A DNA stretch of 64,000 nucleotides, taken from the NCBI RefSeq assembly GCF_030655665.1, contig NZ_JAUSPQ010000010.1, forward strand, positions 1 to 64,000, written 5' to 3'. Source of the stretch: Methanocorpusculum sp. (GTDB lineage Archaea > Halobacteriota > Methanomicrobia > Methanomicrobiales > Methanocorpusculaceae). The translations under genes were made by a program, and so were the position numbers. The notes below the pieces were generated by a model. That model made no database searches. It was given only the letters and a program-made list of their open reading frames with translations, and had not been told where the DNA came from. Of this stretch, positions 1 to 64,000 are shown in pieces (the stretch's first letter is position 1; each line of letters begins with the position of its first letter).

Positions 1-18
1 TTCATTAAAAACTACCAT

Positions 19-236
19 AATATTTCTCTCACAGGAGCCGCTGGGGCGGCGACAGGATTTGCCCGAACGCTCCCGATGAAGGGGCGAGCCGTTGGGTCGA
101 GCGGGTTGTCGACGAAGTCGACGACCTCAGCCGAGCAAATCTTTGATTTACGACTAGACCCAACGAGCGAGAGTGAGGGATAGCAAATCCGATTCTTCTC
201 GCCCGAAGGGCGGATTCGCGCCGATTCGCGGTTGGT
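19..236. repeat. Intergenic GC-rich repeat, copy 1 (family R2)
   Basis: The first 345 bases hold no convincing gene. Most of the stretch is a repeat that recurs at 24.65-25.06 kb as two inverted arms. Shared blocks are the left edge (atatttctctcacagg), a GC-rich stretch ending in cgaacgctcccgatga, and the right edge with gccgattcgcggtt. The middle differs between copies and carries a hairpin pair: GTCGAC-gaa-GTCGAC at 108-122 and GCAAAT/ATTTAC at 135-151. Function unknown. Confidence 0.7.
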
Positions 237-325
237 TATTTCTCATCCATCCACACCCAGTTACCTCTCTCCCAAATTGGATCCACACCAACACAGCGTA
301 ATTCCTATTAGAGATAGAGTATTAG

Positions 326-332
326 AAAAAAA
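326..332 (-). terminator. Oligo-T terminator of the argD-hisC operon
   Basis: Read on the minus strand, a run of seven T lies 13 bases past the stop codon of the last gene of the operon. Short oligo-T runs are the usual archaeal termination signal. No strong hairpin precedes it. Confidence 0.4.
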
Positions 333-345
333 TAGTGATTAATAT

Positions 346-981
346 CTACTGCCCTTTTCCCGCGTTCAGTTCTTTGAGCGTCATCACGAACCGCTGGATC
401 GCGGTGATATGCCCGAAGAATCCGTACACGACAAGCATCCAGCCAAGGAACGGCAGACCAAACAGGATCGGTGCCGGATAGATGACCTCGGCAAGACCGA
501 ACAGCATCAAAAGAACCAGACGATCGGCACGCCCGAGGACCCCGCCGTAGTTTCGCTTGAGACCAACTGCCTGTGCCTGGGTCCCCATATAGGATGAAAG
601 CAGAACGCCGGTGATCGCAAAAATACCTATCACCCACGACGGAACCGGCGCTTGCCAGGTCTGGACCCCGTAAACGATGATACCGGTGACGATGAACACA
701 TCTGCATACCGGTCGAAGACATGATCCAGATAATCACCGATCGGGCTTGCAAGTCCCGTATACCGGGCGAGGGCTCCGTCCAGAACATCCAGAAACGAGT
801 TCAAAACAACAAAGAGCACACCGAAAAACGGCTGACCGAATGCGAAAAAAACTCCGGCGATAAACGCACATATCAGAGAGACGACGCTCCACATATTCGG
901 CGTTATCGGAAGTTTCGAAAACGCATGTGCAATCGGCGTTAGTACCCACTGGATTTTCGGACGAAGTGAATCAAGACTCAT
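346..981 (-). CDS. CDP-alcohol phosphatidyltransferase, probable archaetidylinositol phosphate synthase
   Basis: An integral membrane enzyme of 211 residues. The family signature DG-x2-AR-x8-G-x3-D-x3-D is complete: DGALAR, then G, D and D within the stretch ending in DHVFD, about residues 68-90. Hydrophobic segments surround it. Family members swap CMP on a CDP-activated lipid for an alcohol. In archaea this type usually makes archaetidylinositol phosphate, and the later GRADRLVLL segment resembles that branch; the exact acceptor is inferred. The start codon overlaps the stop of the upstream kinase gene (ATGA), so it is the last gene of an argD-hisC-kinase operon. Confidence 0.8.
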   Translation of the reverse strand: MSLDSLRPKIQWVLTPIAHAFSKLPITPNMWSVVSLICAFIAGVFFAFGQPFFGVLFVVLNSFLDVLDGALARYTGLASPIGDYLDHVFDRYADVFIVTGIIVYGVQTWQAPVPSWVIGIFAITGVLLSSYMGTQAQAVGLKRNYGGVLGRADRLVLLMLFGLAEVIYPAPILFGLPFLGWMLVVYGFFGHITAIQRFVMTLKELNAGKGQ

Positions 982-1490
982 AAGACATCTGCTATATACT
1001 CTGACCAGTCAAGCGATCCAAATGATGCGGGAGATTCCCCCTTAACAAAAGAGATGATACTCCTGACCACAGATTCTCTATCTGTACTTGTAGTGTCTAT
1101 CTCATAAATCTGTTCCGATGCAAAGGCATCAACAGTTTCGATCAGGATCACGTCCAAAGCCTCTGCCTCCACATTTTCGTTGATCTTTTCCTCTGAATAT
1201 CCGCGGGGAGCGAGACGTTCTCTGAGAACATCCGGACGACACCGGAGGATCACGATCTTATCGCAGGGAAGATAATGGGCGAATGCTCCTTCCACAAATC
1301 CGTCGGTGTAGGGAAATGCATCGGCCCATGCATCCACGTCCACAACATCCGAACCCGATTCGTCATCATGTTCAAGAACAAACGGGGCCACAGTGGTTTT
1401 CAGATCGAGAACCGGATGACCCATTTCCCGCAGAAGTTCAGCAACCGAGGTCTTCCCGCATCCGGGAGTTCCGGTTATCCCGATCATCAT
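978..1490 (-). CDS. Adenylate kinase-like NMP kinase (Fap7/AK6 type)
   Basis: 170 residues with an N-terminal P-loop GTPGCGKTS at about residues 6-14. The length and the early P-loop match the archaeal/eukaryotic Fap7 (AK6) group, which has adenylate kinase and ATPase activity and acts in small-subunit ribosome maturation. A basic segment (RCRPDVLRERLAPRGY) near residue 100 fits the LID region. Two adjacent ATG codons could start it (1490 or 1487); the first overlaps the hisC stop as ATGA, indicating translational coupling. The role in ribosome assembly is family knowledge, not shown here. Confidence 0.8.
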   Translation of the reverse strand: MMIGITGTPGCGKTSVAELLREMGHPVLDLKTTVAPFVLEHDDESGSDVVDVDAWADAFPYTDGFVEGAFAHYLPCDKIVILRCRPDVLRERLAPRGYSEEKINENVEAEALDVILIETVDAFASEQIYEIDTTSTDRESVVRSIISFVKGESPASFGSLDWSEYIADVL

Positions 1491-2542
1491 AATTTTTTCA
1501 CCGCTGAAAGGAACCTCTCGTTCTCCCAGACATCGCCGACACTCACACGGATGAACGTATCCCCAAGTCCCGGGAAACTTGCACAGGAACGAACGAGAAC
1601 TCCCTGCTTTGCAAGGGCTTCCATTGCGTCATCCCCTAACTTGGGTGCGACATTGATCAAAACAAAGTTCGCACCGCTGGGAGATACCGGGAATGGGATC
1701 TCTTTGATGAATTCCTCACGCCATTTCCTGACATGAGCGATGAAATTATCTTTATAGACATGATCCGATACCGCTTCGGCTGCCGCAGCTGCGGAAACGC
1801 GGTTCAGGGTGAACGGGGTTGCCGCAACGTTGTAGGGACCTTCGAACCATTCGGGAACGAATGCATACCCGATACGAAGCCCCGCAAGACCGTAGACCTT
1901 GGACATGGTCCGTCCGATGATGAGATTGTCGCGGGAGAGAAGCGGCAGATAGTTGACATCCGAAAACTCGACATAGGCACAGTCCAGGAAAAGAACGCCG
2001 TCGATCCGGTCGAGAATATATTCGATGTCCTCGATCGGAGTCACGGTCCCGGTGGGATTGTTCGGTGTACAGAGGAAGGAAATTTTCGCGTCCTTCGCTT
2101 CCTGGAGGAACACGTCCAGATCCACAGTGAAATCAGATTTACGGGGGACATTTACCACTTTTGCAGACGCTGCTTTTGCAGCGAGGCCGTACATGGAAAA
2201 TGTCGGTGTGGAAATGACGACTTTTTCACCTGGAGCTACCAGTGTTCGGATGGCGGTCTCAATGACACCGTCCATGCCAAGTCCCGATGTAACGACAGGA
2301 GCATCGCAGATATTCGCACGAAGCGCCGCGTGATATTCTGCCGCCTTCGGATCCGGATATCTGTTTACGCCGGATAAAGCCTCTTTTGCTGCGCGAATGA
2401 CCTTTTCTGACGGGGGATAGGGATTTTCGTTGCTCCCGAGAAGGGCAACTTCGGAGAATCCGTATTCCTTTGCGATATCCGCAGGGGATTTTGCAAAGAC
2501 ATACCCTGATTTGATGAATTCAGATCTGACCCGCGGCTTCAT
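1487..2542 (-). CDS. hisC: Histidinol-phosphate aminotransferase
   Basis: 351 residues, the usual size for HisC. It converts imidazole-acetol phosphate and glutamate to histidinol phosphate with pyridoxal phosphate (PLP). The PLP lysine lies in GRTMSKVYGLAGLRIGY, and the fold-type I landmarks NENPYPPS near the start, CTPNNPTGT in the middle and FIRVSVG near the end are all present. It overlaps the end of argD by 23 bases and the start of the kinase gene by 4. Related aminotransferases of the same fold act on other substrates, but the substrate-facing motifs fit HisC well. Confidence 0.88.
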   Translation of the reverse strand: MKPRVRSEFIKSGYVFAKSPADIAKEYGFSEVALLGSNENPYPPSEKVIRAAKEALSGVNRYPDPKAAEYHAALRANICDAPVVTSGLGMDGVIETAIRTLVAPGEKVVISTPTFSMYGLAAKAASAKVVNVPRKSDFTVDLDVFLQEAKDAKISFLCTPNNPTGTVTPIEDIEYILDRIDGVLFLDCAYVEFSDVNYLPLLSRDNLIIGRTMSKVYGLAGLRIGYAFVPEWFEGPYNVAATPFTLNRVSAAAAAEAVSDHVYKDNFIAHVRKWREEFIKEIPFPVSPSGANFVLINVAPKLGDDAMEALAKQGVLVRSCASFPGLGDTFIRVSVGDVWENERFLSAVKKL

Positions 2543-3647
2543 TGATCACTCCGACTGCATAGTTGATTTCGTCGGCCGAGATTGTCAGAGGCGGGACGAT
2601 CCGAATATTGCCTTCACCGGCAACGTTGATGAGAACACCCTTTTCCATACAGATTTCGGCAAGTTTCGGAGCAGAGTCGCCGAGTGTGAACCCGACCATC
2701 AGACCCCGTACCCGCGGGTTGAATGCAGCAAGACCTTTCTTGAAAAGTTCGCCTTTTGCAGCGATGCCCGGCAGAAGTTTTTCGATGATGCCGAATGTGG
2801 CGTTTCCTGCAGCGCAGGCGATAGGACCGCCGGCAAAGGTACTGCCGTGTTCGCCTTTGGTGAACTCGAGTCCTTCCCGGGCGATGATCGCACCCATCGG
2901 GATGCCTGACGCGATCCCTTTTGCAATGCTGATGATATCGGGCTGGACGGTGGAGTGCTGGAATGCAAACCATTTTCCGGTCCGTCCCATGCCGCTCTGG
3001 ACTTCGTCGCAGATCATAAGAGCTCCGGCGTCGTCGCAGATATCCCTGATCCCGGGCAGGAAGTCCTCGGGCGGGATGATGATGCCGGTCTCTCCCTGAA
3101 TAGGTTCGAAGACAACGGCTGCAGTATCTTTATTGACGGCAGCTTTGAGACCCTCGAGGACGCCGTAGTCCGGGAAATCACAGTGGATTCCAAGCGGCTC
3201 GAAGGGTTCCCTGATCTGGGGTTTGTGGGTGACGGCGAGGGATCCGATGGTCCGTCCGTGGAAATCGTGGTTGAAGGAGACGAAGTTTTTCCGTCCCGTG
3301 CGGACCTTGGCAAGTTTGAGAGCCGCATCGATTGCTTCGGCCCCGCTGTTGCCGAAGAAGACCTTGCCCATGCCGCTTGCTTTGCTCAGTTTTTCTGCAA
3401 GTTCGGCCTGACCTGGTATGTAGTAAAGATTGGAGCAGTGGATAAGTTCGTGTGCCTGGCGGCAGATAGCGTCCACTACTTCGGGGTGGCAGTGACCTGT
3501 GCTGCAGACCGCGATTCCTGCGACTAAGTCGAGGTATTTGTTCCCATTATCGTCCCAAACAGTGCAGCCTTCTCCTTTGACGATCTCCATCGACCGTCCA
3601 AAGCAGGGCATGTAGTATTTTGCATCAAGTTCTTTGTAGGTGGACAT
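2520..3647 (-). CDS. argD: Acetylornithine aminotransferase
   Basis: 375 residues, class-III PLP aminotransferase. It makes N-acetylornithine from N-acetylglutamate semialdehyde in arginine synthesis; many family members also act in lysine synthesis. Visible marks are the early segment WDDNGNKYLDLVAGIAVCSTGH, the cofactor-binding NSGAEAIDAALKLA, DEVQSGMGRTG, and the PLP lysine in ISIAKGIASGIPMGA. It heads a four-gene minus-strand operon. An AT-rich TATA-like stretch (aaatatttatc, minus strand, near 3670-3682) lies just upstream. Confidence 0.88.
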   Translation of the reverse strand: MSTYKELDAKYYMPCFGRSMEIVKGEGCTVWDDNGNKYLDLVAGIAVCSTGHCHPEVVDAICRQAHELIHCSNLYYIPGQAELAEKLSKASGMGKVFFGNSGAEAIDAALKLAKVRTGRKNFVSFNHDFHGRTIGSLAVTHKPQIREPFEPLGIHCDFPDYGVLEGLKAAVNKDTAAVVFEPIQGETGIIIPPEDFLPGIRDICDDAGALMICDEVQSGMGRTGKWFAFQHSTVQPDIISIAKGIASGIPMGAIIAREGLEFTKGEHGSTFAGGPIACAAGNATFGIIEKLLPGIAAKGELFKKGLAAFNPRVRGLMVGFTLGDSAPKLAEICMEKGVLINVAGEGNIRIVPPLTISADEINYAVGVINEAAGQI

Positions 3648-3844
3648 GATTTTTTCTCGCTGATATTTAGATAAATATTTGTCGTTCTGTGTATTGAAAC
3701 TGCATGTTGATCGGGGGGAAATACGGCAAATTCGAGGGTTTTTCTATGGATTAGCGCTCCGGGAGTAATCCAGGTAACATCAAAGTTCATTTTTGCTCTC
3801 GCTCGGCTCATTGTGCCCATAACAAGATGGTAGATCAACGTACT

Positions 3845-4534
3845 TCAGACTATTGCGCTTATGCTGTATTTTTCAATAGTCACGTTGGTAACATACTCTT
3901 TTTTCAAAGACTGTAACCGTTGATAATGTTCTGTTTTACTATGTAACGTCTGAGCTTTGTTGCTTACCCAAATTTCCATTAAAAACAAGATGTCTTCTGA
4001 ATCTACGGGTTTATAGTATTCATATTTGTAATTGCCCGGCTCTGCCCTTGAAGCGGTAATAATATCATTTTCAACAACTTTTTCAAGAAACTCATCCCGT
4101 TTGCCTGGAATGACTGCATATTTGACATTTACAAGAATTCGGTCATTAATTTTACTTAAAGCCTGCTCAAAACTTTTTGCTTTAACAACTGCAAAATACT
4201 TTCCGAACTCTTTTGTCCACATATCCATTTCGTCTTGAATATCCTCCGTCTCTGGCATGATGAATGCAACGTATTCACAATCAGTTTTTGATATATTGGG
4301 AAGCAACTCAGAAAACCCCCATTCTACATCTTCTTTGTCATCCTCAAATCCATTCCTTGCATCAACAACAAAATTACTATGCGGAAATTGCTTCAATAAA
4401 TCTAATGCAAATAAGGTAGGCTTTCTGTAATCATTCAAACAGGCAAATTTTTTCCATGTTAGAAACACCACCTTTTCATTTTTCATATATCTTACATTAC
4501 AAAATTCCGAATCAAACTCCAATTTGCTGCTCAT
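3845..4534 (-). CDS. Antibiotic biosynthesis monooxygenase (ABM)-domain protein
   Basis: 229 residues. The C-terminal ~95 residues (from about ILVNVKYAVIPGKRDEFLEKV to the end) have the ferredoxin-like ABM/YgiN pattern, with EPGNYKYEYYKP in the conserved position. The N-terminal ~130 residues resemble no domain I can name with confidence. ABM domains act in small oxygenases, quinol oxidation or haem handling; the substrate here is unknown. I place the start at 4534 because GAGGGAAG lies 7 bases upstream; an in-frame ATG at 4567 has no such site. The gene is AT-rich and followed upstream by a flavodoxin-like gene, so it may be transferred DNA. Confidence 0.6.
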   Translation of the reverse strand: MSSKLEFDSEFCNVRYMKNEKVVFLTWKKFACLNDYRKPTLFALDLLKQFPHSNFVVDARNGFEDDKEDVEWGFSELLPNISKTDCEYVAFIMPETEDIQDEMDMWTKEFGKYFAVVKAKSFEQALSKINDRILVNVKYAVIPGKRDEFLEKVVENDIITASRAEPGNYKYEYYKPVDSEDILFLMEIWVSNKAQTLHSKTEHYQRLQSLKKEYVTNVTIEKYSISAIV

Positions 4535-4631
4535 ATAAACTCTTCCCTCATTAGTAATTGCATACACGTTCGCATGTTTTATTTATCATTTTGATCATAA
4601 CTGGAATTAAATCGCATGAAAAATTTATATT

Positions 4632-5171
4632 TCATCTTATTTGTTCGCCTAACTTCCGAGCTTCTGCCAGCGCCTGATTTCCCTTGATGTCGCCTCTATT
4701 TTTTAAGCCTTTTGCAAAAACCCTTCCCGCATCCTGGAGATTGAAATAATCTAAAATTAATTGATATTGCAATTCTATCGAATCAAATACTGCCGGAAGC
4801 GTTTCCCCTGCAACTAATAATAATCCTAATTTTTTAACGTTAAACGTGTTTCTTAAAGGCGTATGTAAATGGTCAATAATTGCCTTTAATTGTGCGCTAA
4901 TTCCGTAGAAATAGACTGGAGATGCAACAACTATGATGTCAGCTTCTGTCAACTTTTTGTAAATCCTTGGCATATCATCATCCTGAAAACATGCATTACC
5001 TTCTCTCGAAAAACAAGCATTGCAACCGATGCATGGATTTACTTTATAATCGGCAACTGAAATAATTTCCACGTTATTATTCTTCTTCGCTCCATCAACA
5101 AAGGCTTTCGCTAATATTTCTGTATTCCCGTTTTTTCTAACGCTTCCGACAATTACTGCAATATTGCTCAT
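4632..5171 (-). CDS. Flavodoxin-like NAD(P)H-dependent FMN reductase / iron-sulfur flavoprotein family
   Basis: 179 residues with the flavodoxin-like fold. The FMN-phosphate loop GSVRKNGNTEIL is at residues 9-20, and SPVYFYGISAQLKAIIDH follows near residue 95. Between them is a cysteine cluster, C-x2-C-x2-C-x6-C (CIGCNACFSREGNAC), which in the Isf family can bind a 4Fe-4S cluster; here spacing is close but cluster binding is not certain. Likely a cytosolic electron carrier or oxidoreductase. A strong ribosome site (GAGGT, 5 bases before ATG) supports the start. A paralogue lies at 5781-6407 with a repeat element between them. Confidence 0.75.
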   Translation of the reverse strand: MSNIAVIVGSVRKNGNTEILAKAFVDGAKKNNNVEIISVADYKVNPCIGCNACFSREGNACFQDDDMPRIYKKLTEADIIVVASPVYFYGISAQLKAIIDHLHTPLRNTFNVKKLGLLLVAGETLPAVFDSIELQYQLILDYFNLQDAGRVFAKGLKNRGDIKGNQALAEARKLGEQIR

Positions 5172-5256
5172 GTTTTACCTCTTTACTATTAATTTGAATT
5201 TATTTGTTCATTTTTTTATATATCCACACCCAAATAAACATAATGGGAAGTTGGAG

Positions 5257-5762
5257 CCTGGTTTTGACAGTTGCAAATATACTTCTCCCACATCTCATTC
5301 CTTTTTATGAATATGGGGTGCGGGAGGGCGACTCCGGCGCGGAGGCGGATTGACGGCAAAGCCGGCGATCTTAGCTGAGCAAATCTCTGATTTGCGAGCC
5401 CGACGCGGTGGTTATATCCGATTTACCGTGACCCCTATATATTTCCGGTAGTTCGATTGCGATGGAATATTTAGATATTACGTACGCGGTGTTGGGGTGT
5501 GGATTCAATTCGGGAAATATTAGATTGTAACCATATTCCCAAGCCGCTTCCCTTTCAAAATACACCTCACACCTCCCAATCCCTTTTTTTTAACTCTTCA
5601 GCGACAGATGAGCTAGACAGAACGTTAACTTGAGCCTTGGAAATAGGATATAACCACCGCGTCGGGCTCCGCGCCGGAGTCGCCCTCCCGCACCCCATTA
5701 TCAGAAAAATATATGAAATATTGGAGACTTATTTTGAAAAGTAAGTGATTCACGAGAGCGTT
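5257..5762. mobile_element. Composite miniature element, copy A (3' end truncated)
   Basis: Fills the gap between two flavodoxin genes. The left end (CCTGGTTTTGACAGTTGCAAA) matches the termini of the IS at 53169-54827. The outer part is homologous to the simple element at 15951-16119. It is interrupted at about 5315-5698 by an inner element whose arms are inverted copies of a GC-rich sequence beginning TGGGGTGCGGGAGGGCGACT. The right outer terminus is missing; homology stops near 5762, just before the next gene's stop codon. Compared with the copy at 39252-39763 it has an extra ~54 bases at about 5344-5397 carrying two hairpins. No transposase gene; small open frames inside are not conserved as protein. 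Confidence 0.75.
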
Positions 5763-5780
5763 TTCTCAACATATGTCCTC

Positions 5781-6407
5781 TTACATTTTTGATTTCATAA
5801 TATTCAGTATTTTATCCTTGAGAAGAATCGTTTTGACTAACTTTTTTCCAGCTTTTTCCAGCTTGATCAACTGATTCGTATCCAATAATAGTTCATTTTT
5901 ATTAAATACATTATATATTTTAAGCTCATCCACGACTCTGTATCCAAGAGCCTGCAGGGATCTGGTCATAGTAACTGCAGTATATCCCAGATCTTCCGGA
6001 TCTTTCTGCTCGCAAACGGCAACGACCGTTGCATATTTAATTCCCGTTGCTTCGTGTATCCCCATCCACACTGACCGGTCGTCTTCATCAAAAACCTCAT
6101 AGCAATAGAGCCGGTCTATCATATTTTTGATGATACCGGTTACGTTGTAAAAATAGGTTGGAGATCCGATGACGACACCATCTGCCTCCATTATTTTAGG
6201 ATATATTTTTTGCATATCATCTTGAATAACACACTCAAAGGTCGTTTTACACCCTTCACATCCATTGCAATCTTTTATTTCATAATTTTTTAAATAGATA
6301 GCTTCTACTTCTGCACCCTGATCCATAGCACCCTCAAGCACTTTTCTCACAGCTGTATCAGTATTCCCGTTTTTCCTATAGCTTCCTATTAATCCGATTA
6401 TTTTCAT
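5781..6407 (-). CDS. Flavodoxin-like NAD(P)H-dependent FMN reductase / iron-sulfur flavoprotein family
   Basis: 208 residues, paralogue of the 4632-5171 product. It has the FMN loop GSYRKNGNTDTA at residues 8-19, a cysteine motif C-x2-C-x2-C-x4-C (CNGCEGCKTTFEC) and SPTYFYNVTGIIKNMIDR. The extra C-terminal ~30 residues are lysine-rich and helical. A GGTG ribosome site sits 8 bases before the ATG. A 12-bp perfect palindrome, AATCCCGGGATT (6442-6453), lies in its upstream region and could be an operator. Function beyond a flavin-dependent redox role is not evident. Confidence 0.75.
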   Translation of the reverse strand: MKIIGLIGSYRKNGNTDTAVRKVLEGAMDQGAEVEAIYLKNYEIKDCNGCEGCKTTFECVIQDDMQKIYPKIMEADGVVIGSPTYFYNVTGIIKNMIDRLYCYEVFDEDDRSVWMGIHEATGIKYATVVAVCEQKDPEDLGYTAVTMTRSLQALGYRVVDELKIYNVFNKNELLLDTNQLIKLEKAGKKLVKTILLKDKILNIMKSKM

Positions 6408-6441
6408 AAATTACACCATTCGCTTGCATTCCCAGAATTAT

Positions 6442-6453
6442 AATCCCGGGATT
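6442..6453. promoter_or_regulatory. 12-bp palindrome upstream of the flavodoxin gene
   Basis: AATCCCGGGATT is a perfect palindrome about 35 bases upstream of the 6407 start codon, followed on the minus strand by an AT stretch (attataatt) that could be a TATA box. It also lies 37 bases past the guaA stop. It could be an operator; one short palindrome can also arise by chance. Confidence 0.3.
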
Positions 6454-6490
6454 TTATTTCCGAAGATTATGTTCTGCAGCATCCTGTAAT

Positions 6491-8017
6491 TTATTCGTAT
6501 TCGATCGTTGCCGGGGGCTTGCTGGTGATGTCGTATAAGACACGGTTCACGTGCCGAACTTCATTGATGATTCGGCTCGAGACCTTTTCGAGCAGCGGGA
6601 AGGGGATCTGTGCCCAGTCGGCAGTCATGAAATCGGTCGTCGTGACCGCACGTAAGACGATCGCATAGTCATACGTCCGCTCATCGCCCATCACCCCGAC
6701 ACTGCGCATGTTCGTCAGTGCCGCAAAATACTGGTTGATGTCCCGGTCGATCCCTGCTTTCGCGATCTCTTCGCGGTAGATCGCATCAGCATCACGCACG
6801 ATATCCAGCTTTTCCTTCGTGATATCACCGATCACTCGGATCGCGAGACCCGGACCCGGGAACGGCTGACGCCAGACCAGATTCTCCGGGATGCCAAGTT
6901 CGAGACCGGCACGACGGACCTCATCCTTAAAAAGGACTCGCAGCGGCTCGATGATCTCCTTGAAATCCACATGATCCGGCAGACCGCCGACATTATGATG
7001 GCTTTTGATCACCGCAGCCGCGCCCGGGCCCGACTCGATCACATCAGGATAGATCGTTCCCTGCACAAGGAAATCCACTGTGCCGATCTTTTTTGCCTCG
7101 ACTTCAAAGACGCGGATGAACTCCTCACCGATGATCTTCCGTTTCTGTTCTGGGTCGCTGACGCCGGCAAGTTTCCCGAGGAACTGGTCCTCGACATTGA
7201 CCCGGATCAGATTGATATCATACTGCTTCCGGAAGATCTGCTCGACCTCATCTCCCTCGTTCTTTCTGAGAAGACCGTGATCAACGAAGATACAGGTCAG
7301 CTGTTTTCCAACAGCTTTGTGGACAAGGACCGCAGCAACGGATGAGTCGACTCCTCCTGACAGTGCGCACAGAACTTTCTTGTCGCCGATCTTCTCACGG
7401 AGCTGAAGGATCATGTCCTCAACAAAAGAGGACATTCTCCAGGTGCCTTTGCATCCGCAGACATCGTAGAGGAAGTTTTTGATCATCGTCATGCCCTCAG
7501 GCGTGTGCATGACTTCCGGGTGGAACTGAACTGCGTAGATCTTCTTTGCAGGGTTTGCCATCGCAGCGACCGGACATACGGTAGTATGAGCCTCTCTCGT
7601 GAATCCGGCAGGGACCTCGCTGATATAATCCGTGTGACTCATCCAGCAGGTGGTCTCTTTCGGGACGTTTTTGAACAGGACAGATTCCTCCGTGGAGACG
7701 AACGTTCTGCCGTACTCGCGGGTCGCGGCAGATGCTACTTTTCCTCCAAGGAGATATGCCGTGAGCTGTGCGCCGTAACATATCCCAAGGATCGGGACAC
7801 CGAGATCGAAGATGCCGGCATCAACGGTCGGAGCGTTTTTCGCATACACGCTCGCCGGTCCGCCGGTGAAAATAATTCCCGCATAGTTCCCTGCTTTGAT
7901 CTCCGAAAGAGGGATCGTGCAGGGCTTCACTTCACAGAAAACATGTGCTTCTCTGACGCGGCGGGCAATCAGCTGATTGTACTGGCCGCCGAAATCAAGA
8001 ACTAAGATCGATTCCAT
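6491..8017 (-). CDS. guaA: GMP synthase (glutamine-hydrolysing)
   Basis: 508 residues, the single-chain bacterial-type enzyme rather than the split two-subunit form found in many archaea. The N-terminal class-I amidotransferase has nucleophile cysteine in GICYGAQL and the His-Glu pair in QFHPEV. The ATP-pyrophosphatase domain follows with the PP-loop [10 protein letters not shown] near residue 220. The C-terminal dimerisation domain ends in KPPATIEYE. It converts XMP, glutamine and ATP to GMP. The start has an excellent ribosome site (AAGGAG) lying in the last codons of pyrG, so guaA and pyrG form a nucleotide-synthesis operon. Confidence 0.95.
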
Positions 8018-8018
8018 G

Positions 8019-9602
8019 TTACTCCTTTCTCTGAATATCGCGGCAGGTTTTTACAAAACCGATGAACGGTGCAGACGGGCGGGCAGGACGTGATCTGAAC
8101 TCAGGGTGGAACTGGGTCGCAACAAAGTACGGGTGGTCATCCAGTTCAAGTGCTTCCATACGTTTGCCGTTTCGACCGACAAACTTCATACCCTTTGCTT
8201 CGATCTCAGTGATGTAGGCCGGGTTGACTTCATATCTGTGCCGGTGACGTTCGACTATCTCGGTCGAACCGTAGAGGTCCGCAAGCCGGGAAGCCGGGTC
8301 AAGGGTGACCGGGTAGTCGCCAAGACGCATCGTTCCGCCGAGGTCTTCAACGCCTTCCTGCTCGGGAAGAATAGCGATCGCATGGGTGCCCGGACCCATC
8401 TCTTCGCTTGTCGCATCCTTATAGCCGACAACATTTCTCATGAACTCGATGACACAGAGCTGGAACCCGAGACAGAGACCAAGAAGAGGCTTTTTGTGTT
8501 CACGGGCATACTGGATCGCAGAGATCATGCCTTCGATACCGCGGTTGCCGAATCCGCCTGGGATGAGAATACCATCCAGATCGGCGAGGTCTTCAGTGGT
8601 GTAGAGTTCTGCGTCGAGCCAGTGGATAACGACCTCGGTTGAGAGAAGACGGCCTGCGTGTTTGAGGGCCTCCTTGATGGAAATATAGACGTCCTCAACT
8701 CCGTATTTGGTGATGATACCAACAGTGATACGGTTGGTGTATTCGCGGGCGATCAGTGAATACCAGCTGTTGTCCGGTTTTCCCGACTCAAGGTGGAGCT
8801 GCTTTAACAGGACCTCGGCCATTCCCTCTTTTTCGAGTTCCATGGGAACGAGGTAGGTATCGGGTGCCGTCTGAGCACTGATGACGGCGTGAACATCCAC
8901 GTCGCAGAAGGAGGAGATCTTTCGTTTGGTAGAGAGAGAGACAGGAAGGTTGCTTCTCCCGACAATGATGTCGGCTTCAAGACCGAGTTCGCGAAGAGCT
9001 TTGACAGAGTGCTGAGTGGGTTTCGTTTTCAGATCGCCCATCGTATCGGCCGGCAGGAGTGTGACGTGGACGAGGGCAAAGTCGCCGTTTCCATACTCCC
9101 AGTGCATCTGGCGGACAGCTTCCAAAAACGGCATACTTTCGATATCGCCCACGGTCCCTCCCACCTCGACGATACAGATCTCGGCATGATTTCCGTCTTT
9201 GTCGACCCAGGACTCGGCTGCGTGTTTGATACGGTCTTTGATCTCATCGGTGATATGAGGGATGATCTGGACGGTGGCGCCCAGATAATCTCCGTGGCGC
9301 TCCTTCGAGATGACCGAGGAGTAGATCTTTCCTGTGGTCAGGTTGTGATCACTGGTAAGTTCGATGTCCAGGAAACGCTCGTAATTTCCCAGATCGAGAT
9401 CAGCTTCCCCGCCGTCTTTCAGGACAAAGACCTCGCCGTGCTGGGCTGGGTTCATGAGTCCTGCGTCGATATTCAGGTAGGGATCGATCTTTACGCTCGT
9501 GACGTGATATCCCCTGTTGATGAGAATGCGGCCGATAGATGCAGCAGTGATGCCTTTTCCCAGTCCGCTCATTACTCCTCCGGTTACTACTACATATTTC
9601 AT
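8019..9602 (-). CDS. pyrG: CTP synthase
   Basis: 527 residues. It aminates UTP to CTP using glutamine and ATP. The N-terminal synthetase domain has [14 protein letters not shown] at residues 5-18 and DPYLNIDAG; the C-terminal amidotransferase has the nucleophile in GLCLGFQL and the His-Glu pair in QFHPEF. GGAAGG lies four bases upstream of the ATG. guaA follows after one base. A divergent promoter region of about 280 bases separates it from the PAN gene. Confidence 0.95.
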
Positions 9603-9840
9603 TTTTGCCCTTCCTTTTCCGAAATCAAATAATGTCTATCTATTGATCCTGAACAGTATTAAGAATACGGGAATGAGAGGGAGATGATGCTTTCGCTCTT
9701 CGAAGAATCATTCCGGAGATACTCTGACACACGCGCACCACATACCCCCGGCGAATATATTTTATGCATTGCAGAGAGCACTCCGCTCAGATTCCTGTTT
9801 GCAGAATTGCCGGTGACAGTTTTTCCATGCCTTAATCAGA

Positions 9841-9851
9841 TAAAATATAAA
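9841..9851 (+). promoter_or_regulatory. TATA box of the PAN gene
   Basis: An AT-rich box (taaaatataaa) whose centre lies about 35 bases before the preferred ATG at 9881. This spacing predicts transcription starting within a few bases of the start codon, giving a leaderless or near-leaderless message. Confidence 0.5.
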
Positions 9852-9880
9852 TGCTCAATCCCAAACATAAACAGTACTAT

Positions 9881-11170
9881 ATGGAAGAAGAGATAAAATC
9901 CCCCAATACCGGTCGAACCCGCGAATCAAACATCTCCCCAAATGCCCTCGACTTCGGGGACCTCAATGACCAATATGCTAAGTTACACGAAGAGGCGATC
10001 TTCCTGAAAAAAGAGAACGATTCTCTCCATAAAATAATCAAGACCACGAAAACCGAGAACGAGTCGCTCAGGCTGGAAAACAACAAGATCCGGATGGACA
10101 ATGCCCAGCTGAAAAAGGAGAATGCGCAGCTCAAGCGTCTGCCGCTGTTTGTTGCGGTCGTTATAGAGAAACTCGAAGAGAATGAACTGTATCTGCGTCA
10201 GCTCGGCAATAATCAGGAGTATGTGACCCAGGCAAACCCTGTGATCTATGCTGAAGTGAAGGCAGGGACCAAAGTCGCGGTCAACAATACGCTTTCGGTC
10301 GTGAAGATCCTTGGAAACACCATCGATGAGCGTGTCCGCGTGATGGAGCTTGAAGAGAAACCGACGATCACGTTCGCCGACATCGGCGGCCTGAAGAATG
10401 AGATCGTCGAGGTGCGCGAAGCGGTCGAATACCCGCTCACACGGCCCGAGTCCTTCGAGAAGTTCGGGGTCATCCCACCCAAAGGCGTGCTTCTGTTCGG
10501 TCCGCCTGGTACCGGTAAGACGCTGATCGCGAAAGCGGTCGCAAACAATGCCGGCGTTCCGTTCCTGAGAATGGCAGGCTCCGAACTTGTGCACAAATAC
10601 ATCGGTGAAGGCGCCCAGTTGGTCCGCGATCTCTTTGAGATGGCACGTGATCTTGCAGTGAAAAACAACGGTGTTGTTGTTTTCATCGATGAGATCGACG
10701 CGGTCGGCAGTATGCGTACGAATGACGGTACTTCCGGCTCTGCCGAGGTCCAGAGGACACTGATGCAGCTTCTTGCCGAGATGGACGGGTTCAACAACCG
10801 CGGGAACATCCGGATCATGGCGGCCACAAACCGCCCCGACATGCTGGATTCAGCACTGCTCCGCCCGGGACGGTTCGACCGCCTGATCAAGATCCCCGCA
10901 CCCGACAGCGAAGCAAGGATGCAGATCTTCAAGGTCCACATGAAGAAGATGGAAGCAGCAGGCTCCCTCTCAGGAATCGATTACGATGAACTGGTGAGAA
11001 TGACCGACAATCTGACCGGTGCCGAGATCGAGGCGATCTGCCGCGAGGCAGGAATGCTTGCCATCAGAAACAATGACGATATGATCACCGGCGTGAACTT
11101 CACGCAGGCGATCCGCAAGGTCAAGCATCAGGATAAGGATGATGACCGTCGCGATATAATGTATATCTAA
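9881..11170 (+). CDS. pan: Proteasome-activating nucleotidase (PAN)
   Basis: 429 residues from the chosen start. This AAA+ ATPase forms a hexameric ring that unfolds proteins and feeds them to the archaeal 20S proteasome. Visible parts are an N-terminal coiled coil (residues ~35-80), an OB-like segment, Walker A GPPGTGKTLIAKA, Walker B VVFIDEIDAVG, the arginine-finger region RPGRFDR, and a C-terminal IMYI that provides the HbYX motif used to dock on the 20S ring. A TATA-like aaaatataaa at 9842-9851 sits about 30 bases before ATG 9881, which argues for a leaderless message and against an in-frame ATG at 9851 inside that box. Confidence 0.93.
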   Translation: MEEEIKSPNTGRTRESNISPNALDFGDLNDQYAKLHEEAIFLKKENDSLHKIIKTTKTENESLRLENNKIRMDNAQLKKENAQLKRLPLFVAVVIEKLEENELYLRQLGNNQEYVTQANPVIYAEVKAGTKVAVNNTLSVVKILGNTIDERVRVMELEEKPTITFADIGGLKNEIVEVREAVEYPLTRPESFEKFGVIPPKGVLLFGPPGTGKTLIAKAVANNAGVPFLRMAGSELVHKYIGEGAQLVRDLFEMARDLAVKNNGVVVFIDEIDAVGSMRTNDGTSGSAEVQRTLMQLLAEMDGFNNRGNIRIMAATNRPDMLDSALLRPGRFDRLIKIPAPDSEARMQIFKVHMKKMEAAGSLSGIDYDELVRMTDNLTGAEIEAICREAGMLAIRNNDDMITGVNFTQAIRKVKHQDKDDDRRDIMYI

Positions 11171-11589
11171 TGCATTTGGTCTGTATTGGAAAACCAGGCG
11201 TGGATCTCTACCGGACCCTCTCGGATTCCGAGACGAGCCGGCATATCCTCCGTTTTTATCACCCAAAGGAGACACCTTGGGGTGTGACATTTGAGGTGGC
11301 GACCATATCAAGCGGTCTTGCTATGGCGAGCGAACTTCGCTGGTATATCATGCGATATATGAAAGAAGTGCTCTTTGAAGATACAGAGCATGACGTTTAT
11401 CTCACCCGTGATCTGGCTCGCGAAGTGTATGAGACCAGGTCTGCGGCTTTGATCGAGGGCTGGAACATCTCGTTTCGCGTCGTTATCCTGGAAAACGGGA
11501 CCTCGGCACGCGTCCCGGACGGCGTGCCCGATCCTCTGGGTGTTGTGCAGACGTTCCATGTATGGGGTCTCGCACAGGAACATCCATAA
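11170..11589 (+). CDS. Uncharacterised archaeal protein, translationally coupled to PAN
   Basis: 139 residues, soluble. Begins MHLVCIGKPGVDLYRTL, followed by SDSETSRHILRFY; the sequence resembles an uncharacterised archaeal family (I believe DUF5804) known from haloarchaea and methanogens. Its ATG shares one base with the PAN stop codon (TAATG), so it is almost certainly co-translated with PAN. That invites a role in protein quality control, but no catalytic motif is visible. Confidence 0.65.
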   Translation: MHLVCIGKPGVDLYRTLSDSETSRHILRFYHPKETPWGVTFEVATISSGLAMASELRWYIMRYMKEVLFEDTEHDVYLTRDLAREVYETRSAALIEGWNISFRVVILENGTSARVPDGVPDPLGVVQTFHVWGLAQEHP

Positions 11590-11627
11590 GTTAAAATTAG
11601 TCGGAATACTAATGGAGTAGTACTAGT

Positions 11628-11951
11628 ATGGCAATTCATCTTTCTTTTACTCTGGATCCCGAGCTTGCCGAGCGGGTGGATATTTTTGCAAAGAAGCAGG
11701 AGCTGGAGAGAAATGAAGCCCTGCTTCGTTTGATCGAAGGGGGACTTATGCAGGCGGAACAGGCAGGGATCGTGCCTCCGCCAAGGGAGAGGAGTTTTAA
11801 GGAGACGATCCGGATGCAGAAGAACATCGATATGCTGGTCAGAAATATCGATGAACTGAAAAAAGAGGTGCGGGTCATGCACCATCTGCTGAATCTGCAG
11901 AAGGATACCGCTGCGGTCAAACCGGCACGCCGCGGGTTCTTTAAAAAATAG
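11628..11951 (+). CDS. Small ribbon-helix-helix-like protein with coiled coil
   Basis: 107 residues. Residues 1-45 fit a ribbon-helix-helix pattern: a short strand (IHLSFTLDPEL), a helix (AERVDIFAKKQEL) and a second helix (ERNEALLRLIEGGLMQAE). Residues ~62-92 form a predicted coiled coil rich in heptad leucine, isoleucine and valine, and the C-terminus is basic (RRGFFKK). GGAG lies about ten bases before the ATG. It may bind DNA as a dimer, or simply oligomerise; the target is unknown. It follows the PAN pair on the same strand. Confidence 0.65.
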   Translation: MAIHLSFTLDPELAERVDIFAKKQELERNEALLRLIEGGLMQAEQAGIVPPPRERSFKETIRMQKNIDMLVRNIDELKKEVRVMHHLLNLQKDTAAVKPARRGFFKK

Positions 11952-11964
11952 GTATTATCTTTTT

Positions 11965-12720
11965 TTATTCAGTTACAACTACCCGGTTTTCCAGCAGGAA
12001 CGGGCTTTTGCGTAAGCAGAGGGAAAGAAGATACGGGTAGTTTCTGCTCAGATACTCCATATGCTCCAGCCACGCGGTAGTGAGCTGACAGTAGACCCGG
12101 TTCACATCTCCTGTAAGGTGGGCGAGATCGGTGACCGGCAGAGTATGAAAATCATCCCGACTTGCGAGTTCTTCCCCCAGATGGAACAGATCCTGCAGAA
12201 GTTTGGAGATGGTATTGTGTTCAAGAAGTACAGGATTTTCGATCAAACGAAGCAGGAAGTCATGATTTTTCATGAAGATTTCCCGGATCTCGTTCAGATC
12301 GTCGGGACTTGGGACCGTTCGTGTGCATAATTTGGATGCATGATCCTTCGCCGCCGTATACTGCCCTTTGGTCCAGGTATTTATGACCTGCATATTCTCA
12401 CGAAGCATTTCGGGTGACTTATCCCACTGGATCATCTTCCTAAGAAGGATGTCGCCCATCTCGGAGAAGAACAGACCGATGATCATGCGGCTTTTTTCCT
12501 GTTGTTCGCGTTTCGCCCGCATGGTCAGGAGGCGGTTGATGATCAGCGTCACGATAAGGATGTTGATCGGGAGAAATCCGAGACTGTTGAATATATAGGA
12601 GAGTGTGTTACTCGCACCGTTGTCCCCGAAGAACAGGAATTTAACTGCGTATACGATGACGGATACGGCGATCAGCATGCAGGCGAGCCGTATTTCCCAG
12701 GTGAGATCTTTCAGCTTCAT
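11965..12720 (-). CDS. Uncharacterised membrane protein with two N-terminal spans
   Basis: 251 residues. Two hydrophobic segments (residues ~11-31 and ~46-66) are followed by about 180 residues of soluble, helix-rich sequence that should face the cytoplasm after RMRAKREQQEKSR-type positive charges. No known domain recognised. The ATG overlaps the stop of the upstream isomerase-like gene (ATGA), so the two are co-transcribed. Confidence 0.65.
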   Translation of the reverse strand: MKLKDLTWEIRLACMLIAVSVIVYAVKFLFFGDNGASNTLSYIFNSLGFLPINILIVTLIINRLLTMRAKREQQEKSRMIIGLFFSEMGDILLRKMIQWDKSPEMLRENMQVINTWTKGQYTAAKDHASKLCTRTVPSPDDLNEIREIFMKNHDFLLRLIENPVLLEHNTISKLLQDLFHLGEELASRDDFHTLPVTDLAHLTGDVNRVYCQLTTAWLEHMEYLSRNYPYLLSLCLRKSPFLLENRVVVTE

Positions 12721-13442
12721 GAATATCCCCCCTCTCGGAGCACATTCAGGCTTTGCAGTGCTCCTTCCAGTGTCTCGACTTCGATGACCGGGTGGCTGAC
12801 ATTGTTTTCCCGAACTTTGGTCATGACCTTATCAAAGTCGATATTACCTTCACCGATCGCCGAGTGGCTGTCATGTTTTCCGTCGTTATCATGGAGATGA
12901 ACATGGGAGAAGGGGACCTCCAGAAACTCTTTCAGTGTTCCACACTCGTTGGCGTGGCCCACGTCCAGACAGAAAAGGGCGCCGTCCAGGAGTTCAATAT
13001 CGGCCGGGGTCTGGAGATAAAAGTATCCCCAGTTCCCCATATTTTCAATAAAATACGTCACGCCGAACTCGGCAGCATCCGACCGGATCTGTGCAAGGGA
13101 GGCACGGAGATTTTTGCCGGCGAGTTCCCGCTCGTACTCCCATGCAATATATCCCGGGTGGATAACGACCGGAGCGTCGACCTCTGCAGCTATTGATAAT
13201 GTGTCATGGATGACCTCCACGGCGGCACGGCGTATAGGTTCCAGAACCGAGGCGAGGTTCACCCCGCGTGAAGGAGCATGGATGCTGTATTTGTATGAGT
13301 ATGAGAGAAGGAGCGCTGCATCTGTCAGAAAATGGGGTCCGTCATCCATGATCTCGACATGACCCGTGTGGGGGGCAAGTGTTTCCAGCGCAGCATCCAG
13401 CGGAGTGGAGTGGAGGCAATGCGTCGAGATAGAGTAATCCAT
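12717..13442 (-). CDS. Sugar phosphate isomerase/epimerase-like TIM-barrel protein
   Basis: 241 residues with the AP-endonuclease-2/xylose-isomerase-like barrel. Metal-ligand positions are visible: HAPSRG, VIHPGY, FIENMG, CLDVGHANEC, HVHLHDNDGKHDSH and VIEVE at the strand ends, giving the His/Asp/Glu set expected for divalent-metal binding. Members isomerise or epimerise sugars or cut abasic DNA; which applies is unclear. I start at 13442 (MDYSISTH) because the barrel's first strand begins there; an in-frame ATG 48 bases further upstream would add an unrelated tail. Confidence 0.7.
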   Translation of the reverse strand: MDYSISTHCLHSTPLDAALETLAPHTGHVEIMDDGPHFLTDAALLLSYSYKYSIHAPSRGVNLASVLEPIRRAAVEVIHDTLSIAAEVDAPVVIHPGYIAWEYERELAGKNLRASLAQIRSDAAEFGVTYFIENMGNWGYFYLQTPADIELLDGALFCLDVGHANECGTLKEFLEVPFSHVHLHDNDGKHDSHSAIGEGNIDFDKVMTKVRENNVSHPVIEVETLEGALQSLNVLREGGYS

Positions 13443-13541
13443 AATGCTAAGTATTGAAGGTCCGCACAAAAAAATGATTCGCACCCGCACACCGGATAGG
13501 TGCCCGCCAACTCTTTATCATCCACGCACAAACAAATAGGC

Positions 13542-14264
13542 ATGAATACGGGAGAACAGACCAGAAAGGAGTGGATATATCGTATCCTGAAACGCGTCTT
13601 CTTTCTGGTCGTCCCGATACTGGTATATCTCATTCTTCTTGGCGTTTTCTGGTTCGTGTATCCGCCACAGACAGGTGTGTTCACGCTTCCGCCAAGCACG
13701 GAGTATCTCGCACTAATCGGCCTTATGGGCGCTTATCTCGTCCCGCCGTTCGGGAAAGAAACGATCGTCCCTTTGGCACTCGGTCTGGGGTATCCGATAT
13801 GGGTGATCTTTCTCGGAGTCGTCGGCATGGACATCGTCACGGCGACGTTTGTTTCCTTAAACTTTGATCTGCTGCTGAAGGTCCCGCTTGTCGGCAGATG
13901 GATCAGATGGGTCATGCGGACTGCTGATAAGCTCAGGAAAACGAAACCGTGGATCGAACAGCTGTCGAGTGCAGGACTGCTGCTGTTTATGTACATCCCG
14001 CTGCAGGGATCGGGATCGATAACCTGTTCGGTGCTCGGTCGGCTGCTTGGGTATAAACCGGCTGTGAGTCTCGGTCTGGTCGTTATCGGGAGTGTGCTTT
14101 CCACGCTGACGGTCGCACTGGGCGCTTCCTCGGTCATCCAGCTGTGGTACATCCATCCGCTTCTTGGTGTTGCCGCTGCCGTTCTCATCCTTGCGGCGAT
14201 CGTGGTGATCGCGTACTTCTGGAGCAGGTTTACAAAGAGGTTTTACCGCTTGGAGGGGACATGA
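13542..14264 (+). CDS. Putative small multidrug export family membrane protein (COG2426-like), copy 1
   Basis: 240 residues and about six hydrophobic spans. The motif PPFGKETIVPLALGLGYP near residue 70 and the later LFMYIPLQGSGSITCSVLGRLLG match the Sm_multidrug_ex family (PF06695), a poorly characterised group of archaeal and bacterial membrane proteins. A paralogue follows directly with a 4-base ATGA overlap. Start chosen at MNTGEQ; an in-frame ATG at 13500 has no ribosome site either, so the start is uncertain. Confidence 0.7.
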   Translation: MNTGEQTRKEWIYRILKRVFFLVVPILVYLILLGVFWFVYPPQTGVFTLPPSTEYLALIGLMGAYLVPPFGKETIVPLALGLGYPIWVIFLGVVGMDIVTATFVSLNFDLLLKVPLVGRWIRWVMRTADKLRKTKPWIEQLSSAGLLLFMYIPLQGSGSITCSVLGRLLGYKPAVSLGLVVIGSVLSTLTVALGASSVIQLWYIHPLLGVAAAVLILAAIVVIAYFWSRFTKRFYRLEGT

Positions 14265-14944
14265 GCGAGGAGATTTCCCCGTATTATAAACCGCAGCTGA
14301 AGACAAGAGTGGTGATGACGTTTGGGATGCTGGGCATTCTCGCCGTTTTCATCATCTGGCTTTTTGCGTATCTGCCGACCGACCAGTTCATTCTCGGAAT
14401 CTCTCTGTTCGCTCTGTATATGGCGCCGGGTGCGGGAAAAGAGAGTATCATCCCGGTGATGATGGGGTTTGGCTATCCCTGGTGGCTGGTGCTCGCCGGG
14501 ATCGTAACGATCGACATGACACTTGCGGTCCTGATCTCCTTTAACTTTGATCTGCTGCTGAAGATACCGGTACTTGGTCAGGTGCTGATGTTTTTTACGG
14601 AGAAAACGAACAAGATCCTGCAGAAACGGCCGTGGATCAAAGGTCTTTCCGTAGGTGGCCTGCTGATTTTCATGTATGTTCCGTTTATGGGATCGAGTGC
14701 GATCGACACTTCGATCATCGGAAGACTCCTTTCGATCCATCCGAAGATCATCCTGCCGATCGTGTTCGCGGGGAGCATCCTTGCAACGCTGACGATGGCA
14801 TTTGGCGCGAGGGCGATCATCGATCTCTGGTTTGTGCAGCCGATATATGCAGTAGGGGCAGTGGCGGCGGTGATCGCCGTCGGTATTTTGATCTATATCG
14901 GCTGGCAGAAGTTTACTGCCCGTCGGTTCCCAAAAAAAGAGTGA
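14261..14944 (+). CDS. Putative small multidrug export family membrane protein (COG2426-like), copy 2
   Basis: 227 residues, clearly homologous to the preceding gene: APGAGKESIIPVMMGFGYP replaces PPFGKETIVPLALGLGYP, NFDLLLKIP is shared, and IFMYVPFMGSSAIDTSIIGRLL matches the end motif. About six membrane spans. GGAGGGG lies just before the ATG, which overlaps the stop of copy 1. The tandem arrangement suggests a heterodimer or a recent duplication with divergence; substrate unknown. Confidence 0.72.
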   Translation: MSEEISPYYKPQLKTRVVMTFGMLGILAVFIIWLFAYLPTDQFILGISLFALYMAPGAGKESIIPVMMGFGYPWWLVLAGIVTIDMTLAVLISFNFDLLLKIPVLGQVLMFFTEKTNKILQKRPWIKGLSVGGLLIFMYVPFMGSSAIDTSIIGRLLSIHPKIILPIVFAGSILATLTMAFGARAIIDLWFVQPIYAVGAVAAVIAVGILIYIGWQKFTARRFPKKE

Positions 14945-14950
14945 AGGTCC

Positions 14951-15283
14951 TTATTTTTTCAGATATATTATCCAGCCGATACCTACTCCCATTACTGCAG
15001 TGATGACATAAAAGGCAAGGTAGACCAGAGCCGAGTCATTGTAGTAGAGATACAAAGTAGGGATGAAGGCAATGCCTGCGATGAACGGGTGAAGGATAGC
15101 GGATTTTTTTAAGCCGCAGATGAGGCCGAAAACAATGCCTGTTATGAGGCAGGCGAGGGGATTGATTACGAGGAGAAGAAACCAGGCAGGCCCGCCCGCC
15201 AGAAGAAATGGAGCGGGAAGGAGATAATAGATAAGGCCGAGGAAGACGAGTGTGCCGAAAAAGACAGGGATAAGCGGTTTCAT
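14951..15283 (-). CDS. Small hydrophobic membrane protein
   Basis: 110 residues, three or four hydrophobic spans covering nearly the whole chain, ending in a basic YLKK. No family recognised. It follows the 60-residue membrane protein gene by three bases, implying co-transcription, and ends six bases from the convergent exporter gene. Confidence 0.55.
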   Translation of the reverse strand: MKPLIPVFFGTLVFLGLIYYLLPAPFLLAGGPAWFLLLVINPLACLITGIVFGLICGLKKSAILHPFIAGIAFIPTLYLYYNDSALVYLAFYVITAVMGVGIGWIIYLKK

Positions 15284-15286
15284 GGT

Positions 15287-15469
15287 CTATTTGTTGAAGA
15301 GAAGGAGTGCTACACCATAAAGGGATACGCCAATGGAGAGCATCAGGATCGCGGACTCCGGCTGGATCTTCTGCATGAGGGATAGGACAAAGACCGCGAC
15401 ACCCATGGCAAGACCAATGGCTGTGCAGATGAGTTTCGGGTGATTGACCGGTACATTTTCCTGTGTCAT
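15287..15469 (-). CDS. Very small two-span membrane protein
   Basis: 60 residues: a short polar N-terminus (MTQENVPVNHPK), two hydrophobic helices separated by QKIQPES, and an NK end. The composition and its tight spacing to the next gene support it being real, but there is no homology I can name. Confidence 0.5.
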   Translation of the reverse strand: MTQENVPVNHPKLICTAIGLAMGVAVFVLSLMQKIQPESAILMLSIGVSLYGVALLLFNK

Positions 15470-15690
15470 GGATATTCATATGTCCCTTCTTCCATATGAA
15501 AAGAGCGGGGTGTTTTTGCATGCCCGCGATATGTCCGACCTCCGCTGAATCGGGTGTCTCTGCGCTCTCAGGTTTGGAGCGGGTTTTTGGCGTGAATACG
15601 ACGGGCTGTACGATACACATAGGCAGATAATCCCCGGAAGAGTCTGACATTCTCCCGATTGAAACGGTGGCTTTATAACTTCCGAGAGGC

Positions 15691-15698
15691 TATTTAGT
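15691..15698 (+). promoter_or_regulatory. Candidate TATA box of the tRNA-Arg gene
   Basis: TATTTAGT lies about 26-33 bases before the mature tRNA 5' end. This spacing would start transcription close to the tRNA. Confidence 0.35.
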
Positions 15699-15723
15699 AG
15701 AGCACTTAGTGTGCAAAAGTCAA

Positions 15724-15795
15724 GTCCCGGTAGGGTAGAGGATATCCTAGAAGCCTGCGGAGCTTTTGACCGGGGTTCAAGTCCCCGCCGGGACG
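15724..15795 (+). tRNA. tRNA-Arg (anticodon GCG)
   Basis: A full cloverleaf folds. The acceptor stem is GTCCCGG/CCGGGAC with discriminator G at 15795. The anticodon stem is GAAGC/GCTTT (15750-15754 with 15762-15766) around the loop CTGCGGA, giving anticodon GCG at 15757-15759, which reads CGC arginine codons. The T arm is CGGGG-TTCAAGT-CCCCG. The D stem is short, with G-U and a mismatch, as is common. No intron is present and CCA is not encoded. Confidence 0.93.
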
Positions 15796-15800
15796 TATCA

Positions 15801-15835
15801 GCCGATCCATCGGGGATCGGCAGCGTCCATTTTTT
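15801..15835 (+). terminator. Hairpin plus T-run after tRNA-Arg
   Basis: GCCGATCC (15801-15808) pairs perfectly with GGATCGGC (15814-15821) around a 5-base loop; a run of six T follows at about 15830-15835. Position directly after the tRNA fits a terminator. Confidence 0.6.
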
Positions 15836-15950
15836 GTAGATTATTTTTGTTTCGTGTACACTCTGATGTTATGATTTATCATGCTCTCGGCACCGAATCG
15901 GATCGATGCAGGCTAGAGAGCTGATTAAAAGGCGTTCGATTTTGCAGAAA

Positions 15951-16119
15951 CCTGAATTTGACCGTTGACAAATATACTTCTCCCACATCTCATTCCTTTT
16001 TCTGAATAATGGTAATTTATTCTAAAAAGTAAGTGACTCACGAGAGCGTTTATCAAGGCTTATGAAAAATGATCAGGGATACTCATTATGTGATATTACC
16101 ACTAACTGTCAATTTCAGG
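15951..16119. mobile_element. Simple miniature inverted-repeat element (MITE), 169 bp
   Basis: The ends are inverted: CCTGAATTTGACCGTTG on the left and AACTGTCAATTTCAGG on the right. These closely match the termini of the IS at 53169-54827, so the element is probably a non-autonomous relative moved by that transposase. Flanks cagaaa and ctgaaa would be a 6-bp target duplication with one change. It is the uninterrupted form of the outer element seen at 5257-5762 and 39252-39763. It ends 16 bases past the mutY-like stop. No gene inside. Confidence 0.75.
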
Positions 16120-16134
16120 CTGAAAAAAATACGT

Positions 16135-17028
16135 TCAGCCCTGATGGGTATTGCTTTCATCCAGCGATCGACCGGACAAGCGGTATTGATGTTCAGATTC
16201 CCTGACGAAAAAAGCCTCATCCGCCATTTTATCCATGATTCGCCGGACACGCACCGGGTCCTCGTTCATCTCCGTTGCAAAAACATCCGGGCTCCCACAT
16301 TTTCGTTCGAGCATTTTTTTCAAAACATTGCCGCGGATCTTCCGGTCTGAGCCTTCGAAGGTCTTCTGTTTCGTGTACTGGCGGCTCCGCTGATTCGGAT
16401 TTTTTACGGATGCCTTCAGTGCCGTTCCAAGATCCATCAAAGCCCAGTACCACTCCCGGGAGTTTGCCGGGAGCATGGCTGAGATGAGCGGAAGAAGCTC
16501 GCAGTCATCAACGATTCCGCCTTCTTCGAAAAAATAATGGATGAATACTCTCCTGATGTTTGTCTCGATGAATACGACCGGTCGGTTGAAGGCAAACGCC
16601 GCGATCGAGCAGGATGTGGCAGGCCCTATTCCCGGAAGCGTCCTGAGGATCATCGGATCATCCGGGATCTTCCCGCCGTACTCATCCACGATAACGCCCG
16701 CAAGTTTTTTGAGGCTGAGAGCACGGCGGTTGTACCCCATCCCCTGCCATGCGGCGAGAAGATCTGCCTGCTCTGCCTTCGCGAGAGCATAGATGTCGGG
16801 AAACGTTTCGATGAACTTCGGATAGATCACCGCGACCCGCGGGACCTGGGTCTGCTGAAGCATAACTTCGGAGACCAGGATCCTGTACGGGTCATCGGTG
16901 TGCCGCCATTCCATGTCATGCCGACCCTTTGCAGCGTAAAACTCCAGAACATGATGCTGAAAATCTGCAATAAGCGAGGGGGTGATCCCCTCTTCCCTAA
17001 ACCGGGTCCGAATCTCGGAGACAAGCAT
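16135..17028 (-). CDS. MutY-like HhH-GPD DNA glycosylase lacking the iron-sulfur cluster
   Basis: 297 residues of the endonuclease III/MutY superfamily, which excise mispaired or damaged bases. SEVMLQQTQVPRV (about residue 52) supplies the conserved catalytic Glu and the MutY-type QQTQV; the helix-hairpin-helix LPGIGPATSCSIAAF follows near residue 130. Two features are unusual. The general-base Asp of E. coli MutY (LDGNVKRV) is Glu here (FIETNIRRV). The four-cysteine motif that binds 4Fe-4S after the GPD region is absent. Clusterless MutY relatives are known, so activity is plausible, but the substrate could differ. The gene begins three bases after the AbrB-PhoU gene. Confidence 0.75.
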   Translation of the reverse strand: MLVSEIRTRFREEGITPSLIADFQHHVLEFYAAKGRHDMEWRHTDDPYRILVSEVMLQQTQVPRVAVIYPKFIETFPDIYALAKAEQADLLAAWQGMGYNRRALSLKKLAGVIVDEYGGKIPDDPMILRTLPGIGPATSCSIAAFAFNRPVVFIETNIRRVFIHYFFEEGGIVDDCELLPLISAMLPANSREWYWALMDLGTALKASVKNPNQRSRQYTKQKTFEGSDRKIRGNVLKKMLERKCGSPDVFATEMNEDPVRVRRIMDKMADEAFFVRESEHQYRLSGRSLDESNTHQG

Positions 17029-17030
17029 CT

Positions 17031-18032
17031 TTACTGTGAGACCATACGGTTGATCAGGATCTCGGCGATATCAGAACTGTACTCGGTGATCCTGTGAAGA
17101 CTCTGAGCGATCTGGGTCACGGCGACCGCCTCGGGGACCCGCATCTTGCGGATCGAATCTGCAAGACCATGATACTTTGGTCCCATATCCTCCACCTCGG
17201 TGATGATCTTATTTGCCCCGGGAATGCTGCCGGAGTATATGGCCTGTATACTTTTATTGAAGATATCCAGTGAAAACTCGCTCAGCTCGGTCAGTTTCAT
17301 AACGAGCATCCGGTCGATCCCTTTTTCGATGAGGACTGCAGCCGCCTCGGCGATGAGAACCGTGTGGTCGCCGACACGTTCGATGATCCGGGAGATCTGA
17401 TAATAGGTCGCGGCGATGCCTGGCGTGATCCCCATCTTCAGAGAAAGCGACGGGTTTTCCACGATCAGGGAAAACTGGCGGTGGACCAGCCAGTGAAGAC
17501 GGTCGACATCCGTGTCCCTCGCGATGACGTCTTCGGCGAGATCGAGTCGTCCCTGTTCAAGAGCGTTGAGTGCATCTTCATGCATGCCTTTCACGATCAC
17601 ATACATCCGGCGGATGGTGTTCTCAAAAGGCATCTCGGTGGGGTTCAGGATGTCTTTGAGAACGATACTGTTGTCCGTCTCCTCCGAGACCTCCTGGCCG
17701 ATCGTCATCTGCGTGAATTTCCGGACTGCCATCCGAACCTTCGGCGGGATCCTGCCGGCAGATGTGATCTTTATTGTTGTAAATCCGGAGATATATGCGC
17801 CGATCAGTGAACGCAGAAGCGTCGTCGGGTCGGGATAATCCTTGAGTCCAAACTCTTTTGTCCTTGCCGTGCTGTCATAATGCAGATTCGGCGTGATAAG
17901 CAGGGTGCCGTCGGCCTGAGACACTACGCCCAGGGGATCATTCTTCTGAATATTTCTCTCACGGATCCATCCCTTTGGGAGAGATAGTACATAAGATGAT
18001 CCGCCTGTCATCTGAACTTTCCGGATTTCCAT
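17031..18032 (-). CDS. AbrB/SpoVT-PhoU fusion, archaeal phosphate-uptake regulator
   Basis: 333 residues. The N-terminal ~50 residues (MEIRKVQMTGGSSYVLSLPKGW, then LGVVSQADGTLLI) are a swapped-hairpin AbrB-type DNA-binding domain. The rest carries PhoU-type helical repeats with the E/D-x3-D metal-binding pattern seen in RIIERVGDHTVLIAE and RITEYSSDIAEI. It is transcribed divergently from pstS across a 129-base AT-rich spacer, which strongly suggests that it senses phosphate or PstB state and represses the pst operon and itself; this is inference. The mutY-like gene rides behind it. Confidence 0.82.
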   Translation of the reverse strand: MEIRKVQMTGGSSYVLSLPKGWIRERNIQKNDPLGVVSQADGTLLITPNLHYDSTARTKEFGLKDYPDPTTLLRSLIGAYISGFTTIKITSAGRIPPKVRMAVRKFTQMTIGQEVSEETDNSIVLKDILNPTEMPFENTIRRMYVIVKGMHEDALNALEQGRLDLAEDVIARDTDVDRLHWLVHRQFSLIVENPSLSLKMGITPGIAATYYQISRIIERVGDHTVLIAEAAAVLIEKGIDRMLVMKLTELSEFSLDIFNKSIQAIYSGSIPGANKIITEVEDMGPKYHGLADSIRKMRVPEAVAVTQIAQSLHRITEYSSDIAEILINRMVSQ

Positions 18033-18081
18033 TCAGTATATATTCACCTGCACAGTATTTAATCTCTGCGAAAATCTATAG

Positions 18082-18096
18082 AGATATCATATATCT
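18082..18096. promoter_or_regulatory. Palindromic candidate operator between phoU-like regulator and pstS
   Basis: AGATATCATATATCT is a perfect 6-3-6 palindrome in the middle of the divergent intergenic region. A related half, gagatatagat, follows at 18111-18121. An AbrB-fold dimer encoded next door is the obvious candidate binder, but AT-rich palindromes are easy to find in promoters. Confidence 0.4.
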
Positions 18097-18161
18097 ATTG
18101 GAATTATGGGGAGATATAGATAAATCATAATATCCACAATCTATGTCGAATATTACTATAC

Positions 18162-19019
18162 ATGACCATCTCCAATTCAGTTATGGTTATGAACAGAAAA
18201 ACCATGAGTATTGTTGGAGTAGCAGCAGTCATTTTCGCTGTATTCCTTGTATTCGCCTCCGGCTGTGTGAGCCAAGGCGAAGAAGCAGAAACTATCACCC
18301 TTGCGGGATCTACGACCGTTCTACCGGTCGCTCAGACCGTTGCAGAAATTTACATGGACGAGCACGCGACTGCCGACATTCAGGTCAGCGGCGGAGGTTC
18401 CAGCGTTGGTGTAACTGCAGTAAAAGAAGGAACTGCCGATATCGGCATGCTCTCGCGTGAACTCAAAGATTCTGAAAAAGAAGGCAGCAATCTGGAAGAA
18501 TTCGTCATCGCAAAAGACGGGATCGCCCTGATCGCCTACCCGTCGAACACGGTTTCGGATCTGACCCTTGCACAGATCAAAGACATTTATCAGGGAAAGA
18601 TCACGAACTGGAAAGAACTCGGCGGAGCTGATATGAAAATCGTCCTGATCGGTCGTGACAGTGCATCCGGCACCCGGGAATTCTTTACCGAGTTCGTCCT
18701 GAAAAAGGAAGATGCAGCAAGCACTATGCAGGAATACAGTTCAAACGGAGCTGTGCAGCAGGCTGTAGCCCAGACACCTGGTGCGATAGGCTATGTGTCT
18801 CTCGAATTCGTTGATGATTCCGTCAAAGCCTTTACACTTTCCGGCATTGCACCAACGGTCGAAAACGTCATCAACAACACCTATGGACTCAACCGTCCTC
18901 TTCTGATGATCACGGACGGTGAGCCCACAGGACTTGCAAAGAAGTTCCTCGACTTCATTCTCTCGGATGAAGGTCAGAACATCATCGCAGAAAACGGTTT
19001 TGTTCCGGTTAATGTATGA
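18162..19019 (+). CDS. pstS: Phosphate ABC transporter substrate-binding lipoprotein
   Basis: 285 residues (276 if the ATG at 18189 is used). A hydrophobic leader ends in the lipobox FASGC, so the mature protein is anchored outside the membrane by a lipid-modified Cys. The binding domain shows LAGSTTVLPVAQ, SGGGSSVG, IGMLSR, and RDSASGTREFF, the phosphate-contacting loops of the PstS family. No ribosome site precedes any candidate start, fitting archaeal leaderless initiation. It heads pstS-pstCA-pstB-phoU, all with 4-base overlaps. Confidence 0.92.
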   Translation: MTISNSVMVMNRKTMSIVGVAAVIFAVFLVFASGCVSQGEEAETITLAGSTTVLPVAQTVAEIYMDEHATADIQVSGGGSSVGVTAVKEGTADIGMLSRELKDSEKEGSNLEEFVIAKDGIALIAYPSNTVSDLTLAQIKDIYQGKITNWKELGGADMKIVLIGRDSASGTREFFTEFVLKKEDAASTMQEYSSNGAVQQAVAQTPGAIGYVSLEFVDDSVKAFTLSGIAPTVENVINNTYGLNRPLLMITDGEPTGLAKKFLDFILSDEGQNIIAENGFVPVNV

Positions 19020-20899
19020 ACACCCACCTAATGTCGGGATGGAAAGAGACAGGTATCAAATCAGTGTGGCTGGCAACCGCACTGATCGCCGCCTCAGCGG
19101 TGGTGTTCATTTTAGGATACCTTGTTCTTACCTCCCTCCCGATCTTTTTTGAAACAGGCGTCTCCGGATTTCTCTTTAATACAGTCTGGAACCCAACTGG
19201 GGTTGTCCCGTCTTACGGAATCGCCACTCTTCTGATCGACACACTTCTGGTAACGTTTGGGGCAATGATTTTTGCCGTGCCTCTTGGTATCATCTGTGCC
19301 GTTTTTCTTGCATACCTCGCTCCTCAAAAGGTTCGCGACATCGTCAAGCCGGCGATCGAACTGCTGGCGGGGATCCCGTCGGTTGTCTACGGATTTTTCG
19401 GGATGGTCGTTCTCTGCAGTCTCCTGCAGAACGTTCTGGATATCCCGAGCGGATTTTCCTGGCTTGCCGCCTCGATCCTTCTCGGGATCATGGCACTGCC
19501 GACGATCGTATCCGTGTCCGAGGATGCACTCTATGTCGTGCCGAAGGATTACACAGAAGCGTCGCTCGGTCTTGGAGCAACCAAATGGCAAACCATTTCC
19601 CGTGTCCTGATCCCGGCGGCCGCATCAGGTATTTCGGCAGCCGTCATTCTCGGGATGGGTCGTGCGATCGGCGAAACGATGGCCGTCATGATGGTCGCGG
19701 GAAACGCGGCAGTGATCCCGTCGCCGATCTGGGATGTGCTCTCGCCTGTCCGAACACTGACGGCAACGCTTGGTATCGAGCTCGCTGAAGTCGCGTCGGG
19801 CTCGATGCATTATTATGCTCTCTTCGGGGTCGCCGCGGTACTCCTTGCGATCACGCTTGTGATCAATCTCATTTCGGTCAGGATCACGAAAAAGATCCAG
19901 AGCGGCGGGTCGGTCTTCAGCATGCCTGCACAGATCAAAAAGATCCTCAAGCTCTGCGGGGTGATATTTGCGGTCTGCATCTTGATGTATGCAATAGGGA
20001 TCGTTCCAACGCTCATTCTTACGGCCATTGTTTTTGGACTGTTTTTCCTTCGGAGGATCATGTCCCACAGATCGATCGAGCGGACAGCGTTTGGGATAAT
20101 TTATGCAGGAACGTTTCTCGTTATCGGGATACTTTTCGTCATTCTTGCAAACATTTTCATCAACGGGATCCCGGCGATCTCCTGGGAATTTTTAACGACC
20201 GCTCCACGTAATATGGGACTTGAAGGGGGGATCTTCCCTGCGATCATCGGGACACTCCAGCTGGTCGGCGGGGCGATCCTTCTCGCTCTCCCGATCGGGA
20301 TAGGGTCCGCGATCTATCTGCATGAATACTCCCGGGACAATGTCGCGACACGTCTTCTCCGGACGGGTAACGATCTGCTTTCCGGGACGCCGTCAATCGT
20401 TTTCGGGGTGTTCGGGTTCGCCTTCCTTGTTATTTTCCTTGGATGGGGTGTCTGTATGCTTGCAGGTATGATCTGTCTCGCGCTGATGGTCCTCCCGACA
20501 ATCATTAAAACCACGGAAGAAGCCCTCAGATCCGTTCCCAACTCGCTCCGTGAAGCGTCGCTCGGACTTGGTGCTACCAAATGGCAGACACTCAAAAAAG
20601 TAGTTTTGCCGTCGGCCGCCCCGGGGATCCTAACCGGAACGATCCTTTCGATCGGAAGAGCCGCGGGAGAAACTGCTCCGATCATGTTTACCGCGGTGGT
20701 ATTTTCCAAACGGTTCATCAGCATGGATCTTTTCGATCCGGTGATGGCCTTACCGTTTCACCTGTATGTCCTTTCGACAAGTGTCCCGGGGTCAGAGACC
20801 CAGCAATATGGGACCGCGGTCGTACTCATATCCCTTGTAATGGCGATCTACCTCGTTGCGATCGTGATCAGAAAACGTTTCCAGAAGAGATTACTATGA
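19016..20899 (+). CDS. Fused phosphate ABC transporter permease PstC-PstA
   Basis: 627 residues, twice the usual permease size. The N-terminal half (to about 290) is PstC-like and the C-terminal half (from about 350) is PstA-like. Each has its own EAA coupling loop: [20 protein letters not shown] and [20 protein letters not shown]. About 12-13 spans in total, with a linker of extra hydrophobic helices between the halves. Normally PstC and PstA are separate subunits forming a heterodimer; here one chain would form the whole channel. No internal stop or frameshift is visible. The ATG overlaps the pstS stop. Confidence 0.9.
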
Positions 20900-21645
20900 C
20901 CTCCATTCTATCAACAAAAAACCTGAACCTCTCCTACGGATCGAAACAGGTCCTCTACGACATCAATCTGCCGTTCGAGGAGAAGTCCGTTACCGCACTG
21001 ATCGGCCCGTCCGGCTGTGGGAAGTCGACCCTTCTCCGGTGTATGAACCGGATGAACGATCTGATCCCTGACTGTAAAATAACCGGAGATATTTTGTATC
21101 GGGGAGAGAACATAACAAAATGCGACCCTGTCCTCCTCCGGCGAAAAATCGGGATGGTTTTCCAGCGGCCGAATCCGTTTCCGAAATCCATCTACGACAA
21201 CATCGCCTACGGTCCTCGTGCCCATGGTACGAAGGATGTGAAAATCCTTGACGACATCGTTGAAAACAGTCTCAAAGGGGCTGTTCTTTGGGATGAAGTT
21301 AAGGATCGTCTGCATGAGTCGGCGCTTGGTCTCTCCGGCGGCCAGCAGCAGAGGTTATGCATCGCACGAACACTTGCCGTGAATCCTGACGTGATCCTGA
21401 TGGATGAGCCGTGTTCGGCCCTTGATCCGATCGCTACGACAAAGATAGAGCAGCTGATCCTGGATCTCAAAAAGAATTACACCGTGATTATCGTGACCCA
21501 TAATATGCAGCAGGCTGCACGGATCAGTGACATCACCGGGTTCATGTACCTGGGTAAACTGATCGAGACGGGAAAGACCGAGCTGATCTTTTCCAACCCT
21601 CAGGAAGAGCTAACTGAACGCTACATCACCGGGAGATTTGGATGA
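20896..21645 (+). CDS. pstB: Phosphate ABC transporter ATP-binding protein
   Basis: 249 residues. Walker [15 protein letters not shown]-loop [15 protein letters not shown] (the PFP variant typical of PstB), signature [14 protein letters not shown], Walker [14 protein letters not shown] and the switch histidine in VTHNMQQA are all present. It would energise uptake through the fused permease. The start overlaps the permease stop by four bases; the open frame extends far upstream in pstCA but has no reason to start there. Confidence 0.95.
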
Positions 21646-22298
21646 ACGATTACTTCCATTTAGAACTCGATGCCTACAAAAACGAAGTGAACTGGTACGG
21701 GCGTTTTTCCCTCGCCCTGCTGAAAAACTCGCTTCTGGCATTTGAGTCGACCGATCTCATGATCGCCGCGGATATCATCCGGCAAAAAGAGTATGTGAAC
21801 AATCAGTATGAGATCCTGAATGAACGGGGTATCCTGCTGATAGCTCTGAACCAGCCGATGGCAAAGGATCTTCGAACGATCTCGAGTTGTATGGACATCG
21901 TGACCTCCTCTGAGCGGGTCGGCCGCTACGCAAAGGACATCACCGAACTTGTCGTAGCGAGCATCCCGGAAGAGATCCCGCCTGATCTCCACAAAGAGGG
22001 CGAGGCAGCGATCTCGATCCTTGATGCCGTTTATACCGCGTTCGAGTCGGGAGATGCCTCCAGAATGAACGGATGTGCACAAATCGAGGAGGAGATCGAT
22101 ACGCTGTATGCCGCTCTCTATAAAGAGATCGTCACGGCGATGGAAGAGGGCAGCATGACGATCCCATTCGGGAGCGCCTGCCATATGGTGAACCGGTATC
22201 TGGAACGCTGCGGGGATCATGCCTGCAGAATGGCAGAGAAGGTGTATTATATGCAGACCGGCAAACGCGTGCCTCTCGAAGAGATCAGCGAGGAATGA
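21642..22298 (+). CDS. phoU: Phosphate-specific transport accessory protein PhoU
   Basis: 218 residues, the classic two-repeat PhoU with three-helix bundles. The E/D-x3-D motifs appear as [13 protein letters not shown] in the first half and [13 protein letters not shown] in the second. PhoU dimers damp phosphate uptake by acting on PstB. The start overlaps the pstB stop (ATGA). Unlike the protein at 17031-18032, it has no DNA-binding domain, so the locus carries two PhoU-type proteins with different jobs. Confidence 0.92.
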
Positions 22299-22349
22299 TC
22301 TCATTAAATATCCTTTTTACTGCTGCCGTGTAATAGAAGTAATAATTCA

Positions 22350-23504
22350 ATGAACCAGATAACCGGATCTGCAAAATGCAGTTCATATGACCGGGAAGAG
22401 GTCTGCCGGGCGGTAGAGAACGCAATCGAAGCTGCCGGCGGACTCCCGGATCTCGCAGGAAAAAGGGTACTTCTCAAACCGAATCTCCTCTCGGATGCCG
22501 GGTATGAGAAAGCGGTGAGTACGCATCCGGAAGTACTCTATGCAGTTGGTAAACTGGTTATCGAAGCCGGCGGCACCCTCTTGATCGCGGACAGTCCCGG
22601 GGCAGGAATATTATATACGCCCCGCGTGATGAAACGCGTGTATCAGAAATGCGGGATCACGCAGGTCGCCGGTGATCTGGGTATCACTCTTTCATATGAT
22701 ACCGGGTTTCAGGAGCGTCCGTTTCCAGACGGGCAGGTGATGAAGCATTTCACGGTCATCGATCCTGCATGCGACGCTGATGTCATCATCTCGGTCTGCA
22801 AGTTAAAGACGCACATGTTCACCCAGTTTTCTGGAGCGGTCAAGAATACCTTCGGCGTTGTGCCCGGCCTCGACAAGCCGGTGTTTCATTCCCGATTTCC
22901 GGATCCGGCAGATTTTTCCGGGATGCTTGTTGACTTAAACGAACTGGTGAGACCGGAGTTTGTTGTCATGGATGCGGTCATTGGGATGGAAGGGAGCGGC
23001 CCGATGAGCGGCGTGCCGCGAAACGTCGGTTACATCCTCGCATCAAAGTCAGTGTACGGGTTGGATGTTACCGCCCAGCGATTGGTCTCTATGGATCCGT
23101 TACGGATCCCAACGACCGCTGCCGCGGCTGCCCGCGGGCTGGTCGATCCCGACTGCGTAGCGACTGCCGGCGATTCGGTCATTCCGCTTACCGATTTTGT
23201 GTATCCATCGACGTATTATACTCCGTCAAAGAGCACCTGGTTTCGAAAAAATGTGCTTCGCAGGTTCCAGACTATGGGGAAATATTATGCCCCGGCGCCT
23301 GTCGTGAAGAAGAATAGTTGCGTCGGCTGCGGGCAGTGCGTGAGGATATGTCCTGTTGGGGCCGCTGTGATGAAAGGACAAAAAGCGTCGTTCGATCATA
23401 GAAAATGCATACGGTGCTACTGCTGCCATGAAATGTGTCAGTACCATGCGATCAAAATGAAAAGAAGTGCTGCAGGAAGATTCCTGCATATGTTTTTACG
23501 GTGA
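22350..23504 (+). CDS. DUF362 protein with C-terminal 2[4Fe-4S] ferredoxin domain
   Basis: 384 residues. The DUF362 domain covers residues ~1-290 (VLLKPNLLSDAG, SPGAG, SVCKLKTHMFTQFSGAVKNTFG, DAVIGMEGSGPMSG). The end has two C-x2-C-x2-C-x3-C clusters: CVGCGQCVRICP and CIRCYCCHEMC. Such proteins are common in anaerobes and are thought to move electrons; the substrate is unknown. A TATA-like ttaaatatc near 22304-22312 suggests its own promoter after phoU. Confidence 0.82.
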   Translation: MNQITGSAKCSSYDREEVCRAVENAIEAAGGLPDLAGKRVLLKPNLLSDAGYEKAVSTHPEVLYAVGKLVIEAGGTLLIADSPGAGILYTPRVMKRVYQKCGITQVAGDLGITLSYDTGFQERPFPDGQVMKHFTVIDPACDADVIISVCKLKTHMFTQFSGAVKNTFGVVPGLDKPVFHSRFPDPADFSGMLVDLNELVRPEFVVMDAVIGMEGSGPMSGVPRNVGYILASKSVYGLDVTAQRLVSMDPLRIPTTAAAAARGLVDPDCVATAGDSVIPLTDFVYPSTYYTPSKSTWFRKNVLRRFQTMGKYYAPAPVVKKNSCVGCGQCVRICPVGAAVMKGQKASFDHRKCIRCYCCHEMCQYHAIKMKRSAAGRFLHMFLR

Positions 23505-23506
23505 GT

Positions 23507-23537
23507 CGGCGGGCCCCGCCGATCTCTCACGTTTTTC
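23507..23537 (+). terminator. Hairpin with T-run after the DUF362 gene
   Basis: TCGGCGG pairs with CCGCCGA around a tight GC centre (23507-23523), and five T follow at 23533-23537. It lies three bases past the stop codon and overlaps the end of the convergent CDF gene. Confidence 0.45.
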
Positions 23538-24450
23538 TGCGGCAGAAGAACGTGCATGTGTCACGATTACATCTGCCGTCGCAGGGATCCAGGTGAACGA
23601 TGACCGTGACCCGGGGTATCTCTGCTTTCAGTTCATCTTCGACCTCCTGCAAAACCTTGTGGGCTTCTGAAAGAGGGGTTGCATGGGGCATCATGAGATG
23701 GAACTCGACGAATTTGTCGGGCCCTGCTTTTCGTGTTTTGAGACTGTGATAATTGGTATAGGCGTTTTGATGTCTGCAGATGATATCACATATCTTTTCC
23801 ACATCTTTTTTATCGAGGCTTTGATCCATAAGATCGCTGAATGAGCGTTTGATGAGGGAGAATGCTTCACGCAGGATAAGCAGTGCAACGAGTATGGCGA
23901 TGACCGAGTCGAGGAATCTGAGTCCGGTTATTTGAATCAGAATAAGCCCGGCAACAACTCCGACAGAGGTGAACACATCGGTCCTCAGGTGCCAGGCGTC
24001 ACTTTCGAGGGCAATGGAATCGGTGGCTTTTGCCACTTTCATCAGTTTTTGCGATACAATGAAGTTCAGGCAGGCAGAAACTCCCATCACGATCATACCG
24101 ATGAAGAGAAGATTCGTTGAAAGGGTATCGCCGCCGTAGATCAGTTTGTTCACAGCTTCCCAGATGATGATGCCTGCAGCAAGGATGATGAGCAGTGCCT
24201 CGATGAGACCCGATGCATCTTCATATTTTCCGTGACCGAATGCGTGATCGGTGTCTGGAGGCAGAGCGGATTTTCTGACAGAGAAGTAGGCGATAAAGGA
24301 GGCGAACAGGTCCATTCCTGAGTGGATAGCCTCAGAGATTATACTCACGGAACCTATACTTAGGCCGGCGATGAGCTTTGCTATAGTTAGAAAGGCATTT
24401 GAGAGTATGGAAAGACGTGCAACGTTTTGTTTGGCGGTATCTTCGGACAC
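23527..24450 (-). CDS. Cation diffusion facilitator (CDF) family metal exporter
   Basis: 307 residues. Six predicted spans are followed by a cytoplasmic ferredoxin-like domain. Metal-site residues are visible as HSGMD in span 2 and HLRTD in span 5, the H/D-x3-D pairs of Zn/Fe/Mn exporters, plus DTDHAFGHGKYED on the loop. The C-terminus has an added cysteine-rich tail, CDGRCNRDTCTFFC, which could bind metal and is not a standard CDF part. The metal cannot be told from sequence alone. Confidence 0.85.
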   Translation of the reverse strand: MSEDTAKQNVARLSILSNAFLTIAKLIAGLSIGSVSIISEAIHSGMDLFASFIAYFSVRKSALPPDTDHAFGHGKYEDASGLIEALLIILAAGIIIWEAVNKLIYGGDTLSTNLLFIGMIVMGVSACLNFIVSQKLMKVAKATDSIALESDAWHLRTDVFTSVGVVAGLILIQITGLRFLDSVIAILVALLILREAFSLIKRSFSDLMDQSLDKKDVEKICDIICRHQNAYTNYHSLKTRKAGPDKFVEFHLMMPHATPLSEAHKVLQEVEDELKAEIPRVTVIVHLDPCDGRCNRDTCTFFCRRKT

Positions 24451-24651
24451 GATTTACTGTAGTATTGTTGAACGGAAGTACCCAAAAGGTATTCGTACGG
24501 CATGTGAAAAATTATGTCCCACGTGCGCTGAAAATATGCATATATCGGTACTATCATCAGCACCCAAAATTATTTAAACAGGAGTTACGCGGTGTTGGTG
24601 TGGCTCCGATTTGGGAAGGAGTTTGTTGGGTGTGGATAGATGAGAAAAACC

Positions 24652-25060
24652 AACCGCGAATCGGCGCGAATCCCGCAAGCCTTTGGCTTGCTCCCAGAAT
24701 CGGATTTGCTAATCCTCACTTGAACACGGCGGGCATCTCGCAAGTCTATCGACTTGCTCAGCTAAGATCGTCCGCTTTCAGCGTCCAATCCGCTATCGCC
24801 GCGCCGGTTCATCCCTCATCGGGAACGTTCGGGCAAATCCTGTCGCCGCCCCAGCGGCTCCCGATAATAAGTTCACCTCCTCTTTTCCATGAAAAAATTC
24901 TCCAGATATTTCTCTCACAGGAGGCGCTGGGGCGCCGAAAGGATTTGCCCGAACGCTCCCGATGAGGGGCGAGCAAGACAGCGAAGCTGGATTGCGAGAG
25001 TGAGGAATAGCAAATCCGATTCGCTCGCCCGCAGGGCGGATTTGCGCCGATTCGCGGTTG
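24652..25060. repeat. Large inverted repeat made of two R2-family arms
   Basis: The 734-base gap between the CDF gene and the next operon is mostly this structure. The left arm starts AACCGCGAATCGGCGCGAA (24652) and the right arm ends with its inverse TTGCGCCGATTCGCGGTT near 25058. The arms meet around an AT-rich centre at about 24865-24900. Each arm is homologous to the repeat at 19-236. The left arm carries hairpins GCAAGCC-ttt-GGCTTGC (24675-24691), GCAAGT/ACTTGC (24740-24757) and CGCT-ttc-AGCG (24773-24783). Long open frames crossing it are by-products of GC-rich repeat sequence. Confidence 0.75.
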
Positions 25061-25184
25061 ATTTTTTTATGTTTCTACACTAAGTTTTACACGAAATCGA
25101 AGTACATCTCACAAGTACATCCGTTTTTCGGTTAATATTCCACCGCGTAAGTCCTATGTAAAAAAAAGTATTCTTCTGCTCTGC

Positions 25185-25961
25185 TCACTTCGCCGGAAGA
25201 AGTGCAAAGGAAACGGTCAGGGTGGAACCGTTGAGGACAGCGCTCGTGCTTTCCACATCACGGCCTGCTCCCTCGGCAAGTATTGCCGCCATAAGCGAAC
25301 AGATTGGGCAGCCGACCATGGTGCAGCATTTTGGAGACTGGGCCTGCAGGGCGAGACAGGTTTTTTTCATTGCAAACCCGTCAAGAGTTATTATCACTGA
25401 TTTGTCGGTCGTTGCAACGGTGACCTTTTCTGCAAGTGAAAGCGTATCGTTCATCACTTCAGAGATGCAGGTACCAAGCTGGGAGACATCGCCGGTAGGA
25501 ACGACGAGAGCGTCGTCTGATTTCAGTTGACGCATCAGGGGTCCCGCCATGGCATGATATTGGACTCCGTTCCAGCCGCCTGCCGAGACAAACGTTACAT
25601 CCTTTGAAAGCTCCGGGACCCGTCCCCCGGTGACCGGATTGATCTGGACATACTCACCTGAAGGCAGGAGGCGGTGGATGGTATTGCTCGTGACACCCAG
25701 ATCCGCGAGGATCGCGGCAAGGTTGATCGTTCCGGCGATCGGCAGTGTTTCGGTAAGTTTTGCCGGGAGAGGGCGCCGGTCGGCGAGGGTCAGCAGAAGG
25801 ATACCCGTGATCAAGAGCATGAACCCTGCAAGGAGAAGAAGGGCGCTGGTCATATCGCCGCGGTTAGTGAAGATATATGCCGTAAAGGTCAGGACGGCAG
25901 CGAGAAACAGTACGGTCGGTGCGAAGTATACCGATGTTATCAGTGATGGTTTGAGTTTCAT
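25185..25961 (-). CDS. Uncharacterised membrane-anchored protein with a cysteine cluster
   Basis: 258 residues. Two N-terminal spans (about 10-32 and 40-60) are followed by a soluble domain of ~190 residues. Near the C-terminus KKTCLALQAQSPKCCTMVGCPICS places five Cys in a short stretch, suggesting a metal site or disulfides. It is the last gene of the minus-strand MoxR-DUF58 operon, overlapping the gene before it by four bases. Family not recognised. Confidence 0.6.
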   Translation of the reverse strand: MKLKPSLITSVYFAPTVLFLAAVLTFTAYIFTNRGDMTSALLLLAGFMLLITGILLLTLADRRPLPAKLTETLPIAGTINLAAILADLGVTSNTIHRLLPSGEYVQINPVTGGRVPELSKDVTFVSAGGWNGVQYHAMAGPLMRQLKSDDALVVPTGDVSQLGTCISEVMNDTLSLAEKVTVATTDKSVIITLDGFAMKKTCLALQAQSPKCCTMVGCPICSLMAAILAEGAGRDVESTSAVLNGSTLTVSFALLPAK

Positions 25962-26392
25962 TTGTTTGTTCCCTCAACTTCTTTTTTCAGACGATATTCT
26001 CTGACGAAAAGGATATAGATGACCGCGAGAGTGAAGAGGACCGCGGTCAGGACAGGAGCGGCGACCGAGAGCTGGAGCGCGAAGATGCCGCCCGCGATCC
26101 CTGCTGCGGCTGCCGCAAGAAGCATGCGGAGCCCGGTTTTCACGCCGGATGCGGCGAGGAGGGTCATAACGACGCAGAAGATCAAAAGACCTGCGGCTGC
26201 CGGGTGACCTGCAGTCAAAACGAGCGGGAATCCCGTTGCTGAGAGGAACAGGATGCGCTTTTCCAGCGGAAGCGGGATGAAGGTGCAGAGAACGAAGGCC
26301 GCACCGATAATGCCCGCAATGATCCGCTGGTCGTTTGAGGCGCCGGCGACGGCGATGACTGCCGTGATGATCGCGGGGATCTTAATGTTCAT
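25958..26392 (-). CDS. Hydrophobic membrane protein in the MoxR-DUF58 operon
   Basis: 144 residues, mostly alanine/isoleucine/leucine-rich spans (four or five), with a basic C-terminal tail (REYRLKKEVEGTNK). It overlaps the DUF58 gene by one base and the next gene by four. No family recognised; the position implies a structural part of the same membrane assembly. Confidence 0.6.
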   Translation of the reverse strand: MNIKIPAIITAVIAVAGASNDQRIIAGIIGAAFVLCTFIPLPLEKRILFLSATGFPLVLTAGHPAAAGLLIFCVVMTLLAASGVKTGLRMLLAAAAAGIAGGIFALQLSVAAPVLTAVLFTLAVIYILFVREYRLKKEVEGTNK

Positions 26393-27654
26393 CAGATCAT
26401 CTCCACGACATCTGCTCCGGCAAGGGTAAAGGCGTTACGGATCTCCGCTTCACGCGGAGTGCCGGCGGAGCCGACGACAAAAACCGTTGCATGCCGTTCA
26501 TTCTTGTGTGTCTCATGTATGAGGTAGGTCATATGACTCAGGTCTCCGTGTGCCGCTGTGACATAGGTGATATGCGTTTCATTTTCGAGAGAAGCTGAGA
26601 TGTTTCGAACGGTGCGTTCAAAGTCGGTCGGGTATCGGCCGGCATACAGCCGGATAAGTCCCTCGATGCGGCGCTCCTGATCTGACAACTGATGACCGCG
26701 CTCTGTGCTTCTTCTGATAACGGAGGGGTGACGCAGCCTGTACAGATATTCGGGCGCATAGATGGTCCCAGCCTCTTTAAGCATCGCGATGATCTTGTCG
26801 CTCTCTCCGGAGCGGATCGTGTCGAGATACATGGCGCCCGAAATGAAGATCACCGGATACTCCTCACCAGTTTTGAGGTTTTCCAGAACGCCGACGACCG
26901 TTTCGGCAAAATGCAGGCAGAGCTCCTCTGAAGCGCCCCTTTGAGGAAGATCGATAAGGAGAGCAGGAAGACCGCCGGATGCATCCATTCTCAGCCGGAC
27001 ATACAGCTCCTGATGTTTTCCTGAGAGTTTCCAGTCGAGATCCCGGATACTGTCCCCCTCGGAGTAGGGGCGCATGGTCCTGGTGTCGAATCCTGCGATG
27101 AGGGCGGGGCGGTCATACTCCTGTGCACTCCACCCGGCCCCGTGACCGACGGCATGATGGGTCGCAGCGATGCCGGTCGGATACATAGTGAGCTTCGGCT
27201 GCTCTGCGTCACGTCCGACAAGGAGCGTGCTCATGAAAAACATATCGCTGCAGGTGATCCGGACCCCCTGGAAAAAGGAGTCGCCGATCACCGGGAGGTT
27301 GAGCGAGTAAGATGCCCGGCCTTCGGTGAACCGGGGAGAGCCTGCAGTGAGAACGGCCCCTGCCGGGAACACGTCTTCGAACGAAGCGGTCAGATGTTTT
27401 GTGACGGCAGTTATCGAGGATCTGATGTTGACGATGGAGCTCTGATGCAGGATGGTTTTGTCAGCATCACGGGTGACGGAGAGGGAGACGGCAAGGCCGC
27501 GAAGTTCGGTCTGGAAGATGAACGCCCGGACTGCAAGAAAGACCAGGATCCCAAGTCCCGCAGCTGCAGCTTCTCCAGCGTTCATCATCCATGCATAGAC
27601 AAAACAGACCAGGCAAAAAAGCAGGAGGAAGCCGGTCAGCAGTGTGGGACGCAT
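26392..27654 (-). CDS. DUF58 domain protein (vWA-like, MoxR partner)
   Basis: 420 residues. Two N-terminal hydrophobic spans are followed by a beta-rich region and the DUF58 core, seen as the signature RPYSEGDSIRDLDWKLSGKHQELYVRL (about residues 195-220), and then a vWA-like fold. DUF58 proteins nearly always sit beside MoxR ATPases and are thought to be their substrates or adaptors in assembling membrane or surface complexes. MoxR lies immediately upstream with three bases between. Confidence 0.82.
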   Translation of the reverse strand: MRPTLLTGFLLLFCLVCFVYAWMMNAGEAAAAGLGILVFLAVRAFIFQTELRGLAVSLSVTRDADKTILHQSSIVNIRSSITAVTKHLTASFEDVFPAGAVLTAGSPRFTEGRASYSLNLPVIGDSFFQGVRITCSDMFFMSTLLVGRDAEQPKLTMYPTGIAATHHAVGHGAGWSAQEYDRPALIAGFDTRTMRPYSEGDSIRDLDWKLSGKHQELYVRLRMDASGGLPALLIDLPQRGASEELCLHFAETVVGVLENLKTGEEYPVIFISGAMYLDTIRSGESDKIIAMLKEAGTIYAPEYLYRLRHPSVIRRSTERGHQLSDQERRIEGLIRLYAGRYPTDFERTVRNISASLENETHITYVTAAHGDLSHMTYLIHETHKNERHATVFVVGSAGTPREAEIRNAFTLAGADVVEMI

Positions 27655-27657
27655 GGA

Positions 27658-28623
27658 TCATCTCACCGGGACGGTCCCAAGGATCTCAGCAATTATCTTC
27701 TCGATCGATACTCCGCCGAGTGCCGATTCGCGTTTGAGGATGATGCGGTGAGCGAATGCAAAAGGAGCGATATATTTGACATCGTCGGGAATAACGTAGT
27801 CACGACCATAGATCGCGGCACATGCCATTGCGCTCCGCAGGAGAGCAAGGGATCCACGCGTGCTGATGCCGAGCCTGACATCATTGTGGTGTCTGGTGGC
27901 TTCGACGAGATCGCCAATGTAGGAGAGGATGTCGTCGCTTGCATAGATTGATCTGACCGTCTCCTGCATTTTCAGGATCTCGGTCGGGTCACTGATGAGT
28001 GGGGCATCGAATATGTAGGTATTTAAATCGAGACCGCTGCCCATACCTTTTCTGAGAACGGAGACTTCGTCCTCGACATCCAGGTGTTTGATCCGGTAAC
28101 TGAGGGTGAACCGGTCCTTCTGCGACTCGATGAGGTTGAAAGTACCTTCCATCTCATACGGGTTCTGGGTCGCGATGACAATGAACGGTTCTGGGAGGTG
28201 GATGGTTTTATTGTCGATCGTTACCTGACGTTCGGCGAGGGCTTCAAGGAGAGCACCCTGCGCCTTGGGCGTCATCCGGTTGATCTCGTCAACGAGGAAG
28301 AGATTGGAGAAGACGGGACCTTCCGAGAAGGTGAAGGTATTCTTGTCCTGATGATACTTTTGGACGCCGATAACGTCCATTGGAAGGATATCGACCGCAC
28401 CCTGCAGGCGGCCGAATTTGCCGCCGATGTTCTGCGCAAAGAATTTACACAGCGTGGTCTTTGCAGTTCCCGGGACCCCTTCCATGAGAAGAGCGCCATC
28501 ACTGAGAAATGCAATGGTCAGAAGATCCATCAGGTCGTCATACCCGATGATGCATTGATGCAGTCGTTCCTTCAGCTGTTCATGAAATGTGTGTATGTTA
28601 TTAAGGTTCTGCGCGTCTGTCAT
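27658..28623 (-). CDS. MoxR-family AAA+ ATPase
   Basis: 321 residues. Walker A GVPGTAKTTL, Walker B NLFLVDEINR, sensor region IATQNPYEMEGTFNL, and the C-terminal lid with RGSLALLRSAMACAAI are in order, all MoxR hallmarks. It acts as a chaperone-like ATPase in the cytoplasm. It overlaps the DUF4350 gene by four bases upstream and precedes DUF58. Confidence 0.9.
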   Translation of the reverse strand: MTDAQNLNNIHTFHEQLKERLHQCIIGYDDLMDLLTIAFLSDGALLMEGVPGTAKTTLCKFFAQNIGGKFGRLQGAVDILPMDVIGVQKYHQDKNTFTFSEGPVFSNLFLVDEINRMTPKAQGALLEALAERQVTIDNKTIHLPEPFIVIATQNPYEMEGTFNLIESQKDRFTLSYRIKHLDVEDEVSVLRKGMGSGLDLNTYIFDAPLISDPTEILKMQETVRSIYASDDILSYIGDLVEATRHHNDVRLGISTRGSLALLRSAMACAAIYGRDYVIPDDVKYIAPFAFAHRIILKRESALGGVSIEKIIAEILGTVPVR

Positions 28624-29468
28624 TGATGGAGTCTCCGTATGCCGATCACGGCTGCAAGGATGAAAAGAATGGTTATGAGGATGGTCCCAAGAGCAGGGTA
28701 TCTGTGCATCGTCTGAAGAAGAGGACAGAGTCCGCCGCCAGAGGTCGTTGCAGAGTTGGTCTGGTCAATTATGAGGTCCTCCTCGAGAAGGGCATTGATG
28801 ACCTGCATATTTTCGGTGTTTGTACGCACAAGCATACTGTTGATGAAGACCGAGGGATCAGCAATGACAATGACACGACCATTACCTATATTTTCTGATG
28901 CGATAAGGGAATAAACTTTCAGTGATTCGTTGCTGTCAGGGATGTTGTTTGCATTGGTGTCTATCCATGAGAGATAGGATGTTGCGGCGATGATGTCGCC
29001 GCCGGTGAGGTAGCCGGGGTAGTTGAAAGTGAGTGTCGTGACATTGGATCCAAAAAGGTCACCAACGACCGTCCCTCGGAAAATTCCCATGTCTTTGTAC
29101 TCCATGCTGGTGGACCGGACCTGTTCATTATGGACACGGATGGAACTCGCTATCTGTTCAAGGAAGATGTTGGCATTTCCGCTTTGGTCGGCAATAATGA
29201 CGGTGTTGCCCTGATAGATGTAGTCTGCAAGGCCGGTAAAGTCAGTGCCGGGTGCGATGATCAGGAGCGTGCCGCCCGACTCCGCAGAGCGGAGATCATC
29301 ATAGCTGTAAACAAATTTTTCATCGGCTGCCAGTCCGAAGAAGTCGGAGGTGCCGTTCCAGTTGATGTTGTACCGGCTGTATTCGTCGTCGGTCGTGGCA
29401 AACTGTGCGGTCACTATCAGTCCGGCAACGAGAAGGAGGAGGAGGGCTATGATGACTCGTTTTTTCAT
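28620..29468 (-). CDS. DUF4350-like membrane protein
   Basis: 282 residues. There is an N-terminal signal-anchor (about 5-25) and a C-terminal span (about 255-275). Between is a globular extracytoplasmic domain of the DUF4350 / GATase-like type: YSYDDLRSAESGGTLLIIAPGTDFT and GRVIVIADPSVFINSMLV. Such proteins are regular members of MoxR-DUF58-DUF4129 operons. Overlaps at both ends by four bases. Confidence 0.72.
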   Translation of the reverse strand: MKKRVIIALLLLLVAGLIVTAQFATTDDEYSRYNINWNGTSDFFGLAADEKFVYSYDDLRSAESGGTLLIIAPGTDFTGLADYIYQGNTVIIADQSGNANIFLEQIASSIRVHNEQVRSTSMEYKDMGIFRGTVVGDLFGSNVTTLTFNYPGYLTGGDIIAATSYLSWIDTNANNIPDSNESLKVYSLIASENIGNGRVIVIADPSVFINSMLVRTNTENMQVINALLEEDLIIDQTNSATTSGGGLCPLLQTMHRYPALGTILITILFILAAVIGIRRLHQ

Positions 29469-30970
29469 GCGTTTTCTTTCAGGATCCGGGTCGCAAGCTC
29501 AGTGAGGCGTGCGGTGTCTTCAGGTGTGGAGCGGGGGGAGTAGCGTACCTTTTCGTAGAGGGTGACATACTCAAGGAGCAGGGGGTCCGGATTTTTCTTG
29601 TCAATGAGGTCCCGGGGTGAGAGGGCTTCGCTTTTCATGATGCCGCGATTTTTGGCGATGGCCGATGCAATGAGTTTGTACTGCCCGGCCGGGCCGGCAT
29701 CTGAGGGCAGGCTGACAGGTTGTTGCGGTTCAGCAGGCTTTACCGAAGGTTCAGGTGAACGAACAGGTTCAGGAGCCAGGACGGGTTTTTCCAAAACTGC
29801 CTCAGGTTCTTTCCTGAATGCCGGGACTGCAACGAATTCCTCTTTTTCCCAGTTCATTGGGGAGACCTGGTCTGCCGACCCAGAAGATGTAACGTTCAGC
29901 GGGTCGTTTTTGACGCCGGTACTTTTTTCGCGGCTGCTGCGTTTTTTGATGACGAAGATGCCTGCTCCGATGCCTGCTGCGCAAACGATGACGATGACCA
30001 GAATGATCATACCTGCGCCATTATCTCCTTCAGGAGCCTGCGTCCCGGTTGGGATGATGACCTCAGGTGTCGGGGCCGTTTCCGTTTCGGTCGGCTGGAC
30101 CGGGGTTGCGGTGGCGACGGTCTCTGTCGCGGTCGGCGACTCGGTTGGAATAAGCGTTTCCGGAGCAGGGAGATCAGCTATCTGCACATTCAGCGATTCG
30201 ATTGCTGTTGCGGCGCGGGTTATCTCGGCAGAGATCATAGCGGGATCCCCGCCGCTCTCCAAGGCATCGACCGACGTCTGGAGGCCGGTTATGATGACGG
30301 TGAGGTCGTCGGTGATCGTGAGCGGGACCGCATCGGCGATGAGCTCGTCTCTGATGAGGATAAGTTCATCGATATGCGTTTGAAGCTGGTCACGGGTCAC
30401 GGATAGATCCTGGGCACCTCCAACAAGGGAAGCGGTCGCAGTTTCCAGTGAAGCTGATATATTTGTAAGATCAGTGAGGCTCTGCTCAAGGATGAGGATA
30501 TCGGAGCTGAAGGATTCCTGGTCGTTTTTTGCCCATGCAAGCGTTGAAGCGAGATGATCTTTGACTGCAGTAAGATCGGTATGTGCCGTCTGCAGGGTCG
30601 AAAGAACGGAAGCTTTGTCGGCATCAGGATAGAGAAGCTCGGAACCTGCAGTCTCCAGACTGTTTTTTATCCTGATGAGATCCTGGACATCGGCGGATGC
30701 AAGTGGAGTTCCCGAGAGTGCAGTCTGTGCGGCGTCAAGATCGACCGCGATCGTCAGAATTTCGGCACTTGATGCTGCGGGCGTCCCGGCGATCATAGCC
30801 TTAGCCGTCAAGTTCAGATCATCGGCGACGGCAGAAAGCTGCTCTTCGATGCCGGCATATGGACCGATTCCGGCGGTCACATTCTCAATTGGTTCATCGG
30901 CCATTGCATAACCGCATATCCCTCCCGCGAGGAGAAGTGTCAGGATCAGCAGCATAACTGCAGGTTTCAT
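29465..30970 (-). CDS. Surface-facing protein with coiled-coil ectodomain and DUF4129-like cytoplasmic tail
   Basis: 501 residues. A signal peptide (MKPAVMLLILTLLLAGGICGYAMA) leads a helical, Leu/Ala/Thr-rich ectodomain of ~230 residues, a Pro/Thr-rich spacer (about 275-325), one span (GMIILVIVIVCAAGIGAGIFVI) and a cytoplasmic tail. The tail's last ~75 residues (YKLIASAIAKN, then LSPRDL and YVTLYEKVRYSP) resemble the DUF4129 C-terminal helical domain also seen in the next protein. The repeated leucines suggest coiled coils outside the cell. Confidence 0.65.
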   Translation of the reverse strand: MKPAVMLLILTLLLAGGICGYAMADEPIENVTAGIGPYAGIEEQLSAVADDLNLTAKAMIAGTPAASSAEILTIAVDLDAAQTALSGTPLASADVQDLIRIKNSLETAGSELLYPDADKASVLSTLQTAHTDLTAVKDHLASTLAWAKNDQESFSSDILILEQSLTDLTNISASLETATASLVGGAQDLSVTRDQLQTHIDELILIRDELIADAVPLTITDDLTVIITGLQTSVDALESGGDPAMISAEITRAATAIESLNVQIADLPAPETLIPTESPTATETVATATPVQPTETETAPTPEVIIPTGTQAPEGDNGAGMIILVIVIVCAAGIGAGIFVIKKRSSREKSTGVKNDPLNVTSSGSADQVSPMNWEKEEFVAVPAFRKEPEAVLEKPVLAPEPVRSPEPSVKPAEPQQPVSLPSDAGPAGQYKLIASAIAKNRGIMKSEALSPRDLIDKKNPDPLLLEYVTLYEKVRYSPRSTPEDTARLTELATRILKENA

Positions 30971-31021
30971 ATCGAGCCCCCGCTCATCGGCTCAGGAAGA
31001 TGTGTCAGGATCAGTGTGGAT

Positions 31022-32737
31022 TCATTTTTCATAATAGCCCTCGATTATCTGTTTGGAGAGGATTTCCAGACGCTGTATCTGGTCCGGACCCGCCGAAACA
31101 TTCGCATAATGAAGATACTCATATGTTGTTATAAACTCTTGGATTTTCTCTGCCGGGGAAGGAATCGCTGCTAAGAGTTCTCTGGGGGTGAAGACCGCGA
31201 CGTTTTCGATTTTGGCGACGGCCGCAAGGACGGCAGCGGTCTTTTTGTAGATGCGGCGGAGCCGATCCGGGTCGGTGTCCTCTTTTTTGAAGATGCGGGT
31301 GCGGATTTTTTCAACGGTGCTCGGAGCCGCCGGCTTATTTCCAAGGATCAGGGGCGGAGCTTCGCCGGGAACCGCTTTGGGTTTTCGATTTCTCACAAAG
31401 CGGATGATCAGGACGAGGAAAACACCGCCGGCGACGACGAGAAGGATGTAGTAGATCGTCGGATCTAGGATCATAACAGGATACAGGTCGCTCATGCTCT
31501 CGTCAAGCGGGAACGACGCGTCGTCGAAGACGGCGTAGAAGGCATAGCCTCCGTCGATCAGCTCCGCAGACACGTTCCAGATGCCGTTTGTATTAGTGAT
31601 GCCTGTTCCGATGTTGATGTGATCTTCGGAGTAGACAGTGACGGGTGCTCCGACGACCGGGATGTCGTCTTCGGTTCGAAGAGAACCGTAGAGGGTGAGC
31701 AGGCGGTGTACTTCGCCGGCGGTCTGGTCAGCTTTGAGGATGGTAACGACCGAGGGCTTCGAAAGGATGGTGATGTAGACCGGCTTTGAGGTGATACCGC
31801 CTGACTGAACAGTGACCGCATGGATGCCTTCGGAGATCTGCCCGACGGTGAGTCGTTTAGCATAGCCTCCGGTGGTGTCAGTTGATACAGTCCCCCAGTG
31901 CGTTGTGTCCCAGTAGATGTCAAGGGAGGGGCGGGTATTTCTCGCGATACCTGACACTGTGATGGTGTCGCCGTAGGAGGCGATGCCCGGATCAACGGAG
32001 AGAGTGATGGAACCGGAGGTGTCTGTTGTGGTGCCTGAGGTGTCAGTGATGATAATGTTCCCTTCTGCATCAGTCGTGACGGTGATCTTTCCCGAGGTGG
32101 CAGCGGTGATGACCTGATTGAGCAGCGGTATGGATGCCTGAAGCTGGGTCGCGTCTAATCCATAGTATGCGGCGATCTGCAGCATGATCTCGGCAGACCC
32201 GGCATAGTTCTGAGCAGTTAAGGCGAGTTCATTGTTGATGAGTGTTGACTCGGCTGCGAGCTGATACAGTCCTGCGGTGTTTCCTTCGGATGCATACTGC
32301 TGTTTGAGATCTTCGATCACATCAAGGCGAACCGAGTCTTCCTGGACGATCTGGATGGAGGTGCCGAGGGCGGATGATTCCTTGCGGTACTGATTGATGT
32401 CGGTCTGTGTCAGCTTGATCTTGCCGACGTTGGTGCCGAGCCGGCTGACGGTGTTTTGATACGCGGCGAGATAGCGTGCGGCATACTCGGGGTCATTGAG
32501 ATAGAGCTGGTAGATCGCGTCATAAGAAAGACCTATGATGTCTACCATGAGAGGAAGGATGGTCTCTGCCTCTTCGGTGGTCATGACGGCGATCGTGGAT
32601 GGGTCAGCGTGGTCGGAGGTGTTGGTGTTTCCCTCGGCTGAGTAGAGAAGCGTGCCGCTCCCTGCAAGCAGCACTATCAGCAGGACAGCGGCAATGACGG
32701 CAAGTAATGCGACCGCTGCAGCGGGAGTCGGTTTCAT
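31022..32737 (-). CDS. Large membrane protein with Ig-like ectodomains and DUF4129-like tail
   Basis: 571 residues. The N-terminal span (AAAVALLAVIAAVLLIVLLAG) is followed by a helical region (~60-250), then two beta-rich modules: ITLSVDPGIASYGDTITVSG and a carboxypeptidase-regulatory-like module with LRTEDDIPVVGAPVTVYSED. A second span (IYYILLVVAGGVFLVLIIRF) and a tail ending LEILSKQIIEGYYEK follow; the tail matches DUF4129 (FTPRELLAAI, YEYLHYA). The true start is 32737, where the ATG overlaps the stop of the 88-residue gene; the open frame upstream of it is a shadow. Confidence 0.7.
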   Translation of the reverse strand: MKPTPAAAVALLAVIAAVLLIVLLAGSGTLLYSAEGNTNTSDHADPSTIAVMTTEEAETILPLMVDIIGLSYDAIYQLYLNDPEYAARYLAAYQNTVSRLGTNVGKIKLTQTDINQYRKESSALGTSIQIVQEDSVRLDVIEDLKQQYASEGNTAGLYQLAAESTLINNELALTAQNYAGSAEIMLQIAAYYGLDATQLQASIPLLNQVITAATSGKITVTTDAEGNIIITDTSGTTTDTSGSITLSVDPGIASYGDTITVSGIARNTRPSLDIYWDTTHWGTVSTDTTGGYAKRLTVGQISEGIHAVTVQSGGITSKPVYITILSKPSVVTILKADQTAGEVHRLLTLYGSLRTEDDIPVVGAPVTVYSEDHINIGTGITNTNGIWNVSAELIDGGYAFYAVFDDASFPLDESMSDLYPVMILDPTIYYILLVVAGGVFLVLIIRFVRNRKPKAVPGEAPPLILGNKPAAPSTVEKIRTRIFKKEDTDPDRLRRIYKKTAAVLAAVAKIENVAVFTPRELLAAIPSPAEKIQEFITTYEYLHYANVSAGPDQIQRLEILSKQIIEGYYEK

Positions 32738-33000
32738 TTTGCAATGATCTCCACGATTTTGATGATGATGATGACTGCAAAGATGCCGACACCGGCGATG
32801 CCGATCAGGCGCTGCCAGCGTGCGCTTTTGGGCCGCAGTGTCGTTACCACAAGGAATTCGGTTATGATCAAAAAGCCGATGAGCCAGAGAACGAAGAAGA
32901 TCTCGATATTGATGGTCCGGGCGAGGATCATGATCGCAACAACTGTGCCCATCCATGCAAGGAGGAGGAGCGCTGCGGTCTGAGTCTTCGCGGGAGCCAT
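32734..33000 (-). CDS. Small three-span membrane protein, first gene of the MoxR-DUF58 operon
   Basis: 88 residues with three hydrophobic helices (about 8-25, 33-54, 66-85) and a basic RPKSARWQR loop before the last. No family recognised. It leads the operon and overlaps the next gene by four bases. A decayed copy of this gene, with stop codons in frame, lies at 37451-37610 beside the SIR2 gene. Confidence 0.65.
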   Translation of the reverse strand: MAPAKTQTAALLLLAWMGTVVAIMILARTINIEIFFVLWLIGFLIITEFLVVTTLRPKSARWQRLIGIAGVGIFAVIIIIKIVEIIAK

Positions 33001-33039
33001 GGGTAGTTAAGTGGTTTTGTTTTGGAGAGGGTAATAGGT

Positions 33040-33310
33040 TTTGGTTCGCGGGTCGGACGCGAAGCGGCCGACCTTAGCTGAGGCGGGCTGACCCGTAGGG
33101 GCGGCCTCAGCTGAGCAAGGCTTTGCCTTGCGACCAAACCATAGGTTTGCGATTAAGCGAGTGAAACGAAGCGGAGAGCCAGCCAAAGGTTGGCGAACAT
33201 CCGAGGGCTGTTAGCCCGACGCGGTGGAGTATCCTATTTCCGAGACCCATACACGTTTCCAGGTAGTTCATCTTCATCTGCAGCAGAACATACCATATCT
33301 GAAATGAGTG
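33040..33310. repeat. Mosaic of hairpin repeats upstream of the MoxR operon
   Basis: The stretch between 33001 and 33494 has no gene. It is built of short hairpins: CGC-gaa-GCG (33058-33066), GCAAGG/CCTTGC (33115-33131), CAAACC/GGTTTG (about 33134-33148), GCCAGCC-aaa-GGTTGGC (about 33181-33197) and GGGCT-gtt-AGCCC (about 33203-33215). The right part (gacgcggtggagtatcctatttc, 33219 on) matches the inner element of the composite copies at 5.4 and 39.4 kb. Together it reads as an accretion of small repeat modules. Confidence 0.65.
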
Positions 33311-33434
33311 ATTGCCATGAGAATGAAGACCGAGCAGGGAGTGAGAATGGGAGATAAAAAAAAGAGTTGGTTTGGTGGGTTTAGAGGGATTTAGTTTAGA
33401 GTGGACACATGAGATGGGTAATAGATGTTCGATA

Positions 33435-33494
33435 CCTCCACTTTCAGGTCACCGAGCACAAACCCAAAGTGGAGGGGGGCCGGTTTCCCGGCCC
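33435..33494 (-). terminator. Strong hairpins directly after the RHH gene stop
   Basis: On the minus strand GGGCCGG-GAAA-CCGGCCC (33494-33477) starts immediately after the stop codon and is capped by a GNRA tetraloop. Just beyond, CCTCCACTTT (33435-33444) and AAAGTGGAGG (33466-33475) form a perfect 10-bp inverted repeat. AAAGTG can instead pair with CACTTT at 33496-33501, extending the first hairpin, so the two structures compete. Terminator or 3' stability element. Confidence 0.55.
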
Positions 33495-33743
33495 TCACTT
33501 TCTTTCCATTTTCCGGCGCTCTTCCTCCAGTTCCTCTTCATGCCATTTGTTCATTTCCCGGTTGATGATCCGGCGCTGGAGTTCGGCGGGTTTGATGCCC
33601 TCTTTTTTTGCACGGAGATAGAACCACTGCTTCTTTTTCATCGGGAGCCGTGTGGTGATCTGTCCATTGTATTCGACGGGCGTTTCCATGATGACCTGTT
33701 TCATTTTGAGACAGATCCGGGTACTTGGTTCTTCATTGACCAT
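33495..33743 (-). CDS. Putative small ribbon-helix-helix (RHH) DNA-binding protein
   Basis: 82 residues, highly charged. The middle fits an RHH fold: strand ITTRLP, helix MKKKQWFYLRAKKEG, turn IKP, helix AELQRRIINREMNKW, then an acidic-basic tail (HEEELEEERRKMERK). I start at 33743 because AAGGA lies about seven bases before that ATG; an in-frame ATG 57 bases upstream falls in the structured leader. Its long leader and its 3' flank are full of hairpins. No partner gene adjoins it. The RHH assignment rests on pattern only. Confidence 0.5.
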   Translation of the reverse strand: MVNEEPSTRICLKMKQVIMETPVEYNGQITTRLPMKKKQWFYLRAKKEGIKPAELQRRIINREMNKWHEEELEEERRKMERK

Positions 33744-33922
33744 GTTATGTCCTTGTGGTGTTCTCTTTGGAACAATGCCTGCGTAAGGCAGGTTATTCAA
33801 TGTCGATTCATGCCGATTGACCCAGCGGCATGCCTTTTTTGTCGAGAGAGGGACAGAGTACCCTCTTCGTGTTTTCCGTTGACCGGCACGATTCCCGCGC
33901 CGGCATGTTCATTCAGGGAATG

Positions 33923-34040
33923 AAAAAAGGCTTCAGGGTTCACCCGTGGCAGAGGGATTAGTATGCGTGATACCTGACTCCATGCTCCTAGCAGCTTGCC
34001 GTCCCGCAGGACTCGTGCTCCGGGCTAGCCCCTGCCTTTT
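33923..34040 (-). ncRNA. Candidate structured RNA of about 115 nt
   Basis: On the minus strand a closing stem GGCAGGGG (34036-34029) pairs with CCTCTGCC (33955-33948), seven Watson-Crick pairs and one G-U; on the plus strand that pair would be A-C, so minus is favoured. Inside are CTAGC/GCTAG enclosing GTCC-tgcg-GGAC, and GTAT/ATAC. After the stem come GGGT-ga-ACCC and a run of six T (33928-33923), like a terminator. A TATA-like AAGTATT (34067-34061) sits 25-30 bases before the 5' end. It matches no RNA class I recognise. Confidence 0.5.
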
Positions 34041-34060
34041 TTCATTTACCTGATGTTGTT

Positions 34061-34067
34061 AATACTT
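34061..34067 (-). promoter_or_regulatory. Candidate TATA box for the structured RNA
   Basis: AAGTATT on the minus strand, 25-31 bases upstream of the predicted RNA 5' end at about 34036-34040. This is the expected archaeal spacing, but the match to a TATA consensus is modest. Confidence 0.3.
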
Positions 34068-34496
34068 AGTTGGTTTTTTAGATATTTAATGGTTATTTTT
34101 TGCGTATTACGATAATTTTATGAGTATTTGTCTGTTTTAGTGTTGAGATTCGTTCTAAGAGGTTATAAACCCCAGACCGCGCGGTGCGATAATGCCCCCT
34201 GGTGTGTTTGAGAAGGGGTGCTCAGTGAATGGGAAGGGGGTTAAGCATTGTTGCAAATCTAGTTTTGGTATTTAAGATTTTTGGTTTTTTGGGAGTGGTG
34301 TTTTTTGGGGGGTCATTTCGTGTTGGAAGGGGGAGCGTGGTGGACGCGCAAGAGGTATGACGAGAAAAAGAGCGGGTCGAGGGGTGATGTGGCGAAGCGG
34401 TAGTGATCATGGGCGATGCGGAGTGGATGTTCTTGGTGGGTGAGGAGGTGGGATGCATGTGGATACAAAATACATCTCATATCTCCCAATCCTATT

Positions 34497-34770
34497 TTTG
34501 ATACTGGGGTGCGGAGCGGCCCGCGGTGGAGTATCCTATTTGTTGGGGCCCCTATACGTTTCAAAGTAGTTTGTCAGAAGCGAAGAATTCAGATAGAACT
34601 TCCTTTCAAAATACATCCCTAATTACCTATTATATTTTCTTGATCTGGGTTGAACCCGGGTGCGGGGAGGTGACAGCAGATTGGACACGGAGCGGCCCAT
34701 AGTGGAAATATCCTGTTTTCGGAGTTCATTGAGAGGTTAAGTTGGTTCATCTGTGGTTAAATATCCCTAC
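34497..34770. repeat. Degenerate copies of the inner composite element
   Basis: The stretch 34053-34496 shows nothing I can support. From 34497 tggggtgcggagcggcccgcggtggagtatcct resembles the arms of the inner element at 5.3 and 39.4 kb, and a second, weaker half follows at about 34656-34740 (gggtgcgggga, cggagcggcc, tggaaatatcc). These are eroded relics next to the SIR2 gene. Confidence 0.5.
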
Positions 34771-34822
34771 TGATAAGAACTGTGCGTAAAGTATATGGTT
34801 TTTAATCTCATCTATTTTGATT

Positions 34823-37321
34823 ATGAGTGATATTGAATTGAAAACATTATATGCTGAAATTCGGCAAAAAATATGTCCTGAGAATTATGCTACCCGGACA
34901 GAAAACCCAATCGTATTTTTGGTTGGTGCAGGGATTTCCGTTAATCCTCCCTGTAATTTATCTATCTTTCCTCAGATGGAGTGTATCTCTAAGCTCTCAT
35001 CACTGCAGCAAATTAGTGGTGATCTTATCATTAACCGGGTAAGACCGGAATTCTTTTTTCAGATTCTGCAACATCATCAAGGTCAAGAGCGGGGGTTTCT
35101 GCCCTTACGCGTACTGGATACACATTATGCAAAACAGAGGGGTTGTATTATCTGCCCAAATGCGATTCATTATTTCCTTGCACATATGCTTTCACTGGGA
35201 CATATTGTTGTCTCCACTAATTTTGATGGGCTTATTGAAGATGCATATTATAATTTAAATGGGAAAGCGTTAATAAATGATAGCTGTCTCATATATGATA
35301 ATGAATTAGACAGGATAAGCAAAAAACCTCAAGATGCAAATGGGTGTCTAATTAAAATTCATGGCTCGTTTTATCGTCCGGATGGTGCAGATACAAAAGA
35401 TTCAATCGTCACTTTGCTTTCCCAGCATATGAGTAATGCCGTAGAACACAAGATCAATGTCATCCATGTTCTCAGAAAATATGATTGGATCGTTTTAGGG
35501 CACAGTCTAAGGGATGAGTATGATATATACAAGGTTCTTTCTTCAACACCGGATCAGTTTACAAACGGGATATACTGGATAAAGCATAATTCTGATCTGA
35601 ATTTTTCAGGGATGATCACAAAAGGGGCATCGGTATTTTTATCGAAATGGAATGCACAACCACCTGCCACTCAGTCCTGGAAAGATGTGTCTGCTAATAA
35701 TATGTATAAGATTCTCCATGCGTATGGAGATAAAAGTGTTTTGCTGGAAATCAATACAATGAAATTTATAGAAAATTTATGGAAATGTATTGGTCTTCAG
35801 TCCGATTCTAATTGTACGAATCTGAGCGATGATAACCAAACAATGTTTGCTCCCTGCATATCTCACCCGGACTCACACCGATTATGTATGGATATGAACC
35901 AAGGTTGTGATACGAGGCTGAATATTCAGAATTATACGAAGTCTATCATTGATGAGTGGTATTCATCCTTAACTAAAGTTGAAGAATTGAATATTTCTGC
36001 AGAAATACTACAATATTGTAACAAATCTGAATATGATATTGCGGCATGCAATCTTCAAAAGAGAGCAATAAATTTGGAGTTCATAGACTCGGATCAAAGA
36101 TTACGTAACGCTAGACTGGATATATGTGATGCGAAATGTGCGTATAAGTGCGGGCAGCGACATTTCCAGCCATCTCTTATTAATGAAGGTATAGAGAAAG
36201 CAAAAAATTCTTTAGACGTATTTATTAAACAGGGAAACTTGGATGAATCTATATATACACGAAGTGTCCTTGCGAATCTCTATCGATTGAATGGTAACTT
36301 AGATCTGGCATTTAAACAGGAATCTATTGCAATTCAGGAATGTATTCAGTTGCTGAATGTAAAACCTGAGACTGTTGACGATCTTGCTGAATCACTGAGG
36401 CATCTTGCACTTACGGTTATGACTGCACTTCCGGATATTCCTCCTTTAACAGATTTATCACAAAAGAAGGAATTAACCGGATTGCTGGAGGCCTGCAGTA
36501 ATCTTTGTTTACTGAGTCTTACCATCTATGGAATGAGGGGAAACCAGAGGGGAGAACGCGGCTCGAATCAGACCAGTAATGTTCTGGGATTGATCTATCT
36601 TCGGATGGGGGAGTATCAGAAAGCAAATGACTGTTTTAGTATACATTGCAACGATGCAAATGCATCCAGATTTATCAGAGAAAGTCACCAGGGTTATCGG
36701 AATTTGGGATTGAGCCAGTTGGCTTTGGCGCAGGAAATGACCTCTGACAAGCAGCTTCATTGTAAATACTGTAATGAGGCAATATCAAGTTTTACCAACT
36801 GTCTTCGTTGTCTGGATATTCGTCCTGAAAATGCTGATATCCAGTTCCAATGGAAGGATAAATCTCTTCAACTGAATTCTCTGTACAATTATTTCAAGTG
36901 TCTTGTGCTATGTTGCGGTCCTAAAGATGTGATTGCAAGAGTTTCATCCTGGCTTAAAGAGTATACGGATGAGGTGAAACTTCAACAGATTATTCCAAAA
37001 GATACCTGGCATGAGCAGTGCAGGCTTCTCTCAATTCTGTGTTTGGCTGAAGATGATGAATCAACGGCACAATATTACGCGGAAAAGGTGTCTGAAATTT
37101 ATCGTTTAAAATGGGATGAAATGTTGAAACACAAGTTCGGCAGACAAAATTATCAGGAGAGTCGAAAATTAATCCAACTGCGGAATCTGACGGGTTTTGA
37201 TTACGAATCATTGAAAAACGTTGACGTTGTCTGGTCTGGGTCTTTTGATGTCTCTAAGATAACAACTGAGCTTAATGATGTCTACAGGAAAGTTTCAGAT
37301 TATTTAGATACAATACGTTAA
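34823..37321 (+). CDS. SIR2-domain protein with helical-repeat (TPR-like) C-terminus; candidate defence gene
   Basis: 832 residues. The N-terminal ~280 residues are a SIR2-type NAD-binding domain: GAGIS at 35-39, STNFD at 131-135 (with the catalytic Asn), IHGS at 179-182 (with the catalytic His), and GHSLRDEY at about 226. The remaining ~550 residues are helix-rich, with paired-helix stretches from about 420 to 760 that look like TPR repeats (LGLIYLRMGEYQKANDCFSIH). SIR2 domains of this branch often act as NADases in anti-phage systems such as Thoeris ThsA, DSR1/2 and SIR2-HerA. Here it stands alone among repeat relics and is AT-rich. Start at 34823; TATA-like tatatgg at 34791-34797 implies a leaderless message. 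Confidence 0.8.
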   Translation: MSDIELKTLYAEIRQKICPENYATRTENPIVFLVGAGISVNPPCNLSIFPQMECISKLSSLQQISGDLIINRVRPEFFFQILQHHQGQERGFLPLRVLDTHYAKQRGCIICPNAIHYFLAHMLSLGHIVVSTNFDGLIEDAYYNLNGKALINDSCLIYDNELDRISKKPQDANGCLIKIHGSFYRPDGADTKDSIVTLLSQHMSNAVEHKINVIHVLRKYDWIVLGHSLRDEYDIYKVLSSTPDQFTNGIYWIKHNSDLNFSGMITKGASVFLSKWNAQPPATQSWKDVSANNMYKILHAYGDKSVLLEINTMKFIENLWKCIGLQSDSNCTNLSDDNQTMFAPCISHPDSHRLCMDMNQGCDTRLNIQNYTKSIIDEWYSSLTKVEELNISAEILQYCNKSEYDIAACNLQKRAINLEFIDSDQRLRNARLDICDAKCAYKCGQRHFQPSLINEGIEKAKNSLDVFIKQGNLDESIYTRSVLANLYRLNGNLDLAFKQESIAIQECIQLLNVKPETVDDLAESLRHLALTVMTALPDIPPLTDLSQKKELTGLLEACSNLCLLSLTIYGMRGNQRGERGSNQTSNVLGLIYLRMGEYQKANDCFSIHCNDANASRFIRESHQGYRNLGLSQLALAQEMTSDKQLHCKYCNEAISSFTNCLRCLDIRPENADIQFQWKDKSLQLNSLYNYFKCLVLCCGPKDVIARVSSWLKEYTDEVKLQQIIPKDTWHEQCRLLSILCLAEDDESTAQYYAEKVSEIYRLKWDEMLKHKFGRQNYQESRKLIQLRNLTGFDYESLKNVDVVWSGSFDVSKITTELNDVYRKVSDYLDTIR

Positions 37322-37450
37322 TCGTGATACGCTTGTATTGTATAGGAACGATATTTTGATAGGCCGATGACGGGGAAGATGATGTTATAGGTTTCGGATG
37401 AGGCGGCTTCACCATGATCAACATAAGTGGATTATGTTATTCTGCCGGCG

Positions 37451-37610
37451 TGCGCTTTTTGATCAAAGTATCCTTTCGACATAGAACGTGATTATGATCA
37501 GAAAACTGATGAGCCAGAACAGAAAGAATATCCCGATATTTTTGATTCATACAAGGTTCAAGATTGCGGCTACTGTTCTCATCTATGCGTGGAAACGGAC
37601 CGCGGACATG
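37451..37610 (-). pseudogene. Decayed copy of the 88-residue membrane protein gene (32734-33000)
   Basis: The DNA aligns along its length with 32821-32980. Translated in the matching frame it keeps M-x-T-V-x-A-I, then NIGIFFLFWLISFLIIITF against NIEIFFVLWLIGFLIITEF, but has a TAG in place of a Trp codon and a TGA in place of Arg. Only the middle of the gene remains. It shows that part of the operon head was duplicated next to the SIR2 gene and then decayed. Confidence 0.7.
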
Positions 37611-37719
37611 AGGCAGGGGGCATTCACAGGAAGGGGGGAAGGGAAAGAGAAGGAGCTGGAGATGCGGGGTCCTTGAGTACCAAGATAGGCATTTTGATGG
37701 TGTGGTGTTGTAACGAACA

Positions 37720-38092
37720 CGACTTGTCCAGTCCATGTTTACTTTTGCGTATTGAAACTTGCAGCGGGAAAATATTCTGTCCCGCAGTCCAGAGATGAGG
37801 AAAACACTATTTTCACCGAGGATTTCCAGAAGGCGGTAACGTATTCTTTCTTTGAATGAAGGGAGGTTGCGTCATTCTCTGGTTTCAGGGTGCATGAATC
37901 AATCGTGAGCACATTTGATGCTGAAGTTGTCGGTGATTTTGTATGTACAGCATGGATTTTGATCGATGTGCAGATATCAATTCCTTTCTTTTTCAGCAGG
38001 GAGAAGAGGGATGGGAGGTGAAGAGAGGTGAATATTTTTTCGCTGAGGGAGAGAGGTGCAATTGGGGTAGTTTTGATAGTGTCAAAGTCAGG
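37720..38092 (-). pseudogene. Remnant of a transposase like that at 53270-54717
   Basis: Minus-strand translation from about 38075 gives LSLSEKIFTSLHLPSLFSLLKKKGIDI, which parallels LLLSEKMFTSLDLPSLFSPLKKKGIDI of the transposase at 53.3 kb, and similarity continues for about 100 residues with indels. The outer end at 38092 reads CCTGACTTTGACACTATCAAA inward, close to the IS terminus CCTGACTTTGACAGTTGCAAA. The leader between end and gene is deleted and the catalytic half is missing, so it is a dead 5' fragment. Confidence 0.7.
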
Positions 38093-38145
38093 TAATATAA
38101 TAGCCCGTAGCAAGCCTTTATTGTCTATACCATTCATTAAAATTT

Positions 38146-39132
38146 ATGAAACTACGGATGATTAATTGTGCGCTTCTTAAGAGGATACTACGTTATAACC
38201 ATATTTCAGTCTCCGAAGCAATAATCGCACTAATCATCTGTATTGTGAGTTCAATCTTATTAAGTATAATTTCATCGATAATTAGTTTATTAATGGAGAA
38301 TAAATCTGAAAAATTAGTTATATTCATATTGATTTCGATTATAATTTTCTTACTACTTGCTCTTTATGTTCTGAAACTTGGAAAATTAGGTGAGCCTATA
38401 TTATACATAGATAATACCCCCATTATCTCAACTCTTAGTTATTTAGTTTTTAGTAAGGAACGAAAAGACTTCAATACTTTTGCAATTTCTGATCTTACGA
38501 TTACTTTTAACTTGGATAAACCATTCTCTGTAAATAATAACCGACAGTATAAAGAGTCCATAACCTACCAGTTTGCCGGTAGGAATAATTCGTCTAAATC
38601 TATAGATGAGATGATATTTTATTTGATCTCTCCTTTATGTGAAGGATTTGATACCTTAGATTATAAAATCAGTAAGCCAACTAATTCATTTATACCGGAG
38701 CGTGTTCCCGCTTCCTATACTATAATTACAATGAAGAAAACAATCTTGAAAGTAGGCATTCCATTTAATGATGTTTTGAAGTCTGGAGAGTCATTAGCTC
38801 CTACCGAGACATTTAAGTTCGATTTTATTCGAGAAGAGACAACAGACAAACCAAGTTTCAATGGGTATTTATACTGCATTGATCCAAAGAATTACTCAAA
38901 ACACACTGAAAATTTGACGATTATTATCCACATATATGACGAAAAATATGAATATACTCCAGTTAATATATATGAATTTGATCGTTTTGATGGAAGACAT
39001 AAACTTCTTAAACAAGGGACACTGCATTGGGACGCCGATAATGCATGTTGTTCATTTGTGTATCAGCCCCACATGATAAATCCATATGTATTTTACGGAT
39101 TTATGGTGAAAAAACAGCATTCTATTATATAA
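38146..39132 (+). CDS. Uncharacterised membrane-anchored protein
   Basis: 328 residues (324 from the second ATG). Two N-terminal spans (about 23-48 and 55-78) are followed by a ~240-residue soluble domain with mixed strands and no recognised motif; polar residues such as Asn, Tyr and Lys are frequent. It is AT-rich like the SIR2 gene and lies between a transposase remnant and a composite mobile element, so it belongs to the accessory region. It might be a partner of the SIR2 gene, but 820 bases of relics separate them. Confidence 0.6.
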   Translation: MKLRMINCALLKRILRYNHISVSEAIIALIICIVSSILLSIISSIISLLMENKSEKLVIFILISIIIFLLLALYVLKLGKLGEPILYIDNTPIISTLSYLVFSKERKDFNTFAISDLTITFNLDKPFSVNNNRQYKESITYQFAGRNNSSKSIDEMIFYLISPLCEGFDTLDYKISKPTNSFIPERVPASYTIITMKKTILKVGIPFNDVLKSGESLAPTETFKFDFIREETTDKPSFNGYLYCIDPKNYSKHTENLTIIIHIYDEKYEYTPVNIYEFDRFDGRHKLLKQGTLHWDADNACCSFVYQPHMINPYVFYGFMVKKQHSII

Positions 39133-39251
39133 TTATTATCTCAATGAGTCAATATCAAGGTAACCCCTCATTTTTATGTAAACTTTTATGAGACTCGTGA
39201 TGTTATCCTGCAGCTTTTCTTTCAGGCTACAACAAACCTATGCTGGTGTAA

Positions 39252-39763
39252 TCTGAATTTGACAGTTAGTGGAAATGCCACATAATGAATGCCCCTGAGC
39301 ATTTTTCAAAAGCCATGATAAACTCTCTCGCGAGTCACTTACTTTTCAGAATAAATCTTCAATGTATCACATATTTTTCTAATTATGGGGTGCGGGAGGG
39401 CGACTCCGGCGCGGAGCCCGACGCGGTGGAGTATCCTATATGCCGTTGCCCCCATATGTTTCCGGGTAGTTTGATGGAGATGGAATATTCAGATATTACG
39501 TATGCGGTGTTGGGGTGTAGATCCAATTCGGGAAGTATTAGATCATGATCATACTCCCAAACCACTTCCCTCTCATACCCCCCCAATCCCTTCCGTTCTG
39601 ACTATTCAACAACAGATTCGCTAAGCAGGACGTTAACGCGAGCCTTGAACATAAGATATTTCCACCGCGGGACGCTCCGCGCCAAAGTCGCGTCCCCGCA
39701 CCCCTTAATCAGAAAAAAGGAAAGAGATGTGGGGGAGCATATTTGCCAACTGTCAAATTCAGG
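39252..39763. mobile_element. Composite miniature element, copy C, 512 bp with 6-bp target duplication
   Basis: The ends TCTGAATTTGACAGTT and AACTGTCAAATTCAGG are inverted and match the IS at 53169-54827. The flanks are perfect direct repeats GTGTAA (39246-39251 and 39764-39769), the same target size as the IS. Relative to the simple 169-bp form it lies in reverse orientation and contains an inner element (about 39386-39706) with GC-rich inverted arms TGGGGTGCGGGAGGGCGACT, at the same site as in copy A. No transposase inside. Confidence 0.85.
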
Positions 39764-39769
39764 GTGTAA

Positions 39770-39860
39770 CTCGTGAATATTTTGCGACAGAGGAGCCAAG
39801 TGAAACGTTAACATGATCCTTGGACATAAGATATTTCCTCCGCGGCTGCAATTCGCCCTT
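39770..39860. repeat. Partial inner-element relic upstream of the flippase gene
   Basis: The sequence gaaacgttaacatgatccttggacataagatatttcctccgcgg (about 39800-39844) repeats part of the composite element just to its left (39630-39668). The remaining 39861-40050 holds no gene that I can support. Confidence 0.45.
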
Positions 39861-40050
39861 GCAACCACCCAAAGCTGCTCGGATGTTGCGACCCGACCAG
39901 CCCCCGTTACTGAGCGCGTGCCGGAAAAAGAGGCGGGCTTTTTGTCAGGGAGGCAGGAGGGGGGATCGCGGCGGGGAGCTATGGTGCAGAGGAACGGGTT
40001 TTTTTTCGCAGAGTCCATCCGGCAGTATTTATGTGTCGTGAAGGCAGATT

Positions 40051-40060
40051 AGTATAAAAG
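40051..40060 (+). promoter_or_regulatory. TATA box of the flippase gene
   Basis: AGTATAAAAG centred about 30 bases before the ATG at 40085, giving an expected transcript start within a few bases of the start codon. Confidence 0.5.
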
Positions 40061-40084
40061 AGAATGGGCAGGTTTGTGGAATAG

Positions 40085-41659
40085 ATGACGGAAGAACAGG
40101 GTGCGACGCTGGATATTAAGTTTCAACAGAGGTTTTCGAAGAATCTGCTTTCCAATGTGGTGTATTTTGTTCTGAATGTTATTATTGGGCTTGCTCTGGT
40201 CCCGTTTTTTTTGGACACGTTGGGACCTGCTGCATATGGGTTGATTCCGCTGGCGACATCGCTCACGAGTTATATCACTATTTTCACAGATGCTGTAAAT
40301 GGCTCTATTTCACGATATCTTACGATTGATTTACAGCGATCTGATTTTGCCCGCGCAAATGAGACTTACAACACATCATTGTTTGGTATGCTGTTAATTG
40401 TGCTCATGTGTGTGCCAATTTCCATCCTAATCGCCATCTCATCTCCCTCTTTTTTTGATATAGGAGATTCTGCAGTAGTTGATGTGGTTCTATTATTTTC
40501 TCTGATTTTTATTTCCGTCCTTCTAAGAGCATTCGGCAGCACATTCATGACAACATTGTTTGCCTACAATCGGATGGACTTAAGAAATATAGTTAATATC
40601 GTGTACCAGTTGATTCCGGTCATATTAATAGTCAGCATATTTTTGATATTTGGTCCTTCTTTGGTAGCAGTGGGTACATCATATCTATTGGCGGCGGTAA
40701 TTTCAGTATTTGTATCTTATGTATTTTCAAGAAAGACATGCCCACAGTTAAAAACCAATCATCATTATTTTTCAAAGTTGCGTTTTAAGGAAATGGGGGG
40801 GGTGACATTCTGGTTAATTATTAATAGATTCGGGGGTTTGCTCGTTACAAACGTTTCACTGATATTTGTAAATATATTATATGGTGTTGTCGCCGAAACC
40901 GGTTATTCTCTTGTTTTAACATTTAACATATTGTTGGTATCAATAGGGAGCCTTATTACTAGTATACTTACGCCAATGATATATTCTTATTATAGTAAGG
41001 GAGATATGTCGGGTCTAATAACCTTTTCTAAATTTTCAATAAAAATAGTTGGTCTGCTCATTGCTCTTCCTGTTGGTCTTGTATGTATTTTCTCATCTCA
41101 ATTTCTTACTCTCTGGGTAGGTAGTGAATATACATATTTAGTTCCATTAATGTGGATTCTAATTATTCCATCACTTCTTGAAGTACAGGTTGCTGCGATC
41201 GGTGGAGTTAATATTGCATGTCTTCGGGTTCGGTTTCCAGCGATTTATGCGGTATTATGTGGATTTTTTAATATAGGTCTTATTTTGCTCTTTAATTTCT
41301 TGTTTGATATTGGATATTATAATGTCGCTTTATCTTATCTTATTTCAAGAGTTATACTTGGAATTGCAATATATACACCAATATACATAGCTTATATCCT
41401 GGGAGCTCCACATTTTACGTTTATAAAATCTATGCTTTATGGATATATATCATTAGCAGGGCTATTAGTTGTGGGTATAATATTCACATCATTCATATCT
41501 GTAGATTCACTATTAATGCTAATAATTGCAGGAACTGGATTTTCAATTATTTATCTTCTGATTATTCTTAAACTCATTCTTAAAAAGAATGAGAGAGATC
41601 TAATTAGATCATGTATTCCAAAGACTATTGGTAAATTGATACCAGAGTGGATATTGTAA
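40085..41659 (+). CDS. Wzx-type oligosaccharide flippase (MOP superfamily)
   Basis: 524 residues with about 14 hydrophobic spans. The N-terminal LLSNVVYFVLNVIIGLALVPFFLDTLGPAAYGLIPLA is the typical first-helix pattern of polysaccharide-synthesis flippases. These proteins move lipid-linked oligosaccharides across the membrane for assembly of surface glycans or exopolysaccharide. Base composition shifts from GC-moderate at the 5' end to AT-rich later. It faces the nonulosonate operon tail-to-tail and is its likely export partner. Confidence 0.82.
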   Translation: MTEEQGATLDIKFQQRFSKNLLSNVVYFVLNVIIGLALVPFFLDTLGPAAYGLIPLATSLTSYITIFTDAVNGSISRYLTIDLQRSDFARANETYNTSLFGMLLIVLMCVPISILIAISSPSFFDIGDSAVVDVVLLFSLIFISVLLRAFGSTFMTTLFAYNRMDLRNIVNIVYQLIPVILIVSIFLIFGPSLVAVGTSYLLAAVISVFVSYVFSRKTCPQLKTNHHYFSKLRFKEMGGVTFWLIINRFGGLLVTNVSLIFVNILYGVVAETGYSLVLTFNILLVSIGSLITSILTPMIYSYYSKGDMSGLITFSKFSIKIVGLLIALPVGLVCIFSSQFLTLWVGSEYTYLVPLMWILIIPSLLEVQVAAIGGVNIACLRVRFPAIYAVLCGFFNIGLILLFNFLFDIGYYNVALSYLISRVILGIAIYTPIYIAYILGAPHFTFIKSMLYGYISLAGLLVVGIIFTSFISVDSLLMLIIAGTGFSIIYLLIILKLILKKNERDLIRSCIPKTIGKLIPEWIL

Positions 41660-41746
41660 CCAATTCTTCAATGTCTTTACTATAAAACGTAGAGTATTTC
41701 CCTTTTTTTTGAGTTGATACTTCCATGCATTTCATAATCTGACATA

Positions 41747-41869
41747 ATGATATTTACAGATGTAGATTTCTTCCGTACCCAGCAAACTCGTTACACTATC
41801 CAAAGAACTCTTAAGAAAAATGATTGCGGCGAATATCTACTTAAAGATCCAGTGTGGAATCATAAATAA
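41747..41869 (+). other. Possible 40-residue open frame or coding relic
   Basis: Between the flippase gene and the cytidylyltransferase remnant a short frame starts ATGATATTTACAGATG and ends with TAA, encoding MIFTDVDFFRTQQTRYTI followed by a charged tail. It has a protein-like composition but no ribosome site and no recognised relative. It may be the end of a lost gene. Confidence 0.2.
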
Positions 41870-41884
41870 TAATTAATCAAAAAT

Positions 41885-42313
41885 CTATTTTTTCATCAAA
41901 AACTCCGCCATCTTTAAGTCCATATCACAATCAATATCCACAGAAACGTCTCTCCCCATCACATATGCATAGCACCGCTCCCGATAAAAGTCCCCCCACT
42001 CCCGATAATACCTAATCAATGCAATATACATAGCTCCATTGATTCGGTAATACGTATCCAGAGGCTGTCGCAGCTTATCCTTTGCCTCTGGTTTAATGAA
42101 TCCAACCATAGAACCATCAATCGGCAGCATTCCGCACAACAATGGAGAATGCTCCATTTCAGTTACACCAACTACAGCACAAGCCTTCTTTTGAGTGAAG
42201 ATATCATAAGCATTCATAATATCTTCTGCAGTCCGCAACGGAGATGTCGGCTGAAGAAGAGCAAATGTATCAAATGTTTTACCGCCTGCTTCATACCAAT
42301 TCAAATGTAACAA
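41885..42313 (-). pseudogene. Truncated CMP-nonulosonate cytidylyltransferase
   Basis: About 142 residues of the C-terminal part remain: LLQPTSPLRTAEDI, the second conserved block of the acylneuraminate cytidylyltransferases, then YRINGAMYIA and VDIDCDMDLKMAEFLM. The N-terminal CTP-binding block (AR-x-GSKG-x-KN) is gone; only a TTG could start the frame, and stops interrupt the sequence just upstream. A full-length relative follows upstream at 42351-43124, so this is a dead second copy or a trimmed operon end. Confidence 0.7.
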
Positions 42314-42350
42314 ATATTTCCTAAAATAGGGGTTTAAATTGATGTTTACA

Positions 42351-43124
42351 TCATAAAGTATCTATATTTTGATATAGCATCGACAAATCTGCCTTTTTAT
42401 CTATGAATATTTTCATAAGAACTTCCATCAGCTCATAATCCTCTTCACTGTCAATATCAAGAACTGCGGTATCCTCCATCATGATAGCTGTACATCTCCC
42501 ATCAAATAATTTATCTGAATTTGAACGAATAAGATACTCCCCATCATAAGCATAGATTGATGCATTCATATCATAAACCACTGGGGCCTGCTGTCTTGAA
42601 GTTAGTCCCTGGTTCATGACCAACTCATACCCCCCAGTGACTGGAATTTTTTTGACCTGGTTAAAGTATGGATTACGTCTGGCACTTGTTATTGAAAAAA
42701 CAACGTCAAAATCTGGTGAATTTTTCTTCATTTCATAAATATTCACAATATCCTGAAGTCTACGAATAGGTGATGTGATGTCAAGATCAATAACCATGTC
42801 ATGCTCAACACTATAGTGTTTATTACAACGAAGAAGTGCATCTCTAATTACAGCTATTTTCCCAATAGTATCGCCACTGAGTTCTGCCGACCTATCAACT
42901 GTGAAAACAGGAAACGCCTTTTGGGAGGTAATCAGACCAAGAAGATCTTGGCTGTCTGAACTTGCACATACATGAATCGTATCCACACCTTTATTTTCTT
43001 TGATAAATAAATCGATTGCCGAAAGAGTATAGTAAACTAATGGTTTACCAAGCAGATTTTTTAAATTTTTATTTTTAACGCCTTTCGATCCGGCACGTCC
43101 ACAGACAGTAAATAAAATGTTCAT
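42351..43124 (-). CDS. CMP-nonulosonate (legionaminate/neuraminate-type) cytidylyltransferase
   Basis: 257 residues. The CTP-binding block RAGSKGVKNKNLKNL is at residues 10-24 and DITSPIRRLQDI is the second block. It joins CMP to a nine-carbon acidic sugar, the activating step before transfer. With the legB/legC-type genes of the operon, CMP-legionaminic acid is the likeliest product (LegF role). Its start overlaps the oxidoreductase gene by four bases. Confidence 0.8.
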   Translation of the reverse strand: MNILFTVCGRAGSKGVKNKNLKNLLGKPLVYYTLSAIDLFIKENKGVDTIHVCASSDSQDLLGLITSQKAFPVFTVDRSAELSGDTIGKIAVIRDALLRCNKHYSVEHDMVIDLDITSPIRRLQDIVNIYEMKKNSPDFDVVFSITSARRNPYFNQVKKIPVTGGYELVMNQGLTSRQQAPVVYDMNASIYAYDGEYLIRSNSDKLFDGRCTAIMMEDTAVLDIDSEEDYELMEVLMKIFIDKKADLSMLYQNIDTL

Positions 43125-44062
43125 TCCAACTCACCTAAAGCTAACTTTAATGTATCAAATGCATTATAAATATCATTTTGATTTTTTGTCTCTTTTCCGG
43201 TACATAAATCAAGGAAGTAGTTCATTTCAGCGATATATGGGTCATCATTTTTAGTAACTGGATACGGAATGATTTCAATACCATTATCAAAACTAACAGT
43301 TTGACTAATGAAATCAACTTTCAAGAGCCCATTCTTGGTGAATAATTCCAGTTGGCGTGTTGCCCTCCTTCCAAAATAATCAAGATGCAGTTCAACAATT
43401 TTGTCAGAATATTCGGCAATATAAACTGCAATATCATCACTATCTATGTTCAACTCTGATTTTGTTCCCTTCAAATATGATAGTTTGTTTGGCATTCCAA
43501 ATAGATATTTCAGATAATCCCATTCATGAATCAGATCAAGACTAACACCACCACCCATTTCCTTATGAGCACTGTAGTTCACCTTATAATCAATATTTTT
43601 GCGCCACTCCGGGAGGTATGAGGAGCAAATTGCTCTGGCTGAGTAGACTTTATTCTTTTTTACAAAATCTTGGAGTATAGGGAACACACCGTTATACCGT
43701 AGTGGAGCTGCAACATAGTATACAGAATCCGTATTAAGCAGCAATGATTTTAAATCATTTTTCGTATCCATGAACAAAGGTTTTTCAATGAATATATGTT
43801 TTGTATGAGAGAGAATCTTGTTTAATGTCTCATAATGTTTGTTCGTCGGGTTTGTAATAAACACAATATCGTAATCATCATTAAGATTCTCATAAGAGGT
43901 AAATTCTTTATCAATTATTTTTCCAATATCATCTGAAAGAGGTCTGTGTGTAGTGCGAAGCGTATGAATATCTGAGAGTATTTTTCTCTCTGAGAGGATC
44001 TGCACTAAATTATGAAGATGTCTGGTACCAATAGACCCAAGACCTATAAAGCAGATCTTCAT
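43121..44062 (-). CDS. Gfo/Idh/MocA-family oxidoreductase, second of a pair
   Basis: 313 residues. Rossmann motif GLGSIGTRHLHNL near the N-terminus, IEKP (EKP motif) at about residue 100, and a C-terminal alpha/beta domain with GGGVSLDLIHEWDYLKYLFG, the typical catalytic-helix region. It uses NAD(P) on a sugar or sugar derivative. I start at 44062, five bases past the previous stop, with AGG upstream, rather than 30 bases earlier inside that gene. Role in the nonulosonate pathway is not established; it may modify the sugar or a side chain. Confidence 0.75.
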   Translation of the reverse strand: MKICFIGLGSIGTRHLHNLVQILSERKILSDIHTLRTTHRPLSDDIGKIIDKEFTSYENLNDDYDIVFITNPTNKHYETLNKILSHTKHIFIEKPLFMDTKNDLKSLLLNTDSVYYVAAPLRYNGVFPILQDFVKKNKVYSARAICSSYLPEWRKNIDYKVNYSAHKEMGGGVSLDLIHEWDYLKYLFGMPNKLSYLKGTKSELNIDSDDIAVYIAEYSDKIVELHLDYFGRRATRQLELFTKNGLLKVDFISQTVSFDNGIEIIPYPVTKNDDPYIAEMNYFLDLCTGKETKNQNDIYNAFDTLKLALGELE

Positions 44063-44066
44063 ATCG

Positions 44067-45053
44067 TTACAACCTGCCTTCAATTTTATCAATAAGGTTC
44101 AAGGTCCGTATATCATCATTCAAAGAGTATAAGGGGTTCCCAACTCCAGACAATAAATCAAAAAAACAAACAATTTCAGCAAGATATGCATCCTCAATTA
44201 TATTAGATGCATAATTCTGATTATGTTCAAACGAATCATATAATTCAATAGATTCAAATGATTTGGTATCTATGTTATATCTCTTAAGACCCGAAGGTGT
44301 TCCATCCCAAAATAAATGTAGGTTTTCTCCGACAATCTCCAGTAAAGAAATGGCTTTTCTTGATACCACATCTATTATCATTACACCTCTATTTCCAGAT
44401 TCATGTTCCAAGGTCACCAGATATGAATCAGGATACGTAATATCCAGATTACTGATTTTCTTTTTTGAAGTATAACCTACGGATACCGACCTGCCAAAAC
44501 AATTCAATATCCACGGCAGCTGAATTGCAAATATTTCACGGCAACCGTTCGTTTCCTTCTCACCAACAAAGAATTTTTTGTAACTTTCCCATGGATGCCA
44601 GTCAGGAAGATACTGACCAACATGATACATATATTGGAGAGGTAATTTTTCTGAATGCACAATCTCACATATTTTTTGAATCTCTTTACGGTACAATAAC
44701 GTAGAAGACATGAATATATGCAAATTATGTTGTGCAGCTAATTCACGTAATTCAGTATATCCTGTGTTAATCAAGTTCAGTTCAGTAAATACGTTGATGC
44801 TGTTCTCAAGTAATTCTTTGATTACGGTATGGTGCGTAGCAGGAGGGGTGCAGACGAAGGCAGCGTCAACGTTCGTTTCGGCTAAAGCATTTAAAAGAGA
44901 GTCAAAACATTTGATGTTATATGCCTCCGATATCTCGTTACGGCGCTTTTCTGAAAACTCAATCCCAAATATAGATATGTTCGGATAATTTTTTTGTACG
45001 AGACGTAATCTTCTTTGACCCATTGAACCTAAACCAACAATTAATATGTTCAT
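44067..45053 (-). CDS. Gfo/Idh/MocA-family oxidoreductase, first of a pair
   Basis: 328 residues with Rossmann motif GLGSMGQRRLRLV at residues 7-19 and AAFVCTPPATHH in the cofactor domain. The EKP position reads TELN (NVFTELNLI), a departure from the canonical Glu-Lys-Pro that could mean altered chemistry. The C-terminal domain has NGCREIFAIQLPWILNCFG. It overlaps the upstream epimerase gene by four bases. Substrate unknown. Confidence 0.72.
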   Translation of the reverse strand: MNILIVGLGSMGQRRLRLVQKNYPNISIFGIEFSEKRRNEISEAYNIKCFDSLLNALAETNVDAAFVCTPPATHHTVIKELLENSINVFTELNLINTGYTELRELAAQHNLHIFMSSTLLYRKEIQKICEIVHSEKLPLQYMYHVGQYLPDWHPWESYKKFFVGEKETNGCREIFAIQLPWILNCFGRSVSVGYTSKKKISNLDITYPDSYLVTLEHESGNRGVMIIDVVSRKAISLLEIVGENLHLFWDGTPSGLKRYNIDTKSFESIELYDSFEHNQNYASNIIEDAYLAEIVCFFDLLSGVGNPLYSLNDDIRTLNLIDKIEGRL

Positions 45054-46228
45054 TCGTGTACCTCTATATCATAGAACTCTTTTTTTAAATCGATCCTGCC
45101 GTTATCCAGCCACTCATGCAAGACAGCTAGAATACGCTCAGCTGCGTGTCCATCCCCATACGGATACGCGGCAGACGCAGCCCTATGCAAAAAATCTTCT
45201 GACATCGCAGTCTTCATAGCACCTACGATCTCTGACGTTTCAATACTGCAGTTGATCACAGTCTCTGCCATGATTCGTCCCTTCTGCCTTATTCCAAGGT
45301 TGACTGTGGGAATTTTAAAGTAGGGTACTTCCAAAATCCCGCTGGATGAATTTCCAATGACCGCCGATGCATGTTTCAGAGCACTCAGATATTTTAAATT
45401 TCCAAGAGATGCAACGGTGAGAACATTTGGATGATCTTTTGCATAGGCGTCGATCATCTCATTAATGATCATCCCTCCTTCATCAGCATTGGATTTCGTA
45501 ATGATATATTTTAGATCAGGGAATGCAGATAAAGCCCGTAACAGCTGAGTGCATTGATCTCTCACATTCTTATTATTGAGCGTCTCAGGATGAAAAGTAA
45601 CAACACAATACTTTGAGTTTTTAATGTCAATATTCAGGATCGATGCAAGATCCTCTTTTGATAACAGCTCCATTTGTCTGACGTTGTCTATCCCGATGGC
45701 TCCAACATTATATACACGATTCGGTTGTTCCCCAAGCTGGATCACTCGTCTTCGGTATGCTTCGCAGCTCGTGAAATGAAGATAGGATAATTTGGTTATG
45801 GCGTGTCTGATTGAGTCATCGATTGCCCCTTCAGTCAGTTCTCCGCCATGCAAATGTGCAATAGGAATTTTTGCATTGAGGGCCGCTATGGAAACAGCGA
45901 GAGTTTCATATCGATCACCCAGCACAATCAGCAAATTCACAGTGCGTCTGGAAAACATTTCTGCAAAACCCGATATGGCACGTGCCATTGTACTGCTGAC
46001 ATCAACCGCATTCTGTATTGGCGAGAGGATAATGTCCACACGTTCGTCAATGGAGAAACCATCTGCGAGAATTTCCTTATAGGTATTGCCAAATTCACTG
46101 CGAAAATGAGTGCCTGTTACAGCAAGAAGGAGATTAAATTCCCCATCCCTTTTAATAAGTTCAGCAAGAGGACGAAGTAATCCCCATTCTGCACGGGTAG
46201 CTGTGACCACACAGATCGTTTTCGTCAT
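45050..46228 (-). CDS. Hydrolysing UDP/GDP-N-acetylsugar 2-epimerase (NeuC/LegG type)
   Basis: 392 residues. The family start VVTATRAEWGLLRPL is the hydrolysing form, unlike the non-hydrolysing GTRPEII form found twice later. LGDRYETL, HLHGGELTEGAIDDSIRHAITKLSYLHF and GNSSSGILEVPYFKIPTVNLG are the other landmarks. It releases the free 2-epimerised amino sugar that the synthase condenses with phosphoenolpyruvate. In a legionaminate pathway the substrate is GDP-linked di-N-acetylbacillosamine; that choice is inferred from neighbours. Confidence 0.85.
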   Translation of the reverse strand: MTKTICVVTATRAEWGLLRPLAELIKRDGEFNLLLAVTGTHFRSEFGNTYKEILADGFSIDERVDIILSPIQNAVDVSSTMARAISGFAEMFSRRTVNLLIVLGDRYETLAVSIAALNAKIPIAHLHGGELTEGAIDDSIRHAITKLSYLHFTSCEAYRRRVIQLGEQPNRVYNVGAIGIDNVRQMELLSKEDLASILNIDIKNSKYCVVTFHPETLNNKNVRDQCTQLLRALSAFPDLKYIITKSNADEGGMIINEMIDAYAKDHPNVLTVASLGNLKYLSALKHASAVIGNSSSGILEVPYFKIPTVNLGIRQKGRIMAETVINCSIETSEIVGAMKTAMSEDFLHRAASAAYPYGDGHAAERILAVLHEWLDNGRIDLKKEFYDIEVHE

Positions 46229-47223
46229 AATTCAATCAACTCATCCCGAATAAAATCACGAGACGCTTTTTGTCCCAGGACCTCAAACCACTTCATGGGC
46301 GATATCCCGTTTCCAGGTCGTTTTACCGTGATATTATCCTCGGTGAATACAGTTCCGGCTTTGATCCCGCATTTAGCAACAATGCTTTTTCTTGCAATAT
46401 CCCGATTTACAAGTTCTGATCCTGTTGGTTGTTTTTCAGAACTGCCGAGTGCCTGTTCAATATGACGGATCGCCTGAACCATCTGTTTGAGTTCACTCGG
46501 TTCAAGGCTTGCTTTGTGATCCGGACCTTCCATTGTTCTATCCAGCGTGAAATGTTTTTCAATAACAACAGCGCCAAGAGCTGCCGCAGCTATCGGCACT
46601 TCAATCCCATTTGTGTGATCTGAATATCCAACCGGCAAGTGGAATGTTTCACGAAGGGTATTCATGGCATTAAGGTTGACATCATTATAAGGGGTTGGAT
46701 ATGCCGTATTGCAGTGGAGAAGTGTGATATCGTCTGTTCCTGCATTTTGCAGAATAGTAACAGCTTCGTTGATATCGGACAGACTGCTCATACCTGTTGA
46801 AAGAATCACCTTTCTCTTTAAGTTACCGATTCTGATCAGATACGGCAGGTTTGTAATTTCTCCCGAGGGTATTTTAAAAATATCCATCCCGAGTTCAGCC
46901 AGCAAATCAATACTGTCAATATCAAACGGGGTAGACATGAAAATAATATCAAGCATCGCAGCGTATAATTTCAACTCTCTAAAGTCATCATATGACAACT
47001 CTAATTTTTTAATCATCTCAAGTTGATTTTCGGCGGCTCCGGTTGCAGCTTTCTGATATTCTGCTTTTTCTGCAAAACACGAGACGAGATTTTCAGATAC
47101 AAAGGTCTGAAACTTGACAGCATCCACTCCCGCATCTTTTGCAGCACCGATCATTTTTTTGGCGAGCTCAAGACTGCCGTTATGATTGACGCCGACCTCT
47201 GCAATAATAAATATGTGATTCAT
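46225..47223 (-). CDS. Nonulosonate synthase (NeuB/LegI family)
   Basis: 332 residues. The TIM-barrel part begins FIIAEVGVNHNGSLELAKKMI, with DAVKFQTF, FKIPSGEITNLPYL, STGMSSL, HCNTAYPTP and VGYSDHTNG in order. The C-terminal ~60 residues are an antifreeze-like SAF domain (RKSIVAKCGIKAGTVFT). It condenses a six-carbon amino sugar with phosphoenolpyruvate to form a sialic-acid-like sugar. Overlaps neighbours by four bases at both ends. Confidence 0.9.
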   Translation of the reverse strand: MNHIFIIAEVGVNHNGSLELAKKMIGAAKDAGVDAVKFQTFVSENLVSCFAEKAEYQKAATGAAENQLEMIKKLELSYDDFRELKLYAAMLDIIFMSTPFDIDSIDLLAELGMDIFKIPSGEITNLPYLIRIGNLKRKVILSTGMSSLSDINEAVTILQNAGTDDITLLHCNTAYPTPYNDVNLNAMNTLRETFHLPVGYSDHTNGIEVPIAAAALGAVVIEKHFTLDRTMEGPDHKASLEPSELKQMVQAIRHIEQALGSSEKQPTGSELVNRDIARKSIVAKCGIKAGTVFTEDNITVKRPGNGISPMKWFEVLGQKASRDFIRDELIEL

Positions 47224-47861
47224 GACTCCTCGCGAACTTTACAGGGAACGCCGAATGCAGTACAATTTGACGGCAGATTTCCAAGTACAACACTACCCAT
47301 CCCAATTGTAGTACTCTCCCCAATAGTCACACATTGTTTTACGCATGATCCGGTCCCAATATGGGTATTATTTCCAACAGTGACAGCTCCGGACAATATT
47401 ACGCCAGGAGATAAATGAACAAAACTACCAATACTGCAGTCATGATCCACTAATGCACCAGTGTTGATAATTGAAAATCTGCCGATTTGAGCTCCTGCAT
47501 TCACAACTGCATTTTTCCCAACAAAAACACCCTCTTCGATTATGGCAGATTTCGCAATAACCGCTGATGAATCAATTATTGATGGAAATGAGAATCCAAT
47601 TTTCTTTAAAGATTTATAGATGCTCTGCCGTTTGGTACTGCACGATGTTGTTCCAACCGCGATAAAGGCGTTGGAATAACCATTATTATAAAATTTCTGC
47701 AGATCATCATCTGTACCACCAATCAAAACACCATCAACAGTATCACCAACTTTACCCGGAGAGTCAATAATCACTATGTCTGAATATACGTTAATATCAA
47801 TTGACGATAAAATAGATTTGCAGTGCCCGCCGCCGCCAACAAGAACTAATTTTTTACCCAT
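47220..47861 (-). CDS. NeuD/PglD-type sugar O- or N-acetyltransferase
   Basis: 213 residues. An N-terminal Rossmann-like half (KLVLVGGGGHCKSIL) precedes a left-handed beta-helix of hexapeptide repeats (AVIAKSAIIEEGVFVGKNAVVNAG and onward) with the catalytic-type histidine in VDHDCSIG. In this operon it could acetylate the bacillosamine amine, the LegH role. I start at ATG 47861; a TTG 12 bases upstream would also be in frame. It overlaps the end of the guanylyltransferase gene. Confidence 0.8.
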   Translation of the reverse strand: MGKKLVLVGGGGHCKSILSSIDINVYSDIVIIDSPGKVGDTVDGVLIGGTDDDLQKFYNNGYSNAFIAVGTTSCSTKRQSIYKSLKKIGFSFPSIIDSSAVIAKSAIIEEGVFVGKNAVVNAGAQIGRFSIINTGALVDHDCSIGSFVHLSPGVILSGAVTVGNNTHIGTGSCVKQCVTIGESTTIGMGSVVLGNLPSNCTAFGVPCKVREES

Positions 47862-48912
47862 CCCTACCGCCAATCAATTTGTCTCTCATTCTCTCCATCT
47901 CATCAATCTGGCCCATATCAGACCACTGACCTTCGCTGATCGGATACACGCCAACCGGTTTTCCTGCATCTATACACTTCTGCACGACATCAGTCATATG
48001 AATGAATGTATCATTAGGGATTTCAGAAATAAACTCCGACTCTACAACATAGTATCCGGTATTAACCAGATATGATAGTGTTGGTTTTTCCACCATATTC
48101 TCAATACGCCCGGCATCATTCATGTAAACAGTTCCATAGGGAATCGTGATCTTTTTCACCGCACAGACCATTGTAACCAGGTTCTGCATTTTCTTATGAT
48201 ACTGATAGATCTTATCATAAGACGCATCGATCAGGATATCACAGTTGGTCATAAAAAATGTCCCGCTGATCTTTCCTTCAAGAAGTTTCAAACCACCTGC
48301 AGTTCCAAGAGGTTCCTTTTCATCAGCAAAATCGATATCATAGGGAAGATCAGGGTCAGAATAATATGCCTTGATCAACTCCTTCTGATGATTCACCACC
48401 ATCGTAAAACGAGTACATCCATACTTTTCGAAATGCTGCATAATATGCATCGTAATCGGTACATCACCAATTGGGATCAGAGGTTTTGGAAGAACTTTCG
48501 TATAAGGGTACAACCGTGTCCCTTTCCCGCCTGCCATGATCACAACAGGAATATGCAGATTTGCAGGCGGGAGTGAAGCAGTATCATCCTCAAAAATAAT
48601 CGACAGAATCCTGCCTTCAGCATCCAAAACAGGCAGTGCTTTGTAATCTGACCTGATTTTTTTGATCACTCCCGCATCGACGGAATCACTTTCACGCAGA
48701 AATTTGAAGTTCCGATTTGCAACATCCATCACATTGCAGGACAGATCACCGCCGCGAATAATATACCGGCGGATATCGCCATCAGTTATGACCCCGAGAA
48801 TCTTCTTATCACTGCAGACAAAAGCGACACCTTTCGCTGCCGTATCTATAACAGACATTGCATCAAGCACTGTGGCAACGGGTGAAACTAAATAGCTGCT
48901 GAGTTCAGTCAT
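47854..48912 (-). CDS. CBS-domain sugar-1-phosphate nucleotidyltransferase (PtmE-like)
   Basis: 352 residues. Residues 1-115 are paired CBS motifs (DGDIRRYIIRG), and from about 124 the nucleotidyltransferase domain begins VVIMAGGKGTRLYPYTKVLPKPL, with TNCDILIDASY holding the catalytic Asp. In Campylobacter the same CBS-plus-transferase layout (PtmE) makes GDP-glucosamine as the first step to legionaminic acid. It overlaps both neighbours. Confidence 0.82.
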   Translation of the reverse strand: MTELSSYLVSPVATVLDAMSVIDTAAKGVAFVCSDKKILGVITDGDIRRYIIRGGDLSCNVMDVANRNFKFLRESDSVDAGVIKKIRSDYKALPVLDAEGRILSIIFEDDTASLPPANLHIPVVIMAGGKGTRLYPYTKVLPKPLIPIGDVPITMHIMQHFEKYGCTRFTMVVNHQKELIKAYYSDPDLPYDIDFADEKEPLGTAGGLKLLEGKISGTFFMTNCDILIDASYDKIYQYHKKMQNLVTMVCAVKKITIPYGTVYMNDAGRIENMVEKPTLSYLVNTGYYVVESEFISEIPNDTFIHMTDVVQKCIDAGKPVGVYPISEGQWSDMGQIDEMERMRDKLIGGRDG

Positions 48913-50057
48913 TTCTCTCCCATGTTTTCAAATTCATGAATCAAATTAGACACATATAGCACATCCTCTTTATTCAGATTTGTGCTGCACGGAATGTTGA
49001 CCACATGCTCCCAAAAGTACTGAGCTTTTTCAATACAATAGTTTCGTGAATGTATATACGGAGGCAGAGCATGGATCAGATGCCATATCGGGCGGGACTG
49101 GACATTGTTCTCTCCAAGATACGTTATCAATTCATCACGCTTTTCTGTCAGATAGCTGTAGAACCAATAGTTTGACCTTGTGTCTGCTCTGAACGGATAT
49201 AAGGGAATGCCGTTCTCAACATAAGTATTATAGTTTGCATGTTTAATTGAAATAAAATCCTCAAGCTGCTCAAGTTGTGCCATACCAACAGCCGCCTGAA
49301 GATTTGTCATGCGGTAATTATAGCCAACCTCATTATGCTTGAAATACACCGCATCATCCTTTGCCTGGGTCGAAAGATAACGGGCTTTTTCAAGAAGTCC
49401 GGTGTTTTCCGAGATCAGCATACCGCCGCCGCCCGTTGTAATGATTTTATTTCCATTGAACGAAAGTGCCCCCATATCTCCGATCGTTCCGGCAAATTTA
49501 CCTGCGAATTCTCCTGATTTTATATAACTTCCCACCGCCTCGGTTGCATCCTCAATGATTTTGAATCCATATTTGGATTTAAGTTCCATGAGTTTTTCCA
49601 TATTGGCAATATTTCCAAAGACGTGGACAACTATCACAGCAGAGATATGTTTGCCGTTGACTTTGTCAATGAGTTTTCCATCCCGCATTTCACACTCATC
49701 GGCACAAAATCGCTCAAGCTTATCCATATCCATACAGAATGTATCATCGCAGTCCATGAAAACCGGCTCTGCGTTCACATATCTCACCGGGTTTACTGCT
49801 GCAACAAATGTCAGAGTGGGAACAATAACTTCTTCTCCAGCTTTTACTCCGCAGCATATCAATGCAAGGTGCAGGGCAGCCGTTCCAGACTGGCAGGCAA
49901 CCGCATCTGGAGTATGCACATACTCTGCCATCATTTTTTCCATGCGGTTGATATAGGCCCCGCCTGTTGAAACCCACTCCTGAGTAATGGCATCATCAAC
50001 ATATTTTTTTTCGTTCCCTTTCAGATTCGGGACAGATAATGGTATGAATTTGCTCAT
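48909..50057 (-). CDS. legC: LegC-type PLP sugar aminotransferase
   Basis: 382 residues of the DegT/DnrJ/EryC1 family. SGTAALHLALICCGVKAGEEVIVPTLTFVAAVNPVRY, EDATEAVGSYI and the PLP lysine in LSFNGNKIITTGGGGML are present. The acid-rich insert around DGKLIDKVNGKHISAVIVVHVFGN matches the LegC group. It would aminate the 4-keto sugar made by the LegB-type dehydratase encoded just upstream (14 bases between). Confidence 0.85.
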   Translation of the reverse strand: MSKFIPLSVPNLKGNEKKYVDDAITQEWVSTGGAYINRMEKMMAEYVHTPDAVACQSGTAALHLALICCGVKAGEEVIVPTLTFVAAVNPVRYVNAEPVFMDCDDTFCMDMDKLERFCADECEMRDGKLIDKVNGKHISAVIVVHVFGNIANMEKLMELKSKYGFKIIEDATEAVGSYIKSGEFAGKFAGTIGDMGALSFNGNKIITTGGGGMLISENTGLLEKARYLSTQAKDDAVYFKHNEVGYNYRMTNLQAAVGMAQLEQLEDFISIKHANYNTYVENGIPLYPFRADTRSNYWFYSYLTEKRDELITYLGENNVQSRPIWHLIHALPPYIHSRNYCIEKAQYFWEHVVNIPCSTNLNKEDVLYVSNLIHEFENMGEK

Positions 50058-50071
50058 GCAGAACCGCTTCC

Positions 50072-51055
50072 TTATAAATTATAAATATCAGTTTTGTAGC
50101 TGTTAAGGTTTTGCTTCATCCATCCCACTGTTTCTGCAAGCCCTTCAGCAAGTGAGTATTCCGGTTTCCATCCGGTTAATTTGAGAATCTTCTCATTAGA
50201 GCCAAACAGACGGTTCACCTCGCTTTTCTCCGGGCGCAGCCTCTGATCATCACAAATTATTTCCGCATCAGGGTTAATCTGACGAATCAGTTCCCGTGCC
50301 AAATCTCCAATGGAGATTTCATATTGGGAAGCGATATTGATCTCCTGACCGATCGCAGCATCACAGTTTGCAATACTGACAAAGCCATTCACCGTATCTT
50401 TCACATAGGTATAATCGCGGGTGGGTGTGAGAGAGCCAAGTTTTATCTCTTTAGCTCCGGAGAGCAGTTGCGTGATGATGGTTGGGATCACTGCACGTGC
50501 CGATTGTCGCGGGCCAAACGTATTAAATGGACGAACTATTGATATCGGCAGATCAAAACTTCGATAGAAACTTTCAGCAAGACGGTCGGCACCTATCTTC
50601 GTTGCTGAGTAAGGCGACTGACCCTGGTAGGGGTGTTTTTCATCGATCGGCACGTATTGTGCCGTCCCATAGACTTCTGACGTAGAGGTAACAAGTACTC
50701 TTTCTGTTTGCAGATCACGCGCTGCCTGCAGGACATTGAGGGTTCCTTTTATGTTCGTATCCACATAGGAATCAGGTGAGTGGTAGCTAAATGGAATGGC
50801 AATAAGTGCTGCCAGGTGATACACTGTGTCGATTCCTTTCATTGCTTCACGGACACCGTTTGGATCGCGGACGTCTCCTGCAAATATCTCTATTTTGTCT
50901 TGTGTTTCCTTTGGTAGGGTGTCAAGCCATCCCCAGGAATTGAAAGAGTTGTAGTAGACAAATGCACGGATCTTATTATTTGTGTTTTCGACCAGATACT
51001 CTGTAAGATGGCTGCCGATAAAGCCGTCTGCGCCGGTGATGAGGATAGAGGACAT
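50072..51055 (-). CDS. legB: LegB-type NAD-dependent sugar 4,6-dehydratase
   Basis: 327 residues, extended SDR family. GADGFIGSHL binds NAD, TSTSEVYG and Y-x3-K (YSATKIGAD) form the active site, and FNTFGPRQSARAVIPTII is typical of this branch. It converts a nucleotide-linked N-acetylglucosamine to the 4-keto-6-deoxy sugar, the committed step of legionaminate synthesis. It is the first gene of a ten-gene minus-strand operon. The 294-base spacer to the divergent gene at 51350 holds no gene. Confidence 0.85.
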   Translation of the reverse strand: MSSILITGADGFIGSHLTEYLVENTNNKIRAFVYYNSFNSWGWLDTLPKETQDKIEIFAGDVRDPNGVREAMKGIDTVYHLAALIAIPFSYHSPDSYVDTNIKGTLNVLQAARDLQTERVLVTSTSEVYGTAQYVPIDEKHPYQGQSPYSATKIGADRLAESFYRSFDLPISIVRPFNTFGPRQSARAVIPTIITQLLSGAKEIKLGSLTPTRDYTYVKDTVNGFVSIANCDAAIGQEINIASQYEISIGDLARELIRQINPDAEIICDDQRLRPEKSEVNRLFGSNEKILKLTGWKPEYSLAEGLAETVGWMKQNLNSYKTDIYNL

Positions 51056-51349
51056 TGGTATAGTTAAGAATATTGTTCCTATCTATGGATAAGCATATTC
51101 ATATATCTGAATACCCACTTTGCAAACTACTGATACGTACTTAAAAAAAGCCTGATCGCTGAATTTCACCTTACATTTTCACAGAGGTCATATGAGCGGT
51201 TGCTTCTATTCAGAGATGAGAGTAGTCTCATTCAATCTACAATATTCTGTTCAATGTATTTGGATGTCTATTGGACAAACTCGCTTCATATTTGTATCAG
51301 ACCATTATTTATACATATAATAAATAATGAATATAACTGATATAAATAT

Positions 51350-52933
51350 ATGATGCCCTCTTCTCAAAAAAATGTGTTTCTAATGGATTATAATAATCAA
51401 CTATTGTCATCCCTAATAATGTATCCAGAAATAAATATTGTTGGTGTTCATGTGAAGCATCAATATGAAAAAGAAGAAATAAAATCTCACTTTCCAGAGT
51501 TATCTATATATCTTACAAACGATATTATTAACTGGAATGAATCATTTGTAACCCAAGATGAAATCAAATCTCATTACAAAAGTCAGATAAAAGTAGAACA
51601 TTTTTTTGAAAGGTACGCAGATTGTTCCTCATCTGAAAGACTAGCATATTATTATTCCAGTCTAGCATTCTGGATAAATCTATTCAATAATACTTGCATT
51701 GATTGTGTTTTGATTGGTCAGATTGATCATGGAAGTCCTGCAGATACACTGCTTATTGATATTGCAGTTGAAAAAAATATTCCAACATATTTATTTGAAA
51801 TTATGTTATTCAATTATGATGACCGAAATCAGTATTTTTCAATAAAATGCTGTAATACAAACACATATCTAGATTTGGATGCCCTAACACCTGACTTCAA
51901 ATGCATTCCAAACATAGATGCATTTATAAGTTCATTTTCCCACAAACCTGCAGTCATTTCATATAATAATGATGATAAAATAACTCTGACCGACATCTAT
52001 GTTTCAATTAGTTATTCAAAAAAGATTGCGTTATCGAAGGTTATTAATAGCGTACTCTTTGTTCCAAAAAAAATCGCTTTAATTACCGGTAAATCATTTA
52101 ATACCAAAGAGAAAGGTATGAAAATATTCTGGAAATTTGCTTTGGTTTATTCATACTCGAATTATTGGTTGTCTCATATAACCAGAAAAAGTATAAAAAA
52201 TGAACTCCAGGGTCACGTAACATATGCCCCCGCAAAAAAATATATCCATGGTTGGCATTATGTTAATCATCTCAGGCAATATTACCAGAGGCATTCCGTC
52301 AAAGAGATTCCGAATTGTCAGAAATATATATTATATGCTCTTCACTTAGAGCCAGAAGCATCATTTATGGCAAGAACCACCTATAATAGTCAGCTATATA
52401 ACATATCTATGCTATCAAGATCATTACCTGATGGATGGAAATTATATGTTAAAGAGCATCCAATGCAATTTAACACAGTTAAAGGCGGGATGTATCTAAA
52501 AAATTCCTTTGTTTATCGCGATGAAAAATACTATGAAAAGATATGCTCTTTTCCAAATACATATCTCTTAGATTACCGAATCTCTAGTCAATCTTTGCTC
52601 AATAAGAATATCCTCAGCAAGAATCCTCGACCAAATTTGGTAGCAACAATTAATGGATCTATCACTCTTGAAGCTATTATTAATGATATCCCAACACTAT
52701 TGTTTGATAAAGATACTTTGTCTTATGAATCACCGCTCATTTTTGGTGTGAAAGATCAAAGTGATATTTCTGCTTGTTTGAAGCAAATTGAAAATCACAA
52801 AATAGGACCAAATGATATGAATGATATTATAAAAAGTTTGCAACATAAATTATTTATATGTACTCCAGACTTGTACTTTATGATTCCTGATGATCTGGTT
52901 AAGAATCTGGTCTTGAAATCAAATTCTTTTTGA
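51350..52933 (+). CDS. Capsule-polysaccharide-type glycosyltransferase-like protein
   Basis: 527 residues, AT-rich. The C-terminal half shows the marks of capsule synthesis proteins of the KpsS/LipB kind: LHLEPEASF at about 335, VKEHPMQF, and ATINGSITLEAIINDIPTLLFD. The N-terminal half has no family I can name. Given its place next to CMP-nonulosonate genes it may transfer a CMP-activated sugar, but this is inference. The first two codons are both ATG. Confidence 0.65.
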   Translation: MMPSSQKNVFLMDYNNQLLSSLIMYPEINIVGVHVKHQYEKEEIKSHFPELSIYLTNDIINWNESFVTQDEIKSHYKSQIKVEHFFERYADCSSSERLAYYYSSLAFWINLFNNTCIDCVLIGQIDHGSPADTLLIDIAVEKNIPTYLFEIMLFNYDDRNQYFSIKCCNTNTYLDLDALTPDFKCIPNIDAFISSFSHKPAVISYNNDDKITLTDIYVSISYSKKIALSKVINSVLFVPKKIALITGKSFNTKEKGMKIFWKFALVYSYSNYWLSHITRKSIKNELQGHVTYAPAKKYIHGWHYVNHLRQYYQRHSVKEIPNCQKYILYALHLEPEASFMARTTYNSQLYNISMLSRSLPDGWKLYVKEHPMQFNTVKGGMYLKNSFVYRDEKYYEKICSFPNTYLLDYRISSQSLLNKNILSKNPRPNLVATINGSITLEAIINDIPTLLFDKDTLSYESPLIFGVKDQSDISACLKQIENHKIGPNDMNDIIKSLQHKLFICTPDLYFMIPDDLVKNLVLKSNSF

Positions 52934-53168
52934 AAAAGGCCATACCGAGTTTATCTCTATGATCAGCGTACTCCAGTAGTTTTCCTTTCCATTCCAGAAA
53001 ATCTCTCCGATGAGATCACATTAAACTAAAATTCCCCCTTCCCTTATCTCGAAAGCACGCACCTAAATATCTACCCATCACTCCCATGGCTGCACAACAC
53101 ACAAGAAAACTCTCTCCGCTCCACCAGAACCAATGAAAGCCTATATTCGCCCCAAACTCAATATGCAG

Positions 53169-54827
53169 CCTGACTTTGACAGTTGCAAAAATATCCTTCA
53201 TCCAGACATCCCGTAAACGCAACAAAAGAGAAAACTAGTCCCTGTGAGCCGTCAATTTAATTTTGCACAATGAAAACCAACAGACGCACAGAGACACTCA
53301 GTATTACACCCACTCCTCACATATCTTTTCCGATTGGCCCTCTCCTCCTCAGCGAAAAAATGTTCACCTCCCTTGACCTCCCCTCCCTCTTCTCCCCGCT
53401 AAAAAAGAAAGGAATCGACATCTCTACCCTGATCAAATCCCTCCCCGCCTACAAACTCAGCGACAACTTCAGCATCAAACGTGCTCATACCTGGCTCATG
53501 CAGCCGGAAACCAGAGAATACTACGATCTCCCTTCGTTCACGGGAAAAACGCTGTATCGTCTTCTCGAAACGCTCGGTGAAAACAGCGGATTCATCATCT
53601 CCGGACTGCAGGACAGAATATTTTCCCGCTATCAGTTTGAGCACACCGACGTAAATCTCGACTGGACAAGCCTTGTTCTTCACGGAAGTGCCTCACCTTT
53701 GGGAAAATACGGCTACAGTCGTGACCATCGACCGGATAAACAGCAGATAACTCTTGGGATTACCGAACTTGCCCACCCGATCAATGTACCGATCGGCGTA
53801 ACGGTGAAAGCCGGAAATGTGAATGACGTCACCCATTTTCGGTCAACGTTTCTTCAATCCCAGAAAAACTCACCGAAGGTTCCCTGATCATCTTCGATAA
53901 AGGAGCCGGATCAAAACAAAATCTGGAATTCATTGGAGCATGCAGGCATGACTATTTGACCGCAAAGAAACTGAACACCAGTGACGATAAGATCATAAAA
54001 ACGTTTTGGCAGAGGGATCCGATCAAGATCAATCCGGAGGAGGCAGAACCAAACCACGGCATATACGGGATAAAGATCGTGAAACCCGGCAGTGTAACCT
54101 ATTTCTATTTCTCGGAGGGGCTCGAGGCGCAGAATATGGATGCACTGTCATGGAAAGTTTACCGGCAGTTCATGGAAGCGGAGGTGATTCAGGAGTGTAT
54201 TTCCCGAAACAGAAAGCTACCGAAGAAGATCGGGATCGCAAATCCGCTGGTGAAGATTTCCTATTCGGTTCAGACAAAACTCGTAGAGATGTCGGAAGAG
54301 GAAGCGATTGCCTTTCTCAGGGAGAAGCTGAATTCCGGAAGAGGAGGATTTTTCGCCCTAACTTCAAGCAGGAATTTGACACTTGCAGAAGCGCTTGAAC
54401 GCTACCGAAAAAAGGATTCGATTGAGAAGATCTTTCATTCGCTGAAGAATGAGATCGAGATTAAACCACTGAGAGTATGGACGGAGAATAGTATTCGCGG
54501 CGCAACTCTGATCGGGTTTCTGGCACAGCTGTTTGTGTCTCTGGTTCGATATGAGGTGCCGGAAGTACGGCATGTGGCTACAAAATTCATCAAATATTCG
54601 CTGATGAATTTGACAGTTACGATGATGAAGGGGAAAGAGGGAGGTCGTCGATGTTTTTTTTCCAATTTTGATGCGCTGAATACGGCGATACTCGGGCTAA
54701 AATGCGGGGTGGGATGAGGGTGGAAAGGAGGATAAGAGGCAACTGTCAAATTCTCTTTTTCCCATTTTTGGAAGGGTGAGGAGCGAGAGCGCTAAAGGGG
54801 GGGGAATTGCCAACTGTCAAAGTTAGG
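53169..54827 (+). mobile_element. Full-length IS element (IS4-superfamily, IS1634-like), 1659 bp
   Basis: The terminal inverted repeats are CCTGACTTTGACAGTTGCAA (left) and TTGCCAACTGTCAAAGTTAGG (right). The flanks are perfect 6-bp direct repeats ATGCAG (53163-53168 and 54828-54833), so both borders are exact and the insertion fairly recent. It carries one transposase gene, broken by a frame change. Its termini match those of the miniature elements at 5.26, 15.95 and 39.25 kb. A second internal TIR-like sequence (gcaactgtcaaattc) lies near 54738-54752. Confidence 0.88.
53270..54717 (+). pseudogene. IS transposase with a -1 frame change
   Basis: The first frame runs 53270-53887 and the second continues from about 53845 to 54717 in the -1 frame: DVTHFRSTF belongs to frame one, EKLTEGSLIIFDKGAGSKQNLEF to frame two. 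Joined, the protein is about 480 residues. LIIFDKGAG carries an acidic catalytic residue, and YRKKDSIEKIFHSLK fits the Y-x2-R/K-x3-E-x6-K signature of the IS4 superfamily, followed by ENSIRGATLIGFLAQL as in IS1634 relatives. The junction contains CAGAAAAACTC, a run of five A. This may be a real disabling mutation, a programmed slip, or a sequencing error. Confidence 0.75.
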
Positions 54828-55751
54828 ATGCAGAGCGAAGAGATGATAAATCTCCCTATCATAAGCGACTAATCCCTTGTATCCCTCCAAAGTTAAAAAC
54901 ACCATTAATGGAAAGATATCTTTATCGATCACTTAAGAATCGCATTGAAGCTGAGGGATATCCACAAATTTTACCTAGATTCCTATCTCAAGTCCACACG
55001 TATCACAAATCCTCACCTGATCCATGCCAACTCTGAATAAAGAAACCATATATGTGGGCGTATAATATCGATGTTCATCCATTCCTTGAGAGATGCTTCA
55101 ACAAATAACTCCTCATCAGCAATACTCTCACTATGACTATATATGTGAAGATTGCTTCTCACCTCATCAATAGCATCCATCGTAAATGATAGACTCATTG
55201 GAAGAACGCGCATAGATCTAAACGTATGTTCATAACGATTAGAAATGTTTGTCTTGCTACAAAACCTTCTGGTTACGTTGTAATGCTGGATCCCAACAAA
55301 TTTCCGGTTGAAATCAGGAAAGATATCACTGATTCTCTGTTAGGAAGGCGTTGATTGAGAGGCCTGATGCTTTGTTGTGTTCACTGCTCACAGTGCGATA
55401 GGACCTTATCACCGGAAAGGATGGGTAAGCTAGGTTAGTATTTTCTCCCAGAGGTTATGATAGACTTTTTTTTAGTGCTGATATCAAGCGAGTTTTTACC
55501 TCCATTATCAAAGAGTACATTACATCCGAGAAATTTTGCGATTCGTTTGGTCTTTTCATTTTCACGATTAGATTAAATCATAGAAAAATACTGGGTTTAA
55601 TAGGTATTTTCAAGTATTACTAAGTCAAATTATATTCAGATACAAATACAAAAAAGCATTGGACTGACATCTAATTAAGAATCTAAAGATTTATTATTCT
55701 ACATGAAATTTGATTAATTAAATTAGATTATACTTGAGGAACAATTATATT
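54828..55751. other. Intergenic stretch without a supported gene
   Basis: This 920-base gap has only short open frames. The longest, 55013-55213 on the minus strand (66 residues, MRVLPMSLSFTMDAIDEV), has protein-like composition and its frame continues upstream without a start, so it may be the tail of a decayed gene. No repeat family of the window is evident here. Composition is strongly AT-rich toward the right. Confidence 0.4.
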
Positions 55752-57341
55752 ATGCGACATAATGTAAGAACAGACAGATATTGTGGCTTGAACAATAATA
55801 GAGTATTTAAGCTATTATTTATATTATTTATAATTTATTATTGTATTATCATATGTAATGCATCAGGTTCAGTCTCATCTTATGCTCCAAATAACATTGG
55901 AATTCAATTATTTCAAGAATTAGAATCCGGATTTTTAAAATCGAATGTATGTTCTGTTAGTCATCTGATTTGCCTTATTGGATCCATAGTTACCTCACTT
56001 CAAATTAGTGTAATATTTACCTATCCCTTAGGATTATTGTTAATCTCATTATTGGCATTTTCACTTTCATATGCTTTATTCAAAAATCAGTTACTTGCTA
56101 TTTCTATTACTATAATTCAGATACATATTTTTGACGCAGCAGCATATTCAATATTTTCACATACATTTTCCTCAATGTTTCTCTTATTGGCATTATATAT
56201 TCTGATATTATATCTTCTTGGTCGGATTTCACACACACAATTTATTATTACTCAATGTATATGCGCGTTCTCAATCTATTTTTCTTCATATGATATTTTC
56301 CCCATCTATTCCCTAATATACATAACATATGTAGCTTTAATTTTATTGTCATTGCTAATTGGACGACTAAGTAGCTCTCTCCATCCACTTCTTGTTACTA
56401 ATGTACATAATTACTTGAAAAAAGGGATTATCTTAATGGCAATATTATCCACTATATTACTCTTATATATGGATTTTATATACGATACTGCAATAGAATA
56501 TATCTCATCAAATGCAGATCTCACCAATTTCAGCGAATTTATTGCGCGATTGTTCACTGGAGGAGGTAGCACTGGGGGGTCTGTACTTTCTGGTGGATCA
56601 ACTTATTCACTATATGGATATATTTCATATGCAATACTGGGAGTCTTTATATTAATTTATCTAATCAGTATATTAGTCAACAAAGAGAATACAAACTCAC
56701 AACTAGATTATATTATTTTGTCTTGTTTTTTGGGATTGGGGTTTTTTGGAATAATTCGACTGTTAATAGGCTCAACTGGTTTTTTATCATTCTCTTTTAC
56801 ATTTGTTTGTCTAATTATACCAAGGATATGGTATTTGAATTACAGAACACCATTACACACAAAAAAAACGTTTATACGAATATCAAAATATTTTAAGTTA
56901 GGTTGCAGTGTACTGCTGATATTATTGCTTATAACATCAGTCACACACGCCGTAAATATTCTTGATAGCACATCACAGAATAACTATGAATCATTAAATA
57001 ATGCTGGATCATATTGGATGGAGAATTTTATCCCTAAAAATTCTATGAAATATAGCGATTTTATAACCGGTGGCCTCATGAATATGTTGTTGTATGAAAA
57101 TAAAGGATATACTTACAATACGCAATTGACCTATTATTCACAAGATATAATATTTAAAATAACAAAAACAGATAACACAATTCTGCTTAATGAATACCTC
57201 GTAATAAATCCAAAGATGATTTCTGCTCCAGCAACGAATGATGATTGGTCACAAGTATACCCATACCAAATGGCCAAATCTGTAATAAATCATCATGAAA
57301 TAAATATATTATATTCATCTCCCATACTCATCTGCAGATGA
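55752..57341 (+). CDS. AT-rich multi-span membrane protein, possible polymerase or GT-C-like glycosyltransferase
   Basis: 529 residues with roughly 11-12 hydrophobic spans in the first 410 residues and a ~120-residue non-membrane end (NAGSYWMENFIPKNSMKYSDFITGG). That layout, spans then a soluble tail, is seen in oligosaccharide polymerases and in GT-C transferases, but no catalytic motif is clear. TTGAGGA 12 bases before ATG 55752 is a likely ribosome site; the TTG within it is a poorer start. Composition is much more AT-rich than the housekeeping genes. Confidence 0.6.
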   Translation: MRHNVRTDRYCGLNNNRVFKLLFILFIIYYCIIICNASGSVSSYAPNNIGIQLFQELESGFLKSNVCSVSHLICLIGSIVTSLQISVIFTYPLGLLLISLLAFSLSYALFKNQLLAISITIIQIHIFDAAAYSIFSHTFSSMFLLLALYILILYLLGRISHTQFIITQCICAFSIYFSSYDIFPIYSLIYITYVALILLSLLIGRLSSSLHPLLVTNVHNYLKKGIILMAILSTILLLYMDFIYDTAIEYISSNADLTNFSEFIARLFTGGGSTGGSVLSGGSTYSLYGYISYAILGVFILIYLISILVNKENTNSQLDYIILSCFLGLGFFGIIRLLIGSTGFLSFSFTFVCLIIPRIWYLNYRTPLHTKKTFIRISKYFKLGCSVLLILLLITSVTHAVNILDSTSQNNYESLNNAGSYWMENFIPKNSMKYSDFITGGLMNMLLYENKGYTYNTQLTYYSQDIIFKITKTDNTILLNEYLVINPKMISAPATNDDWSQVYPYQMAKSVINHHEINILYSSPILICR

Positions 57342-57617
57342 TATCAAGTAATACTTTGTATGAGTATTTATCAGAATCTATGCAATCGATAGCCAGACCT
57401 GTTTAACCCGGAATAAGATTGTTTGGTCAAAATATTTTTTTTGACAAAAAATTGACAGTTCATATTCTGGATTCCCATATCTCTTTAAATTGAGCTAGAA
57501 TATTTGGTGATTACATATATCTTCTAAGAAATACACGTTTTAGAAAGAGTTGTTCACCGAACTATCAAATATGAGTGTGGATATTTTGGAGATTTTCAGT
57601 TAACTGTTAAAGTCAAG

Positions 57618-58784
57618 TTATCTTAATTTTGAATAAAGAGATTCATACTCTTTTACTATGCACTCCCAGTTAAATCTGTTTACAATCAAATCCATTTCCT
57701 TATTTTTGAAAATCAGTGATAATTGATTGTCTAAAAGGACAGATAATACTCCTTCTGCAATCCTTTGTGGAGTTGCCTCCGTAACAAATCCTACATCGCC
57801 ATCAATCCATCCAAGATCATCACCTGATGTCGTTGTCACAATGGGAACTTGGCAGGCACAAGCTTCAAGAAACGTGACAGGAAATCCCGAATATGTGGGA
57901 GTTACAAATACATCTGCATCCATCAATGCCATTTTCTTCTCTTCAATAGTAACAAATCCAGTTTGAATTACATAATCGCAGATACATAGTTCCTCAATAA
58001 GAGATAATAGGCGTGTTGAGTATTCTTTATTTTCACAAGGACCAACAAGTATCAAACGAGTGTCAGGAATAACTTTATGTGTAAATGCAAATGCACGAAT
58101 TAGGAGATCTATCCCTTTTGATGGGTGCAAACGCCCAACAAAGATAATACATTTTGTTGTATCCGTTAATCCATATTTTCGTCTGAATTCTCCATGTGCT
58201 GGTAGAGGGAAATAGTTGGAATCAATTCCATTCGGCAAGATATGAATGCAATCGGGTAAAATACCAAGATGACGATAACTCGTATTTTCCAATTCAGAAA
58301 GAGCAACAACGGCAACAGCGTCATGCAAAAGTCGCTTGCCAAATATCGCATCAAATAGCGTTTTAATAACTGACTTGTTATTTTTTGGAAGTGCTCCATG
58401 TGCTTGAATCAAATAAGGCACGTTATATTTCCTAGCATAGTGGGCAGTTATTACTGTTAATAATGATCTATAATCATGGATGTGAATAAAGTCATATCTA
58501 TTAATCGTATTTCTAATGATTCTAATAGATTTTAAAGATGGAATCATTCCAAGACGTCGATTCAAATAATCTATCTTATTTATCCCAAAATAGCATATAG
58601 AGAGATTCTCAGCCATCACAAACTCATTGTCTTTTAAACCATGTTGTTGAGATCGGTTAAGTGTGTATACGGTTATTAAATGACCTTGCTTTGCTAGCTC
58701 CATTGATATTTCATATGACACACGTGCAACCCCCCCTGACTCCCACATGGGTTTAAATGATTCAGTAACTTGCAATATTTTCAT
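57618..58784 (-). CDS. Family 4 glycosyltransferase
   Basis: 388 residues, GT-B fold. VTESFKPMWESGGVARVSYEISMELAKQGH is the typical N-terminal acceptor-side loop, HIHDYRS follows, and the C-terminal half has FVGRLHPSKGIDLLIRAF and the E-x7-E region PTYSGFPVTFLEACACQVPIV for the sugar nucleotide. It retains the anomeric configuration in family members. I start at 58784 where ATGA overlaps the epimerase stop. The 276-base gap downstream holds no gene. Confidence 0.82.
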   Translation of the reverse strand: MKILQVTESFKPMWESGGVARVSYEISMELAKQGHLITVYTLNRSQQHGLKDNEFVMAENLSICYFGINKIDYLNRRLGMIPSLKSIRIIRNTINRYDFIHIHDYRSLLTVITAHYARKYNVPYLIQAHGALPKNNKSVIKTLFDAIFGKRLLHDAVAVVALSELENTSYRHLGILPDCIHILPNGIDSNYFPLPAHGEFRRKYGLTDTTKCIIFVGRLHPSKGIDLLIRAFAFTHKVIPDTRLILVGPCENKEYSTRLLSLIEELCICDYVIQTGFVTIEEKKMALMDADVFVTPTYSGFPVTFLEACACQVPIVTTTSGDDLGWIDGDVGFVTEATPQRIAEGVLSVLLDNQLSLIFKNKEMDLIVNRFNWECIVKEYESLYSKLR

Positions 58785-59911
58785 AAAATACCCCACCATC
58801 CATTGCTCAGCCCTGCCGTTCCCAGCACCAGCTTTACAACCCGCTCAGCAGTATTCGCAACCTCATACTCAGCCGGTGCCTGCCGCTTTACATCAGCTCC
58901 ACGCTTATCCATCACCAAAGCAACAGAAGCCAGCACAACATCAGGATCCAGCCCCGTCATAATGATCGATCCGGCATCAAGTGCCTCAGGCCGCTCGATC
59001 GCCTCACGGATCGTCACCGCAGGAAACTTCATCACTGCCGCTTCTTCCGAGATCGTCCCGCTGTCTGAAATAGAACAAAGAGAATGCATCTCCAGATGCA
59101 CATAATCAAAGAACCCGAAAGGCTTTAGGAATCGCACGCGGGGATCCATCTCAACACTGGATAAGCTCCCCAGCCGCTTGCGTGTACGAGGATGCGTCGA
59201 GACGATCACCGGGACATCATACTCCTTTGCAAGAGTATTCAGAACCGTCAGGATGCTCTTCAGATGCGCAGGATTATCCACATTCTCCTCACGGTGAGCA
59301 CTCACGACAAAATACTTCTGATCTGCAAGTCCCAGTTCCTCAAGAATCTTTGAACTCAGAATTCGGTCTTCATACTTATGCAGGACCTCATACATCGGCG
59401 AACCCGTCAGATAGATCCTCCGATGCTGCAGTCCTTCGGATAGCAGATGCCGCCTGGCATGCTCCGTGTACACCAGATTGAAGTCCGCAATATGATCAAT
59501 GATTTTGCGGTTGATCTCTTCGGGAACGTTGAAGTCAAAACATCTGTTTCCAGCCTCCATATGATAGATGGGTATCTTGAGCCGCTTGGCCATAATACCG
59601 GCAATACTGCTGTTGGTGTCTCCAAGAATGAGGACGGCATCAGGACGTTCTGCCCGCATAATCTCTTCTGCTTTGATGAGAATGCCGCCTAGAACGTTTC
59701 CAAGCGAGGATGTATCCACGTTCATGAAGTAATCCGGCTTTCGAATCTCCAGTTCCTTAAAGAAAATCTCATTCAGCTCGTAATCATAATTCTGACCGGT
59801 GTGAACGATGATCTGGTTGACATACTTGTCCAGTTCCTGCATCACGCAAGCCAGGCGGATGATCTCCGGGCGGGTGCCCACAATGGTCAGGACTTTTAAT
59901 GTGCTTTTCAT
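58781..59911 (-). CDS. CapG/FnlC-type UDP-N-acetylsugar 2-epimerase
   Basis: 376 residues of the non-hydrolysing 2-epimerase family: GTRPEIIRL, HTGQNYDYELNEIFF, LGDTNSS, HMEAGNRCFD, PEEINRKIIDH, and SDSGTISEEAAVMKFPAVTIREAIERPEALDAGSII. The last segment, with the Ala-Leu-Asp-Ala-Gly stretch, resembles CapG/FnlC, which makes UDP-N-acetyl-L-fucosamine from the talosamine form. CapF- and CapE-like genes sit immediately upstream, which supports that role over WecB. Confidence 0.82.
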   Translation of the reverse strand: MKSTLKVLTIVGTRPEIIRLACVMQELDKYVNQIIVHTGQNYDYELNEIFFKELEIRKPDYFMNVDTSSLGNVLGGILIKAEEIMRAERPDAVLILGDTNSSIAGIMAKRLKIPIYHMEAGNRCFDFNVPEEINRKIIDHIADFNLVYTEHARRHLLSEGLQHRRIYLTGSPMYEVLHKYEDRILSSKILEELGLADQKYFVVSAHREENVDNPAHLKSILTVLNTLAKEYDVPVIVSTHPRTRKRLGSLSSVEMDPRVRFLKPFGFFDYVHLEMHSLCSISDSGTISEEAAVMKFPAVTIREAIERPEALDAGSIIMTGLDPDVVLASVALVMDKRGADVKRQAPAEYEVANTAERVVKLVLGTAGLSNGWWGIL

Positions 59912-61021
59912 TTATACCTCCTCAAAATAGGTGTCAGAATCATTTGGATCAAAGAGCTCATTGATCCAGAAAATCGTCAGGAGTTCCTCATCTCCCATGT
60001 TTTTGATATTATGCGTGTAGTAGATCGGCATGTCGATACAGGCCGGTTTGTCTCCACTGACTTCATATTCGTTAACAATGTCGGTTCCGACACGCCGCGT
60101 TTGAATCAGTGCTTTGCCTTTTACCACACAGAACCGCTCTATTTTGCGCAGATGATAATGATTCCCGCGGGTGATACCCAGGACAGTCGTTGAAAATGAA
60201 GTCTGACCACCCGTCATCTCCTTCATGACCTCAACAAAGGTCCCCCGCGGATCGGTATGCAGCTCCGGATAGATGGGCATGATATCGTTTGCAAAACTGC
60301 GGAAGGTGTTGAAGAGGTTGACATCGAATCTGGTTGACAAGGAGGGGATCATTCCCTTTTCAAAATACCATACCTTAAACTCTTCCAGTTTGGCAAGGAG
60401 TCCGCTGACGCTGATCTCAGCAACTGGCTGCGGGGAGATGACAGTTGACGCCTCATCATGCAGATGAGCGATGAACTCCTTTGCCAGATCGCCCACATAG
60501 ATCAGATTCATCACTGCGTCGACATCAACTCTTGGCGTCTCGTTGTGCGTCAGCTGATGACAGAAGGTTGCGACGACAGTGTTATAATAAGGTCTGCTGA
60601 ACGGCCCGAATACATTCGGGATGACAAAGTGGGAGAAGACCGCATGGTTCTTTTCTGCCCATGCTGCAAACAGTTCAGCTCCTTCTCTCTTTGAGGTGCC
60701 ATAGAGATTGCCTCTGATTTCCTGCGTGGATGAGGAGAAGAGAATATGCGGAACCGCGCCTGAAGCTTCCATTGCCGCGATGAGTTTTTTAACGAGCGAG
60801 ATATTGGTTGCATAGACTTCCTTCTCATCACCGCGGTTCATGGCAGCAAGATGAATAACGGCATCACAGCTTTTCACAAACTCCTGCAGTCCGGCAGGAT
60901 CATTGAAGTAGTCTTTTTCGAAGGGGATTATCTCATATTTTTCCGGAAATAAGCGGAGATGCTGCACTGTGTGATAACCGATGAAGCCGTTCTGTCCGGT
61001 TATGCCGACTCTGAGTTTCAT
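59912..61021 (-). CDS. CapF/FnlB-type bifunctional reductase (SDR plus cupin)
   Basis: 369 residues. The N-terminal SDR domain (GQNGFIGYH, SSSTQEIRG, Y-x3-K as YGTSKREG) is followed from about residue 250 by a cupin domain (RGTFVEVMK, RGNHYHLRKIERFCVVKG, with metal-ligand histidines). This two-domain layout is specific to CapF/FnlB, which epimerises and reduces the keto sugar from CapE to UDP-N-acetyl-L-talosamine with NADPH. It abuts the CapG-type gene directly and overlaps the CapE-type stop by four bases. Confidence 0.88.
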   Translation of the reverse strand: MKLRVGITGQNGFIGYHTVQHLRLFPEKYEIIPFEKDYFNDPAGLQEFVKSCDAVIHLAAMNRGDEKEVYATNISLVKKLIAAMEASGAVPHILFSSSTQEIRGNLYGTSKREGAELFAAWAEKNHAVFSHFVIPNVFGPFSRPYYNTVVATFCHQLTHNETPRVDVDAVMNLIYVGDLAKEFIAHLHDEASTVISPQPVAEISVSGLLAKLEEFKVWYFEKGMIPSLSTRFDVNLFNTFRSFANDIMPIYPELHTDPRGTFVEVMKEMTGGQTSFSTTVLGITRGNHYHLRKIERFCVVKGKALIQTRRVGTDIVNEYEVSGDKPACIDMPIYYTHNIKNMGDEELLTIFWINELFDPNDSDTYFEEV

Positions 61022-62052
61022 ACGATCGGGTGTTTAAGTGCTTCCTGTATTTCCCTAAGTGAGAGCAGAAGTTCCTTGGTCTCGTAGAGGCTTAAGCGTC
61101 TGGTGTTGAATGAATTGTAATCTTCTGTTGGAACAGGGACCGATTTTCCTTCGGAGAAGTATTTGTCGTAATCGATCTTTTCCAGATTCCGGATCCGGTA
61201 GTAGTCATCATACTCCACCGCCTTCATCAGTTCTTCGCGTGTCACCAACGTCTCATGCATCTTCTCTCCCTCCCGTATACCTATGGATTTTATTTCGGTG
61301 TCCGGCTTGAAGAGATCACGCATCGCCTCTGCCATATGCTGAACTGTGGCTGCCGGTGATTTCCGGACATGGATGTCGCCGTTCTCACCATTTGCCATCG
61401 CAAAGAGCACAAGGTCGATCGCGACCGGAAGCGGAAGAAGGAAGCGCGTCATGTTCGGCTCGGTAACGGTGATCGGAAGGCCGCGCTGCATCTGCTCTAA
61501 GAAAAAGGGAAAGACCGATCCGCGGGAGTACATGACATTTCCATAACGGACTCCGCAGAAGATAGTCTCGGAACGAGACGAGCGTGCCTTGGCAAGCATG
61601 AGTTTTTCCATGAGTGCTTTGGTCATGCCCATAGCGTTGATGGGATAGACTGCTTTATCGGTGCTGAGAATGACGACTTTCTCGACATTCTGCTCCTCGG
61701 CAGAGTCAAGAACATTGGAGGCACCAAGGATATTGGTTTTGATTGCTTCAAGCGGGAAAAACTCGCAGGAAGGAACCTGCTTTAAAGCTGCTGCGTGGAA
61801 GACGTAGTCAACATCGTTTTTCATGACTTTCGTAACAGAGTCTTTGTCCCGAACATCCCCGACAATAAAAGTCAGTTTATCGTTCTGGAACTCGTTCCTC
61901 ATATCAAACTGCTTCTTTTCGTCGCGGCTGAAGATGATAATCTCGTTTGGGTCGGCTACCTCAAGGATCTTTTCAACGACCTGATGACCAAAGGAGCCGG
62001 TTCCGCCGGTCACGAGAATCGTTTTATTATTAAGGGACTGCTGGTAACTCAT
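61018..62052 (-). CDS. CapE/FnlA-type UDP-GlcNAc 4,6-dehydratase/5-epimerase
   Basis: 344 residues. GGTGSFGHQVVEKIL binds the cofactor. The catalytic Y-x3-K of ordinary SDRs is replaced by M-x3-K (MGMTKALMEK), as in the CapE/FlaA1 group. AALKQVPSCEFFPLEAIKTN is the family hallmark. It begins the path from UDP-GlcNAc to UDP-L-FucNAc. The start at 62052 overlaps the upstream epimerase stop; the longer frame upstream is a shadow of that gene. Confidence 0.88.
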   Translation of the reverse strand: MSYQQSLNNKTILVTGGTGSFGHQVVEKILEVADPNEIIIFSRDEKKQFDMRNEFQNDKLTFIVGDVRDKDSVTKVMKNDVDYVFHAAALKQVPSCEFFPLEAIKTNILGASNVLDSAEEQNVEKVVILSTDKAVYPINAMGMTKALMEKLMLAKARSSRSETIFCGVRYGNVMYSRGSVFPFFLEQMQRGLPITVTEPNMTRFLLPLPVAIDLVLFAMANGENGDIHVRKSPAATVQHMAEAMRDLFKPDTEIKSIGIREGEKMHETLVTREELMKAVEYDDYYRIRNLEKIDYDKYFSEGKSVPVPTEDYNSFNTRRLSLYETKELLLSLREIQEALKHPIV

Positions 62053-63155
62053 GCTATCTTTGTAATTATATGGAGCACATCGCGTATAATACGTTCTGAA
62101 ACACCTGGTTCGCCGAAGGGATTCGGCCATTTTCTTTCTGTATGAAGCATAGCTTCCACAGCATCAAGAATTGATTCAGGTCTGGTTCCGGCAAGAATAT
62201 TGGCCCCAATTTGAACCGTTTCCGGGCGTTCAGTATCATCCCGCAGGGTCACACAGGGCGTATGCAAGATGCAGGCCTCCTCCTGCATGGAACCCGAGTC
62301 GGTGAGTATAACTGACGCGTGTGTCTCCAACTGAAGAAAATCCATGTAACCAAGCGGCTCTGTTATCAGAATATTTTCCGGGATCAGCTTATGCATCGCA
62401 AGCACTTTTTTTGTACGCGGGTGACAGGGAAATATGACCGGATATGCGTACTTTGCAGAGATGAAATCCAGGGTGTTCAGAATCGTTTGCAGTTTGTTCG
62501 GACTGTCGGTATTTTCCGGGCGATGGAGGGTAAGCAGGAAGTATTTTTCAGGCTCGAGACTGAGTCGTTGTAAGATGTCAGAGCATACTGCTGCAGTATC
62601 CTTGCTGCTGGTGACGACATCGACGATAGGGTCCCCGCTGACGATGATCCGATTATCCGGAATCCCTTCTTTGAGAATATTTTGTCTGGTCCATTCGTTT
62701 GGAGTAAACAGGTAATCCGCAATCTGATCGATCATAAGCCGGTTCAGCTCTTCAAGCATGGATCGGTTATAACTCCGTCTTCCGGCTTCGATATGGCAGA
62801 CTGGTATGTGAAGCTTTGCGGCTGCAAGGGCCCCGGCAAGGGCTGAGTTGGGGTCGCCGAGAACGAGGACGATGTCCGGCTTTTCTTTGAGCAGGATCTG
62901 TTCGATACCTATGAGCATTTTCCCGGTCTGCTCCCCGTGCGGGGCTGAACCGATGTGGAGGTTGTAGCTGGGTTCCGGGAGCTCAAGGTCGTTGAAGATG
63001 AGTGTGTCAAGCTCATAAGAATAATGCTGGCCGGTATGGATAAGCGTGAATGGGATGGTTAGTTTGATGCAGGTCTGGATGAGTGCAGAGAGTTTGATGA
63101 TTTCTGGTCTGGTTCCTAGGATGAATACTATTTTCTTGTATGTTTGATACATCAC
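62049..63155 (-). CDS. wecB: Non-hydrolysing UDP-GlcNAc 2-epimerase (WecB type)
   Basis: 368 residues, same family as the 58781-59911 product but closer to classic WecB: GTRPEIIKL, HTGQHYSYELDTLIF, LGDPNSA, HIEAGRRSYN, and LTDSGSMQEEACILHTPCVTLRDDTERPETVQIGAN. It likely makes UDP-ManNAc, giving the locus a second amino sugar. It is the first gene of the minus-strand FucNAc operon and is divergent from the glycosyltransferase at 63255. Confidence 0.8.
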   Translation of the reverse strand: MMYQTYKKIVFILGTRPEIIKLSALIQTCIKLTIPFTLIHTGQHYSYELDTLIFNDLELPEPSYNLHIGSAPHGEQTGKMLIGIEQILLKEKPDIVLVLGDPNSALAGALAAAKLHIPVCHIEAGRRSYNRSMLEELNRLMIDQIADYLFTPNEWTRQNILKEGIPDNRIIVSGDPIVDVVTSSKDTAAVCSDILQRLSLEPEKYFLLTLHRPENTDSPNKLQTILNTLDFISAKYAYPVIFPCHPRTKKVLAMHKLIPENILITEPLGYMDFLQLETHASVILTDSGSMQEEACILHTPCVTLRDDTERPETVQIGANILAGTRPESILDAVEAMLHTERKWPNPFGEPGVSERIIRDVLHIITKIA

Positions 63156-63254
63156 ATAGCCTCAAAATATGATTCCACTTCGATTAATTCCATCTGTAAT
63201 AGATATTTGTGATTTTCACAATTAATTTATTCTATTGTCGATAATAGATAGTTA

Positions 63255-64000
63255 ATGAATCTTTTGTTGATATCTCCTGTGTTTCCTCCAGAGATTGGAA
63301 GTTCAGCTCAAATATACTATGATTTGGCAACTGGGTTTTGTAATAAAGGGCATACGGTACATGTTTTAACTTCATACCCCCGGTATTATAACCTCCCTGA
63401 TGATGTCCTGTTATCAAATATCCCGTTAGATGAAACTGATCATGGCATTAATATTCACCGCGTTCAGCATCATGCCCCGGGTGTAGAAAACATGATCCTT
63501 AGGGGGGGTGAACATTTCTATATGCCATTTTTTTATTTTCGGAGATACAAGTCGCTTAGAAAGGAATTGGGCATAAAATTTGATGCGTGTATAATTCATT
63601 CTCCTCCGTTGCCGTTCTGCTATCTTGCTCAATTCATTAAAAAATATGACGGCACACCATCAATTATAAATTATCAGGATTTTCATCCGGGAGAATTAAT
63701 TAAAGCAGGTGTTGTCAAAAACCAACTCTGGATAAAAATACTGGAGCATATTGAACATAAAGCATACACTCAGGCAGATTTTATCACATCTCATTCTCGT
63801 GGGGGTATTGAATATATGGTAGCCCGTGGTGCAAACCCCAATAAAATAGCCAATATATTTAACAGCGTTGACTTAAATGTTCTTGATAATCCAAATATTA
63901 TCAGTGATTACAAACTAAAAGAAAATATTGAGGATAAATATCTCATCTCATTTGCGGGAAGAATCATGTCAGACGGCGGGTATGATCGGATATTAAATGT
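63255..64000 (+). CDS. Family 4 glycosyltransferase, N-terminal part (runs off the window)
   Basis: An open frame starts at ATG 63255 and continues without a stop to the window end (248 codons visible). MNLLLISPVFPPEIGSSAQI and FCNKGHTVHVLTSYPRYY are the usual N-terminal GT4 loops, and SFAGRIMSDGGYDRIL marks entry to the C-terminal nucleotide-sugar domain. The sequence is partial at its 3' end. It is divergent from wecB with a 99-base AT-rich spacer, and probably works on the same surface glycan. Confidence 0.8.
   Translation, partial: MNLLLISPVFPPEIGSSAQIYYDLATGFCNKGHTVHVLTSYPRYYNLPDDVLLSNIPLDETDHGINIHRVQHHAPGVENMILRGGEHFYMPFFYFRRYKSLRKELGIKFDACIIHSPPLPFCYLAQFIKKYDGTPSIINYQDFHPGELIKAGVVKNQLWIKILEHIEHKAYTQADFITSHSRGGIEYMVARGANPNKIANIFNSVDLNVLDNPNIISDYKLKENIEDKYLISFAGRIMSDGGYDRILN

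Follow-up and report, generated by a model that had tools for sequence, protein, structure and literature searches.

Abortive-infection systems that deplete NAD+ have been studied chiefly in bacteria. One of them is DSR2 (defence-associated sirtuin 2) of Bacillus subtilis, a single large protein of ~1005 residues in which an N-terminal SIR2_2 NADase with an Asn/His pair, triggered by the phage tail tube protein, is joined to a C-terminal helical sensor. The catalytic pair is N133/H171 in DSR2 and N113/H153 in ThsA, and mutations of N133 and H171 abolish the NAD+ cleavage by DSR2 (PMC11087589). In Avs5 (AVAST type 5) a SIR2 effector is combined with a STAND NTPase and C-terminal repeats including TPRs; this TPR-containing sensor responds to a phage protein and triggers NAD+ hydrolysis, which also requires the Asn, and the position of the His may be taken by an Asn (PMC12931631). 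Immune sirtuins belong to the SIR2_2/SIRim class, in which some members have further domains attached, TPR among them (PMC12700824).

The gene described here, SIR2-TPR, belongs to the methane-producing archaeon Methanocorpusculum and lies in a stretch of 64,000 nucleotides (the window). Its features are the following:

34788..34798, plus strand: TATA-like AT-rich stretch AAAGTATATGG, ~25-35 nt upstream of the ATG, found by eye
34823..37321, plus strand: SIR2-TPR gene, open reading frame of 832 residues plus stop, with a start that agrees with the N-termini of its relatives (MS...)
34823..35797, plus strand: SIR2_2 NADase domain (predicted activity), residues 1-325, from Pfam, alignment and model
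35801..35917, plus strand: disordered linker, residues 327-365, pLDDT below 50
35918..37183, plus strand: TPR-type superhelix, residues 366-787, from the AF2 model and Foldseek
36485..36742, plus strand: most conserved TPR stretch, residues 555-640, a candidate ligand or switch surface

The frame is single and unbroken from the ATG at 34823, where the Methanocorpusculum relatives likewise begin with MS, to the stop codon at 37319-37321. It is the one proposed in an initial annotation of this DNA, and it is not a chance frame, because full-length homologues with ~40% identity exist in other genomes and the Pfam match to SIR2_2 (37.5 bits, 3e-9) exceeds the cut-off of 24.5 bits. The stretch AAAGTATATGG is a possible archaeal promoter, in which case the leader would be short or absent; a scan for bacterial promoters and terminators, whose models are ill-suited to archaea, gave signals near the shuffle level. 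As had been noted before, the composition departs from that of the housekeeping genes (GC3 of 0.35 versus 0.57-0.65). However, this is weak evidence by itself, and low GC was rejected as proof of foreign origin, since the polysaccharide genes that follow it have an equally high AT content.

Within the N-terminal domain all three motifs quoted in the initial annotation are present, namely GAGIS at residues 35-39, STNFD at 131-135 and IHGS at 179-182. In an alignment of 22 SIR2 domains the residues G35, G37, S39, T132, N133, F134, D135, K178, H180, G181, G226 and D231 are invariant (22/22), so that the GxG, TNxD and HG motifs of the active site are kept together with their Asn and His. The site is thus intact, as had been claimed, and a loss of the Asn or His among homologues, which the annotation had named as counter-evidence, was found in none of these domains. 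N133 and H180 correspond to N133/H171 of DSR2 and N113/H153 of ThsA. By inspection, the segment from TNFD to GHS lacks a CxxC zinc module, which is expected of SIR2_2, unlike deacylases (PMC12700824).

A model of the isolated domain (pLDDT 85.4, pTM 0.89) was compared with the PDB, where SPARSA, DSR2, SeThsA and FAM118B rank first, ahead of canonical sirtuins, of which one, yeast Hst2, is found among the best 50 matches. A profile search with the 22 domains as query gave the same picture (SPARSA 6.5e-22, DSR2 2.8e-15, KomC 1.6e-12, ThsA 7e-12, FAM118B 3e-7; canonical sirtuins 1e-6 or weaker), and an NCBIfam search of the protein returned no meaningful match. The comparison with DSR2 and ThsA that had been recommended therefore finds the domain matching both by profile and by fold, and we infer that it is an NAD+ glycohydrolase.

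The C-terminal repeats, described from the letters as TPR-type, are weak by sequence (best Pfam TPR match 0.001-0.003) and were confirmed by structure. In the AF2 model of the whole protein (16-sequence alignment, pLDDT 84.8, pTM 0.85), residues 366-787 form a long run of paired helices followed by one further C-terminal helix, and the repeat type can be called TPR because Foldseek matches the whole model to the TPRs of LGN, Pins and kinesin light chain in the PDB. A viral fold search with the full-length model gave generic TPR-type matches only. Among three divergent members, 42% of the positions in residues 555-640 are invariant, compared with 32% in the SIR2 domain and 22% in the whole TPR part, and this stretch is rich in conserved Asn, Arg, Gln and Glu, for example N582, Q583, R616, R619 and E620. 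A conservation exceeding that of the SIR2 domain hints at a conserved ligand site or an internal switch rather than the fast-evolving face of a sensor.

With DSR2 the protein shares its overall plan, but it is shorter (832 versus ~1005 residues), the profile and fold matches are restricted to the SIR2 domain with no whole-length homology, and the best structural matches of its arm are LGN-type TPRs, not DSR2. It resembles Avs5 in combining a SIR2 domain with C-terminal TPRs, but the disordered linker stands where Avs5 has its STAND NTPase; no STAND domain was matched by Pfam and no Walker A motif occurs anywhere in the protein. SPARSA, in which SIR2-APAZ is paired with a short prokaryotic Argonaute, provides the nearest solved SIR2 domain by both sequence and fold; however, SIR2-TPR has neither an APAZ domain nor an adjoining Argonaute gene, and PADLOC, which was also run on 55 other open reading frames, detected no Argonaute in the window. 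In contrast to ThsA of Thoeris, the C-terminus is TPR and not SLOG, and no ThsB was found in the window. Unlike in Nezha (SIR2-HerA), there is no adjacent HerA ATPase, and no open reading frame of the window matches a HerA model. FAM118A/B share the Pfam domain SIR2_2 and the fold with SIR2-TPR, but the vertebrate protein has ~350 residues and no TPR arm.

No PADLOC family spans the whole protein. The sole low-E matches were to Aga_SIR2 (1.4e-7, residues 116-257), which was rejected as a family assignment because the match is restricted to the SIR2 domain. The protein is not an Avs5, SPARSA, Thoeris, Nezha or DSR2, since it lacks a Walker A motif, APAZ, SLOG or a HerA partner, and membership of a named defence family, the other counter-evidence that had been listed, was thus not found. 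Nevertheless, it belongs to the SIR2_2/SIRim class. Of the original proposal of an undescribed single-gene defence system, the single-gene unit has stood but the word undescribed has to be toned down: SIR2_2 proteins with appended TPR are already known (PMC12700824), which makes SIR2-TPR an unnamed variant and not a new kind. The term SIR2-TPR was not found in the literature searched, whose coverage excluded most subscription papers.

Full-length relatives occur in 4/232 genomes of the class, three from Methanocorpusculum (the window's own included, 3/25 genomes of the genus) and one from Methanolinea. Apart from the window protein these are M. parvum SIG11 and isolate RGIG1678, a near-identical pair, and Methanolinea UBA477, with ~37-42% identity to it over the full length; the distribution is rare and patchy. 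Querying GTDB contigs with the alignment yielded 22 loci, while viral contigs gave no match; scans for close relatives with the single protein found nothing in either set, and tblastn found no relative in phage and plasmid collections. Long TPR arrays are also joined to SIR2_2 in more distant proteins of the Asgard groups Lokiarchaeota and Sigynarchaeota (L023-L027). These proteins keep the same invariant residues, but the identity is ~23-31% in the SIR2 part only and the TPR arrays show no detectable similarity. The genome of the window also encodes a second SIR2_2 protein (L068, G000:C4:55425-55808, 2.1e-22), whose first listed start gives a frame of 264 residues in which the GxG region of the N-terminus is missing; it may be a decayed copy.

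A survey of the neighbourhoods of homologues, which had been suggested as a check, places the relatives within two independent defence islands. At L020 the gene directly follows the one for a DUF3644 protein (PADLOC candidate PDC-S19, 1.2e-153), and a Fic protein is encoded farther upstream. At L021 and L022, which are near-identical and therefore count as one context, a DUF4062-STAND-TPR protein and a caspase are found upstream, and PDC-M50A and an AriA-like ATPase with a companion of 187 residues downstream. In bacteria, DUF4062 has recently been reported as a TIR-like NADase domain that acts against phages (PMC13174449). The DUF4062-STAND-TPR gene adjoins that of the caspase (C14) in Methanocorpusculum also at L013 and L014 (G015, G021), and the two may represent a defence pair of an archaeal TIR-like NADase and a protease. 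When all neighbours were compared against each other, SIR2-TPR was the sole gene common to the window, L020 and L021/L022. The absence of a partner that was suspected from the window alone thus extends to the relatives, and SIR2-TPR behaves as a single-gene unit.

In the window itself the gene is surrounded by relics and repeats, as the initial annotation had described, and by an orphan frame:

33213..34354, no strand assigned: repeat-rich segment upstream of SIR2-TPR, with counterparts of 79-94% identity in three congeners (L064-L066)
37440..37583, minus strand: relic, an N-terminal fragment of the gene at 31025-32956 (42% identity)
38146..39132, plus strand: orphan open reading frame of 328 residues with two strong N-terminal TM segments, AT-rich

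Counterparts of the repeat-rich segment lie beside other island genes in 2/3 congeners. Two dispersed families of short repeats (34164-34241 and 34508-34571) have roughly ten or more partial copies each in the contigs of the genome and are also abundant in the islands of congeners. An IS1634-family transposase at 53270-54714 is probably inactive, as it is divided into two open reading frames. No homologue of the orphan frame is present among 246 further genomes from the phylum, and a comparison with a neighbour of equal length at L020 showed the two to be unrelated.

G018 and G013 share the left flank (28454-33052), with identities of 80% and 72-86%, respectively. Past it, G018 carries a Schlafen AlbA_2 protein, and G013 carries HepT/MNT, a zeta-like kinase, AbiEi (2.4e-64), AbiEii (2.3e-103) and RhuM/PDC-S05 (7.6e-136). 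In G019 the right flank (39839-46188) recurs with 89-93% identity, and upstream of it lie AbiEi, HepT/MNT and RhuM-type genes, assigned from near-identical protein starts. SIR2-TPR occupies a variable island junction; it is not a mapped insertion, since collinearity with G013 is incomplete at this junction (the flippase is inverted and only 46% identical). The AbiEi, HepT/MNT and RhuM proteins of L064 and L065, in regions matching the two flanks of the window, appear near-identical, which suggests recent movement of the island. None of the immediate neighbours of SIR2-TPR scores as a defence gene with PADLOC. Elsewhere in the window, the PADLOC matches that were traced, to IetA/TRIP13 at 9851-11167 and to a type II nicking-endonuclease model at 16138-17028, were judged cross-hits to housekeeping genes, the first for an AAA ATPase, probably a proteasome-activating one, and the second for an endonuclease-type protein, probably endonuclease IV.

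The intact NAD-site residues, the fold, the architecture, the rarity, the defence islands of the relatives and the lack of a common partner together make it likely, with good confidence on our part, that SIR2-TPR is a self-contained antiviral effector, an NADase of abortive infection. Akin to known bacterial enzymes but of a design that has no name, it would probably act as a suicide enzyme set off by infection. We infer the following course by analogy with DSR2 and Avs5. The SIR2_2 domain would be kept inactive in the uninfected cell; the TPR superhelix would detect a cue of infection, and the arm with its bound cue would free or assemble the SIR2 domains, which would then hydrolyse NAD+ and so protect the population. 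More tentatively, and somewhat doubtfully, the TPR arm alone might use residues 555-640 to sense a conserved ligand and trigger NAD+ hydrolysis with no NTPase and no second messenger; SIR2-TPR would then be a stand-alone immune protein that is conserved within Methanomicrobia and has cousins of like architecture among the Asgard archaea. Against an antiviral role speak the lack of relatives on phages, plasmids and viral contigs, the limitation to two independent defence contexts, the lack of defence scores among the immediate neighbours in the window and the conservation of residues 555-640, which is unlike that of a fast-evolving sensor of viral proteins.

Alternatively, the protein might be a cell-suicide or toxin-type regulator whose residues 555-640 respond to an endogenous ligand, such as a stress signal or a nucleotide, instead of a viral protein. 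The stretch keeps its invariant positions and its many polar and charged residues although the members are ~40% identical overall, and the structural matches include Rap, a TPR protein that binds peptides; yet the neighbourhoods are islands of the antiviral type and the conserved surface may equally be an intramolecular switch, so we consider such a regulator unlikely. It is rather improbable that SIR2-TPR is the arm of a multi-gene system, together with the DUF4062-STAND-TPR protein and the caspase at L021/L022 and with the orphan membrane protein in the window. The three genes at L021/L022 do lie on one strand (5280-8372, 8502-9452 and 10001-12469 of L021), and the membrane frame, a possible partner that counts against a stand-alone protein, follows SIR2-TPR on the same strand at a distance of 824 bp. 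However, the window, L020 and L021 have no other gene in common, ~550 bp lie between the caspase and SIR2-TPR, searches of the genome of the window without positive control detected no DUF4062-STAND protein and no caspase of this kind, and the membrane frame is without homologues. A metabolic or regulatory sirtuin, that is, a protein deacylase with a substrate-recruiting arm, would fit the sirtuin fold, and TPRs commonly recruit proteins, but the missing zinc-binding cysteines, the Pfam assignment to SIR2_2 and not SIR2, a profile and fold far closer to defence NADases and the rare, patchy distribution make this highly improbable.

If SIR2-TPR is indeed a self-contained antiviral NADase, an archaeal defence of one gene and without an NTPase would be a very simple coupling of sensing to execution and a new minimal route from sensing to NAD+ depletion. 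It would also offer a tractable entry to the immunity of methanogens, and the Asgard proteins of like architecture may be relevant to how SIR2-type immune proteins of eukaryotes, such as FAM118, arose.
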